Shown here in pieces: positions 1 to 43,966 of a stretch of DNA of 43,966 bases. Under the pieces are notes generated by a model. It searched no databases, was not told where the DNA came from, and saw nothing but the letters and a program-made list of their open reading frames with translations. Source of the stretch: Pricia sp. (GTDB lineage: Bacteria > Bacteroidota > Bacteroidia > Flavobacteriales > Flavobacteriaceae); assembly GCA_024635875.1 (NCBI GenBank), contig JAGXIC010000112.1:1-43966 (forward strand), written 5' to 3'. Every line of letters begins with the position of its first letter. Positions within the stretch are counted from its first letter, which is position 1. The position numbers and the translations under genes are program-made.

Positions 1-150
1 GCAAAAATCGTTCCCGCTATCAAATTTTCTTTGGAAGAAGCGCTGGAATATATCCAAAAGGATGAATATGTCGAGGTGACGCCGAAACATCTACGACTTC
101 GCAAGATTTACTTGACCGAGGTGGACAGGAAGCGGAATAAGATTGCCTAA
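1..150 (+). CDS. typA: TypA/BipA translational GTPase, C-terminal end (partial)
   Basis: Frame 1 is open from the first base to a TAA at 148-150 and encodes the last 49 residues of a protein. The stretch FSLEEALEYIQKDEYVEVTP followed by LRLRKIYL and a basic tail matches the conserved C-terminus of TypA/BipA, a ribosome-associated GTPase of the EF-G family involved in ribosome assembly and stress or cold adaptation. The GTPase domain lies outside the window, so only the C-terminal domain end is seen. The gene converges with the minus-strand glucokinase that ends at 201. The assignment rests on recognising this tail and is fairly firm. Confidence 0.85.
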   Translation, partial: AKIVPAIKFSLEEALEYIQKDEYVEVTPKHLRLRKIYLTEVDRKRNKIA

Positions 151-200
151 ATTTATGACTGACCTGCAAGTTGAAACCCAAAACTCTGCAGGTCGCATTT

Positions 201-950
201 TCAGTGCTCGGGAAGCGTATGGACAGCCGCAGCCGCGGCACCTATAATTCCGGCATGATTTTGAAGTTCGGCGGGTATTACCGGCGTATCGATTTTAATG
301 TATTTTTTGAATTCGTCAAAGTCCTTTGAAGTGCCTCCCCCTAGAAGAATAAGGTCAGGTGCTATAATCAGGTCCACATATTTCAGGAATTTATTGAACC
401 GCTTGCCCCATTTCTTATAGGACAATTCTTCACGCTCCTTGGCGGAAGCTGCTGCCCACAATTCTATTTTTTTGTATTTTTTATAGGGGATTTGTCCCAA
501 TTCGAAATTGGGAATCAATTTTCCGTTATAGAAAGCCCCGCTACCCAACCCGGTACCAATGGTAATCATAACGACCAAACCCTCAACTCCTTTTCCGACA
601 CCGTATTCCATGGAGGCATAACCGGCGATGTCGGCATCGTTGACGACTGTGAAATCGAGTCCCGTTTTTTGTTCAAACAGTTCTTCTATATTGACGCCCA
701 ACCAGCTCTCGTCGAGATTTCCGGAGGATTTACAGACTCCTTTTTTAATAACGGTCGGAAATCCGCAACCTACCTTGCCCTTGTAGTTAAAGTGTTTGAC
801 GATTTCGGCAATGACTTCCGCCATATCTTCGGGTTTCCGTGATTCGGGCGTCGGAATACGAAATCGATCCGAAATCATCTCACCGGTTTTGATGTTTACC
901 ATACCGCCTTTCATGCCGGATCCGCCGACGTCAATACCAAGAACTTCCAT
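201..950 (-). CDS. ppgK: Polyphosphate glucokinase (ROK family)
   Basis: This 249-residue protein has the ROK/actin-fold phosphate motif GIDVGGSGMKG at residues 5-15, a second phosphate motif IGTGLGSGAF near residue 130, the catalytic-region sequence VNDADIAG near residue 102, and the LGGGTSK adenosine motif near residue 202. The length and the motif order fit the strictly polyphosphate or ATP-dependent glucokinases that convert glucose to glucose 6-phosphate, rather than ROK repressors, because no N-terminal HTH is present. It also contains NFELGQ, where family members carry the NxELG substrate-binding motif. It is transcribed alone, convergent with typA. The ATG at 950 directly precedes the first strand of the fold. 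It is presumably cytosolic. Confidence 0.88.
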   Translation of the reverse strand: MEVLGIDVGGSGMKGGMVNIKTGEMISDRFRIPTPESRKPEDMAEVIAEIVKHFNYKGKVGCGFPTVIKKGVCKSSGNLDESWLGVNIEELFEQKTGLDFTVVNDADIAGYASMEYGVGKGVEGLVVMITIGTGLGSGAFYNGKLIPNFELGQIPYKKYKKIELWAAASAKEREELSYKKWGKRFNKFLKYVDLIIAPDLILLGGGTSKDFDEFKKYIKIDTPVIPAELQNHAGIIGAAAAAVHTLPEH

Positions 951-1118
951 TTATCTGTATTAAAATATTAAGACGGAAATTTACGAAAACTTTTTATGGT
1001 TGTGGGGAATTTGACTCGCAAACCACCTAACGTATACTCAAACATACCATTAGCGTATACCAACATCTAACACTCTTATCAAATGCCTTTGTAGAAGGTG
1101 TACGTGAGCTAGTTTGCC

Positions 1119-1170
1119 GAATCCCTCCGTCAGCATAGCTGCCACTTCCCTTTGAAATAAAGGGAGGAGC
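1119..1170. repeat. REP-like palindromic intergenic element
   Basis: The 236-bp gap between the glucokinase and sulfatase genes holds two adjacent small palindromes. One is CAGC-ATA-GCTG at 1131-1141. The other pairs TCCCTTT with AAAGGGA around a GAAAT loop at 1147-1165. The arrangement looks like a dispersed intergenic repeat. It lies just downstream of the sulfatase stop, so it could also act as a weak transcription barrier, but there is no T-tract. Copies elsewhere in the genome cannot be checked here. Confidence 0.4.
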
Positions 1171-1186
1171 TTTTGATTGTCTCGTT

Positions 1187-2677
1187 TTATTTATCCTTTT
1201 TACCGGAATATAAGCCCGTATCCCCATTCTCCAAAACCGGCATCAACTTCTCTACAATTTCCGGCCGGTCACCCGCAATATTCCTATCCTCCGTATCATC
1301 CCGGGAATGGTCATAAAGTTCGACAACAGGTTTATCTTCCCTAAAATATTTCGTCAATCGGTACTCGGGCGTACGAAGCGTGATACCCTGTTTGAAATAC
1401 CCGTAGGCCTTTCCTTGACCTTTTAAATCGTTCGAGATCATTAGGGGCACCAAACTTTCACCATCGATTTTATGGTTCAAGGGAATATCGGACAGCTCTA
1501 AAAGAGTAGGGTAGACGTCCACACTTTCGACGATGGCGTCTACTTTTTTATTCCGATGTTTGGCGAAGGGCGTTTTGATGATCAAGGTACTTTTCAGGGC
1601 ATTTTCGAAAAGGGTATGTTTGCCCCACACCCGTTGATCCCCTAGATGCCAGCCGTGATCGCCCCAGATGATGATGATGGTGTTTTCATCCAATTCCAAT
1701 CTTTGTAGTTCTTGCAATAATTTCCCGATCTGGGCGTCGATATAGCTAATGGAAGCCAGGTATCCATGGCGTAATTTTTTGGCGTAGGCGTCGGAAACCG
1801 ATGCTTCCAAACCGGCTCTTTCGTCACCAAGTTTGTATGAATTGAATTCCCCGCCCTCGTGAAGGCTAGCCAAATTGATGTTTTCTGGGATTCTTGGATG
1901 GTCGGAAAGCGGAATTTCTTCCCGATTATACAGGTCCCAGTATTTTTTGGGTGCGTTAAAGGGCAGATGGGGCTTAAAGAAGCCGACGCCCATGAAAAAA
2001 GGTTTTTCCTTGTTCTGAAGTTCTTTTAATTTGGATACAGCGAGGTTGGCAGTCAATCCATCTGGATAACCATCATCTTCGACCTCCCCGGCTTCATAGG
2101 GCTTGACCTGTTTTTTAAGGCTTTGCCGGTTCTCACCGTCGGCATAACCGAAGAAAGCGTTCCAACCGGTCTCCCATTTTCCGGCATCGAAAAGCAGTTC
2201 GCTCCAACTATGCGGCAATTCCTTTTTTATGGATACCGGTTCTTCATATCCGTAGACATAGCCATCCGCGGAATGGCTTATTTTTCCGATGCCTACCGTA
2301 TGGTATCCTGCTTGTTTGAATCGGTGGATGAAAGTTTCTGGAATGGAATCCTCAGCCTTTCCCGAAAGTTCTTCCACAATAGCATTATTTGATAAATGGA
2401 TGGGTTTGGAAGGAAGGTATCCGGTTAGAAGCGCATGCCTTGAAGCCCCACAGGTAGGCACTTGAACATAGTGATGCGTAAAAAGGATGCCCTCTTCCGC
2501 CAAAGCGTCCATATTCGGGGATTTGGCGATGCTGCCGTAAGCACCCAATTCGTTTCGGAGGTCGTCAACGGCAATAAAAAGGACGTTGGGGCGGACGTTC
2601 TTTTTTGATGGTGGATTTTCTTCCTTGCATCCCAACACTATCAAAAACAACACTATAAAGCGAAAAGGTTTTAGCAT
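1187..2677 (-). CDS. Sulfatase lipoprotein, iduronate-2-sulfatase-like
   Basis: The protein is about 496 residues from the ATG at 2677. This start is preferred over the longer frame to 2749 because it opens a lipoprotein signal (MLKPFRFIVLFLIVLGC, lipobox VLGC). The formylglycine-type sulfatase signature CGASR begins at about Cys76, followed by HALLTGYLPS. Metal-site motifs include VDDLRNELGAYG near the N-terminus and IWGDHGWHLGDQ in the C-terminal half. The Cys is expected to be converted to formylglycine by an anaerobic- or FGE-type maturase not seen here. Type-I sulfatases of this subgroup remove sulfate esters from sulfated glycans, which are common in marine algae and animals. The gene is alone on its strand with no polysaccharide locus next to it, so the substrate is unknown. 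Confidence 0.87.
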   Translation of the reverse strand: MLKPFRFIVLFLIVLGCKEENPPSKKNVRPNVLFIAVDDLRNELGAYGSIAKSPNMDALAEEGILFTHHYVQVPTCGASRHALLTGYLPSKPIHLSNNAIVEELSGKAEDSIPETFIHRFKQAGYHTVGIGKISHSADGYVYGYEEPVSIKKELPHSWSELLFDAGKWETGWNAFFGYADGENRQSLKKQVKPYEAGEVEDDGYPDGLTANLAVSKLKELQNKEKPFFMGVGFFKPHLPFNAPKKYWDLYNREEIPLSDHPRIPENINLASLHEGGEFNSYKLGDERAGLEASVSDAYAKKLRHGYLASISYIDAQIGKLLQELQRLELDENTIIIIWGDHGWHLGDQRVWGKHTLFENALKSTLIIKTPFAKHRNKKVDAIVESVDVYPTLLELSDIPLNHKIDGESLVPLMISNDLKGQGKAYGYFKQGITLRTPEYRLTKYFREDKPVVELYDHSRDDTEDRNIAGDRPEIVEKLMPVLENGDTGLYSGKKDK

Positions 2678-2777
2678 ATTCCCTATTTTTTTCTCTGTGT
2701 ATCGCTGTAATTCTTTGGCAATTCTTACTATTTTTGGTCTCAGCTTCATGGAATTTGGAATTTGGTGCTTGGATTTT

Positions 2778-3665
2778 CTACTCCAATTGTCCTTTTTCCT
2801 TTAAAAAATCAAAAATCAGCATATCGACTTCCGAGACCATGTGCCTATCCTTATAATTGAGCCGTACCATTTCCGCGATTTCGGACTCCGGTTGAAGTTC
2901 GCCTTTGTAGGATGCCGTGTAGCAGGTCATCCGAACTAAAACTCCGGGTTTATGGCCATCTGCCTGTGCCTCGAAAATACCTATAAAGAACAGGGATTTA
3001 ATTTCGATATCTACGCTCAGTTCCTCTTTGATTTCCCGAAATAGTGCCTTTGCATCACTTTCGCCAGGCTCTCGTTTACCACCGGGAATATAATACTTTT
3101 CCAGGCCCTCTGTGCGGGTCATCAGTATACGACCGTTCACGATATGAACCCATGCCAATTTGTCGATGATCTGATCGGAGGGTTCTATATAATAATCGAT
3201 GGAGTTCAACGAATGGTTGGGGTCGATAACGTCAAGAAGTTTATCGATCCAGTTGCCAAAATCGGTTAACGTGCCGAGTTTTTTGTTCCGCCCGAGGGCG
3301 CTGGAAATGGTCTCGTCACGGTTTCCAAAATTATAGCGTCCTTTTTTGACCCAAAGCGTGTTCAACAGGTGCTGCATCATCACGTTGCCTAATTGATCTA
3401 TCGAAATGGCAATTTTTAGCAGATATTCACCGATGCCCTTGATTCCTTTGGTAAGAAGGGCATAGAAAAATCCATAGAAAAATCCTAGTGGAGCCGTAAC
3501 TGCCAACAATGCTATGGATATCAAAAACAGCAATACCCCAATCAGCGGATTGACCTCTTTGTCGGCTTTGTAAACGCGGTTTTTGATAATCATAGGCTTA
3601 GGAAATAAGGGAATGTAAGCGGGATTTTCAAAGCTATGCAATAATAATTCAAAAAATAAGAGCAT
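2778..3665 (-). CDS. Membrane-anchored protein with C-terminal Nudix hydrolase domain
   Basis: The 295-residue frame has two parts. The first roughly 165 residues contain a long hydrophobic segment (IGVLLFLISIALLAVTAPLG), then an amphipathic region with a conserved-looking block GNRDETISSALGRNKKLG. The C-terminal part is a Nudix hydrolase: the box GGKREPGESDAKALFREIKE then EL fits GX5EX7REUXEEXGU, so the metal-binding glutamates are present. Nudix enzymes hydrolyse nucleoside diphosphates linked to another moiety; the substrate cannot be told. An alternative start at 3593 (MIIKNRVYKAD) would remove 24 mostly hydrophobic residues and is plausible. The Nudix domain is probably cytoplasmic and tethered to the inner membrane. 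The upstream sulfatase is about 100 bp downstream on the same strand. Confidence 0.8.
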   Translation of the reverse strand: MLLFFELLLHSFENPAYIPLFPKPMIIKNRVYKADKEVNPLIGVLLFLISIALLAVTAPLGFFYGFFYALLTKGIKGIGEYLLKIAISIDQLGNVMMQHLLNTLWVKKGRYNFGNRDETISSALGRNKKLGTLTDFGNWIDKLLDVIDPNHSLNSIDYYIEPSDQIIDKLAWVHIVNGRILMTRTEGLEKYYIPGGKREPGESDAKALFREIKEELSVDIEIKSLFFIGIFEAQADGHKPGVLVRMTCYTASYKGELQPESEIAEMVRLNYKDRHMVSEVDMLIFDFLKEKGQLE

Positions 3666-3681
3666 AAGTTGCCGTAAGGCC

Positions 3682-3991
3682 TAGCTTCAAATCCCTACGA
3701 ATGATGGCACCAACTTGGCAAGGGCAAATGAAGCCAATCCGCTAGGCACTTTTGACGAGGTTAACCTACCGACCTCCGAAGGGGAGTTCAAGGTTTGGAA
3801 CACATTGGACGCCTCTCATTCCTTTCCCAATGGAAAAACCTATGGTAGCACCGTTGAAACCCTTTTTAAAACCGGAGAACAAGACCAAGCTTCAAGGGGT
3901 GCTTACTTATTATGTGCTTGTGGGAAAATACAGCGCTAAAGATGTTATGAAAGGCACCAAAAGTCCGGCCCCGACAATGCCCCCATTTTGA
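3682..3991 (+). pseudogene. Decayed coding remnant, family not recognised
   Basis: Between two minus-strand genes a plus-strand frame reads as convincing protein (for example ANPLGTFDEVNLPTSEGEFK and WNTLDASHSFPNGKTYGSTV). It then shifts frame near 3900: frame 1 runs into unlikely sequence, while frame 2 continues sensibly as LTYYVLVGKYSAKDVMKGTK and stops at 3991. There is no good ATG at the front; the frame begins after a TAG at 3682-3684. This looks like the inner part of a gene broken at both ends with one frameshift. I do not recognise the family. The rest of the 3666-4054 gap shows nothing else. Confidence 0.5.
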
Positions 3992-4054
3992 GAAAATGGC
4001 GACGGTGGGTCGATTTTTTTCAAGATGAACCCTAAGGCTGTATAAATTTAGGTT

Positions 4055-5566
4055 TTAATCATCCGCTCCATCGCTTCGGGCTTCGGAAATGGCAATTTCA
4101 CCAACGGCAACTCCAGAATTTCTTCCCTCTAGGTTATCGAATTCGTAATGAATGCCGCCATAGACCCTAGAATCGCCCGCCTCTATAAATTGGCGTTCGA
4201 GTTCTTCCCTTTGATCGGGAAAGAGATAGCCCAAAACCGTTCCAGCCGTTGAAGAGAAAGACGAATGGCCTGAGGTATAGGAAGGAAAGTTGGGTATGCC
4301 CGTCGCCGTCTTGATATCGGGATCGATTTGTGAAGGTCTAGGAAAATAGTATTTGTATTTGGCGTACCAGCAGAGTATGCCACTGTCCATTACCGCACGG
4401 TTCATCAACGAAAACGTCCTCGCCGTTCGTACTTCGCTCCATTGCACCTTGACCAAGAGTTCTTCCGCGATCTCGTTCCAATGGCCAGGCGGGGTATACG
4501 TGCCGCCACCATCGGCCCAAAATTCGGATATACGCCATTGTTCCCGGGACCTGTTCTCCGAAATACTTTTTACATAGGCGATATCCTTCTTAAAAGCTTC
4601 CGTACCCACTTTGGGGGGCGGCGGTGGCAAGGCCGAAAATACGGCCGTTGAATCGAGCCAGGTCTTTACGGTTCCGTACATGGGCAAGATTGGGTAGACT
4701 TTTGGGCTTGCGATACTGATCCAGGCAACAGGAACGGTGGTCGGGTCTATCTTAAAAAAAGAATGATAGGTTTCTACCGGATCGGCGGCCTTGCTCATCC
4801 TGTCGGTGCTGGCGCGTTCCAAAATTTTGGAGGCTACGAAATCGCCCAATTGCCAACCGTCCGCAATATCACTTTCGGTACCCGCTCCGCCCCATCGGAC
4901 GGTATTGACTTGCTCTTGGGCCAACCCATTGAGAAATTCGGCCTCCAATGGAAATAACGTTTTTAGAATTTTTAGGGAAGTTCCTGCAATAACGGCTTGT
5001 TCAGAAGGGTAGGATGGTAATTCCGTGTTTGCAAATTGGACATCGATACCATTGTCCGTTAAACTGGGGGCTGGACGGTTGACAGAATACTTGAGCTTCC
5101 AAGTAGCGATAAGGGCATCGTGCTGTGCCACGCTCAGCATGGCATAGACTCTGGACGCAAACGGTGGGTTGGCGACCGGCTTTTTAGGGTTGGTCGCTGA
5201 CCCTGGTGCCGGGGCTACATTGTACTTGGCGACCAGTTCCCGCAAGATCTTGTTCCAGCGAAGTACCCCACCTGAGGCCCAATAGCGCACTTTCCTTTCT
5301 TGTTCGGGAGTCCTTTTTACAGTAATCGCGACCAATTCTTCCAATTCCGACCTGTACGTATCAGAATCTACATCGGCCGGTGCCGGGAGGGAAATTTCCG
5401 TCAGGTAATCCATCTTCATGACGTTTTGCCAATCGCCTGCATCGGCATCCAAAGAAACGGAATTTGGAACCGGAAGTTCGGCCATTTCCGGAATATCCTC
5501 TTCACAGGAAATAATGGACAAGGCAAGGCAACTGATTATAAGGACATACTTTAAATTGAATTTCAT
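4055..5566 (-). CDS. Vanadium-dependent haloperoxidase/PAP2-type phosphatase lipoprotein
   Basis: This is a 503-residue protein with a lipoprotein signal (MKFNLKYVLIISCLALSIISC). The three vanadate/phosphate-site motifs of the V-haloperoxidase/PAP2 superfamily are present in order in the C-terminal half: KYKYYFPRP (K-x6-RP), PSYTSGHSS with the catalytic His near residue 434, and SRVYGGIHYEFDN (SR-x5-H). Such enzymes use vanadate and H2O2 to oxidise halides, or act as acid phosphatases; sequence alone does not separate the two. It is likely tethered at the cell envelope. It follows the barrel-protein gene by 13 bp and is probably co-transcribed with it. A second, distantly related enzyme of the same superfamily lies at 10540. 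Confidence 0.85.
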   Translation of the reverse strand: MKFNLKYVLIISCLALSIISCEEDIPEMAELPVPNSVSLDADAGDWQNVMKMDYLTEISLPAPADVDSDTYRSELEELVAITVKRTPEQERKVRYWASGGVLRWNKILRELVAKYNVAPAPGSATNPKKPVANPPFASRVYAMLSVAQHDALIATWKLKYSVNRPAPSLTDNGIDVQFANTELPSYPSEQAVIAGTSLKILKTLFPLEAEFLNGLAQEQVNTVRWGGAGTESDIADGWQLGDFVASKILERASTDRMSKAADPVETYHSFFKIDPTTVPVAWISIASPKVYPILPMYGTVKTWLDSTAVFSALPPPPPKVGTEAFKKDIAYVKSISENRSREQWRISEFWADGGGTYTPPGHWNEIAEELLVKVQWSEVRTARTFSLMNRAVMDSGILCWYAKYKYYFPRPSQIDPDIKTATGIPNFPSYTSGHSSFSSTAGTVLGYLFPDQREELERQFIEAGDSRVYGGIHYEFDNLEGRNSGVAVGEIAISEARSDGADD

Positions 5567-5579
5567 CGAATACTGGTTT

Positions 5580-6479
5580 TTAAGGTTGTGTATTGGAAAC
5601 GGAAAAGTTATAAATCAACGAGGCCGTAATTCGGTCGGATTTTCCGATGTTCTTTCCCGAAAGGGTAAAACCGGTGGAAAGGGCCACGCCAAAGTTTTCC
5701 ATTTTTGGGATTGGGTGGTACAACGTGAACCCGATCCGGCTAAAGTCGATCTCGTTGCTGGGGAACGGTACCCCGGGACCAATATTGCTACCGTTGCGCG
5801 AATTCTGATGTTGGAACCAAGCATCTGCGTACAGCTTTTTATAGCTGCCGCCTGCCCTTACGATGTAGTCCCATGCGTCTGGAACACTTACCTCCAATTC
5901 CCGATCAATATCTACATTGCCCCGTTTGCTATATCCTAATTGACCGGCGACAAAAAGACCAAGCGCCGTTCGGTATTGGGCAATAAAACGCCCTTCCAAC
6001 TGGGTAGACTGGCTACCGATGGAAACCGGGGCATCGGCAATGTAATCGGATAACGGCGTAATTACCCCGATAGCACCGATCATCGAAAGCTTGCCCTTCT
6101 CGGAAAAATCCTTTTCGAAAAACCTTCCCTTTAGAAAAAGGCTGATATCCTGAAAGTCTTTTTGGTCTGACCAGAAACCTTGAGTGGCCTGTGTCTCGAT
6201 ATAGGGCAACGAAACGACAACATCCAAATAATCGGTAAGCCCGCCCGCAGCGAAGAAATTGACGGAATTGGTCTTTATGGTACCCAAATTTTCGTTTTGG
6301 GTTTTGTTCATACCCACAAAATAGGTGTCGTAGGATTCATGGCTATAACTCAGGGCCGTAACTAGTTGCCCCTTTCCACGCATAAAACCATCGAGAAGGC
6401 CTTGGGCATAGGAACTGCCTATAGCGAATGTGATGAACAATAAGGTAACTATGAAGTGGTTTTTTTTGATCGGTTCCAT
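5580..6479 (-). CDS. Outer-membrane beta-barrel protein next to the haloperoxidase
   Basis: The start is set at the ATG at 6479, which begins a clean signal peptide (MEPIKKNHFIVTLLFITFAI ending SYAQG); the upstream extension of the frame to 6635 has no signal character. The mature protein of about 275 residues is made of alternating strands with aromatic and glycine residues and ends with TASLIYNFSVSN, as expected of an outer-membrane barrel. It is reminiscent of the phenol-degradation MetA-like outer-membrane family, but the match is weak and no substrate can be assigned. It is the first gene of a two-gene unit with the haloperoxidase-like lipoprotein 13 bp downstream, so the two may work together at the outer membrane. 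Confidence 0.75.
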   Translation of the reverse strand: MEPIKKNHFIVTLLFITFAIGSSYAQGLLDGFMRGKGQLVTALSYSHESYDTYFVGMNKTQNENLGTIKTNSVNFFAAGGLTDYLDVVVSLPYIETQATQGFWSDQKDFQDISLFLKGRFFEKDFSEKGKLSMIGAIGVITPLSDYIADAPVSIGSQSTQLEGRFIAQYRTALGLFVAGQLGYSKRGNVDIDRELEVSVPDAWDYIVRAGGSYKKLYADAWFQHQNSRNGSNIGPGVPFPSNEIDFSRIGFTLYHPIPKMENFGVALSTGFTLSGKNIGKSDRITASLIYNFSVSNTQP

Positions 6480-6775
6480 ATAGACGTTTCGGTTTTCGTG
6501 TTCAATACTATTCATTATCCCGATGTAAAAGGCAATTATTACATGAATGGTGGAGATAGGTTGACGAAATGTGGTATTTGACGGATAAAAATGTTTTGGG
6601 TTTCTATAGCCGAATCGCATTGAGGTAGTTTGCATAATAGGTATTGATTAAGGCAATACTGGGAATTGTTTCCATGGGCATAACTACTACATGGCTCAGT
6701 TTTTGTGGCATTCAAATAACATCAAAATCCTGAAAATCCTCAACAAGAATTTTTGGGCTACCAACACCTAAGAAC

Positions 6776-7021
6776 ATGTTCGACAAATTGACCGACTACC
6801 TTAAACAAAAACCCCGTACCGTTTGTCTTTCGGAATTGGATCGTCTCTACAAGGATACTATTTCTTGCTTGACGACGGATATCCGAACAGCCTATTGCCA
6901 GAGGCTCATGGAGCGCACGAGGTATGATCTTGGGAACATGGGGGTCAACGAAAAGAGGGAACCGTTGGAACAACTCTTATTGGCCGCGGAACGGGAAATC
7001 TGCAATTTATCCACTCGCTAA
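6776..7021 (+). CDS. Small hypothetical protein, uncertain
   Basis: An 81-residue frame with an ATG start, alone in the 649-bp region between the divergent barrel gene (start 6479) and the histidine kinase (start 7129). Its composition is protein-like, charged and probably helical (LTDYLKQKP, MERTRYDLGN, EPLEQLLLAAEREI), with three cysteines and no signal peptide or membrane segment. No family is recognised, and there is no obvious ribosome-binding site. An antisense frame covers much of it but looks less plausible. It could be a regulator-sized protein or a chance frame. Nothing else coding is seen in 6480-6775 or 7022-7128. Confidence 0.4.
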   Translation: MFDKLTDYLKQKPRTVCLSELDRLYKDTISCLTTDIRTAYCQRLMERTRYDLGNMGVNEKREPLEQLLLAAEREICNLSTR

Positions 7022-7128
7022 ATCGAGCGACTATTTATGGACGTGGGGTACCACGGTCCGTGGCTTCCTTTTGCTTCCCATCTAAATAAAACATACTTTG
7101 GCAGTTCAAAATCCATTGCTCCCGCCCA

Positions 7129-9774
7129 ATGAAATTTCGATATTCCATAGTAACCCGTTTTGCGCTCTTCTTTACGGGATTGCTGGTTTTGTGTATCCTT
7201 CTAACGGGATATCTGGTGTTCAAAAAGGCATCGGGGGTCATTATAGCCTATTCGCAGGAGCGCATCACGCATACCTCCGAACTGGCGGAGCAGTCTTTTT
7301 TTGCCCTGTTGAACGAAGTGTCCAAAGATATCGCCGTTATCTCCGCGAGCCCGACCCTTCAAAATTATGTGAACGATCCTAAGGGGAAAACGGTAGACGA
7401 CCTAGAGCGGCTCTTCCGTATTACGCTCGAAAACAAAACGGCCTACTTTCAGATACGTTTGATAGGCATCGAAAACGACGGTAGGGAAGTCGTCCGGTTC
7501 GATAAGAACAATGGGGAAATCTTTGTACCCGATACATTGCAGCAAAAAGGAGACCTAGACTATTTTCAGGAAACCATAACCTTAAGCGAGGGCGAGTTTT
7601 ATTTTTCAAGGATAAATCTAAACGAGGAATTCGGCGTTATCAGTAATCCCCCGACACCGACGGTAAGGGCGGCAAGCCCGATTTTCAATACCGAGGGCAA
7701 CATGAGGGGAATCTTAGTCATCAATATTGATCTTGGTGGACTGTACAGTACCCTTGAACAAATATCGGGAACGGAATCACGGCTCTATCTCATAGACTCG
7801 GAAGGCCAATATCTGTATGCTCCCGAAGCACAAAAACAATTCGGACTGCAGACCCAAAATGGCTTTAATTTTTTTAAGGATTTCAGGATAGCCCGCGATA
7901 CCGTCATCTTACAAAAAAATCACTTTTGGGCACTAAAGGACGCCAAAGATAATACCTATCTGAGCAATAGCAGAGAACTGTCCTATTTCCAGGGGAAGCG
8001 GAAAGTCTACCTGATTTCATCGATCGAGCAGAACGTGCTTTTACAAAGTGCCCGGACCGTTCGATCGGAAAGCATAAAAATTTTAGTGTGGGTCTGTGCA
8101 ATTTCAATATTGATTTCCTTGCTGTTCGTCCGCTTTTTCTCAAGGAAAATCAATCAGGTGACGAAGGCCATCGCCAACTATGACAAAGGGATTACGGATG
8201 ATATGGAACTGCCGACCAACCGAAAAGACGAGATAGGGGTCTTGGCAGATACCTTTACCAAAATGAAGGGCAAAATCGACCGGAACGTACAAGAATTGAA
8301 TACCGCACTGAAAAAGGAGCAGCACGCAAAAAAACAACGGGACGAATTTTTACAGAACATGAGCCATGAAATGCGTACGCCCTTGAACACGATTTTGGGG
8401 CTGACCCAACTGCTGCACAAACGGTCGCCCAGGGTAGAGCAACTTCCTATCATCGACTCCCTCGAAAAGAGCGCAAACAACTTGGCAGGCCTAATGTATG
8501 ATGTGCTAGACCATCAAAAGCTGGTGGAAGGGAAATTGCGAATTTCCCCGGTGCAGACGAACATAGCCGAACTCCTAAAGGACATCCACTCCAATTATGA
8601 ATACGAAGCCCTGCAAAAGGGGTTGGATTTCCATTTGGATCTTGACAAAAAACTTGAAACGCTCAACTATATAACGGACCCATTGCGACTATCACAAATT
8701 GTTACCAATCTGGTGGTAAATGCCCTGAAATACACCCCAATAGGAAAAGTCGGCCTTTCGGCAAAGATTGTATCGGGCAAGGCCGAAGTACTGTATATAA
8801 AGGTAACCGATACCGGTATCGGCATCCTCCCGGAAAATTTGGACAAGATAAACGAACGCTTTTTTAGGGAAAAGGAAGATTTGACCGGAAGATATGGCGG
8901 CTATGGGCTCGGGCTATCCATCGTGCGACAATTGACCGAATTGTTCGGGGGCAGCTTAAGAGCAGTGTCCGAGAAGGGGTCGGGCTCCGAATTCAATGTA
9001 CTGATTCCCGTTGGGGTTTCCGAAGCACCAAAAACCCAAATCGATACTGCTGCCAAAGTCAATATCCTGCCGCAGTTAAGCGGCCAATACCAGGTTCTGT
9101 ATATCGAGGACGACCCTTCAACAATCGAACTGATGCGCCATATTCTCAATGACGGGCAGATTTTGTTGTATCAAACGGACAGTGTGGAAAAGGCATCGGA
9201 ACGTACCGATACCCATCCGCCGGACTTGATTATAAGTGACTTGATGTTGGAAGACAAAAGCCTTGAACCTATGCTCACGGATTGGATAGAGACTAAAAAA
9301 ATAGGCTGTCAGCTCATTTTGGCCTCTGCCTTGGAACCGGAAGTAATGAGGCGGATAAGTACATGGTATTTTCAAAAGCCGTTCAACATAGACGATTTGA
9401 AAGATACCGTTTACCGATTGTTGGGTGCCCATGAGTTCAACGCCCCAGATTTTTCAACTATCTATACCAATTACGACAATGATTCGGCCAAGATTTCCAA
9501 GGTACTACAATTGCTACGGGAAGAGTTCGAAACGTATCTGAATAGGATAAAAAAGGCAGAAAATACAAAAGGCCAAAAAGAATGGGACGCCATACTACAT
9601 AAACTCATTGCCCATATCCACACCTTACAATTGACCGACCTTCAGAAAGCATTGCCACAAAAAGTGATGGCCTTAAAAAAAGACGATGTATCCGGCATAT
9701 CGAATATTTTCGCCTATTATCTGTGTTGCATCCGTTGCGAGGCACGGCTCAATTCAAAAGATCGATCTTCTTGA
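7129..9774 (+). CDS. Hybrid sensor histidine kinase with Cache-like sensor, receiver and Hpt-like tail
   Basis: This 881-residue membrane kinase has a first membrane segment at about 11-31 and a periplasmic sensor of about 280 residues that looks like a double Cache domain (PTVRAASPIFNTEGNMRG). A second membrane segment lies at about 318-337, then a HAMP linker and HisKA with phospho-accepting His413 in MSHEMRTPLN. An HATPase follows with N box (LVVNALKYTP), G1 (DTGIGI) and G2 (GYGLGLS), then a receiver starting YIEDD with Asp704 in ISDLMLED and the conserved Lys in FQKPF. The last roughly 100 residues resemble a helical Hpt domain (HKLIAHIHTLQL) but lack a textbook Hpt motif, and end in an odd CCIRC cluster. 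Its 3' end overlaps the LytTR regulator gene on the other strand by 26 bp. That regulator is the likely partner, by position only. Confidence 0.9.
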   Translation: MKFRYSIVTRFALFFTGLLVLCILLTGYLVFKKASGVIIAYSQERITHTSELAEQSFFALLNEVSKDIAVISASPTLQNYVNDPKGKTVDDLERLFRITLENKTAYFQIRLIGIENDGREVVRFDKNNGEIFVPDTLQQKGDLDYFQETITLSEGEFYFSRINLNEEFGVISNPPTPTVRAASPIFNTEGNMRGILVINIDLGGLYSTLEQISGTESRLYLIDSEGQYLYAPEAQKQFGLQTQNGFNFFKDFRIARDTVILQKNHFWALKDAKDNTYLSNSRELSYFQGKRKVYLISSIEQNVLLQSARTVRSESIKILVWVCAISILISLLFVRFFSRKINQVTKAIANYDKGITDDMELPTNRKDEIGVLADTFTKMKGKIDRNVQELNTALKKEQHAKKQRDEFLQNMSHEMRTPLNTILGLTQLLHKRSPRVEQLPIIDSLEKSANNLAGLMYDVLDHQKLVEGKLRISPVQTNIAELLKDIHSNYEYEALQKGLDFHLDLDKKLETLNYITDPLRLSQIVTNLVVNALKYTPIGKVGLSAKIVSGKAEVLYIKVTDTGIGILPENLDKINERFFREKEDLTGRYGGYGLGLSIVRQLTELFGGSLRAVSEKGSGSEFNVLIPVGVSEAPKTQIDTAAKVNILPQLSGQYQVLYIEDDPSTIELMRHILNDGQILLYQTDSVEKASERTDTHPPDLIISDLMLEDKSLEPMLTDWIETKKIGCQLILASALEPEVMRRISTWYFQKPFNIDDLKDTVYRLLGAHEFNAPDFSTIYTNYDNDSAKISKVLQLLREEFETYLNRIKKAENTKGQKEWDAILHKLIAHIHTLQLTDLQKALPQKVMALKKDDVSGISNIFAYYLCCIRCEARLNSKDRSS

Positions 9775-10429
9775 GCAGGTCTTTTTCATACCGTTGGCTG
9801 ACCGGAATATGGTCTTTCCCGATTTCGATGGCATTATTATCTATGGAGTCTATTTTATTAAGATTTACGATATACGAGCGATGTACCTTTTGAAAGAAAT
9901 CAGGAAGTTTGGGCACCAGATCTTTCAAGGTCATTAATGTCAATATTTTCCGGTCCGTTAAGACCACGGCGATATAATTGGCCTCTGATTTAAAGTACTT
10001 TACATCCTCCAACTGTATTTTTACCAACTTGTTGCCTTCCTTTATGAAAAGTCTAGATTCCTTATCACGGTGCTTGGAAAGAAAACTTTGGGCCTTTTGA
10101 AATCCCTTAAAAAAGCGGGTAAAATCAACGGGCTTGACCAAATAATCGACAATCTGGTCATACGTGTAGGAGTCGGAGGCAAAATCTTTGTGCGAAGTGA
10201 CCATAATAACGGCTGTAGTGGTATCGATGATTTTTAAAATATCCTTGCCCGTAATATCAGGTAGATCGAAGTCTAGAAGAACAAGATTAAAATGGGAGCC
10301 GTTGATAAAATTTATAGCCTCAAAACCGGATGTCGCCACAACAATTCCGCTCACTTCGTGGATTTTGCCACAAAAATGCTCGAGAAGATTGCAGATTAAG
10401 GGGTCGTCATCAACGATAAGGCAGTTCAT
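9749..10429 (-). CDS. LytTR-family response regulator
   Basis: The start is placed at the ATG at 10429, because MNCLIVDDDPLICNLLEHF is a normal receiver beginning; the frame extends to 10474 without domain character. The receiver covers about residues 1-120 with acidic pocket DDD at 7-9, phospho-acceptor Asp53 in LVLLDFDLPD, and the Lys in YLVKPVDF. The C-terminal half is a LytTR DNA-binding domain (LFIKEGNKLVKIQLEDVKYF, then FFQKVHRSYIVNLNKI). It is a transcription factor, convergent with and overlapping the hybrid kinase gene by 26 bp, and divergent from the second haloperoxidase-like gene, whose promoter region (10430-10539) it may control. I did not find a clear LytTR direct-repeat site there. 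Confidence 0.9.
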   Translation of the reverse strand: MNCLIVDDDPLICNLLEHFCGKIHEVSGIVVATSGFEAINFINGSHFNLVLLDFDLPDITGKDILKIIDTTTAVIMVTSHKDFASDSYTYDQIVDYLVKPVDFTRFFKGFQKAQSFLSKHRDKESRLFIKEGNKLVKIQLEDVKYFKSEANYIAVVLTDRKILTLMTLKDLVPKLPDFFQKVHRSYIVNLNKIDSIDNNAIEIGKDHIPVSQRYEKDLLKKIDLLN

Positions 10430-10539
10430 AAGCTCGTCCAATAAAGTAAAGGGTTCATCAATCCATTTGTCCAATTCATGTAAAATATTCTTTTTTTTGG
10501 GTATAAATGTATATCATTGAATAGTAAAATACTGATGAA

Positions 10540-12042
10540 ATGAGGTTAAAAATTATTCTATTGTCCCTATTCGGTGCGCTATCCCTTATGTCTACGAGCG
10601 ATTTGAAGGATACAGAAATTCCATTGCAAAGGGAAACCAAAGAGCCGAGGGGAATGGAAAATGTGGCCTACCAATGGGCCCATTTGGCTTTAGAAGGTAC
10701 GGCGAACGATACCGATAGGTTCAAGCCCAGGCCAACAATCACCTCGCGGTATCTCGGACTGATCTTTACCTCCATGTACGATGCGTGGACGCGGTTCGAT
10801 GAAAAGGCCAAACCTCTTTATATGAAGAATGTGGAACGCCGACCTGAAATCGAAAGAACCTTAAGTAACAAAGAAATTGCCATCAGTTATGCTGCCTACC
10901 GCGCCCTGAACGAGTACTATTATTCCGATAGTACGATGTTCAGGAACAAAATGGTGGAACTGGGACTTGATCCCGATAATTCGTCCACAGATTCCCAAAC
11001 ACCAGAGGGCATAGGTAACTTGGCGGCCAAAAGGGTCATCGAAATGAGAAAGAACGACGGTGCCAACCAGTACGGGGAAGTAGCCGGATCCAATGGGGAG
11101 CCGTACTTTGACTATTCCGGGTATATGCCTGTTAACGACATAGACAACAATGTGGATATCAATAGATGGCAAGGCAAATATTTTATCGACGAGAATGGTA
11201 ATCCCTATGATCCCGGTTGCCTAACGCCGTACTGGCAAGAAGTTAAACCCCTATTGTTGGAAACCGCTGATCAGTTTCGGCCCGGCCCTCCCCCGATGAT
11301 CGGTTCGGAGCAACTGGAAAAAGAAGTCAAAGAGGTAATCGACCTACAGGCTAAACTTACCCCTGAAAACAAGGCTTTGGTCGAGTTCATGAGGGATGGA
11401 CCGAAATCCGTACAGCAGGCAGGACATTGGCTTAAATTTGCCCAGGATATTTCGCTACGGGACCAACATACGTTGGACGAGGACGTTAAAATGTACTTTT
11501 TGGTGGAATCCGTGGCCATGGATGCTTTTATAGCCTGTTGGGATTCTAAAATGCACTACGATTTTGCCCGACCCTATGCCCTCGTGCACGAATACTACCA
11601 AGATCAGGTCATAAAAGCATGGGGTGGTCCCGAAAAAGGGATGGTACAAATGAAGGGGCAGGAATGGCGGCCCTATTCCCCAGATTCGTTTCTGTGTCCC
11701 CCTTTCCCGAGTTATGTTTCCGGCCATAGCACCATCAGCGGCGGATGTGCGGAGGCGTTGAAACTGTTTACCGGCGATGAGGCATTCGGCGTGGAGGTAG
11801 AACTGGTGCCCGGTGCCCTAACGGAACCCGATAATTTGGGAGACCCGGTCGTACTGGAATTTCCGACCTTTACCGAAGCAGCCGAAATGGCCGGTATGTC
11901 AAGGGTCATGGGAGGTTACCACATTCAGGCCGATAATATCGAAGGTTTGGCATTGGGAAGGAAGATTGCGCAGTATAACTATAGAGAATATTTAAAGCTT
12001 TTGGGAGAGGGAGATGCCCCATTGGCAAAGACCAACAAATAG
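10540..12042 (+). CDS. Vanadium-dependent haloperoxidase/PAP2-superfamily protein, exported
   Basis: This is a 500-residue protein with an N-terminal hydrophobic signal (MRLKIILLSLFGALSLMS), a signal peptide without a Cys lipobox. The vanadate/phosphate-site motifs are all present: KMHYDFARP (K-x6-RP), FPSYVSGHSTISGG with the catalytic His near residue 396, and SRVMGGYHIQADN (SR-x5-H). The long N-terminal helical part (YLGLIFTSMYDAWTRFD) is typical of bacterial vanadium haloperoxidase-like proteins, some of which in marine flavobacteria are iodoperoxidases. Halide choice, or phosphatase activity, cannot be read from the sequence. It starts 110 bp from the divergent LytTR regulator and converges with the slipin gene. 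Its sequence differs clearly from the 4055-5566 protein, so the two are not a recent duplication. Confidence 0.87.
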   Translation: MRLKIILLSLFGALSLMSTSDLKDTEIPLQRETKEPRGMENVAYQWAHLALEGTANDTDRFKPRPTITSRYLGLIFTSMYDAWTRFDEKAKPLYMKNVERRPEIERTLSNKEIAISYAAYRALNEYYYSDSTMFRNKMVELGLDPDNSSTDSQTPEGIGNLAAKRVIEMRKNDGANQYGEVAGSNGEPYFDYSGYMPVNDIDNNVDINRWQGKYFIDENGNPYDPGCLTPYWQEVKPLLLETADQFRPGPPPMIGSEQLEKEVKEVIDLQAKLTPENKALVEFMRDGPKSVQQAGHWLKFAQDISLRDQHTLDEDVKMYFLVESVAMDAFIACWDSKMHYDFARPYALVHEYYQDQVIKAWGGPEKGMVQMKGQEWRPYSPDSFLCPPFPSYVSGHSTISGGCAEALKLFTGDEAFGVEVELVPGALTEPDNLGDPVVLEFPTFTEAAEMAGMSRVMGGYHIQADNIEGLALGRKIAQYNYREYLKLLGEGDAPLAKTNK

Positions 12043-12088
12043 GTCCTTTGGTCAACGGAAGGATGCCGAATCGAATCAACCATCACTC

Positions 12089-12829
12089 TTACTCCTTCTT
12101 AGGGTTTCTAGGCAAAACCTCTTCCGGGAACGGGAAAAGAATGGTAGAGTTCTTTTCGGCGGCTATGTTCGCCAAGGTCTGGTAGAGCCTTAATTTTATA
12201 GCGGAAGGGGACTGGTCGATGAGTTTCCCGGCTTCCAATAATTTTCCGGCGGCCTGTTCCTCGGCAAGGGCCAAGATGATTTGTGCCCTTCGGGAACGTT
12301 CGGCCTCTGCTTGGTTGGCCATCATCCGCTTCATGTTTTCCGGCAATTGTATGTCCTTTATCTTAACATCTATGATATCGATGCCCCATACCACAGTTTC
12401 CTCCAAAACAATCTGCTTGATATTGTTGCCCATTTCTTCGCGTTTGCTCAAAATGGTATCCAATTCTACCTTTCCGCAAACATCCCTAAGGGCGGCTTGG
12501 GACAATTGGGTGATCGCAAATTTGAATTCCTCGACTTCCAGCACCGCTTTTTCGGGATCTAAAATTTTAAAGAAAACCACCCCGTCGATACTGCAGGGCA
12601 CATTGTCTTCCGTCATTACCTCTTGGGATACAATGTTGATGGTAATCACACGGATATCTACGGTCTGAACCGTTTCCACAAAGGGAATAATCCATCTAAA
12701 ACCGGGCTGCAAGGTTTTGATATACTTTCCGAACCGGAACTTTAGCGCCCTTTTATATTCAAAAATAATGCGGATTCCTGATAGCAGGAACAATCCGAAA
12801 AGAATCCCGATAACGAACATTGGATACAT
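12089..12829 (-). CDS. SPFH/band 7 slipin (stomatin-like) protein
   Basis: The 246-residue protein starts with one membrane segment (MFVIGILFGLFLLSGIRII) and continues as an SPFH domain (FRFGKYIKTLQPGFRWIIPF, then VVFFKILDPEKA and LRDVCGKVELDTILSKREEM). It ends in a helical region rich in Ala and Glu (NQAEAERSRRAQIILALAEE). This order is that of bacterial slipins, which form oligomers in membrane microdomains. Many slipins are paired with an NfeD protease partner gene; none is seen here. A second ATG two codons downstream (MFVIG) is an equally possible start. The gene converges with the haloperoxidase-like gene. Confidence 0.88.
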   Translation of the reverse strand: MYPMFVIGILFGLFLLSGIRIIFEYKRALKFRFGKYIKTLQPGFRWIIPFVETVQTVDIRVITINIVSQEVMTEDNVPCSIDGVVFFKILDPEKAVLEVEEFKFAITQLSQAALRDVCGKVELDTILSKREEMGNNIKQIVLEETVVWGIDIIDVKIKDIQLPENMKRMMANQAEAERSRRAQIILALAEEQAAGKLLEAGKLIDQSPSAIKLRLYQTLANIAAEKNSTILFPFPEEVLPRNPKKE

Positions 12830-12994
12830 AATAGAAGGAATTAGATGGTTTGGAAGGCATGATTATCAATGTCGACCCAATGTAAGGTACGGATAATTGA
12901 GGTGGTAGGCAAAATATTAACGTCAGTTCATTGAAAGCTCCAATGTATAGATTTCACGCAGATATTTCATCCGGGAAATTCTCTAATGCTCGAT

Positions 12995-13654
12995 TTAAAT
13001 CGCTCTTAAAATAAGGGAGACAGGTATTTCTTCATCATTCGTTATTTCCCGTAGGTCCTTTACGTTCATATTGCACTCCGCAAAAATGGAAAACCAATCT
13101 TCAAACGTTCGGGCGTACCAATGGTGCCTATCCGTAAAATTGCCCGGAAGGCCTTTCCACGAATCGGTAATTACCTGACCTTCGTACGCTAACCCATTGC
13201 TCAACAGAAAATAGGGATGCAGAGTCTGGACAACCACGCTGCCATTGCAAAAAAGTGCCCTCTTGGTGGCCTCGAACAGTTTGGGAAGCCCTTTTTCCTG
13301 ATAGAGACAGAAATTGAAAACAATGATATCATAGGGAGCTTCCGGGACCGTGTGGCCGGCCACGATATCTTCATAACTCATTTGATAAAAAGATTCAGGT
13401 CCTTTTTGCCTGGCGTTATCCAGTAATTGCCCGATGGCATCAATACCAATACCCTGTTTTCCCATTGCTGTTATGCTCCGGGTCAACCATCCCTCTCCAC
13501 AACCGATATCCAAAATACGTTTCGACGCTGTATCCTTTAGCATCTGGACAATGGCAGGGTTGGTAAACTTTCTCGACGTTATCCGTTGTGAATCTATTGC
13601 TTTGACCCATTCAGAGGCGTTTTGCTCCCAAGATTTGATGATTTCATTTGGCAT
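12995..13654 (-). CDS. Class I SAM-dependent methyltransferase
   Basis: A 219-residue cytosolic protein with the Rossmann-fold methyltransferase motif I ILDIGCGEGWLTR at about residues 44-56. An acidic residue ends strand 2 (GIGIDAI), and post-motif strands include YDIIVFNFCLYQ and VVVQTLHPYF. It fits the ubiE/bioC-like class I group, but no substrate can be named. Its start is 14 bp from a partial copy of the ftsE 3' end (13669-13748), which separates it from nhaA. Confidence 0.82.
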   Translation of the reverse strand: MPNEIIKSWEQNASEWVKAIDSQRITSRKFTNPAIVQMLKDTASKRILDIGCGEGWLTRSITAMGKQGIGIDAIGQLLDNARQKGPESFYQMSYEDIVAGHTVPEAPYDIIVFNFCLYQEKGLPKLFEATKRALFCNGSVVVQTLHPYFLLSNGLAYEGQVITDSWKGLPGNFTDRHHWYARTFEDWFSIFAECNMNVKDLREITNDEEIPVSLILRAI

Positions 13655-13668
13655 ATTCCAATAGTTTC

Positions 13669-13748
13669 ACACCGCCCGTTGCACCACTTCAAAATTCGTG
13701 TTCCCATCGCATTTCAAGATTTTCGACGGACATTTTAGAATCAGGGCA
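13669..13748 (-). pseudogene. Second, truncated copy of the ftsE 3' end
   Basis: Positions 13671-13748 align without gaps to 16877-16954, the 3' end of the intact ftsE, with 8 differences in 78 bases counted by eye. Read in the ftsE frame it gives LILKCPSKILKCDGN, then [10 protein letters not shown] and a TGA stop; the intact gene gives [15 protein letters not shown], then [10 protein letters not shown] and TAG. Several differences are at third codon positions, so both copies were once under coding constraint. Homology ends abruptly at 13749, ten bases before the nhaA stop. It is a remnant left by a duplication or insertion event, not a gene. Confidence 0.85.
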
Positions 13749-13758
13749 AGTTAGCTTT

Positions 13759-15093
13759 TCAAGCTTTTTTCGAGATTACGAAAAACTGAAAAATAACCGC
13801 TCCGACTGCGACGGCAAGTACCGATGCCACTAAAATAGCTAATTTGGCCTGGCTTACATAAGCTTCGTTCTCAAAGGCCAGTTCTCCAATAAAAATGGAC
13901 ATGGTAAAGCCGATACCTGCAAAGGCCGCGGCCCCGTAGAGTTGCGGCCATCTGACTTTTTTAGGTAACTTTGCCATATGTAAGGCGACGGCTAATTTTG
14001 CGGTCAGGGAAATGCCCAAAAACTTACCGAGAACCAGCCCGAGAATTATACCTAAAGATAGAGGTTCGACGAGTAGCCCCAAGTTTTCCGCTTCAATGGT
14101 TAGCCCGGTATTGGCCAGCGCGAACATCGGAAGCACGAAAAAGTTCACAAACGGTTGCAAGATTTTTTCGATACTCTGAAGTGGCGGCACCGCTTTTCGC
14201 GTTGCCTTTCGTATGATATGCACCACTTTCAATTGATCTCGCTTTACAAAAACCGTATCGGTCGATTGGGTTTCCTCAAAGGTGTCTATCAGTTTCCGGA
14301 TATTCTTTATGAACTGGCCCTCTTTCAAATCGACCTTGGCCGGAATGGCGATGGCCGTGATAACCCCTGCGATCGTGGCATGCACGCCAGAAAGAAAAAA
14401 TCCCGTCCAAATTCCCAAAATACCTATCGCAGCATAGAAAAAAGGATTTTTAATGCCGATCTTGTTGGCGCCGACAAGAACAAAAAAGGCCAAAAACGCC
14501 CACAATAGACTTTCGACCACAATGTTTTCGGTATAGAAAAACGCGATGACCAATACGGCAAAGAGATCATCGACCACTGCCAAGGCCGTGACAAATATTT
14601 TTAAGGTGAGCGGTACTCTACTGCTGCCAATCATTGACAACAACACTAGTGCGAATACGATGTCGGTAGCGATGGGGATACCCCATCCCGATATCGTATC
14701 CGTTCCATAGTTCAATGCAAAATAGAACAATGCAGGAAACAAGATGCCACCTACGGCACAAAGAATGGGCAGCAGAGCTGTTTTAAGATTGGCTAGTTCG
14801 CCAGCAATGATTTCCCTTTTAATTTCCAAACCGATGGTAAAGAAGAAAATGGCCATTAGACCATCGTTCACCAGTTTATGCAGGGTCAAGTTCAGTTTTC
14901 CCGTGTTCAGTTCTATTTTCAGAGGATATTCCCAAAACTCGTGAAATTCCTTAGACCATCCCGAATTAGCTAACAGCAGAGCGACGATAACCGAGATTAC
15001 CATAAGTACGCCCGATGCCAATTCGCCCGAAAAAATCGGGGTAACGACCCCTTTAAACCTTTCCCAATATGTTTTTTGCTTTAATTCTACCAT
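13759..15093 (-). CDS. nhaA: Na+/H+ antiporter NhaA
   Basis: A 444-residue inner-membrane protein with about 11-12 hydrophobic segments. The NhaA family hallmarks are present: GLMAIFFFTIGLEIKREI, GWGIPIATDIVFALVLL with the first functional Asp, and ALAVVDDLFAVLVIAFFY with the paired Asp residues of the ion site. It exports Na+ in exchange for H+ and serves pH and salt homeostasis, as expected for a marine cell. The family is usually about 390-450 residues, so this is full length. It lies in a same-strand block with a small membrane protein and a universal stress protein between two copies of the ftsE 3' end. Confidence 0.95.
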   Translation of the reverse strand: MVELKQKTYWERFKGVVTPIFSGELASGVLMVISVIVALLLANSGWSKEFHEFWEYPLKIELNTGKLNLTLHKLVNDGLMAIFFFTIGLEIKREIIAGELANLKTALLPILCAVGGILFPALFYFALNYGTDTISGWGIPIATDIVFALVLLSMIGSSRVPLTLKIFVTALAVVDDLFAVLVIAFFYTENIVVESLLWAFLAFFVLVGANKIGIKNPFFYAAIGILGIWTGFFLSGVHATIAGVITAIAIPAKVDLKEGQFIKNIRKLIDTFEETQSTDTVFVKRDQLKVVHIIRKATRKAVPPLQSIEKILQPFVNFFVLPMFALANTGLTIEAENLGLLVEPLSLGIILGLVLGKFLGISLTAKLAVALHMAKLPKKVRWPQLYGAAAFAGIGFTMSIFIGELAFENEAYVSQAKLAILVASVLAVAVGAVIFQFFVISKKA

Positions 15094-15221
15094 AGATTTT
15101 TAAAAAGTTAGGGTAAATTTTAGTCCGCTCTGACGTGCGCTAAGAGATTAAAAATCAAAAGCACATGTTTGGCAAGTATAAGTTGCAATTTCGTGCAATT
15201 CCCTTATAAGTGACTAATGCA

Positions 15222-15596
15222 TCATTCACTGTTCCGAAAGTTTGCCCAAAACGAACAAAACAGTGCGAAAATCGCTAGGCTAACCGTAAGCAAATCCACC
15301 AGCTCGACTTCCAGCGACCGACCAGTGATTTTTTCGATTAGGAAAACGATGTAGCTTGATGGTAATTCTCGTTCGCCCAGAGCTCTCAGCACCTGATAGT
15401 GCCAATCCGTCAAAAAGCAGTAGCCCCAACCTTTCCAAAATCCCAATAGTATCCAAGAAACAAAAGTCGCCAATAGCGAGATTAGATTTAGCCTTTTCGT
15501 TCTAGCATAAAGCCATCCAAATAGATTAAAGAGAATCAATAGGGTGTGGAAGATATAAAAAAAGTAACTGGCTAAATATAGTCCTATATCCTTCAT
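15222..15596 (-). CDS. Small membrane protein, DUF2784-like
   Basis: A 124-residue protein with three or four hydrophobic segments (FFYIFHTLLILFNLFGWLYA, LISLLATFVSWILLGFW, and a C-terminal TVSLAIFALFCSFWANF). The central part with GYCFLTDWHYQVLRALGE, then PSSYIVFLIEKITG resembles DUF2784 membrane proteins, where an aromatic helix is followed by a polar loop and a further helix. The resemblance is moderate and the function of that family is unknown. It sits between nhaA and the universal stress protein on the same strand. The upstream gap of 278 bp (15597-15874) shows no other gene or clear signal. Confidence 0.7.
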   Translation of the reverse strand: MKDIGLYLASYFFYIFHTLLILFNLFGWLYARTKRLNLISLLATFVSWILLGFWKGWGYCFLTDWHYQVLRALGERELPSSYIVFLIEKITGRSLEVELVDLLTVSLAIFALFCSFWANFRNSE

Positions 15597-15874
15597 GATG
15601 AGTCGCCAATTTGTTGGGCTTGAAGCTACAATTTAAATTGCCCATTACCCTAAGGTTCAAATGCAATTACGCAAAAAATTGATGGTAACAAATAATCGGC
15701 ATTCTCTCCCCAAACCAATCGCTTATTTCAAAACAGCTATCGCGCGAAATCAATCGGCGTCATTGTCGCGGCCAACATGTATAAAAAATGGAAACCATTT
15801 CGCAGATTTGGAGTTATAAATTTTCTAAGATTTAATCATCGACTAATTTCTCGGGAAGAGATTCTTGGACATCT

Positions 15875-16711
15875 CTATTTTAAGATAAGTAATGGAATGT
15901 CGGTCTCGAAGACCATTTTTTTTCGAAGTCCTGGTTGTAGTACCCTTTCGAAAAATCCGTGCTCACGATAAAATAAAGAAAGTACATCTACGGGATTTTT
16001 AGTAAGAAAATCCGAAATACCAGTAATGGGATCTTTATCATAGAATACATGAAACGAATGTTCTATCTTTTCCAATGTTGTCCGGTATGGGGCAAGAACC
16101 TCTTCTTTTTTAAATTTTGTTTTTTCTTTATCGGAGATATGGATGACACGGAGTTTTGCATTAAAAGCGGTAGAGATTTGAACCAATACGTCTAGCGATG
16201 CTATGTTCTCCAAGGGGTCCGTATCTACTGCCAGACACACCGAATCCATTGTAATGGATTTTAGGTCTTCTGGAATCACTAAAACCGGACAGTTCGATTT
16301 TCGGCTGACCTTTTCGCTATTGGTACCGATAAAAAAAGCTTTTGCGCTATCCGCACCTTGGGTACCCATTATAATCAGACCCGTGTTTTCGTCTTCCGCC
16401 GTTTGACAGATAACATCCACGGCAGACCCCATCCCGATAATCTCGGAAAAGTCTATTTGGCGAAGTTTAGGAAATGCATCGAGAAAATCGGTAAGTCTTT
16501 TCTTGCCTAATTCCCGGTGAGAAACGATGTTTTCCGGTGGAGGACTCGCCAGAGTAGATGCGGAAGGCGCAGCGTTTGGCGCATAGCTTTCCGTGAAGCC
16601 ATGAACAAAAATAATTTTTGAGTGGCATCTCTCGGCCACGACTATCGCATAATTAATGGCTTTTTTTGACGCTTCGGTAAAATCTACGGGAACTAAGAGC
16701 TTTTGGATCAT
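15875..16711 (-). CDS. Universal stress protein, tandem UspA domains
   Basis: The 278-residue cytosolic protein has two UspA folds. The first (residues 1-150) has VPVDFTEASKKAINYAI at the start and ends IIMGTQGADSAKAFFIGTNS, followed by CPVLVIPED, matching the ATP-binding G-x2-G-x9-G-[ST] region with some variation. The second (about 155-278) has VCLAVDTDPLENIASLDVL and ends TDIPLLILK but lacks the glycine loop, so it is probably not an ATP binder. Such two-domain proteins are usual in Bacteroidota. It is in the block with nhaA, which suggests a shared stress role by position only. The AT-rich leader 16712-16872 holds no gene. Confidence 0.88.
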   Translation of the reverse strand: MIQKLLVPVDFTEASKKAINYAIVVAERCHSKIIFVHGFTESYAPNAAPSASTLASPPPENIVSHRELGKKRLTDFLDAFPKLRQIDFSEIIGMGSAVDVICQTAEDENTGLIIMGTQGADSAKAFFIGTNSEKVSRKSNCPVLVIPEDLKSITMDSVCLAVDTDPLENIASLDVLVQISTAFNAKLRVIHISDKEKTKFKKEEVLAPYRTTLEKIEHSFHVFYDKDPITGISDFLTKNPVDVLSLFYREHGFFERVLQPGLRKKMVFETDIPLLILK

Positions 16712-16872
16712 AATCGTATTTTTATGGTTAATAGGGACTTTTAATCTGTACAGTTGATTGTATTTCGTTTTAGTACAACCGACGAATTATAAAATATTAC
16801 CATATCTTTAAAATTTTTAATTGATACGATTTATTTTTTGACACAATAAAACAGCGGTGTAGGTCGAAAAGA

Positions 16873-17556
16873 CTAGACCGCCCGCTGCACCACCTCAAAA
16901 ATCTTGTTCCCATCGCACTTCAAGGTTTTCGACGGATATTTTAGGATCAGGGCATAATCATGGGTCGCCATCAAAATGGTGCGTCCCGATTTGTGGATTT
17001 CCTGCAATACTTTCATGACTTCTACACTGGTCTGGGGATCGAGGTTTCCGGTGGGCTCATCGGCCAAGATAAGTTCAGGATCGTTGAGCAGGGCGCGGGC
17101 GATGGCGATACGCTGCTGCTCGCCGCCAGACAGCTCATGCGGGAATTTAAAGCCTTTGGTTTTCATGCCGACCTTGCCGAGAACCTCTTCGATCTGAAGG
17201 GCCATTTTATGGGAATCTTTCCATCCCGTAGCCTTCAAAACGAAGGCCATATTGTTGTTAATGTTCCGGTCGGGGAGTAGCTTGAAATCCTGAAAGACGA
17301 TACCAAGTTTTCGGCGTAGAAAGGGGATATCCTTTTCACGGAGATTGGCCAAGTCGAAGTCCGCAATACTTCCTGTGCCCTGCTGTAGCGGCAGGTCACC
17401 GTAAAGCGTTTTCATAAAACTACTCTTTCCGCTGCCTGTTTTTCCGATCAGATATACGAATTCCCCCTTTCTTACATCGAGGTTGACCTCGTTCAATACC
17501 AAACTTTCCTTTTGGAAAATAGCGGCGTCTTTGAGTTCTAGAATTGTTTCGGACAT
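16873..17556 (-). CDS. ftsE: Cell division ATP-binding protein FtsE
   Basis: A 227-residue ABC ATPase with Walker A (GKTGSGKSS), Q loop ([20 protein letters not shown]), signature [19 protein letters not shown] and Walker [13 protein letters not shown]. The length and the FQDFKLL/NNNMAF region are those of FtsE, the cytoplasmic ATPase that works with the membrane protein FtsX to control septal peptidoglycan hydrolysis. FtsX is not adjacent here, which is not rare in Bacteroidota. The last 78 bp exist again in diverged form at 13671-13748, on the far side of the nhaA-usp block. Confidence 0.9.
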
Positions 17557-17620
17557 GCTTTGGAATTATGGGCTATTGAATCAATATTCTATGTAAAATT
17601 ACCATTTGCAATCTCATGTT

Positions 17621-17816
17621 GAAGAATTAATAATGAATTGAACCCATTTAGACTTTTTCTTTTACCTACGAATAGCACGTTTTGAAGCTATATTTGCTCA
17701 TTTTTGATTACCCGTAGCCATGCTATGCTATTAAAAATGACTTCCTCTAGCTTCAAAAGCCGATATTCTCGGTTCCAAACAAAAAGTCTAAATGGGTTCA
17801 TTATCAATAATTCTTC
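17621..17816. repeat. Long imperfect inverted repeat of about 196 bp
   Basis: The arms 17621-17716 and 17722-17816 are imperfect reverse complements. The best-matched blocks are 17640-17658 against 17781-17799 (19 of 19) and 17680-17690 against 17748-17758 (11 of 11), with TCATTTTT-type matches nearer the centre. A 37-codon minus-strand frame (17688-17801, beginning MNPFRLFVWNREY) lies inside the structure, but its length makes it doubtful as a gene. The element could be a non-autonomous palindromic transposable element or could form a long RNA hairpin. It fills the otherwise empty ftsE-TPR gap (17557-18033). Confidence 0.6.
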
Positions 17817-17858
17817 TTCCAAAAGTAATACTCTTTTTTTCTTTGCAGCCTTAAAAGC

Positions 17859-17944
17859 TTTGTGCTATTCGCTAAACGCCTTACACTGTGGGCTATTTTA
17901 CGTTAAATGGTAGCGAAAGGCGTAGAGCGCAAAGCGAAAAGCGC
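17859..17944. repeat. Imperfect GCG-rich inverted repeat
   Basis: The segment TTCGCTAAACGCC around 17868-17880 faces AAGGCGTAGAGCGCAAAGCG around 17917-17936 as an imperfect inverted repeat, and the right side itself has short tandem units (GCGCAAAGCG, AAAAGCGCA). It lies between the long palindrome and the TPR gene. It looks like a simple dispersed intergenic repeat; no function can be read. Confidence 0.3.
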
Positions 17945-18033
17945 ACCGCGATATACTTAGATGCCATATTCGCCGTTATTAAAATTAATTAAGGTAATCC
18001 ATATTCTTCGGCTTAACTTATCACTTGGACACT

Positions 18034-21000
18034 ATGTTAAAAAAAATCACCGCTTTTCTCCCTATTTTCTTGGGGATGGTCGTTACAGGGGTATCCCAAG
18101 AGACCAAAATCTACACCCACAACCAGAAAGAATATCAAGACGCCCTAGCACTCTATAACAATGAGCAGTACCAGGCGGCACAGTCCATTTTTTCGAAGGT
18201 CAAACAGAATACCGACAATCTCGAGACGAAGGCCAATAGTGCCTATTTTGAGGCCAATGCCGCCGTCCGTTTGAACCAATTGGGCGCGGATCGTCTGATG
18301 GAAAGTTTTGTAGAAAACTATCCGACTTCTACCAAGCGGAACTCCGCCTTTGTCGATGTGGCGGAATATTATTTCGAGACGGGAAAATATCCGTATGCCT
18401 TGAAATGGTACAATAAAGTGGACCAAAAGGCACTTTCGCGGGGGGAGATGGATAAGTTCAACTTCAATTACGGCTATTCCCTTTTTTCCTCCGGGAAACA
18501 AAAGGAAGCTGAAAGCTACTTGCAAAAGGTCGAGAATTCCCCGAAATACGGTTCGCAATCTAAGTACTACCAAGGCTATATCGCTTATCAACAAGATGAT
18601 TATGATACGGCCAACCAGCGTTTCGACGAGATCAAAGATCCTGAAATTCTCAAAGAGAAAATGGATTACTATCAGGCGGACATGAACTTCAAGCTCGGCA
18701 AGTTCGACCAAGCGATTGCCCTGGCCAAAAAACAAATGGCCAAAAATGACCGGAAAGAAAAGTCCGAATTGAGCAAAATCATCGGCGAGAGCTATTTTAA
18801 TATGGAACAGTATGCGAACGCCATTCCATATCTAGAGGAGTATAGGGGCAAAAAAGGCAAGTTCAGCAATACGGATTATTATTTATTGGGATATTCCTTC
18901 TACCAACAGGGCGATTATGCGAACGCCATCCAACAGTTCAACAAGATTATCGATGGTAAGAATAGTGTATCCCAAAATGCTTACTACCACTTGGCGGAAT
19001 GCTATTTGAAGTTGGATAAAAAACAGGAAGCCCTCAATGCTTTTCGGAATGCATCCCAAATGGATTTTTCTCCCGATATTAAAAAGGATGCCGACCTGAA
19101 CTATGCGCGGTTGAGCTATGAAATCGGTAACCCCTATGAGCCGGTCCCAAAAGTGATTTCCGATTATTTGGCCAAATATCCCAACGGGAAAAATACGCAG
19201 GAGATGCAGGAACTCTTGGTCGATTCGTACATCACCTCAAAGAATTTCGAGGGTGCGATGGAACTTTTGGAAAAGAATCCAAAGTATGCCAGCAAGGCCA
19301 CCTACCAGAAAGTAGCCTATTACCGCGGCATCGAACAGTTTATGGACGGAGATTATGCCGCGGCAACGAACAATTTTAAAAAATCGTTAGACAGTGCCGA
19401 AGATCCCCTTTTCAAAGCCCGCGCCAATTATTGGAAAGCGGAATCTGAATATCTCTTGAACCGTTTCGATGATGCGCTGGTCGATTACATCCAATTTCAA
19501 CAGAATCCGAAAGCAAGATCGACCGCTGAAAATAAAGAACTCGATTACAACTTGGCCTACACCTATTTTAAGTTGAAGGACTACGACAACGCCGTATCCT
19601 ATTTTAATAATTTCACCAAGGCTGGTACTGACGATACCCAAAAAATGTACGACGCCAACCTGCGTTTGGGCGACAGTTATTTTGTGACGAGCCAATATTG
19701 GCCGGCCATCGAAACATATAACAATGCTTTGGCGCTGACGGGTACCGACAAGGCCTATGCCGCCTTTCAAAAGGCCATCAGTTACGGCTTCGTAGACCGC
19801 CGCGACACTAAAATCGAGGAACTGCGCACCTTCGCATCGGCCTACCCGAATTCCAGCTTGCGTGACGATGCCCTTTTCGAACTGGCAAACACCTTGATTT
19901 CAGCTGGAAAAGAGCAGCAGGGGCTTCAGACCTATGATAACCTGAGACGGGAGTACGGCACTAGTCCGTTAGTACCGCAGGCCATGATGCGTCAAGGACT
20001 GGTGCATTACAATTCGAACCGCAGTGAGCAGGCGTTGGGAGAATTTAAATCCGTCGTACGTGACTTCCCGAATACGCAGGAAGCGATTCAGGCCGTTTCC
20101 ACAGCGAAACTGATTTATGTGGATTTAGGCCGGGTCGACGAGTACGCCGCTTGGGTCGAGAACCTCGATTTCGTGGAAGTCACCGATCGTGAACTGGACA
20201 ATGCGACTTTCGAATCTGCCGACAAACAGAATATGGAGGGCAAAAAGGAGGCGGCCATCAAGGGCTATGAAAATTACATCAAGCAATTCCCGAACGGGGT
20301 CAATGCGGTGAAGTCACATTTCAACCTAGCGCAACTTTATTTTGGAAAAGACCAAAAAGAGAAAGCTTTGCCGCACTACAAATTTGTTGCGGATAAATCC
20401 GGTGGTGAATATGCGGAGCAGTCCCTGACCCGGGTCTGTGAAATCTACATCGGAAAAGATGATTACGTGACGGCTATACCGTTTCTCGAACGCTTGGAAA
20501 ATCAGGCGGACATTCAGCAGAACCGCGTTTTTGCACAGTCCAATCTAATGAAGGGCTACTACGAACAAAAAAACTACGCAAAAACCTTGGCCTATGCCGA
20601 TAAGGTATTGGCCGTACCGACCATTGACAATCGTATCAAGAGTGATGCCCAAATAATGATAGCCCGCGCCGCGATCGCTACGGGCGATGAGGCAAAGGCT
20701 GAAACGGCCTATCAAGACGTATTGAACATCGCGACCGGCGGCACTGCGGCCGAAGCCTTGTATTACGATGCCTATTTCAAAAACAAGGCGCAAGATTTCG
20801 AGGCGTCGAACGCTTCGGTACAAAAACTGGCAAAAGATTATTCAAGTTATAAAGAATGGGGCGGCAAAGGACTGGTCATTATGGCCAAGAACTTCTATGC
20901 CTTGGGCGATGCCTACCAAGCGACCTATATTTTGGATAACGTAACGACCAATTTCAGTCAATATACCGAACTGGTCTCAGAAGCCAAAGCGGAGCTGGCT

Positions 21001-21057
21001 AGTATCAAATCGAAGGAGGCACAGAGCAACTCGTCGATCCGTACGGATGGGAACTAG
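18034..21057 (+). CDS. Large tetratricopeptide-repeat protein, exported
   Basis: The start is the ATG at 18034, which begins a signal peptide (MLKKITAFLPIFLGMVVTGV then SQE); a TTG three codons upstream is not needed. The mature protein of about 985 residues is a run of TPR helices through nearly its full length, seen as repeated A-x-x-x-[FY]-x-x-[AV] patterns such as NAIPYLEEYRGKKG, YANAIQQFNKIIDGK and DYDNAVSYFNNFTKAG. It is presumably periplasmic or attached to the outer membrane and acts as a protein-binding scaffold. The next gene encodes an outer-membrane barrel on the same strand, so the pair may form one envelope complex. The name and partner are not known to me. Confidence 0.85.
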   Translation: MLKKITAFLPIFLGMVVTGVSQETKIYTHNQKEYQDALALYNNEQYQAAQSIFSKVKQNTDNLETKANSAYFEANAAVRLNQLGADRLMESFVENYPTSTKRNSAFVDVAEYYFETGKYPYALKWYNKVDQKALSRGEMDKFNFNYGYSLFSSGKQKEAESYLQKVENSPKYGSQSKYYQGYIAYQQDDYDTANQRFDEIKDPEILKEKMDYYQADMNFKLGKFDQAIALAKKQMAKNDRKEKSELSKIIGESYFNMEQYANAIPYLEEYRGKKGKFSNTDYYLLGYSFYQQGDYANAIQQFNKIIDGKNSVSQNAYYHLAECYLKLDKKQEALNAFRNASQMDFSPDIKKDADLNYARLSYEIGNPYEPVPKVISDYLAKYPNGKNTQEMQELLVDSYITSKNFEGAMELLEKNPKYASKATYQKVAYYRGIEQFMDGDYAAATNNFKKSLDSAEDPLFKARANYWKAESEYLLNRFDDALVDYIQFQQNPKARSTAENKELDYNLAYTYFKLKDYDNAVSYFNNFTKAGTDDTQKMYDANLRLGDSYFVTSQYWPAIETYNNALALTGTDKAYAAFQKAISYGFVDRRDTKIEELRTFASAYPNSSLRDDALFELANTLISAGKEQQGLQTYDNLRREYGTSPLVPQAMMRQGLVHYNSNRSEQALGEFKSVVRDFPNTQEAIQAVSTAKLIYVDLGRVDEYAAWVENLDFVEVTDRELDNATFESADKQNMEGKKEAAIKGYENYIKQFPNGVNAVKSHFNLAQLYFGKDQKEKALPHYKFVADKSGGEYAEQSLTRVCEIYIGKDDYVTAIPFLERLENQADIQQNRVFAQSNLMKGYYEQKNYAKTLAYADKVLAVPTIDNRIKSDAQIMIARAAIATGDEAKAETAYQDVLNIATGGTAAEALYYDAYFKNKAQDFEASNASVQKLAKDYSSYKEWGGKGLVIMAKNFYALGDAYQATYILDNVTTNFSQYTELVSEAKAELASIKSKEAQSNSSIRTDGN

Positions 21058-21180
21058 AAAGGAGATGTTAGATTTCAGAAGTGAGATTTGGTGAATGGCA
21101 ATGAAGTTACAAGGGCCTGGAACATAGATGCTAGACAGAAGAAGAATAGCTAATTAGTAAAAAATATTCATCAAGCTTAA

Positions 21181-21252
21181 TGTCAGGTCGAGCGCAGTCG
21201 AGACCTACTTGCCGGTCAGCAGCATGAGCTTTCGACTGCGCTCGAACGGACA
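21181..21252. repeat. Inverted repeat containing TCGAGCGCAGTCGA
   Basis: The arms 21181-21203 and 21230-21252 match as reverse complements at about 20 of 23 positions, around a 26-base loop, and include the perfect 14-mer TCGAGCGCAGTCGA against TCGACTGCGCTCGA. It lies in the 232-bp gap between the TPR gene and the barrel gene. It has no T-tract, so it is more like a dispersed palindromic repeat than an intrinsic terminator, but as RNA it could affect expression of the second gene. Confidence 0.6.
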
Positions 21253-21289
21253 GAATAAAAGAACACAGAATAAAGAATAATCACTTAAC

Positions 21290-23056
21290 ATGCACAAAAA
21301 CATAAAACTGATTCTAATCCTGATGCTCGGATTTTCGCAAATAATCTTCGCCCAAGAAGACGAAAACGAAGAAGAAACCGACGAAATAGGTACCGAATCC
21401 ATAACGGTGACTAAAGCCTATACGCCGACGATTTCAGACGCGTTCAAGATTAAGACAGTTCCAACGTTCAACGATTCTATCGTCTTGCAAAAGAAGAAAG
21501 TCGAATACACGATTTATTCGGTACCTGTGGCCTCGACCTTTACCCCGGCCAAAGCCACGGCGACTGCGGTCAAGAAGTCGCCTCCGCCCGTTCTATTTAA
21601 TTCTTACGCCACGGCAGGGGGTGGAAATCCTGCGAATCTTGTGGCCAAAGTTTATACAAGCCGAGAGATTGATCGGGAGTCGGGCTATACGGTGGGCCTA
21701 GACCATAACTCCTCAGCGGGCGATATCGACGGGGTGGCGCTTAAAAATGTGTATTCCAATACGAAATTGGACGGTTCTTACGTGAAAAGGGATCGCGATT
21801 TTGACTGGGGTTTTGATGTCGGCGCGCAGCATCAGTTGTACAATTGGTATGGTATTCCCGATGGGGTCTTTACCGAAGAACTGGTCAATTCGATCGAGGA
21901 GCGCCAAAACTATTTTATGGCCGAAGCAGGGGCCCATATCAATGTTCAGGATTCTTATTTCGAAAATGCAGAACTGCAATACCGCCGTTTTTGGGATGCC
22001 ATAAAATCCGGTGAGAACCGGGCCATATTCAAAACGGGTTTTGCTTTTCCCGTGGCGGACGAATCCTTCGGTATCAAAGCGAAGGTCGATTTTGTCAACG
22101 GTACTTTTGAAAATGCCGGTCTGAACGATGCGACCAATGCGACGGGAATAAAGTACAGCAATCTGCAGGCGGGCCTCAATCCGTACCTGCTCTTGTTGAA
22201 CGAAGATTTTTCCCTGAATCTCGGTGTAAATCTGGTCTACGGCATGGATCTCGAGAATAGCGATGGCAACTTTTATATTTATCCCGCTGTGACGGCATCC
22301 TACAGATTGCTCGATCAACTGGCTATTGTCTATGGTGGGGTGGAAGGCGGACTGCAACAGAATTCCTATTACGGTTTTGTTGAAGATAATCCCTATATAT
22401 CCCCGACCTTGAATATTGTACCTACGGATACCAAATATGACGGGTACGTCGGATTGAAAGGTCAGCTGATGCCGACTTTGAGCTATAATGTAAAAGCATC
22501 GTACACGGCTGAAGATCGGAGTCCCCTTTTCAAACTGAATCCCCAAAATACCTTCCGCAACGATGAAAAAGGCTATTACTACGGCAATTCGTTCGAGGTG
22601 TTCTATGACGATATCAAGACTGTCGGCGTTTTCGGCGAGCTGAACGTAGACGTGAACCGCAACTTTACGCTGGGTATAAATGCGGAGTATTTCAACTATT
22701 CCACAGAAACCGATAATCCCGCCTGGAACCGTCCCGATTTGAAGAGCTCTTTATTTATGGATTATCAGATCGGTGAAAAATGGTATGCAGGGGCGAACCT
22801 GTTTTTTGTAGGCGAGAGAGAGGATGTAGCCACGATTGCCGACCAGACCGGCATTCCCTCGAATTTTGCGGCGGAAATAATTACGTTGGACAGTTTTTTC
22901 GATGCCAACGCCCATTTGGGCTACCGGTGGAACAAGCAACTCTCTATTTTCGTTAAAGCGGCGAACATTGCCAACAATAACTACCAGCGTTGGGCCAACT
23001 ACCCCGTACAGGGCTTGCAGATTTTAGGAGGATTGACCTATAAATTTGATCTTTAG
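21290..23056 (+). CDS. Outer-membrane beta-barrel protein, TonB-receptor-like, without a clear plug
   Basis: The 588-residue protein has a signal peptide (MHKNIKLILILMLGFSQIIF then AQE), an acidic linker (EDENEEETDEIG) and the motif ESITVTKAYTPTISDAFKIK. A Pro/Thr/Ala-rich stretch leads into about 450 residues of beta strands with repeated aromatic and glycine positions. The C-terminus (QGLQILGGLTYKFDL) ends in Leu after a Phe, close to an outer-membrane barrel signature. It resembles the barrel part of TonB-dependent receptors, but the usual 150-residue plug domain is not evident. It follows the TPR gene on the same strand and probably acts with it. The gap of 232 bp contains the palindromic repeat. 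Confidence 0.78.
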   Translation: MHKNIKLILILMLGFSQIIFAQEDENEEETDEIGTESITVTKAYTPTISDAFKIKTVPTFNDSIVLQKKKVEYTIYSVPVASTFTPAKATATAVKKSPPPVLFNSYATAGGGNPANLVAKVYTSREIDRESGYTVGLDHNSSAGDIDGVALKNVYSNTKLDGSYVKRDRDFDWGFDVGAQHQLYNWYGIPDGVFTEELVNSIEERQNYFMAEAGAHINVQDSYFENAELQYRRFWDAIKSGENRAIFKTGFAFPVADESFGIKAKVDFVNGTFENAGLNDATNATGIKYSNLQAGLNPYLLLLNEDFSLNLGVNLVYGMDLENSDGNFYIYPAVTASYRLLDQLAIVYGGVEGGLQQNSYYGFVEDNPYISPTLNIVPTDTKYDGYVGLKGQLMPTLSYNVKASYTAEDRSPLFKLNPQNTFRNDEKGYYYGNSFEVFYDDIKTVGVFGELNVDVNRNFTLGINAEYFNYSTETDNPAWNRPDLKSSLFMDYQIGEKWYAGANLFFVGEREDVATIADQTGIPSNFAAEIITLDSFFDANAHLGYRWNKQLSIFVKAANIANNNYQRWANYPVQGLQILGGLTYKFDL

Positions 23057-23133
23057 CAGGAAGCGGCAAGAATCCACTCAACGAGTATTCCCGTAGATCA
23101 TCATTATCCATACCTGCTATATTAGGTATTCCC

Positions 23134-23141
23134 TACTTTTG
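23134..23141 (+). promoter_or_regulatory. Bacteroidota -7 box for the diheme cytochrome gene
   Basis: TACTTTTG matches TAnnTTTG exactly and lies 22 bases before the ATG at 23164, which would give a leader of about 15 bases. No TTG is seen at -33, so this rests on the -7 box alone. It supports choosing 23164 over the in-frame TTG at 23149. Confidence 0.4.
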
Positions 23142-23163
23142 CAAAGTCTTGACAATAGTTGCT

Positions 23164-24648
23164 ATGCTATATTTTATTCCAAACGCTTCCAAAGGTCTTT
23201 GCCATTTCTTGGGATGTTTCGAACATTTTACCATCAAGAAAAATATCGGTCTGTTGATCCTGATATTTGTTATGGCTTTGGTGGGCTGTAAATCCGACAG
23301 TACCGAAACCGACCCCATAGTCGATGTCGATACGGACGGCGATGGTATTTTGGATGCCGATGAGGTACTGAACGGTTCCAATAAAAACAATCCCTGTGAC
23401 CCGAAACCGGCTTCCGGTTATTCCGGATATACTGCCGACAACACGATTTGGCTGGGTGCGGACTGTGATACCGATGGTATGACCAACGCCCAAGAACTGG
23501 CGGAAGGCACCGATCCCTTCGTCGATGAATTTAAGGATGCCGATGGCGACGGCATTCCCGATTTTCAGGAAATTGTCGATGGAACGGACAAAGATAACGC
23601 CTGTGACCCCGTTCAGAATGAGGAGTATACGGGCTTTAACGCATCCAGTACGCTATGGGCCAATTCCGATTGCGATGCCGATGGCGTTAGCAATGGCGAT
23701 GAGGTTGCAGCCAGTACCAATCCCTATCGTGACGATGTGGTTTTTGCCAAGGCGGAATTTCTTCCCACCTTATCCGAATTACAGATTTTTAAGGGTAATC
23801 CCTCGGAATTAACGGTCAACAGCACTACGACCGAGTACAGCCTGATTACCCCGTTGTACTCCGATTACTCCCATAAATTCCGTACCATATCCCTTCCCGA
23901 AGGAACGCAGATGACCTATAACGGGGAAGGCTTGCTAGAATTCCCCGACAATACCGTTATCAGCAAAACCTTTTATTATTTCAACGACGAGCGTAATCCA
24001 TCCTTGGGAAAACAACTGATAGAGACCCGTTTGCTCATCAAGAAAAACGGGCTTTGGAATATGGGCAATTACTTGTGGAACGACGCACAGAACGAGGCTT
24101 TATTTGGTACGGCCGCCCCGATTGTTGCCGTCGATTGGATCGATATGGAGGGTAATGCCCGTTCAGTGGACTATAAGGTTCCGTTTTCGGTCAATTGTAC
24201 ACAGTGCCACAACGTCAAAGACCTAAGCCGGCCCATCGGTCCCAAGGCAAGAAACCTGAATTTTATGTTCAACGGAAAAAACCAGTTACAGAATTTTGTG
24301 GACAAGGGATGGCTTGCGGATGCTCCTGCCATCGCCCAAATTGAAAGTATACCCGATTGGGCGGATACCTCGGTAGCCCTCGATGCTCGAACCCGTGCCT
24401 ACATGGATATCAACTGCGCCCATTGCCATCAACCCGGCGGCATGCAGGATGCAAGTATCGGTGTACGTCCGGATCTTAGGTACGAAACCACTTATGACGA
24501 TAGCCATATTTTTGAGTTCAAGGCAGATATCAGAAACCGTGTAGCAACTCCCTCAGGTTTTGGTCCCTCTATGCCGTTGGTCGGAAGAACGCAATTGCAT
24601 ACGGAAGGCGTGGCCTTGATCCAGGAGTATATCGATTCGTTGGAGTAG
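23164..24648 (+). CDS. Diheme cytochrome c lipoprotein (SO2930-like) with calcium-type repeats
   Basis: The ATG at 23164 is preferred (an in-frame TTG lies at 23149), but the lipoprotein signal (KKNIGLLILIFVMALVGC) sits about 30 residues in, so the true start may be elsewhere. After the lipid-anchored Cys come four thrombospondin-3-like acidic loops (VDTDGDGILDADE, DCDTDGMTNAQE, DADGDGIPDFQE, DCDADGVSNGDE), expected to bind Ca2+. The remainder is a diheme cytochrome domain of the SO2930 type (YNGEGLLEFPDNTVISKTFY, IETRLLIKKNG, then PIGPKARNLN), with heme motifs CTQCH near residue 345 and CAHCH near residue 418. It is an envelope electron carrier. The OmpA-family gene follows by 100 bp on the same strand. 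The physiological electron partner is not visible. Confidence 0.85.
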   Translation: MLYFIPNASKGLCHFLGCFEHFTIKKNIGLLILIFVMALVGCKSDSTETDPIVDVDTDGDGILDADEVLNGSNKNNPCDPKPASGYSGYTADNTIWLGADCDTDGMTNAQELAEGTDPFVDEFKDADGDGIPDFQEIVDGTDKDNACDPVQNEEYTGFNASSTLWANSDCDADGVSNGDEVAASTNPYRDDVVFAKAEFLPTLSELQIFKGNPSELTVNSTTTEYSLITPLYSDYSHKFRTISLPEGTQMTYNGEGLLEFPDNTVISKTFYYFNDERNPSLGKQLIETRLLIKKNGLWNMGNYLWNDAQNEALFGTAAPIVAVDWIDMEGNARSVDYKVPFSVNCTQCHNVKDLSRPIGPKARNLNFMFNGKNQLQNFVDKGWLADAPAIAQIESIPDWADTSVALDARTRAYMDINCAHCHQPGGMQDASIGVRPDLRYETTYDDSHIFEFKADIRNRVATPSGFGPSMPLVGRTQLHTEGVALIQEYIDSLE

Positions 24649-24721
24649 TTTCGGGAATGGTAGCAAAACCTAAAAACATCCGATTTCAGTAATAACGAGG
24701 TGAATCAAGACAACATTTCCC

Positions 24722-24729
24722 TATTTTTG
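24722..24729 (+). promoter_or_regulatory. Bacteroidota -7 box for the OmpA-family gene
   Basis: TATTTTTG is an exact TAnnTTTG match, 20 bases before the ATG at 24749. No -33 TTG was found at the usual spacing. Confidence 0.35.
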
Positions 24730-24748
24730 AGGAAGTTAACCCATAACT

Positions 24749-25873
24749 ATGGTTTCCTTTCCCAGCCAAAGAAATAGCATCCTTCTTTTTAATCTCCTCT
24801 TTTCATTTTTGGTATCCTCCCAAAACTTGATTAAAAATCCCAGTTTTGAAGCATTTGTCCAGTGTCCCGAACGTTTGGGAAAGTTCGATACGGATGTCGT
24901 TTCGTGGACGACGCCGACCGAAGGCTCTACCGACTATTTTAACGCCTGTAGCGCATCCATGGGCACCCCGAAAAATTTCAACGGCGAACAAACCTCTGAT
25001 TTTGGAAAAGGCTATGCAGGATTCTACCTGTACGCCCCCGACGATTATCGCGAATATGTACAGGCCGAACTGACCCGTCCGTTGGAAAAAGGCAGAACAT
25101 ACCAAGTCTCGTTTTATATAAGCCTGGCCGAGCGTTCCGATTTCGCCATCAAGGAATTCGGCGTGTTATTCGCCAAGGATAAACTGACAATTCCCATTAA
25201 AAGAGAACTCTCCAAATCCCACTGGTACCGGCAAAAGGGAAACGCTTATTCCTATCTGGAAATCGGCTACACCAACTTCTACTCCGATACCCAAGATTGG
25301 ATTCCCGTTAGCACCCGCTTCGTGGCAAAGGGAACCGAAAAATATATGATTTTGGGCAATTTCAAGAACAATGCCCGTACCCGAAAGTTCAAGACCGAAT
25401 ATACGGCCAAGCAGGGGGCCTATTATTATGTGGATATGGTCGAGGTGAAAGCGGCCGAAGCTGCCGATACTGCTTCCAATGAAAATTCCGTTCAAAGTAT
25501 CGATACGGAAAAAGACAGTTTTAGGTTGGATAAAACCCATGTTTTCGCGAACGTTCTTTTCGGTTTCGACCATTTCGAAGTCCTTGAATCGGCCGCTGAT
25601 GAAATACATCGGATATTCGATTATCTTCAGGCCAACCAGGCTTTGCACATTGTCATAAGCGGCCATACCGATTCCAAAGGAACAGATGATTACAACCAGC
25701 AGCTATCTGGCAAAAGGGCCAAAGCAGTAGCGGATTGTTTGATACAAATGGGGATACCAGAAAAACGAATTATTTGGAAGGGTCGCGGCGGAGAACGGCC
25801 TATAGCATCAAATGATTCCAAAGAAGGAAGGAAACGCAATCGGAGAGTGGAGTTCGTGATTAGGGAACCTTAA
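24749..25873 (+). CDS. OmpA-family peptidoglycan-binding protein with N-terminal beta-sandwich domain
   Basis: The 374-residue protein has a signal peptide (start MVSFPSQRNSILLFNLLFSF). An N-terminal domain of about 210 residues begins NLIKNPSFEAF and looks like a jelly-roll, carbohydrate-binding-like module (RPLEKGRTYQVSFYISLAER). After a low-complexity linker, residues of about 260-374 form an OmpA/MotB domain: FGFDHFEVLESAADEIHRI, HIVISGHTDSKGTDDYNQQL, then SGKRAKAVADCL and GRKRNRRVEFVI. The Asp and Arg that bind peptidoglycan diaminopimelate are in place. It likely links the outer membrane or surface to the cell wall. The N-terminal fusion is common in Bacteroidota gliding and envelope proteins, but its ligand is unknown. 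Confidence 0.87.
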   Translation: MVSFPSQRNSILLFNLLFSFLVSSQNLIKNPSFEAFVQCPERLGKFDTDVVSWTTPTEGSTDYFNACSASMGTPKNFNGEQTSDFGKGYAGFYLYAPDDYREYVQAELTRPLEKGRTYQVSFYISLAERSDFAIKEFGVLFAKDKLTIPIKRELSKSHWYRQKGNAYSYLEIGYTNFYSDTQDWIPVSTRFVAKGTEKYMILGNFKNNARTRKFKTEYTAKQGAYYYVDMVEVKAAEAADTASNENSVQSIDTEKDSFRLDKTHVFANVLFGFDHFEVLESAADEIHRIFDYLQANQALHIVISGHTDSKGTDDYNQQLSGKRAKAVADCLIQMGIPEKRIIWKGRGGERPIASNDSKEGRKRNRRVEFVIREP

Positions 25874-25926
25874 ATTTGAATAATCAAAGGCGTACTATTT
25901 TTAGAATTTGGAATTTGAAATTTTAA

Positions 25927-26715
25927 TCAATAATCCGAATACTCGGTAGGATAAAGCAACAATTTATCCGCCTTACTCATATTGTTCTGGTATTGCGGGT
26001 CTGTGGAAAGCTCGCCCCATTTTTTCGACCCGAAAAAGGATTTCCAAACGGCATCCCGCTTTTCCATATTCGGATACGTGGTCATATACATGAGGTTCGG
26101 CATTCGGTCTCCGGAAAGTACTTCCGCATAGAAAACGGCATTGGCGCCCAAAGATTCGAAAAGTTCGATTTCGCCACCCTTGTTGAACATGGCCACTTTG
26201 TTTTGATACGTCGCCTCCGTTGGCGATTCGTAGCTGCGAAGCTCATAGACCCTGTCTTTTCTATCGCCTTGTACTTCGGAGGGTTTCATTTGGGGCATTC
26301 CGGTAAAGGCACGCATCAAGACGGAGTTGATTCGCTCGTACGGCGGCTCGTCATATTTAGCGTTAACGTAGTCCGACCCAGTGGTCATGTACGTTTTGTC
26401 CTGTGCCAGCATATCGTCCAAAGTTTCGAACTGTTCCAACGAAACAAAAGGAATCAGGACAAATAATTTATTCGCGGTCAAAAAGTTGTTGGGCCGATAC
26501 TTAAAAACGCCTACGTTTTCGATACCCGCACGTTTCAGCGCCGGCAGATAGGCACTTTTTAGATAGGTGTCCATAACGCTATCTTGCTTTTCGTTTTGAA
26601 GCGTAAAGGTTTTTAACTGGTAGTATTGGCGATTTTGCTCCTGGGAATAGCCATTTGAGCTCATGGCAACGATTAAGATAAGGGTCGGAAAGAAGGCAAA
26701 AAGATTATTTTTCAT
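25927..26715 (-). CDS. NIPSNAP-family secreted protein
   Basis: The 262-residue protein has a signal peptide (MKNNLFAFFPTLILIVAMSS, then NGYSQ). Two ferredoxin-like NIPSNAP modules follow. The first begins YYQLKTFTLQNEKQDSVMDT and the second VYELRSYESPTEATYQNKVA, with the typical WKSFFGSKKWGEL segment before the end. The family is widespread with unknown molecular role. It is transcribed alone from a -7 box at 26738-26745 and converges with the OmpA-family gene, leaving a 53-bp gap. Confidence 0.85.
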   Translation of the reverse strand: MKNNLFAFFPTLILIVAMSSNGYSQEQNRQYYQLKTFTLQNEKQDSVMDTYLKSAYLPALKRAGIENVGVFKYRPNNFLTANKLFVLIPFVSLEQFETLDDMLAQDKTYMTTGSDYVNAKYDEPPYERINSVLMRAFTGMPQMKPSEVQGDRKDRVYELRSYESPTEATYQNKVAMFNKGGEIELFESLGANAVFYAEVLSGDRMPNLMYMTTYPNMEKRDAVWKSFFGSKKWGELSTDPQYQNNMSKADKLLLYPTEYSDY

Positions 26716-26737
26716 AGAAATTTCTATTGGTATCTCC

Positions 26738-26745
26738 CAAACTTA
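26738..26745 (-). promoter_or_regulatory. Bacteroidota -7 box for the NIPSNAP gene
   Basis: On the minus strand this reads TAAGTTTG, an exact TAnnTTTG match, about 22 bases before the ATG at 26715. No TTG is seen at -33. Confidence 0.4.
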
Positions 26746-26918
26746 GCAAAGTTCAGGCATATAAGCACGGTTATCGGTTGATTTTTCTATTTAAAATAGC
26801 CTATCAAAACAAATTCCACGTAAATTGCAGACCGTCAACTTAAAAAATCAATTGGCAAGCCACTGGTTCACTAATCCACAAGCGCATCGATTCCTAACCC
26901 AATAACTCCTAGTCACTA

Positions 26919-27680
26919 ATGGATCTTAATCTGGCAGTACTCATAGACGGCGACAACATCCCTTCGGCCTACGTCAAGGAAATGATGCAAGAGATCGCCA
27001 AATACGGCAACCCGACCATCAAGCGTATCTATGGCGATTGGACGAACCCGCGGTTGGGGAAGTGGAAGAACATCCTCTTGGAAAACGCCATAACGCCCAT
27101 TCAACAATACGGCTACACCCAGGGTAAGAACGCGACCGATTCGGCCATGATCATCGATGCGATGGATATTCTGTACTCGGGAAAGGTAAACGGGTTCTGC
27201 ATCGTGAGCAGCGACAGTGATTTTACGCGTTTGGCGACAAGACTTCGGGAAGCGGGTATGCAGGTGTTTGGTATCGGCGAAAAGAAAACCCCGAACCCGT
27301 TTATCGTGGCATGCGACCGATTTATCTACATCGAGATATTGAAAAAGCCGGAAAGCACTGCGTCCACTGATTCGAGAGATACGCCTACCTCGAAAAGCGG
27401 TGTTGAAAAAATCACGCCCAAAGACCTTCGGTTCATTGCCACGACCATTGACGATGTATCCGACGACGATGGCTGGGCCTTTATGGGCGATGTGGGCAGT
27501 CTTTTGCAGAAAAAACAGCCGAATTTCGACTCCCGGAACTACGGATTCCAAAAATTGACGCCGCTAATTTCCTCCATTCCCCATTTTGAGATCGAACGCC
27601 GCGAAGATGCAAAGGGCCGAAAGAAACTGGTCTATGTCAAAATCAAGGAAAAGGAGCGCACCGGCCGCAAGAAAAAATAA
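26919..27680 (+). CDS. NYN-domain protein with C-terminal OST-HTH/LOTUS-like domain
   Basis: The 253-residue protein has a PIN-like NYN nuclease fold at about 1-140, with acidic residues in AVLIDGDNIPSAY, NATDSAMIIDAMDILY and CIVSSDSDFTRLATRLREAG. After a Ser/Thr/Asp linker, residues 170-240 (DVSDDDGWAFMGDVGSLLQK, then FDSRNYGFQKLTPLISSI) form an OST-HTH/LOTUS domain, known in eukaryotes and bacteria to bind RNA, including G-rich RNA. The tail is very basic (KIKEKERTGRKKK). The likely role is RNA binding or cleavage; the target is unknown. The divergent gene is the NIPSNAP protein, 203 bp away. Confidence 0.88.
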   Translation: MDLNLAVLIDGDNIPSAYVKEMMQEIAKYGNPTIKRIYGDWTNPRLGKWKNILLENAITPIQQYGYTQGKNATDSAMIIDAMDILYSGKVNGFCIVSSDSDFTRLATRLREAGMQVFGIGEKKTPNPFIVACDRFIYIEILKKPESTASTDSRDTPTSKSGVEKITPKDLRFIATTIDDVSDDDGWAFMGDVGSLLQKKQPNFDSRNYGFQKLTPLISSIPHFEIERREDAKGRKKLVYVKIKEKERTGRKKK

Positions 27681-27754
27681 AGCGGGTACCGTTAATAAAG
27701 AGCCTATCCGAAAATACGAATCTTCATACTAGACATCCTTTAGGTAGAAACTTG

Positions 27755-27762
27755 TATATTTA
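27755..27762 (+). promoter_or_regulatory. Near-consensus -7 box for the small secreted protein
   Basis: TATATTTA matches TAnnTTTG except at the last base and lies 40 bases before the ATG at 27802. It sits inside a small palindrome CTTGTA-TATT-TACAAG (27751-27766). No -33 TTG was identified. Confidence 0.25.
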
Positions 27763-27801
27763 CAAGACGAAAAATAAACAAATCTTTTAATTACGAACAC
27801 C

Positions 27802-28230
27802 ATGAAACTAACCAAGGTCAAAAGCCGGATATCCCTAATCGTTGCCATACTTTGTCTTATTTCACTATCACCTGTGATGGCCATTTCTCAGCATTCTACC
27901 GATATCGTTACCGAATCCAGTCTAATAGCCGATAAGTTCGTCGGCGGTTGGAGCTATACCGTTGAGGGGGCTCCTGAAAGCTATAAAAAGGGACTTCTGG
28001 TCATCGTAAAAGTAGGTGATGGGTATAAGGTGCAATTCCAGGTCGATGGTGGTACCCTATTGGGCGATAACGTAAGGGTCAAAGGCAGTACAATAAGTTT
28101 CGACGTCATGGTCGAGGGCGCTAAAGTAGCTATAACCCTAACCGTTAAAGGCGATACTATCTCGGGTAAGAGCACATCTTCGGAAGGTTCCTATTCGATA
28201 AAAGGCGAGAAGACCCTTTCTATGGATTGA
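27802..28230 (+). CDS. Small secreted protein of unknown function
   Basis: The 142-residue protein has a signal peptide (MKLTKVKSRISLIVAILCLI ... SPVMAIS). The mature part of about 115 residues is a run of short beta strands (GWSYTVEG, GLLVIVKVGDGYKVQFQV, TISFDVMVEGAKVAITLTVK, GDTISGKSTSSEGSYSIKG), suggesting a small beta-sandwich or lipocalin-like barrel. No family is recognised. It has its own leader and is followed by a 118-bp gap before the amidohydrolase lipoprotein. Confidence 0.75.
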   Translation: MKLTKVKSRISLIVAILCLISLSPVMAISQHSTDIVTESSLIADKFVGGWSYTVEGAPESYKKGLLVIVKVGDGYKVQFQVDGGTLLGDNVRVKGSTISFDVMVEGAKVAITLTVKGDTISGKSTSSEGSYSIKGEKTLSMD

Positions 28231-28348
28231 TCGATAGCTGACAAAATAGTCTCTAGGCCCAAAGGCTTGTAAAACGATTATTTTGCCCTTTCAGCGTATA
28301 CGTCTTGCCAACCTATTCAGGGATGGCAAGCGGTAAAGCTCCAAGAAA

Positions 28349-29965
28349 ATGAAAAAAATCCTGCCCCTATTTTTACTTTTTCTTACTGGTTGTGAATACC
28401 TCAAGGAAAAAGTGGACCTCGTCATTGTTAACGCCAACATCTACACCGTGGATAAAGGTTTTTCAAAAGCGGAAGCCTTTGCGGTCCATAAAGGAAAATT
28501 TATTGCGGTCGGTTCCACTGAAGAAATACGCGACCAATATACCAGCGACCAATTGGTTGACGCCGATGGGCGCACCATTACCCCCGGACTTATCGATGCA
28601 CATTGCCATTTTTACAGGTTGGGACTTAACCAACAAGTGGTCGACCTCACGGGCACCAAAAGCTTCGAGGAGGTATTGGAGCGCGTGGAGCGATTCCAAC
28701 GAGAAAATCCCAAGAACTTTATTTTAGGAAGGGGATGGGATCAGAACGACTGGGAAAACCAGGAATATCCTACCCGAAAAGAACTCGACAAACTTTTTCC
28801 AAATACCCCTGTGGCGCTTCGTCGTATCGATGGGCATGCCATGCTCGTCAACAAGGTTGCGTTGGATGCTGCGGGCATCGACTGGAGTACCCAAGTCGAA
28901 GGAGGTGAAATCGTCAAGGGGTCTATGGGCATCACCGGAGTGCTTATCGATAACCCCATGCAGCTGATCGATTCCATTATGCCCGAACCCGATTTGGAAA
29001 CCCGGGTCGAAGCTTTAAAAGATGCCGAACGCATTTGTTTGAACCACGGCCTAACCACGGTCAACGATGCGGGACTAGACCGTTCGACCATTGAGCTCAT
29101 CGACAGCCTACAGCAGACCGGCGAGCTTTCCATACGGGTATATGCCATGGTGAGCAATACCCCTGAAAACGTAAATCACTACATCTATCAAGGCCCGATA
29201 AAGACCGACCGCCTGAACGTCCGCTCCGTAAAAGTATATGCCGATGGCGCTTTGGGATCTAGAGGTGCCAATCTCAAGGAACCTTATTCCGATAAATGGG
29301 GACACTTTGGTGCCATGGTCACTCCCATCGAAGATATCGAGGACTTGGCCAGGCGGCTCGCGATCTCTGAATATCAGATGAACACCCATGCTATTGGAGA
29401 CTCCGCCAATGCAGTAGTGTTGCGGACCTACCAAAAGGTTTTAAACGATAGTTCCGACCGCCGCTGGAAGGTCGAGCATGCACAGGTCATTGATTCCGTC
29501 GATTTTAAGTATTTCGGAAAAAACAGCATTCCCTCCGTTCAGCCTACCCATGCCACGAGTGACATGTACTGGGCTGAAGAGCGTTTGGGGGAAGAACGGA
29601 TGCCAGGTGCCTACGCGTTTAAAAAACTTTTGGACCAAGCGGGTATGGTCGCCTTGGGAACTGACTTTCCCGTGGAGGATGTGAGTCCGTTTCTAACCTT
29701 CTACGCCGCCGTGACCCGAAAAGATATTGACGGAAATCCAAAAGAGGGATTCCAGATGCAAGATGCTCTTAGCCGCGAGGAAGCCTTGAGGGGTATGACT
29801 ATTTGGGCCGCGTATTCGAACTTCGAGGAAGATGAAAAAGGAAGTATCGAAGTGGGGAAATTTGCCGATTTCGTTATCTACGACAAGGATATGATGGAGA
29901 TACCAGTGCAGGAAATTCCAACGGTCATGGCCGAGCAGACCTTTGTAAACGGGGTTACGCGGTAA
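28349..29965 (+). CDS. YtcJ-like amidohydrolase, predicted lipoprotein
   Basis: The 538-residue protein begins with a short lipoprotein signal (MKKILPLFLLFLTGC). The rest is a metal-dependent amidohydrolase of the YtcJ/amidohydrolase-3 type: composite beta domain (VDLVIVNANIYTVDKGF), HxH metal site in TPGLIDAHCHFYRLG at about residues 85-87, RGWDQNDW, VKVYADGALGSRGA, MNTHAIGDSANAVVL, KVEHAQVIDS, and GTDFPVEDVSPF near the C-terminus. YtcJ relatives hydrolyse C-N bonds; the substrate is unknown. Lipid anchoring puts it in the envelope, unlike cytosolic family members. An intrinsic terminator lies 8 bases after the stop and is shared with the convergent DUF2911 gene. Confidence 0.88.
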   Translation: MKKILPLFLLFLTGCEYLKEKVDLVIVNANIYTVDKGFSKAEAFAVHKGKFIAVGSTEEIRDQYTSDQLVDADGRTITPGLIDAHCHFYRLGLNQQVVDLTGTKSFEEVLERVERFQRENPKNFILGRGWDQNDWENQEYPTRKELDKLFPNTPVALRRIDGHAMLVNKVALDAAGIDWSTQVEGGEIVKGSMGITGVLIDNPMQLIDSIMPEPDLETRVEALKDAERICLNHGLTTVNDAGLDRSTIELIDSLQQTGELSIRVYAMVSNTPENVNHYIYQGPIKTDRLNVRSVKVYADGALGSRGANLKEPYSDKWGHFGAMVTPIEDIEDLARRLAISEYQMNTHAIGDSANAVVLRTYQKVLNDSSDRRWKVEHAQVIDSVDFKYFGKNSIPSVQPTHATSDMYWAEERLGEERMPGAYAFKKLLDQAGMVALGTDFPVEDVSPFLTFYAAVTRKDIDGNPKEGFQMQDALSREEALRGMTIWAAYSNFEEDEKGSIEVGKFADFVIYDKDMMEIPVQEIPTVMAEQTFVNGVTR

Positions 29966-29972
29966 ACAAAAA

Positions 29973-30002
29973 AAAACCGAAGACAAAACAGCCTTCGGTT
30001 TT
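29973..30002. terminator. Bidirectional intrinsic terminator
   Basis: The arms AAAACCGAAG (29973-29982) and CTTCGGTTTT (29993-30002) are perfectly complementary around a 10-base loop. A runs lead in and T runs follow, so it can end both the amidohydrolase transcript and the convergent DUF2911 transcript. Confidence 0.85.
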
Positions 30003-30025
30003 CCGATTATAAGGGTTTCAGGAAA

Positions 30026-30571
30026 TTACATTTTCATCATGATCGGCACGGCAACCCGGGTCTTGTCCCATCCCATGACCATGTGGGCGCCACCGTCCAC
30101 TTCCTTGAAGGCGATGGAAAATTCTTCCAAGGACTTTCCATTCGAACTACTCGGAACTTTCACTCGGGCCACATCGGCACCTTCGTCGTAACTGTAAGCA
30201 CCCCACTGGTTGAGGTTCTTGTTGAGGGCAACGGTCCATTCCTCTTGTCCGGGTATGGTAAACAGCGAATACGTGCCTGCCTTGATATTCTTTCCTCCGA
30301 AACTAACATCTTGGTAAAAGGTAATTTCAGGGGCTTCGTTCGCACCTGTTCGCCAAACTTTTCCATCGGGGGCAAGTTCGGCCATAGACCTTCCTTTCAG
30401 TTGGGGCCTACTGTAAACGACACGAACCGTTTTATTGGCTTCTTTGTAGCTGGTCGGGAAGGCCGCCATATCCATGGGGCTTTTATCCATTCCGCTAAAT
30501 TCTTGTGCAATCGCCTCTGTTGAAAAGGCCAGTGCAAATGCCATAAAGGCCATTGTACATACTTTTTTCAT
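30026..30571 (-). CDS. DUF2911 family exported protein
   Basis: The 181-residue protein has a signal peptide (MKKVCTMAFMAFALAFSTEA then IAQE). The mature part has the DUF2911 pattern: VRVVYSRPQLKGR, then DGKVWRTGANEAPEITFYQD, IKAGTYSLFTIPG and EEWTVALNKNLNQWGAYSYD. The family is frequent in Bacteroidota and has no known function. It is transcribed alone; the upstream region to asnB (30572-30858) is AT-rich and holds no gene. Confidence 0.9.
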   Translation of the reverse strand: MKKVCTMAFMAFALAFSTEAIAQEFSGMDKSPMDMAAFPTSYKEANKTVRVVYSRPQLKGRSMAELAPDGKVWRTGANEAPEITFYQDVSFGGKNIKAGTYSLFTIPGQEEWTVALNKNLNQWGAYSYDEGADVARVKVPSSSNGKSLEEFSIAFKEVDGGAHMVMGWDKTRVAVPIMMKM

Positions 30572-30858
30572 AATGGTGTTTGATTCAACCTGAAGTGATT
30601 TCAGGATCGTTAAAAGATTAAAATATTATTTCCGTTAAAACTAATTGGATTTCCCCATTTTTTCTACTAAAAAGTCGTTAAATTTCACGCTTCTTACATT
30701 CTGATGTTCTAAAGCATTTTTTGGGTATGTAAGAATTATGAATTATAACAAAATATAACAAATATAAAATAATTTATAACCTACATTAGATTTCAGGTTT
30801 TATATTAGAACTTTCCTTCTCATCTTTGCTTTTAAATTAATATTAAACGAACAAAATC

Positions 30859-32529
30859 ATGTGTGGAATTGTATGTGCATTCGATATAAAGGAAAGCAGT
30901 GAGGTCTTACGCCCGCAATTATTGGAAATGTCTAAAAAAGTGAGGCACCGCGGTCCGGATTGGAGCGGTATCTATGCCGATGAGAAAGCGCTGATGGCGC
31001 ATGAGCGACTGGCCATTGTGGATCCGGCCTCGGGAAAGCAGCCGTTGTTCAGTCCCGATAAAAAACTGGTCCTCGCCGCCAACGGTGAAATTTATAACCA
31101 CAGGGAATTGCGCAAGCAGTTCGAGGGCAACTATGATTTTCAAACGGAATCTGATTGTGAGGTTATTTTGGCCCTGTACCAGAAAAAGGGAGTCGATTTT
31201 CTCGACGAGATGAACGGCATCTTCGGTTTTGCCATTTATGATACCGAAAAGGACGAATATTTCATCGCCCGAGATCATATGGGCATCATCCCTTTATATA
31301 TAGGATGGGATAAAAACGGCACCTTTTACGTGGCCTCTGAACTGAAGGCTTTGGAAGGTACTTGCACTAAAATCCAGTTATTTCCTCCAGGGCACTACAT
31401 GCACAGTAAGGACGGGGAATTGAAAAAATGGTATTCAAGGGATTGGATGGAGTACGATGCCGTAAAGGATAATGAAACTAGCATACAGGAAATCAAAAAA
31501 GCCTTGGAAGCCGCCGTGCACCGTCAGTTGATGTCCGATGTGCCTTATGGAGTCCTGCTTTCCGGTGGATTGGATTCGTCCGTTACTTCGGCCATCGCCA
31601 AAAAATATGCCCAAAAGCGTATTGAATCCGACGATACCACGGATGCCTGGTGGCCGCAATTGCACTCGTTTTCCGTAGGCTTGGACGGCTCGCCCGATCT
31701 TGCCGCCGCACAAAAAGTGGCCGACCATATCGGCACGGTACACCACGAGATAAAGTTTACCATTCAAGAAGGTCTGGATGCTATAAAGGATGTCGTCTAC
31801 AACTTGGAAACCTATGATATTACTACGATTCGAGCCTCGACCCCGATGTACCTGATGGCACGCGTCATCAAGTCCATGGGTATAAAAATGGTACTTTCGG
31901 GCGAAGGTGCCGATGAACTTTTCGGGGGGTATCTGTATTTTCACAAAGCGCCCAATGATAAGGAATTCCACGAAGAAACCGTTCGAAAGTTAAGCAAGCT
32001 GCACATGTACGACTGCCTGCGCGCCAACAAATCTTTGGCCGCTTGGGGCATCGAAGGCCGCGTACCGTTTTTGGACAAGGAATTTATGGATGTCGCCATG
32101 CGCATCAATCCCAAGGACAAGATGATCAACGGCGAGCGCATGGAAAAATGGGTGGTGCGGAAAGCTTTTGAAGACATGCTGCCCGCAAGCGTGGCCTGGC
32201 GTCAAAAAGAACAGTTTTCCGATGGTGTAGGCTACAGTTGGATAGACACCCTAAAGGAAGTCGTCAACGAAGAAGTGTCTAACGAGCAATTGGCCAATGC
32301 CAAATTCCGGTATCCTTTACAGACCCCTACCTCGAAAGAAGAATTCTACTATCGGTCTATCTTCGAATCACATTTCCCCTCCGACGCCGCAGCCTTATGC
32401 GTGCCACAGGAAGCCTCGGTAGCCTGTAGTACACAGATTGCGCTGGAATGGGACGAAGCTTTCAAAAATATGAACGATCCATCGGGTAGGGCAGTGGCCA
32501 AAGTGCATACGGATGCCTATCAAAAATAG
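30859..32529 (+). CDS. asnB: Asparagine synthase B (glutamine-hydrolysing)
   Basis: The 556-residue cytosolic enzyme starts MCGIVCAFD, leaving Cys2 as the N-terminal glutamine-hydrolysing nucleophile. The class II amidotransferase domain (about 1-200) contains RHRGPDWSG, HERLAIVDP and ANGEIYNH. The synthetase domain has the PP-loop SGGLDSSV near residue 235, then LSGEGADELFGGY and EGRVPFLDKEFMDVA. It makes asparagine from aspartate, glutamine and ATP. Length is normal for AsnB. A strong terminator lies 50 bases after the stop. The upstream leader has only a near-consensus -7 box (CATCTTTG around 30821-30828). Confidence 0.96.
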   Translation: MCGIVCAFDIKESSEVLRPQLLEMSKKVRHRGPDWSGIYADEKALMAHERLAIVDPASGKQPLFSPDKKLVLAANGEIYNHRELRKQFEGNYDFQTESDCEVILALYQKKGVDFLDEMNGIFGFAIYDTEKDEYFIARDHMGIIPLYIGWDKNGTFYVASELKALEGTCTKIQLFPPGHYMHSKDGELKKWYSRDWMEYDAVKDNETSIQEIKKALEAAVHRQLMSDVPYGVLLSGGLDSSVTSAIAKKYAQKRIESDDTTDAWWPQLHSFSVGLDGSPDLAAAQKVADHIGTVHHEIKFTIQEGLDAIKDVVYNLETYDITTIRASTPMYLMARVIKSMGIKMVLSGEGADELFGGYLYFHKAPNDKEFHEETVRKLSKLHMYDCLRANKSLAAWGIEGRVPFLDKEFMDVAMRINPKDKMINGERMEKWVVRKAFEDMLPASVAWRQKEQFSDGVGYSWIDTLKEVVNEEVSNEQLANAKFRYPLQTPTSKEEFYYRSIFESHFPSDAAALCVPQEASVACSTQIALEWDEAFKNMNDPSGRAVAKVHTDAYQK

Positions 32530-32579
32530 CTACTTTTTCCACATTTTTTGTTGATAACTTCGAACCTATTCGATATCCC

Positions 32580-32604
32580 AAAACCCTATGTTTCATAGGG
32601 TTTT
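32580..32604 (+). terminator. Intrinsic terminator of asnB
   Basis: AAAACCCTATG (32580-32590) and CATAGGGTTTT (32594-32604) are perfectly complementary around a TTT loop. It sits immediately before the gyrB -7 box. Confidence 0.8.
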
Positions 32605-32607
32605 GCG

Positions 32608-32615
32608 TATATTTG
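32608..32615 (+). promoter_or_regulatory. Bacteroidota -7 box for gyrB
   Basis: TATATTTG is an exact TAnnTTTG match, about 41 bases before the gyrB ATG. The -33 position would fall inside the asnB terminator hairpin, where no TTG is present. Confidence 0.5.
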
Positions 32616-32656
32616 CAGGATTGCTAAATTAAGTTTAGAAACAACCTTAAAATCTT

Positions 32657-34675
32657 ATGAGCGAAGCACCGAACAACGAAGAAGAAATGAACGAAGAAAA
32701 TGGTTCTGGACTGGAGCCCCAGAAAACTTCCGATAAGCAAGAGATTATAATTCCAAAAGAATATTCCGCAGATAGCATACAGGCCCTTGAAGGCATGGAG
32801 CACGTACGTATGCGTCCCTCTATGTATATTGGCGACGTAGGGGTTCGCGGTCTGCACCATTTGGTCTACGAGGTGGTCGATAACTCCATCGATGAGGCCA
32901 TGGGCGGGCATTGCGATAAAATCAGTGTCATTATCAACGAAGACAATTCGATTACCACGCGTGATAACGGCCGTGGTATTCCCGTTGACCTGCATAAGAA
33001 AGAAGGGATTTCTGCACTTGAAGTGGTCATGACCAAAATCGGTGCCGGGGGCAAGTTCGACAAGGATTCGTATAAGGTGTCCGGTGGGTTGCACGGTGTC
33101 GGGGTATCCGTTGTAAACGCACTTTCCGATGATTTAAAAGCTACAGTTTATCGCGACGGTAAGGTTTGGGAACAAGAATACTCAAGAGGCAAGGCCTTGT
33201 ATCCCGTAAAAAGTGTAGGTGAAACTGATTTAAGGGGCACCGAGGTTACTTTTCATCCAGATACACTGATTTTCAAGGATAGTATTGAGTACAATTACGA
33301 GACCCTCTCCAGTCGCATGCGCGAACTTTCCTTTTTGAACAAAGGGGTAACGATTTCAATAACGGACAGGCGCCAAAAGGAAGACAATGGTGAATTTGTT
33401 TCCGAAGTTTTCTATTCCGATGAAGGCTTAAAGGAATTTATCCGATTTTTGGATGCTACCCGAAACCCTCTGATAAAAGAAGTGATTTCCATGGAAGGGG
33501 AAAAGAACGATATTCCCGTTGAGGTCGCTATGATATATAATGATAGTTACGTCGAAAACCTACATTCCTATGTGAACAATATCAATACGCACGAAGGCGG
33601 AACCCACCTTTCGGGATTTCGCAGGGGATTGACCACCACCTTGAAAAAATACGCCGATGCCTCGGGAATGCTCGACAAATTGAAATTCGAGGTGCAAGGT
33701 GATGATTTTAGGGAAGGGCTTACCGCCATCGTATCCGTAAAGGTTGGGGAGCCCCAGTTCGAGGGACAGACCAAAACGAAATTAGGCAACCGTGAAGTAT
33801 CCTCTGCGGTCAGCCAAGCGGTTTCGGAAATGTTGACCAATTATTTGGAGGAACATCCCGATGATGCCAAGGTCATCGTACAAAAAGTGATTCTAGCGGC
33901 GCAGGCGCGACATGCGGCCACAAAGGCCCGCGAAATGGTGCAGCGAAAAACGGTGATGAGTATTGGCGGGCTCCCCGGAAAACTGTCCGACTGCTCCGAT
34001 CAAGATCCCGTCAATTGTGAAGTTTTCCTCGTCGAGGGAGATTCAGCGGGCGGTACTGCCAAAATGGGACGGGACCGAAAGTTCCAGGCCATTCTCCCGT
34101 TACGGGGCAAAATATTGAACGTCGAAAAGGCCATGACGCACAAGGTCTTCGAAAACGAGGAAATTAAGAACATCTATACCGCATTAGGGGTTACTATAGG
34201 AACCGAGGATGACAGCAAGGCCCTCAACCTAGAAAAACTACGCTATCACAAGGTAGTCATCATGTGTGATGCGGATGTCGACGGTAGCCATATCGAGACC
34301 CTGATTCTAACCTTCTTTTTCCGCTACATGCGCGAATTGGTCGAAGGCGGCCACGTGTATATCGCTACTCCGCCCCTATATTTGGTCAAAAAAGGAGCCA
34401 AAAAACGCTACGCCTGGTCCGACAAAGAACGAGATGAAATAGCGGACAGCTACAGCGGAGGCGTCAGTATACAACGCTATAAGGGTCTAGGAGAAATGAA
34501 CGCCGAACAATTATGGGACACCACCATGGACCCCAATTTCCGGATCCTGCGGCAGATCACCATCGAAAATGCCACCGAAACCGACCGCGTTTTCAGCATG
34601 CTGATGGGTGATGAGGTGCCCCCGCGAAGGGAGTTTATCGAGAAGAACGCCAAGTATGCGAATATTGATGCATAG
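32657..34675 (+). CDS. gyrB: DNA gyrase subunit B
   Basis: The 672-residue protein has the GHKL ATPase motifs (EVVDNSIDEAMGG, DNGRGIPVDLHKKEG, SGGLHGVGVSVVNALS), the transducer domain, and the TOPRIM motifs EGDSAGGTAKMGRDR near residue 460 and MCDADVDGSHI. The C-terminal gyrase tail QRYKGLGEMNAEQLWDTTMD ends in a short basic end. It introduces negative supercoils with GyrA using ATP. The first roughly 30 residues (SEAPNNEEEMNEENG) form an acidic, low-complexity extension, usual in Bacteroidota. It is followed by a strong terminator. GyrA is not in the window. Confidence 0.95.
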   Translation: MSEAPNNEEEMNEENGSGLEPQKTSDKQEIIIPKEYSADSIQALEGMEHVRMRPSMYIGDVGVRGLHHLVYEVVDNSIDEAMGGHCDKISVIINEDNSITTRDNGRGIPVDLHKKEGISALEVVMTKIGAGGKFDKDSYKVSGGLHGVGVSVVNALSDDLKATVYRDGKVWEQEYSRGKALYPVKSVGETDLRGTEVTFHPDTLIFKDSIEYNYETLSSRMRELSFLNKGVTISITDRRQKEDNGEFVSEVFYSDEGLKEFIRFLDATRNPLIKEVISMEGEKNDIPVEVAMIYNDSYVENLHSYVNNINTHEGGTHLSGFRRGLTTTLKKYADASGMLDKLKFEVQGDDFREGLTAIVSVKVGEPQFEGQTKTKLGNREVSSAVSQAVSEMLTNYLEEHPDDAKVIVQKVILAAQARHAATKAREMVQRKTVMSIGGLPGKLSDCSDQDPVNCEVFLVEGDSAGGTAKMGRDRKFQAILPLRGKILNVEKAMTHKVFENEEIKNIYTALGVTIGTEDDSKALNLEKLRYHKVVIMCDADVDGSHIETLILTFFFRYMRELVEGGHVYIATPPLYLVKKGAKKRYAWSDKERDEIADSYSGGVSIQRYKGLGEMNAEQLWDTTMDPNFRILRQITIENATETDRVFSMLMGDEVPPRREFIEKNAKYANIDA

Positions 34676-34712
34676 TTGATCCAAGTCGTTTGTTTTTAAC
34701 AGATAAGAATGT

Positions 34713-34744
34713 AAAAAGCCGCAGTCAAAACGACTACGGCTTTT
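34713..34744 (+). terminator. Intrinsic terminator of gyrB
   Basis: AAAAGCCGCAGTC and GACTACGGCTTTT pair at 12 of 13 positions around a short AAAAC loop, ending in a T run. Confidence 0.85.
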
Positions 34745-34793
34745 AGCGTATTTGAAAATGTAGAACTTGACTAAGGTTCTGTGTAAAGAAATT

Positions 34794-35168
34794 TTATTCT
34801 CTTGTTGCCATTATATTTCCATCATTATCGGCAAGCATCTCCGATTCATCACCACTTTGCATGTATACTATTTCTTCTTTCATATCGGTGCCCGGATACG
34901 TAATGGTATAGGTGTCATTTTCATAGGTCCACCGAAAATCCGTTTTAAATATAATACTGCCATCGGTTTTTTGGTGGTATCGGCCCAGATAGGCGTCGTT
35001 AAAAATCCATTCTTTGCGGAGGGTCTTTTTTTTAGCCGTCTCTGTGGCTTCCGAAACTTCAATATCGGACCAAATTCCGATAACCGGATTGTTGTTTTCG
35101 GGGATACGGGTACAGTTACTGACCAGAATTATACAGATAATGGTTAGTAAGGAAAATAACTTCTTCAC
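34794..35168 (-). CDS. Small lipoprotein of unknown function
   Basis: The 124-residue protein has a lipoprotein signal (MKKLFSLLTIICIILVSNC). The mature part (PVIGIWSDIEV, KEWIFNDAYLGRYHQKTDG, FKTDFRWTYENDTYTITYPG) is short beta strands, perhaps lipocalin-like. No family is recognised. It is convergent with gyrB and divergent from mdh; the 270-bp gap to mdh holds the mdh promoter. Confidence 0.75.
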   Translation of the reverse strand: MKKLFSLLTIICIILVSNCTRIPENNNPVIGIWSDIEVSEATETAKKKTLRKEWIFNDAYLGRYHQKTDGSIIFKTDFRWTYENDTYTITYPGTDMKEEIVYMQSGDESEMLADNDGNIMATRE

Positions 35169-35380
35169 TGTGTAGGTTTTTTTGTGATTCGGGCTGTCAT
35201 ATGAAAAGAACGCCTAACAGCCGTCCGCTATTGCTAAAATTCGATGTACGGTTCGTAAATTTGTCCATTCTTCGTTGAACGGTAAATTCTTTTAACAACT
35301 CGTGCAGTTCATCGAGTTTTTTACAAAATCCCAAATCTTAAAAATGTGCATTTCATCGGACTTTTTAAAAGGAGAATGTT

Positions 35381-35388
35381 TATTTTTG
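35381..35388 (+). promoter_or_regulatory. Bacteroidota -7 box for mdh
   Basis: TATTTTTG is an exact TAnnTTTG match, 50 bases before the mdh ATG. No TTG was found at -33. Confidence 0.4.
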
Positions 35389-35438
35389 GGAAGCTCGATT
35401 TTAACTAATCCGTTCATTAATAATTATAACACACACAC

Positions 35439-36365
35439 ATGAAAGTAACCGTAGTAGGGGCAGGAGCCGTAGGCGCAAGTTGCGCGGAGTATATTGCCAT
35501 TAAGAATTTTGCGTCAGAGGTCGTTTTGTTGGACATTAAGGAAGGCTATGCCGAGGGTAAGGCCATGGACCTGATGCAGACCGCATCGTTGAACGGATTT
35601 GATACTAAAATCACGGGGGTGACCAACGATTATTCCAAAACCGCCGATAGTGCGATTGCCGTAATCACATCCGGTATTCCCAGAAAACCGGGCATGACCC
35701 GTGAAGAACTGATCGGTATCAATGCCGGTATTGTAAAGACGGTCTCCTCGAATCTGGTAAAGCATTCCCCCGACGTCACTATAATCGTAGTAAGCAATCC
35801 TATGGATACCATGACATATCTGGTGCATAAGACAACGGGCCTTCCGAAAAATAGGATTATCGGAATGGGCGGCGCGCTTGATAGTGCCCGTTTCAAGTAC
35901 CGTTTGGCAGAAGCCATGGAGGCGCCGATATCCGATATAGATGGCATGGTCATTGGCGGCCATAGCGATACGGGTATGGTGCCTTTGACCTCGCACGCGA
36001 CACGTAACAGTATTAAGGTATCGGAATTTTTATCGGAAGACCGGTTGCAGCAAGTGGCCGAAGATACCAAAGTAGGTGGCGCGACCTTGACCAAGCTCTT
36101 GGGCACTAGCGCCTGGTATGCACCCGGTGCCGCGGTATCTGGTTTAGTACAGGCCATTGCCTGTGACCAAAAGAAACTATTTCCCTGTTCCATACTGCTG
36201 GAAGGGGAATACGATCTTAACGACATCTGTATCGGCGTACCCGTGATTTTGGGCCGCGGCGGTATCGAAAAAATCGTTACTATCCCGCTTAGCGATGCCG
36301 AAAAGTCTAAAATGCAAGAAAGTGCCGAAGGCGTAAAAAAGACGAACGAACTTCTAGAGCTGTGA
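35439..36365 (+). CDS. mdh: Malate dehydrogenase
   Basis: The 308-residue cytosolic enzyme has the NAD-binding motif GAGAVGAS at 7-14, the substrate-binding Arg region ITSGIPRKPGMTREEL, VVSNPMDTMTYL, the Arg/Asp segment LDSARFKYRLAEAM, and catalytic His175 in IGGHSDTGMVPLTS. It converts malate and NAD+ to oxaloacetate and NADH in the TCA cycle. Length and motifs fit the LDH-like MDH group of Bacteroidota. It is monocistronic, with a -7 box upstream and an intrinsic terminator downstream. Confidence 0.96.
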   Translation: MKVTVVGAGAVGASCAEYIAIKNFASEVVLLDIKEGYAEGKAMDLMQTASLNGFDTKITGVTNDYSKTADSAIAVITSGIPRKPGMTREELIGINAGIVKTVSSNLVKHSPDVTIIVVSNPMDTMTYLVHKTTGLPKNRIIGMGGALDSARFKYRLAEAMEAPISDIDGMVIGGHSDTGMVPLTSHATRNSIKVSEFLSEDRLQQVAEDTKVGGATLTKLLGTSAWYAPGAAVSGLVQAIACDQKKLFPCSILLEGEYDLNDICIGVPVILGRGGIEKIVTIPLSDAEKSKMQESAEGVKKTNELLEL

Positions 36366-36389
36366 CAAGTTCACATCCTTTATAAATAC

Positions 36390-36425
36390 CATCCGCGAAA
36401 GAAGCAATTCGTCGCGGATGTTTTC
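36390..36425 (+). terminator. Intrinsic terminator of mdh
   Basis: CATCCGCGA (36390-36398) and TCGCGGATG (36412-36420) pair perfectly around a 13-base loop and are followed by a TTTTCTTTTTT tract. Confidence 0.85.
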
Positions 36426-36567
36426 TTTTTTAACCCTTGCCGTTCACTGGTAAGTCTAGATTTCTTCAATATGCTCAGCAAAAGTCACGATTTAATTAGC
36501 GGGGTTATCGGGTTTGTCGAAGTCAACTGGTCGTGTGTATTTCCTTTGCAATAACTCCCGAATATAT

Positions 36568-36600
36568 TGCCCAATCCGTTTGGAAAATCCATATATTTGC
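36568..36600 (+). promoter_or_regulatory. Promoter of secDF
   Basis: TTG at 36568-36570 is followed after 22 bases by TATATTTG at 36593-36600, an exact -7 box. The spacing is within the Bacteroidota range of 17-23. The secDF ATG is 38 bases downstream. Confidence 0.6.
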
Positions 36601-36638
36601 ACGCTGTAAGAAAAAGCACCCACAAATTTACATAACCA

Positions 36639-39629
36639 ATGCAAAATAAAGGACTTATAAAGCTTTTCGCCCTTTTGTTCGGGCTGGTAAGCATCTACCA
36701 ACTCTCCTACACGTTTATCAGCAACAAGTTTGAAAGCGATGCCGAAACCTATGCAATAAACAGGATTCCGGAAAGTGAGGAAGATTATGTATCCAAACGC
36801 CAAGAACTGGAAACCCAGTATTTGGACTCCATCGGCGATCAGACCGTTTTTGGGTTCACGAACTACAACGAGGCCAAAATAAAGGAGCTCAACAAGGGGC
36901 TAGACCTTAAAGGGGGCATAAACGTTACCCTACAGATTTCGGTAAAGGATATTTTAAAGGGATTGGCCAATGACTCTAAAAATCCGGTTTTCAATAAAGC
37001 TTTGGCCAATGCCGATGCCGCTTCCAAAAATAGCGATGACACCTATATAGACCTGTTCTTTCAGGCTTGGGACAATATCAAGGGTGACAGCAAATTGGCT
37101 TCTCCCGATATTTTTGCCAACAAGGGCCTTAGCGACGAAATCAACTTTCAGATGGGCGATGAAGCCGTCAAGCCTATCATCCGAAGAAAGATAGATGAAT
37201 CCGTGGTGTCCGCTTTTGAGGTGCTGCGTGAACGTATTGATGGTTTCGGGGTGACCCAGCCCAATATACAGCGTGAAGGTAATTCAGGCCGAATTTTGGT
37301 CGAGCTGCCGGGTGCCCGGGATATCGCCCGTGCCCAAGACCTGCTTTCAAGTACCGCGGAACTGGAATTCTGGGAAACCTACCAGCCTACCAATCAAGAG
37401 TTGCAAGCCTTCTTTTTTGAGGCGAACGAAAAGCTGAAATCGATGGTCGATACTACGGCCACGGAACAAAAGCCCGCCAAGCAGGAGTCCGAACTTGATT
37501 CCCTATTGTCGGACGTTTCACAAGATTCTTTGGATATTGCTACCGGACGAAACCCACTTTTTGATAAATTCCAGCTCGGCCAGACGGGAAGCTACGCTGT
37601 GGGTCTTGCAGCGGTGCAAGATACTGCCGAAGTCGGTGCGTTGATTCGGAAAAGGGAAATTCGTAGGTTACTTCCAGCAAACCTCCAATTCGTAAAATTT
37701 CTATGGGAGCGGCCTTCGGAAGGTTCCGAGGTCGCAGCTTTGTACGCTTTGAAATCGAATAGGGAAGGTACCCCTCGAATGGGTGGGGATGTAGTGAGCG
37801 ACGCCAGGGACGAATTCCAAAATGGAAGCCCAATAGTTACCATGGCCATGAATACCCGTGGCGCCAAAGAGTGGGAAAAGCTCACTGGCGATTCTTTTAA
37901 TAATCAAACCGGTATTGCCATTGTATTAGACAATAAAGTGTATACCGCACCGGGCGCAAGGGGCGTCATTTCTGGCGGTAGAACTGAAATAACCGGTTCC
38001 TTTACGGTCAATGAGACCAAAGATATCGCCAACGTGCTTCGTGCCGGAAAATTACCTGCTTCGGCAGATATCATACAGTCCGAGGTCGTAGGGCCTTCTT
38101 TGGGTCAAGAAGCCATTGACAGCGGATTTAATTCATTTGCTATAGCCATGCTATTCGTATTGCTATGGATGATATTCTATTATGGTAAGGCCGGTATCTT
38201 TGCCGATATTGCCCTGTTGTTGAATATTCTTTTGATATTTGGGGTACTGACGAGTCTAAGCGCTGTGCTCACCTTGCCCGGTATTGCCGGTATCGTTTTG
38301 ACCATAGGTATGTCGGTGGATGCCAACGTACTTATCTTTGAACGGATAAAGGAGGAGCTGGCCAAAGGCAAAGGAAAGTCCCAAGCGGTCGCCGACGGTT
38401 TCGGCAATGCGCTTTCTTCCATTTTGGATGCTAACATTACTACGGGACTAACCGCGATAATCCTTTTCGTATTCGGGTCCGGCCCCATTAAAGGTTTCGC
38501 GACCACCTTGCTTGTAGGTATCGTTACTTCATTGTTTACCGCAATTTTTATCACACGATTGTTGGTAGATTGGTATATAGGCGGGAAATCACGAAGGTTG
38601 GATTTCGCTACGGGCATAACCAAAAACTTGTTCAAAAACGTCAATATCGACTTCTTGGGCAAAAGAAAGATTGCCTATATATTCTCTCTGATTATGTTGG
38701 CCATTGCAGTATTCTCTTTGACGACCAATGGGCTACAACAAGGCGTCGATTTTCTGGGCGGTCGTTCCTACCAAGTGCGTTTTGAGAAAATAGTGAATCC
38801 CTCTGAAATCGCTTCCGAGCTGAACGACGTCTTCGGTAGCGGAACCAACGTCAAGACGTTTGGCGATGCGAACCAGATAAAGATCACTACGCCTTATAAG
38901 GTCGATGTAGAAGGTATTGAAGTGGATAATGAAATTCAGTCCAAACTCTTTGATGCCCTACAAAAATATTTGCCCGATGGCACCAGCTTACAGGATTTTA
39001 AGGTAGGCGGCAGTGAAAAGGCGATCGGTATCTTACAATCGATAAAAGTGGGGCCCACGATTGCTGATGACATTAAGAAAAATGCGTTTTTGGCCATTAT
39101 CGGTTCTTTGGCCGTGGTGTTCCTTTATATATTGTTGCGTTTTAGAAAGTGGCAATATTCTTTAGGTGCGGTAGTGGCGGTCTTTCATGATATCACCATC
39201 GTACTGGGTATCTTCTCTTTGTTCAGCACGGTAATGCCTTTTAGTATGGAAATCGATCAAGCTTTCATCGCAGCTATTCTGACGGTAATCGGTTACTCGT
39301 TGAACGATACCGTGGTGGTGTTCGACCGCATTCGTGAGATTATCGCCGAAAAAGGATGGCGTGCCGGTAAGAATACCAATCTGGCCTTGAACAGTACGTT
39401 GAGCCGTACCTTGAACACTTCTTTAACGACTTTAATTGTATTATTGGCCATATTTATCTTTGGTGGGGAGTCACTACAAGGTTTTATGTTCGCCATGATC
39501 GTAGGGGTTATTGTAGGTACTTATTCTTCGGTTTTCATTGCAACTCCGGTGATGTTCGATACCTTGAATAGTTCGACGAGGATTGGAGCAGCCAAGAAAG
39601 TTAAATCTGCTGACGCGGTCAAGGCCTAG
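36639..39629 (+). CDS. secDF: SecDF protein translocase fusion
   Basis: The 996-residue protein is SecD and SecF in one chain. The SecD part has KGLDLKGGINVTLQI, the large periplasmic P1 domain (VLRERIDGFGVTQPNIQREG) and the motif LRAGKLPASADIIQSEVVGP before the membrane segments. A second membrane part begins near residue 667 (IDFLGKRKIAYIFSL) with the SecF hallmark LNDTVVVFDRIREI. Membrane segments include the SecD4-type motif IGMSVDANVLIFERIKEEL. It uses the proton gradient to pull proteins across the inner membrane after SecA/SecYEG. The fusion is the normal state in Flavobacteriia. The P1 region carries a low-complexity Glu/Asp/Ser insert near residue 270. Confidence 0.96.
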   Translation: MQNKGLIKLFALLFGLVSIYQLSYTFISNKFESDAETYAINRIPESEEDYVSKRQELETQYLDSIGDQTVFGFTNYNEAKIKELNKGLDLKGGINVTLQISVKDILKGLANDSKNPVFNKALANADAASKNSDDTYIDLFFQAWDNIKGDSKLASPDIFANKGLSDEINFQMGDEAVKPIIRRKIDESVVSAFEVLRERIDGFGVTQPNIQREGNSGRILVELPGARDIARAQDLLSSTAELEFWETYQPTNQELQAFFFEANEKLKSMVDTTATEQKPAKQESELDSLLSDVSQDSLDIATGRNPLFDKFQLGQTGSYAVGLAAVQDTAEVGALIRKREIRRLLPANLQFVKFLWERPSEGSEVAALYALKSNREGTPRMGGDVVSDARDEFQNGSPIVTMAMNTRGAKEWEKLTGDSFNNQTGIAIVLDNKVYTAPGARGVISGGRTEITGSFTVNETKDIANVLRAGKLPASADIIQSEVVGPSLGQEAIDSGFNSFAIAMLFVLLWMIFYYGKAGIFADIALLLNILLIFGVLTSLSAVLTLPGIAGIVLTIGMSVDANVLIFERIKEELAKGKGKSQAVADGFGNALSSILDANITTGLTAIILFVFGSGPIKGFATTLLVGIVTSLFTAIFITRLLVDWYIGGKSRRLDFATGITKNLFKNVNIDFLGKRKIAYIFSLIMLAIAVFSLTTNGLQQGVDFLGGRSYQVRFEKIVNPSEIASELNDVFGSGTNVKTFGDANQIKITTPYKVDVEGIEVDNEIQSKLFDALQKYLPDGTSLQDFKVGGSEKAIGILQSIKVGPTIADDIKKNAFLAIIGSLAVVFLYILLRFRKWQYSLGAVVAVFHDITIVLGIFSLFSTVMPFSMEIDQAFIAAILTVIGYSLNDTVVVFDRIREIIAEKGWRAGKNTNLALNSTLSRTLNTSLTTLIVLLAIFIFGGESLQGFMFAMIVGVIVGTYSSVFIATPVMFDTLNSSTRIGAAKKVKSADAVKA

Positions 39630-39674
39630 TGGTAACATCTACCTAATATATTTTAAACATCGGTGGGATTTATA

Positions 39675-39698
39675 GAAACCTTTGGGCTGAAAGGTTTC
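39675..39698. terminator. Hairpin between convergent secDF and ABC genes
   Basis: GAAACCTT (39675-39682) and AAGGTTTC (39691-39698) pair perfectly around an 8-base loop. There is no clear T-tract, so terminator function is uncertain. Confidence 0.4.
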
Positions 39699-39719
39699 AG
39701 CTATTAGAGGCTGCTGCAG

Positions 39720-40955
39720 CTATAATCTTCGGCCTATGGACCCCATTTCCGTCATTTCAAGTTGATAGATATAATCCGGTTCGAGTCCCGGTTCTTTTCG
39801 ATGGGATACAAAAACGGTAGTGGTCTCACTTTCTTTGGCGAATTTGTTGACCAAGGCTACGAAGAGCGCTGCACTGGCATCGTCGAGACCGGCTGTAGGC
39901 TCGTCCAAAATCAGTAGGGGCGGATGCTTTATCATGGCCCTGGCACACATGACCAAACGCTTTTGCCCCATAGAGAGGTCGTGATAAAGCCTCTCCTTGA
40001 TTTGCCAAAGACCAATCAGCTGTAACCACGCTTTGGCAAGTCGCAATTGTACTTCTGTCGGTTTAATGTACAGCCCGATAGAATCGTTAAGTCCGGATAT
40101 AATCATATGCTCCACGGAATGATACCCCGTAAACTTGTCCGTCATCGAGGGCGTAAAATACCCTATTTTTTTTTTGATGTCCCAAACGCTTTCCCCACTA
40201 CCTTTTTTTCGACCGAAAATATAGAGTTCCTGTCCGTAGCCTTTTGGGTTTTCGCCCGTTATCATTGAGAGGATGGTCGTTTTTCCACTCCCATTTTTTC
40301 CGCGTAATTCCCAAAAATCTCCCTTTTTAATTATCCAATCGATGCCAATCAATATCGGTTTATTAGCATAGGAGACCTTGACTTTTTTTAGTTCTATCAG
40401 GATATCCCCATCAAAATCCATCGCGTCTATGGGAGAAGGAATATCTCCATCAAACGGTTGGTTTGTCAAGGAAGTTGCGTGTACCTTACTCGTCTCGATT
40501 AAAACCAACCGGTCGCCTTCGAGTCGGGCAAAGTTATTTATAAGGGGCAACAGATCAGATTTTCTACTGATCAACTGAACCATAGTTATTTTCTTGGAAA
40601 CCGCTTCCAGTTGCATTTTAAGTTCCGTTTGGGTATCGGTATCGAGGTTGTCGAAGGGATTATCCAAAACGATAAACTCGCAATCCTCCGAGAGTATGTA
40701 TTTGAGCAAGGCTTTTTTTTGTTCGCCGCTGGACATTGATTTTAGCGACTGCTCGGTATCCGAGGTCAATATTTTGGTACCATGGCGGTCTTCTTCGTCG
40801 ATAAAACGCTCAATTTCAAGTTTTGAAAACAGTGTACCCTTGGCATCATGAAACGCTTGAAGTTTTTTCGGAGGATGCCCTTGTAGAAGCAAATCGATGA
40901 GGTGGCCTTTGTTCGAGGTATTATCGATAAAAATGGCCCAGTGTTCTAAGTTCAT
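39720..40955 (-). CDS. ModF-like double ABC ATPase
   Basis: The 411-residue protein has two ABC domains and no membrane segments. The N-terminal half lacks a Walker A P-loop (at that place reads FIDNTSNKGHLIDLLL) but keeps the signature SSGEQKKALL and Walker B-like FIVLDNPFDNLD. The C-terminal half has a full Walker A (GKNGSGKTT), signature LSMGQKRLVMCARAM and Walker B LLILDEPTAGLDD. This arrangement is that of ModF/PhrA-type proteins, whose role in molybdate-related regulation or another process is unclear in this phylum. It is the last gene of the minus-strand group running from lgt, 147 bp after the GNAT gene. No transport partners are nearby. Confidence 0.85.
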   Translation of the reverse strand: MNLEHWAIFIDNTSNKGHLIDLLLQGHPPKKLQAFHDAKGTLFSKLEIERFIDEEDRHGTKILTSDTEQSLKSMSSGEQKKALLKYILSEDCEFIVLDNPFDNLDTDTQTELKMQLEAVSKKITMVQLISRKSDLLPLINNFARLEGDRLVLIETSKVHATSLTNQPFDGDIPSPIDAMDFDGDILIELKKVKVSYANKPILIGIDWIIKKGDFWELRGKNGSGKTTILSMITGENPKGYGQELYIFGRKKGSGESVWDIKKKIGYFTPSMTDKFTGYHSVEHMIISGLNDSIGLYIKPTEVQLRLAKAWLQLIGLWQIKERLYHDLSMGQKRLVMCARAMIKHPPLLILDEPTAGLDDASAALFVALVNKFAKESETTTVFVSHRKEPGLEPDYIYQLEMTEMGSIGRRL

Positions 40956-41102
40956 TGAGGATGCTTGAGCTGCTAATTTAGAGGAAGTTTGACGATGGGC
41001 AAAATCGGGTTTAGGCCAATCAGGTTCTCATTTTACCCAGACCTGTCGGTTTTGGTTTATAAACCTTCTGATTTCACAGGCGGCATATAGGTTTAAATAA
41101 AG

Positions 41103-41639
41103 CTAAACTTGAAAGGTCTGACTTTGGTGGATCCTAAAAATATGGACCTGATTATCGCGATAGGCGGTAGTCTTATCCAAATACATCCCATTGTTCAAAG
41201 CTACTTTTTGGGAAGGTAGGTTGTCAACCTGAATGATGGAGATCAAGGTTTCGGCGAGACCGTTTTTAAAAGCAAATTCCTTACATTTTTTAGCGGCATC
41301 CGTGGCGAATCCTTTTTGCCAGTATCGGGGTAAGATGGAGTAGCCTATTTCCAATTCGTCAATACCATCAACGTTCTGCACCAACAACCCGCATAAACCG
41401 ATAAGATTTCCAGAAGTTTTAAGAATCAAGGCGTTCATACCACCCCAATTTTTTTCGTAGCGTTCGAAAACTCTTGCGAATTGCTGTTGACAAGCGGATA
41501 CGGGGTTTTCGGGCAATCCTTCCCAAAATTGAGAACTTCTTGGGTCTTGGTGGAAGGATAGCCAATCATCAAAGTCTACGGGAAGCAGTTTTCTGAATTT
41601 CAATCGTTGCGTTTCTTCACCGGCTAGAAGTAGGCTCAT
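41103..41639 (-). CDS. GNAT-family N-acetyltransferase (RimJ/RimL type)
   Basis: The 178-residue cytosolic protein has the GNAT fold: TQRLKFRKLLPVDFDDWLSF at the start, LIGLCGLLVQNVDGIDELEI, then YSILPRYWQKGFATDAAKKC with the acetyl-CoA loop near residue 112, and VDNLPSQKVALNNGMY. This is the RimJ/RimL-like group that acetylates ribosomal proteins or small molecules; the substrate is unknown. The start is 5 bp after the DUF192 stop, so the two are co-transcribed. Confidence 0.87.
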   Translation of the reverse strand: MSLLLAGEETQRLKFRKLLPVDFDDWLSFHQDPRSSQFWEGLPENPVSACQQQFARVFERYEKNWGGMNALILKTSGNLIGLCGLLVQNVDGIDELEIGYSILPRYWQKGFATDAAKKCKEFAFKNGLAETLISIIQVDNLPSQKVALNNGMYLDKTTAYRDNQVHIFRIHQSQTFQV

Positions 41640-41644
41640 CGGGT

Positions 41645-42133
41645 TTACTTTTTTTCATACGAAATGCTATCCCCGACCTTCAGGCCCCATTCTGCCACCA
41701 ATCCCGCATTGACTTCCAGTACATATTGTACCGGCACTTTTGATGACAGGCTTGTCTCGTTCAAGGGTAGCGCATTCTCCTGAAAACTGGCCACTTTCAT
41801 GTCGCTTTTAATAAAGATGAGATCCAGGGCAAATTCCGTATTTTTCATGTAGAAGGAATGCATGGCCTGATCGGGAAAGACGAAAAGCATCCCTTGGTCG
41901 TCATCCATTTCTTGACGGTACATAAGACCCGTTTCGGTCTCATATTCATTATCGGCGATTTCAATGTTCAATTTGCCCAACACGGAATCCGTTTCTGATC
42001 TAATCAGGGTCAGCTCGCCTTCCTTTTTAAAGGCGACCGGTTCGGTCTTGATGACTTTTTCTGATGCTTCTTTGCAAGAATGGAGGATAGCAAATCCAAC
42101 AATAAAACAGCATACCAATTTGAAATGTTTCAT
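41645..42133 (-). CDS. DUF192 family lipoprotein
   Basis: The 162-residue protein has a lipoprotein signal (MKHFKLVCCFIVGFAILHSC). The DUF192 domain follows: LNIEIADNEYETETGLMYRQ, MLFVFPDQAMHSFYMKNTEF, LDLIFIKSDMKVASF, then VQYVLEVNAGLVAEWGLKVG. The family is of unknown function, usually exported. It has a good promoter just upstream (42180-42209) and is co-transcribed with the acetyltransferase gene. The lgt gene lies 90 bp upstream and encodes the enzyme that would lipidate this protein. Confidence 0.9.
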   Translation of the reverse strand: MKHFKLVCCFIVGFAILHSCKEASEKVIKTEPVAFKKEGELTLIRSETDSVLGKLNIEIADNEYETETGLMYRQEMDDDQGMLFVFPDQAMHSFYMKNTEFALDLIFIKSDMKVASFQENALPLNETSLSSKVPVQYVLEVNAGLVAEWGLKVGDSISYEKK

Positions 42134-42179
42134 GGATTAGGCCTTTTAGTATGAAAAGAAAAGTCAATCACAAGGTAAG

Positions 42180-42209
42180 CAAACCTACCTGCCGGTTGGT
42201 AAAGCACAA
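42180..42209 (-). promoter_or_regulatory. Promoter of the DUF192-GNAT unit
   Basis: On the minus strand TTG (42209-42207) is followed after 19 bases by TAGGTTTG (42187-42180), an exact match to the Bacteroidota -33/-7 pattern with ideal spacing. The start codon at 42133 is 46 bases downstream, so the gene need not depend on lgt transcription. Confidence 0.65.
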
Positions 42210-42223
42210 AGTTCACAACGAAT

Positions 42224-43198
42224 TTACTGCCTACCGCTACTGCTAACTGAATTAGGTCTGAACATCAAATAAAATCCGATTAGTATAAATGGAATACTCA
42301 ACCATTGCCCCGTTGACAGAAGGCCCAAAGATTCTTCAAAACCGCCTTGGCTTTTCTTGACGAATTCTGCTAAGAAGCGGATGGTCCAGAGTAAAACCAA
42401 AAACAGGCCGAACAAGAAGCCCCGGTGGTTTTTTTTATCGGTTTTCCAATAGAGAAAATACAGGATAATAAAGACAAAAATATAGGCGACGCCTTCGTAC
42501 AGCTGCGCGGGATGGCGATAGGGAATATCCGCCAAATATTGAGAGAACTGCGGATTATTTTCCAGTGCATCATATGCGGCGTTTACCGTTTTTTCTTTAG
42601 TGATCGCCAATGCTTTTGCAGGGTGCATATCATCTGAATCACGGATGAACTTCACGGCAAAAGCAGAAGAAGCATCGGTGACCTTCCCGTTGATCTCGGA
42701 ATTGAAGAAATTCCCTAGGCGCACGCAAAAAGCACCTATGGCACAGGGAATCGTCATACGGTCGAACAACCAAAGCATTGAAAAGCCTTTATGCTTTCTC
42801 ACGTATAAATATACGCTGATCATGATGCCGATAATCGCTCCGTGGCTGGCCAGACCGGTAAAACCGGTAAACTCATAACCGTTAATAAATCCGAATAACG
42901 CGCCATCAGCACTTTCGCGGATCGGAAGTAGAATTTCCAGTAAATGGTTCTGGTAATAGGACCAATCGTAGAAAATGACATGGCCCAAGCGAGCACCAAG
43001 CATAGTACCAAGCACGGTATAAATGAAAAGGGAATCTAATTGCTCGACCGTCTTTTTCTCGTTGAGGAAAATTCGTTTCATGATAAACCAACCCAGCGCA
43101 AAAGCGATTATCCAAAGAAGGTTATAATATTTAATTTGTATGGGGCCAAGTGTAAAAAGCGTTTCGTTCGGATTCCAAATAATACCCAGGAAATACAT
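42224..43198 (-). CDS. lgt: Prolipoprotein diacylglyceryl transferase
   Basis: The 324-residue inner-membrane protein has about seven hydrophobic segments. Family motifs are present: LGARLGHVIFYDWSYY with the conserved His, GLASHGAIIGIMISVYLY, CVRLGNFFNSEINGK (the Arg-GN-N-E signature), and YRHPAQLYEGVAYIF. It transfers diacylglycerol from phosphatidylglycerol to the lipobox Cys of prolipoproteins, of which this window encodes several. The length is slightly above the usual 270-290 residues because of an insertion after the signature (about residues 180-220). Confidence 0.94.
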   Translation of the reverse strand: MYFLGIIWNPNETLFTLGPIQIKYYNLLWIIAFALGWFIMKRIFLNEKKTVEQLDSLFIYTVLGTMLGARLGHVIFYDWSYYQNHLLEILLPIRESADGALFGFINGYEFTGFTGLASHGAIIGIMISVYLYVRKHKGFSMLWLFDRMTIPCAIGAFCVRLGNFFNSEINGKVTDASSAFAVKFIRDSDDMHPAKALAITKEKTVNAAYDALENNPQFSQYLADIPYRHPAQLYEGVAYIFVFIILYFLYWKTDKKNHRGFLFGLFLVLLWTIRFLAEFVKKSQGGFEESLGLLSTGQWLSIPFILIGFYLMFRPNSVSSSGRQ

Positions 43199-43304
43199 AT
43201 GGTTCAGTTTTGAAGCGGCTAAGATAAGGAAATCGGTTTGGGTTTATAAAGTTTATCTTCAAATAGAAGTCTTATCTTCATCCTGATGTCGAAATCAATT
43301 AATT

Positions 43305-43718
43305 CTACAAATGCGACGGCTTTTTCCAGGTCCCACCATGATTGGATATTTCCATGATACAGAAAAATCCCGCTCCCATAAAATACAACAGTACATCTAA
43401 AAAATCGGCAGTATAGCGGGGGTTCACCTTGGGAAGATAATATTCGAAATAAACACTATAAAAAAGGGTAACCATAAAGACTAACGACCACGGCAGTCTT
43501 GCCTTATTGGATTTCAATTCGCGAACTACATATTTACAGACAAACAACACAATCGGCATACATAAAAAATCGTTTACATAGTTATTCGCCCAACTCGGTA
43601 AGATTAGGCCCCACTGCTGCATAACGTAGATAGCAATCGCAATGCAGAGGAAAATGGGAAAGTAAAATCTCCCCACCCATCTCCGACAAAGGATTGTCTT
43701 GTTGTTTTGAAGTATCAT
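43305..43718 (-). CDS. Small integral membrane protein of unknown function
   Basis: The 137-residue protein has about four hydrophobic segments (FPIFLCIAIAIYVMQQWGLI, DFLCMPIVLFVCKYVV, LPWSLVFMVTLFYSVYF, DFLDVLLYFMGAGFFCIM) and a conserved-looking loop FEYYLPKVNPRYTADFLD. I do not recognise the family with certainty; similar small membrane proteins in flavobacteria are loosely labelled magnesium-citrate transporter, which is not supported here. It starts 9 bases after the stop of the truncated membrane protein gene, so the two are co-transcribed, and precedes lgt by about 100 bp. Confidence 0.75.
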   Translation of the reverse strand: MILQNNKTILCRRWVGRFYFPIFLCIAIAIYVMQQWGLILPSWANNYVNDFLCMPIVLFVCKYVVRELKSNKARLPWSLVFMVTLFYSVYFEYYLPKVNPRYTADFLDVLLYFMGAGFFCIMEISNHGGTWKKPSHL

Positions 43719-43727
43719 AAAGGCTTT

Positions 43728-43966
43728 TCAAGCGGCTATATAACCGATTATGTAGGCGAAAAAGGCCCCTATCATAAATACGACCATCCATATGGAATAG
43801 AAAATCGTTGCAAGTACCCTAATAATTGGATTCTTATGTTTGCGCGCGTTTTCGAAAAATACCGTAATCGCATTCGGTTCCTTGTTTGCGGTTTCGGCCT
43901 GTTGTTCTTTAGCTTTTTCTTCCCTTTCCAGTTTCCGGCGGAGAATGGTGTTAATCAGTGCACCAC
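43728..43966 (-). CDS. Membrane protein, C-terminal part (partial, cut by window end)
   Basis: The minus strand is open from the window edge to a TGA at 43728-43730, giving 78 full residues. They contain a charged helical stretch (LRRKLEREEKAKEQQAETAN), a linker (NAITVFFENARKHKNPIIRV) and one C-terminal membrane segment (IFYSIWMVVFMIGAFFAYII). No start lies inside the window. The family is not recognised. The next gene follows after 9 bases. Confidence 0.7.
   Translation of the reverse strand, partial: GALINTILRRKLEREEKAKEQQAETANKEPNAITVFFENARKHKNPIIRVLATIFYSIWMVVFMIGAFFAYIIGYIAA

Follow-up and report, generated by a model that had tools for sequence, protein, structure and literature searches.

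A usp–DUF2784–nhaA block between two copies of the ftsE 3′ end in a Pricia draft genome

How did three genes, those of a universal stress protein, a DUF2784 protein and an NhaA-type Na+/H+ antiporter, come to lie between an intact ftsE gene and a duplicate of its 3′ end? The question is raised by a stretch of 43,966 nucleotides, here termed the window, from a draft genome of the genus Pricia, family Flavobacteriaceae (G000, contig C215; 3.96 Mb in 299 contigs, 79.6% complete). The genus group includes three other genomes, G001, G002 and G003. The locus is a true insertion scar, and its explanation is an ordinary one. It is a readable instance of gene capture on a small scale within a genus of the Flavobacteriaceae, in which the scar in the target gene, the block-free site of a sister species and the decay of the displaced end can all be seen. 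The picture of ftsE, NhaA and mobile elements is left unchanged.

The locus and its counterpart in Pricia antarctica

The features of the locus are shown in Table 1. The gene name ftsE is that of the original prediction and is retained. The names TPR, NUDIX, sulfatase, ROK and TypA, and those of the response regulators and kinases of other loci, were given by eye from protein sequences.

Table 1. Features of the ftsE locus, with positions in the window
Feature	Position	Strand	Evidence and remarks
ftsE	16873..17556	(-)	Intact, 227 aa; ORF and ABC_tran PF00005; 96% aa identity to P. antarctica
Repeat copy inside ftsE (last 26 codons)	16877..16954	(-)	
usp, universal stress protein gene	15875..16711	(-)	PF00582
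DUF2784 gene	15222..15596	(-)	PF10861
nhaA-type Na+/H+ antiporter gene	13759..15093	(-)	PF06965
Orphan ftsE 3′ end	13667..13748	(-)	In-frame stop, decaying; repeat match and blastn
Methyltransferase gene	12995..13654	(-)	ORF; PF13489 and others
SPFH/Band_7 gene	12089..12829	(-)	PF01145; 95% aa to P. antarctica

At the DNA level, the direct repeat is 78 nt in length (13671–13748 and the copy inside ftsE), with a start-to-start spacing of 3206 bp. The two copies are identical at 70 of 78 positions and both end in QRAV followed by a stop codon, which is TGA at 13667–13669 in the orphan end and TAG at 16873–16875 in ftsE. This agrees with the original prediction, where eight differences and the same C-terminal residues had been noted. 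The next-best site for the 78-mer in the window, on either strand, matches at only 37 positions; a chance repeat is therefore rejected. The genome-wide search that had been proposed finds exactly two copies of the segment in the draft genome, as far as its 79.6% completeness allows, and a single DNA match to the ftsE end in each of the three congeners (blastn).

The joints of the repeat are tight: the orphan end comes 10 nt after nhaA, and the methyltransferase start codon is found 12 nt past the orphan stop. There is no clear difference in GC content between the block and its surroundings, and the genes of the 3.2-kb unit do not include mobility families (ORF and Pfam analyses). At the RNA level, positions 12500–18200 give no Rfam match at the gathering score. 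Besides the ftsE pair, the region 2500–18000 shows weak direct repeats of 28 nt only. Between ftsE and the TPR gene, at 17639–17800, there is a palindromic MITE-like repeat with terminal arms of 24 nt that are 96% complementary; in its own genome it gives 36 blastn rows, representing ∼31 distinct places, as some copies match both strands.

By FtsE, Pricia antarctica DSM 23421 is the closest named relative, with 96% aa, and next comes a metagenome assembly that bears the name P. antarctica HyVt-345 (93%). The SPFH gene of P. antarctica lies directly behind ftsE, at a distance of 141 nt. Blastn matches between the window and P. antarctica are collinear on both sides, at 16875–17556 (ftsE) and at 12086–12926 (the SPFH gene and its upstream region), and collinearity continues on the side of the TPR gene as well as through the NUDIX, sulfatase, ROK and TypA end at 1–3671. 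Since the flanking genes are neighbours in P. antarctica, 12927–16874 represents extra DNA in the window, and the block is indeed an addition at the ftsE 3′ end, as had been proposed. The extra DNA holds usp, the DUF2784 gene, nhaA, the orphan end and the methyltransferase gene. The orphan end lies on the SPFH side, where the original ftsE end would be, and aligns to the P. antarctica ftsE end over 13666–13748, stop codon included, with 83% identity (blastn).

The methyltransferase gene complicates this picture. P. antarctica provides a site without the block, but this site lacks the methyltransferase gene as well: its region occupies 12927–13665, and the P. antarctica counterpart is ∼45 bp. 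The empty site had been expected to show a methyltransferase gene directly next to ftsE. No such pair is present among 80 named ftsE loci, 78 of which include at least 1.5 kb downstream; an ancestral ftsE–methyltransferase pair is thus rejected, and the actual place without the block is ftsE–SPFH. The distribution of the gene is patchy, its best relatives being a 56% match in G229 and a 54% match in G002 on a contig other than that of ftsE; G001 has a weak 30% match only and G003 none. From this patchiness and its absence next to ftsE in P. antarctica, two events, one compound event or a loss in P. antarctica may be envisaged. That the gene needs either a second event, which would be separate from that of the block, or its loss from P. 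antarctica counts against the explanation preferred below.

Compared with P. antarctica, the window has further extra DNA in a second and larger stretch, at 3672–12085, between the SPFH gene (12086) and the NUDIX gene. It encodes two proteins resembling vanadium haloperoxidase/PAP2, at 4055–5566 (by eye) and 10540–12042 (Pfam), a LytTR regulator (Pfam) and a histidine kinase at 7129–9774 (by eye). The genes right after ftsE vary among four genomes: the SPFH gene in P. antarctica, a response regulator and kinase in G002 and G003, and the block here. Individual loci show response regulator, kinase and CheR/CheB-like genes (L007, 8642–14580, by eye), a response regulator and kinase (L086, 16962–18542, by eye) or the SPFH gene (L006, 8684–9566).

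The orphan ftsE end

The orphan end has kept its reading frame. Upstream in this frame a stop codon is found two codons away, with no start codon between, and the segment aligns to ftsE ends. That 13671–13748 might belong to a distinct gene family, which would have spoken against an insertion, is accordingly rejected.

The original prediction took several third-position differences as a sign that both copies still encoded protein as they diverged, which is not borne out. The eight differences between the orphan end and ftsE are distributed 0/4/4 over codon positions 1/2/3, so that half of them are at the second position, and there are four amino acid changes, Y>C, T>I, K>T and I>N. Between the ftsE genes of the window and P. 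antarctica, the corresponding differences are 11/2/78. Under this ftsE pattern, at least four of eight differences at positions 1 or 2 have P = 0.018 (Fisher 0.028). Overlapping 78-nt slices of ftsE, compared between the window and P. antarctica, serve as a control: 14 of 202 slices have as many as four differences when positions 1 and 2 are taken together, and differences at position 2 never exceed one per slice. In 79 of the 80 named loci (one was dropped, as its excised sequence lacked a terminal stop), the four changed places are occupied by Y or F, T, K or R, and V or I, and the orphan end has C, I, T and N. The even split between second and third positions, together with residues present in none of 79 relatives, argues for decay. 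Judged by this pattern, the orphan end is best described as a decaying, non-coding scar, not as a copy that diverged while coding.

Third-position differences are found in 4 of 26 codons between the two copies, compared with 78 of 228 between the species. With fewer such differences between the copies, the insertion appears to postdate the split from P. antarctica, and a phase in which both copies were coding need not be assumed. The orphan end has 8 differences from the resident ftsE and 13, 18 and 14 from those of the three Pricia congeners. Across the same 78 nt, ftsE also differs from that of G003 at 8 positions, and the orphan end is therefore not strikingly close to the ftsE of its own genome. 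At the silent and stop differences, P. antarctica sides with the orphan end at 62, 71 and the stop, and with ftsE at 11, 38 and 80. With this 3:3 tie, either copy may be the native one, and either may be the older.

Source of the block and mode of joining

Matches to NhaA with more than 50% identity are present, among 299 genomes of the family, only in G003, G238, G229 and the window's own genome. The match in G001 is distant (38%), and the only one in G002 is a broken 33% piece with an internal stop (G002:C74:69778–70083); G002 seemingly lies outside the genome sets used for NhaA (299), for the broad methyltransferase search and for the FtsE end (397), and was covered by separate searches. 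A usp–nhaA pair in the same order is found in G003 (49/72% aa), G238 (48/70%) and G229 (45/68%). Recurrence of usp upstream of nhaA in three other genomes suggests a functional pair, as far as gene order may indicate this. The pairs stand away from ftsE and have no ftsE end near them. A close usp–nhaA pair occurs in only three of the genomes searched, and no donor joining an ftsE end to the block was found among these. The best relative of the DUF2784 gene (66%) is in G003, at a third place, and 7 of 99 genomes have a match, its own included. In G003, parts of the block therefore occupy separate places, as the DUF2784 relative is away from the usp–nhaA pair. The DUF2784 gene lies between usp and nhaA here; it was not found in the stretches L148, L149 and L150, which have usp and nhaA in the same orientation.

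It is proposed that, once the lineage of this genome had separated from P. antarctica, incoming DNA with usp, DUF2784 and nhaA entered the chromosome at the ftsE 3′ end. Recombination without an integrase would have joined it there and duplicated the terminal ∼80 bp of ftsE. Candidate routes, which we infer from the end product, are a single crossover of a circularized fragment bearing an ftsE end and a homology-assisted illegitimate joining. One copy would complete ftsE. The other, toward the SPFH gene and with the methyltransferase gene now between, is non-coding and decaying. Such a capture with duplication of the ftsE end is considered fairly probable. A partial target duplication without a recombinase match on the contig is what this locus displays, and most of the unexpected recombinants described for E. 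coli conjugation are partial target duplications; 14 sequenced duplications of 109–950 bp are explained there by single crossovers of trimmed circular molecules (PMC3240628). Against it, a donor carrying both the ftsE end and the block was not found among the genomes searched, and the homology is short, ∼80 bp. The 3:3 tie, the equal number of differences between ftsE and that of G003, and the 14 control slices likewise fit it less well. The homology threshold of E. coli RecA is ∼30 bp, as cited in PMC2884548.

The insertion anatomy of the original prediction stands in part: an intact gene is on one side and an orphan end on the other, but an element that brought its own ftsE end is unsupported. 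In its fullest form, this would be an integrase-bearing island with the ftsE 3′ end as attachment site, whose own copy restored ftsE and whose integrase has since been deleted. The direct repeats of a gene 3′ end at both borders correspond to attL and attR, and yet a site-specific recombinase gene was not found in the element: PF00589 has no match on the contig, as the prediction had said of integrases, and 7 matches on other contigs, and PF00239 has none in the genome (79.6% complete). The 3.2-kb unit without mobility families also speaks against an island, as does the distribution of the FtsE end, which has a match in 354 of 397 family genomes and two matches only in this genome; thus none of the 353 other genomes with a match shows reuse of the attachment site. 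At E ≤ 1 the FtsE end has no match among phages (50,697 records) or plasmids (72,556 records), a search with a short query and without a positive control, and an exact degenerate pattern did not find it in viral contigs. This pattern recovers ftsE in the window and in 48 of the 80 named loci but misses the orphan end, so that a decayed or differently coded end would escape it. When the tails of 84 ftsE loci were compared with their own loci by blastn, 9 had short, weak matches of 15–56 nt; some loci represent the same place twice, and this comparison was without a positive control, as the window's two copies are in different loci. These matches are not regarded as ftsE-end copies, and four of them, inverted just after the stop, are perhaps terminator hairpins. 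A plasmid search for the block gives 368 matching records, and the 15 listed match only inside ftsE. Among the papers listed in a search for an ftsE integration site, none contains the word ftsE. An island that lost its integrase is accordingly regarded as improbable.

Repair at a broken ftsE 3′ end offers another path, in which the block was captured during replication restart or fill-in of staggered ends and ∼80 bp were copied twice. It would need no incoming ftsE copy, and both the tight joints and the orphan end being nearer the resident ftsE than those of congeners are in line with it; its end product is identical to that of a single crossover, however, and microhomology at the joints requires a donor for testing. 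Repair is rated unlikely, if less so than the island. Integrase-free joining of incoming DNA is thus the most likely explanation and repair-type copying the second, and the data separate the two poorly. The varied genes after ftsE in four genomes might point to a preferred insertion site in Pricia, used repeatedly by an unrecognised integrase-free route of which one event, its duplicated ftsE end still visible, is caught here; this is very doubtful. Least credible of all is mis-assembly at the repeat: the genome is an incomplete draft of many contigs, but the longest exact run common to the copies is 13 nt, and a random mis-join would not yield extra DNA flanked by genes that are neighbours in P. 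antarctica.

Comparison with known systems

Among well-known cases the closest is the e14 prophage of E. coli K-12, described as leaving a 163-bp duplicated icd end (PMC6379469). The likeness is in the anatomy, an intact gene on one side of the insert and an orphan duplicated 3′ end on the other. However, e14 is a prophage that inserts by site-specific recombination, whereas at the ftsE locus no recombinase was found on the contig and there are three cargo genes only. Without a recombinase and without reuse of the site, the locus is not filed as an e14-type island.

Single-crossover insertion-duplication and homology-facilitated illegitimate recombination, as treated in PMC3240628, are alike in that they are independent of an integrase and can leave a partial target duplication; the ftsE locus differs in being known from its end product alone. 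Homology-facilitated illegitimate recombination has also been proposed for the orphan modules of T6SS effector/Rhs loci, where the former 3′ region is pushed aside by an incoming module and stays downstream (PMC5361080). In the account given there, it is mainly immunity genes and variable 3′ modules that are kept, whereas here the target is ftsE and its displaced end is decaying.
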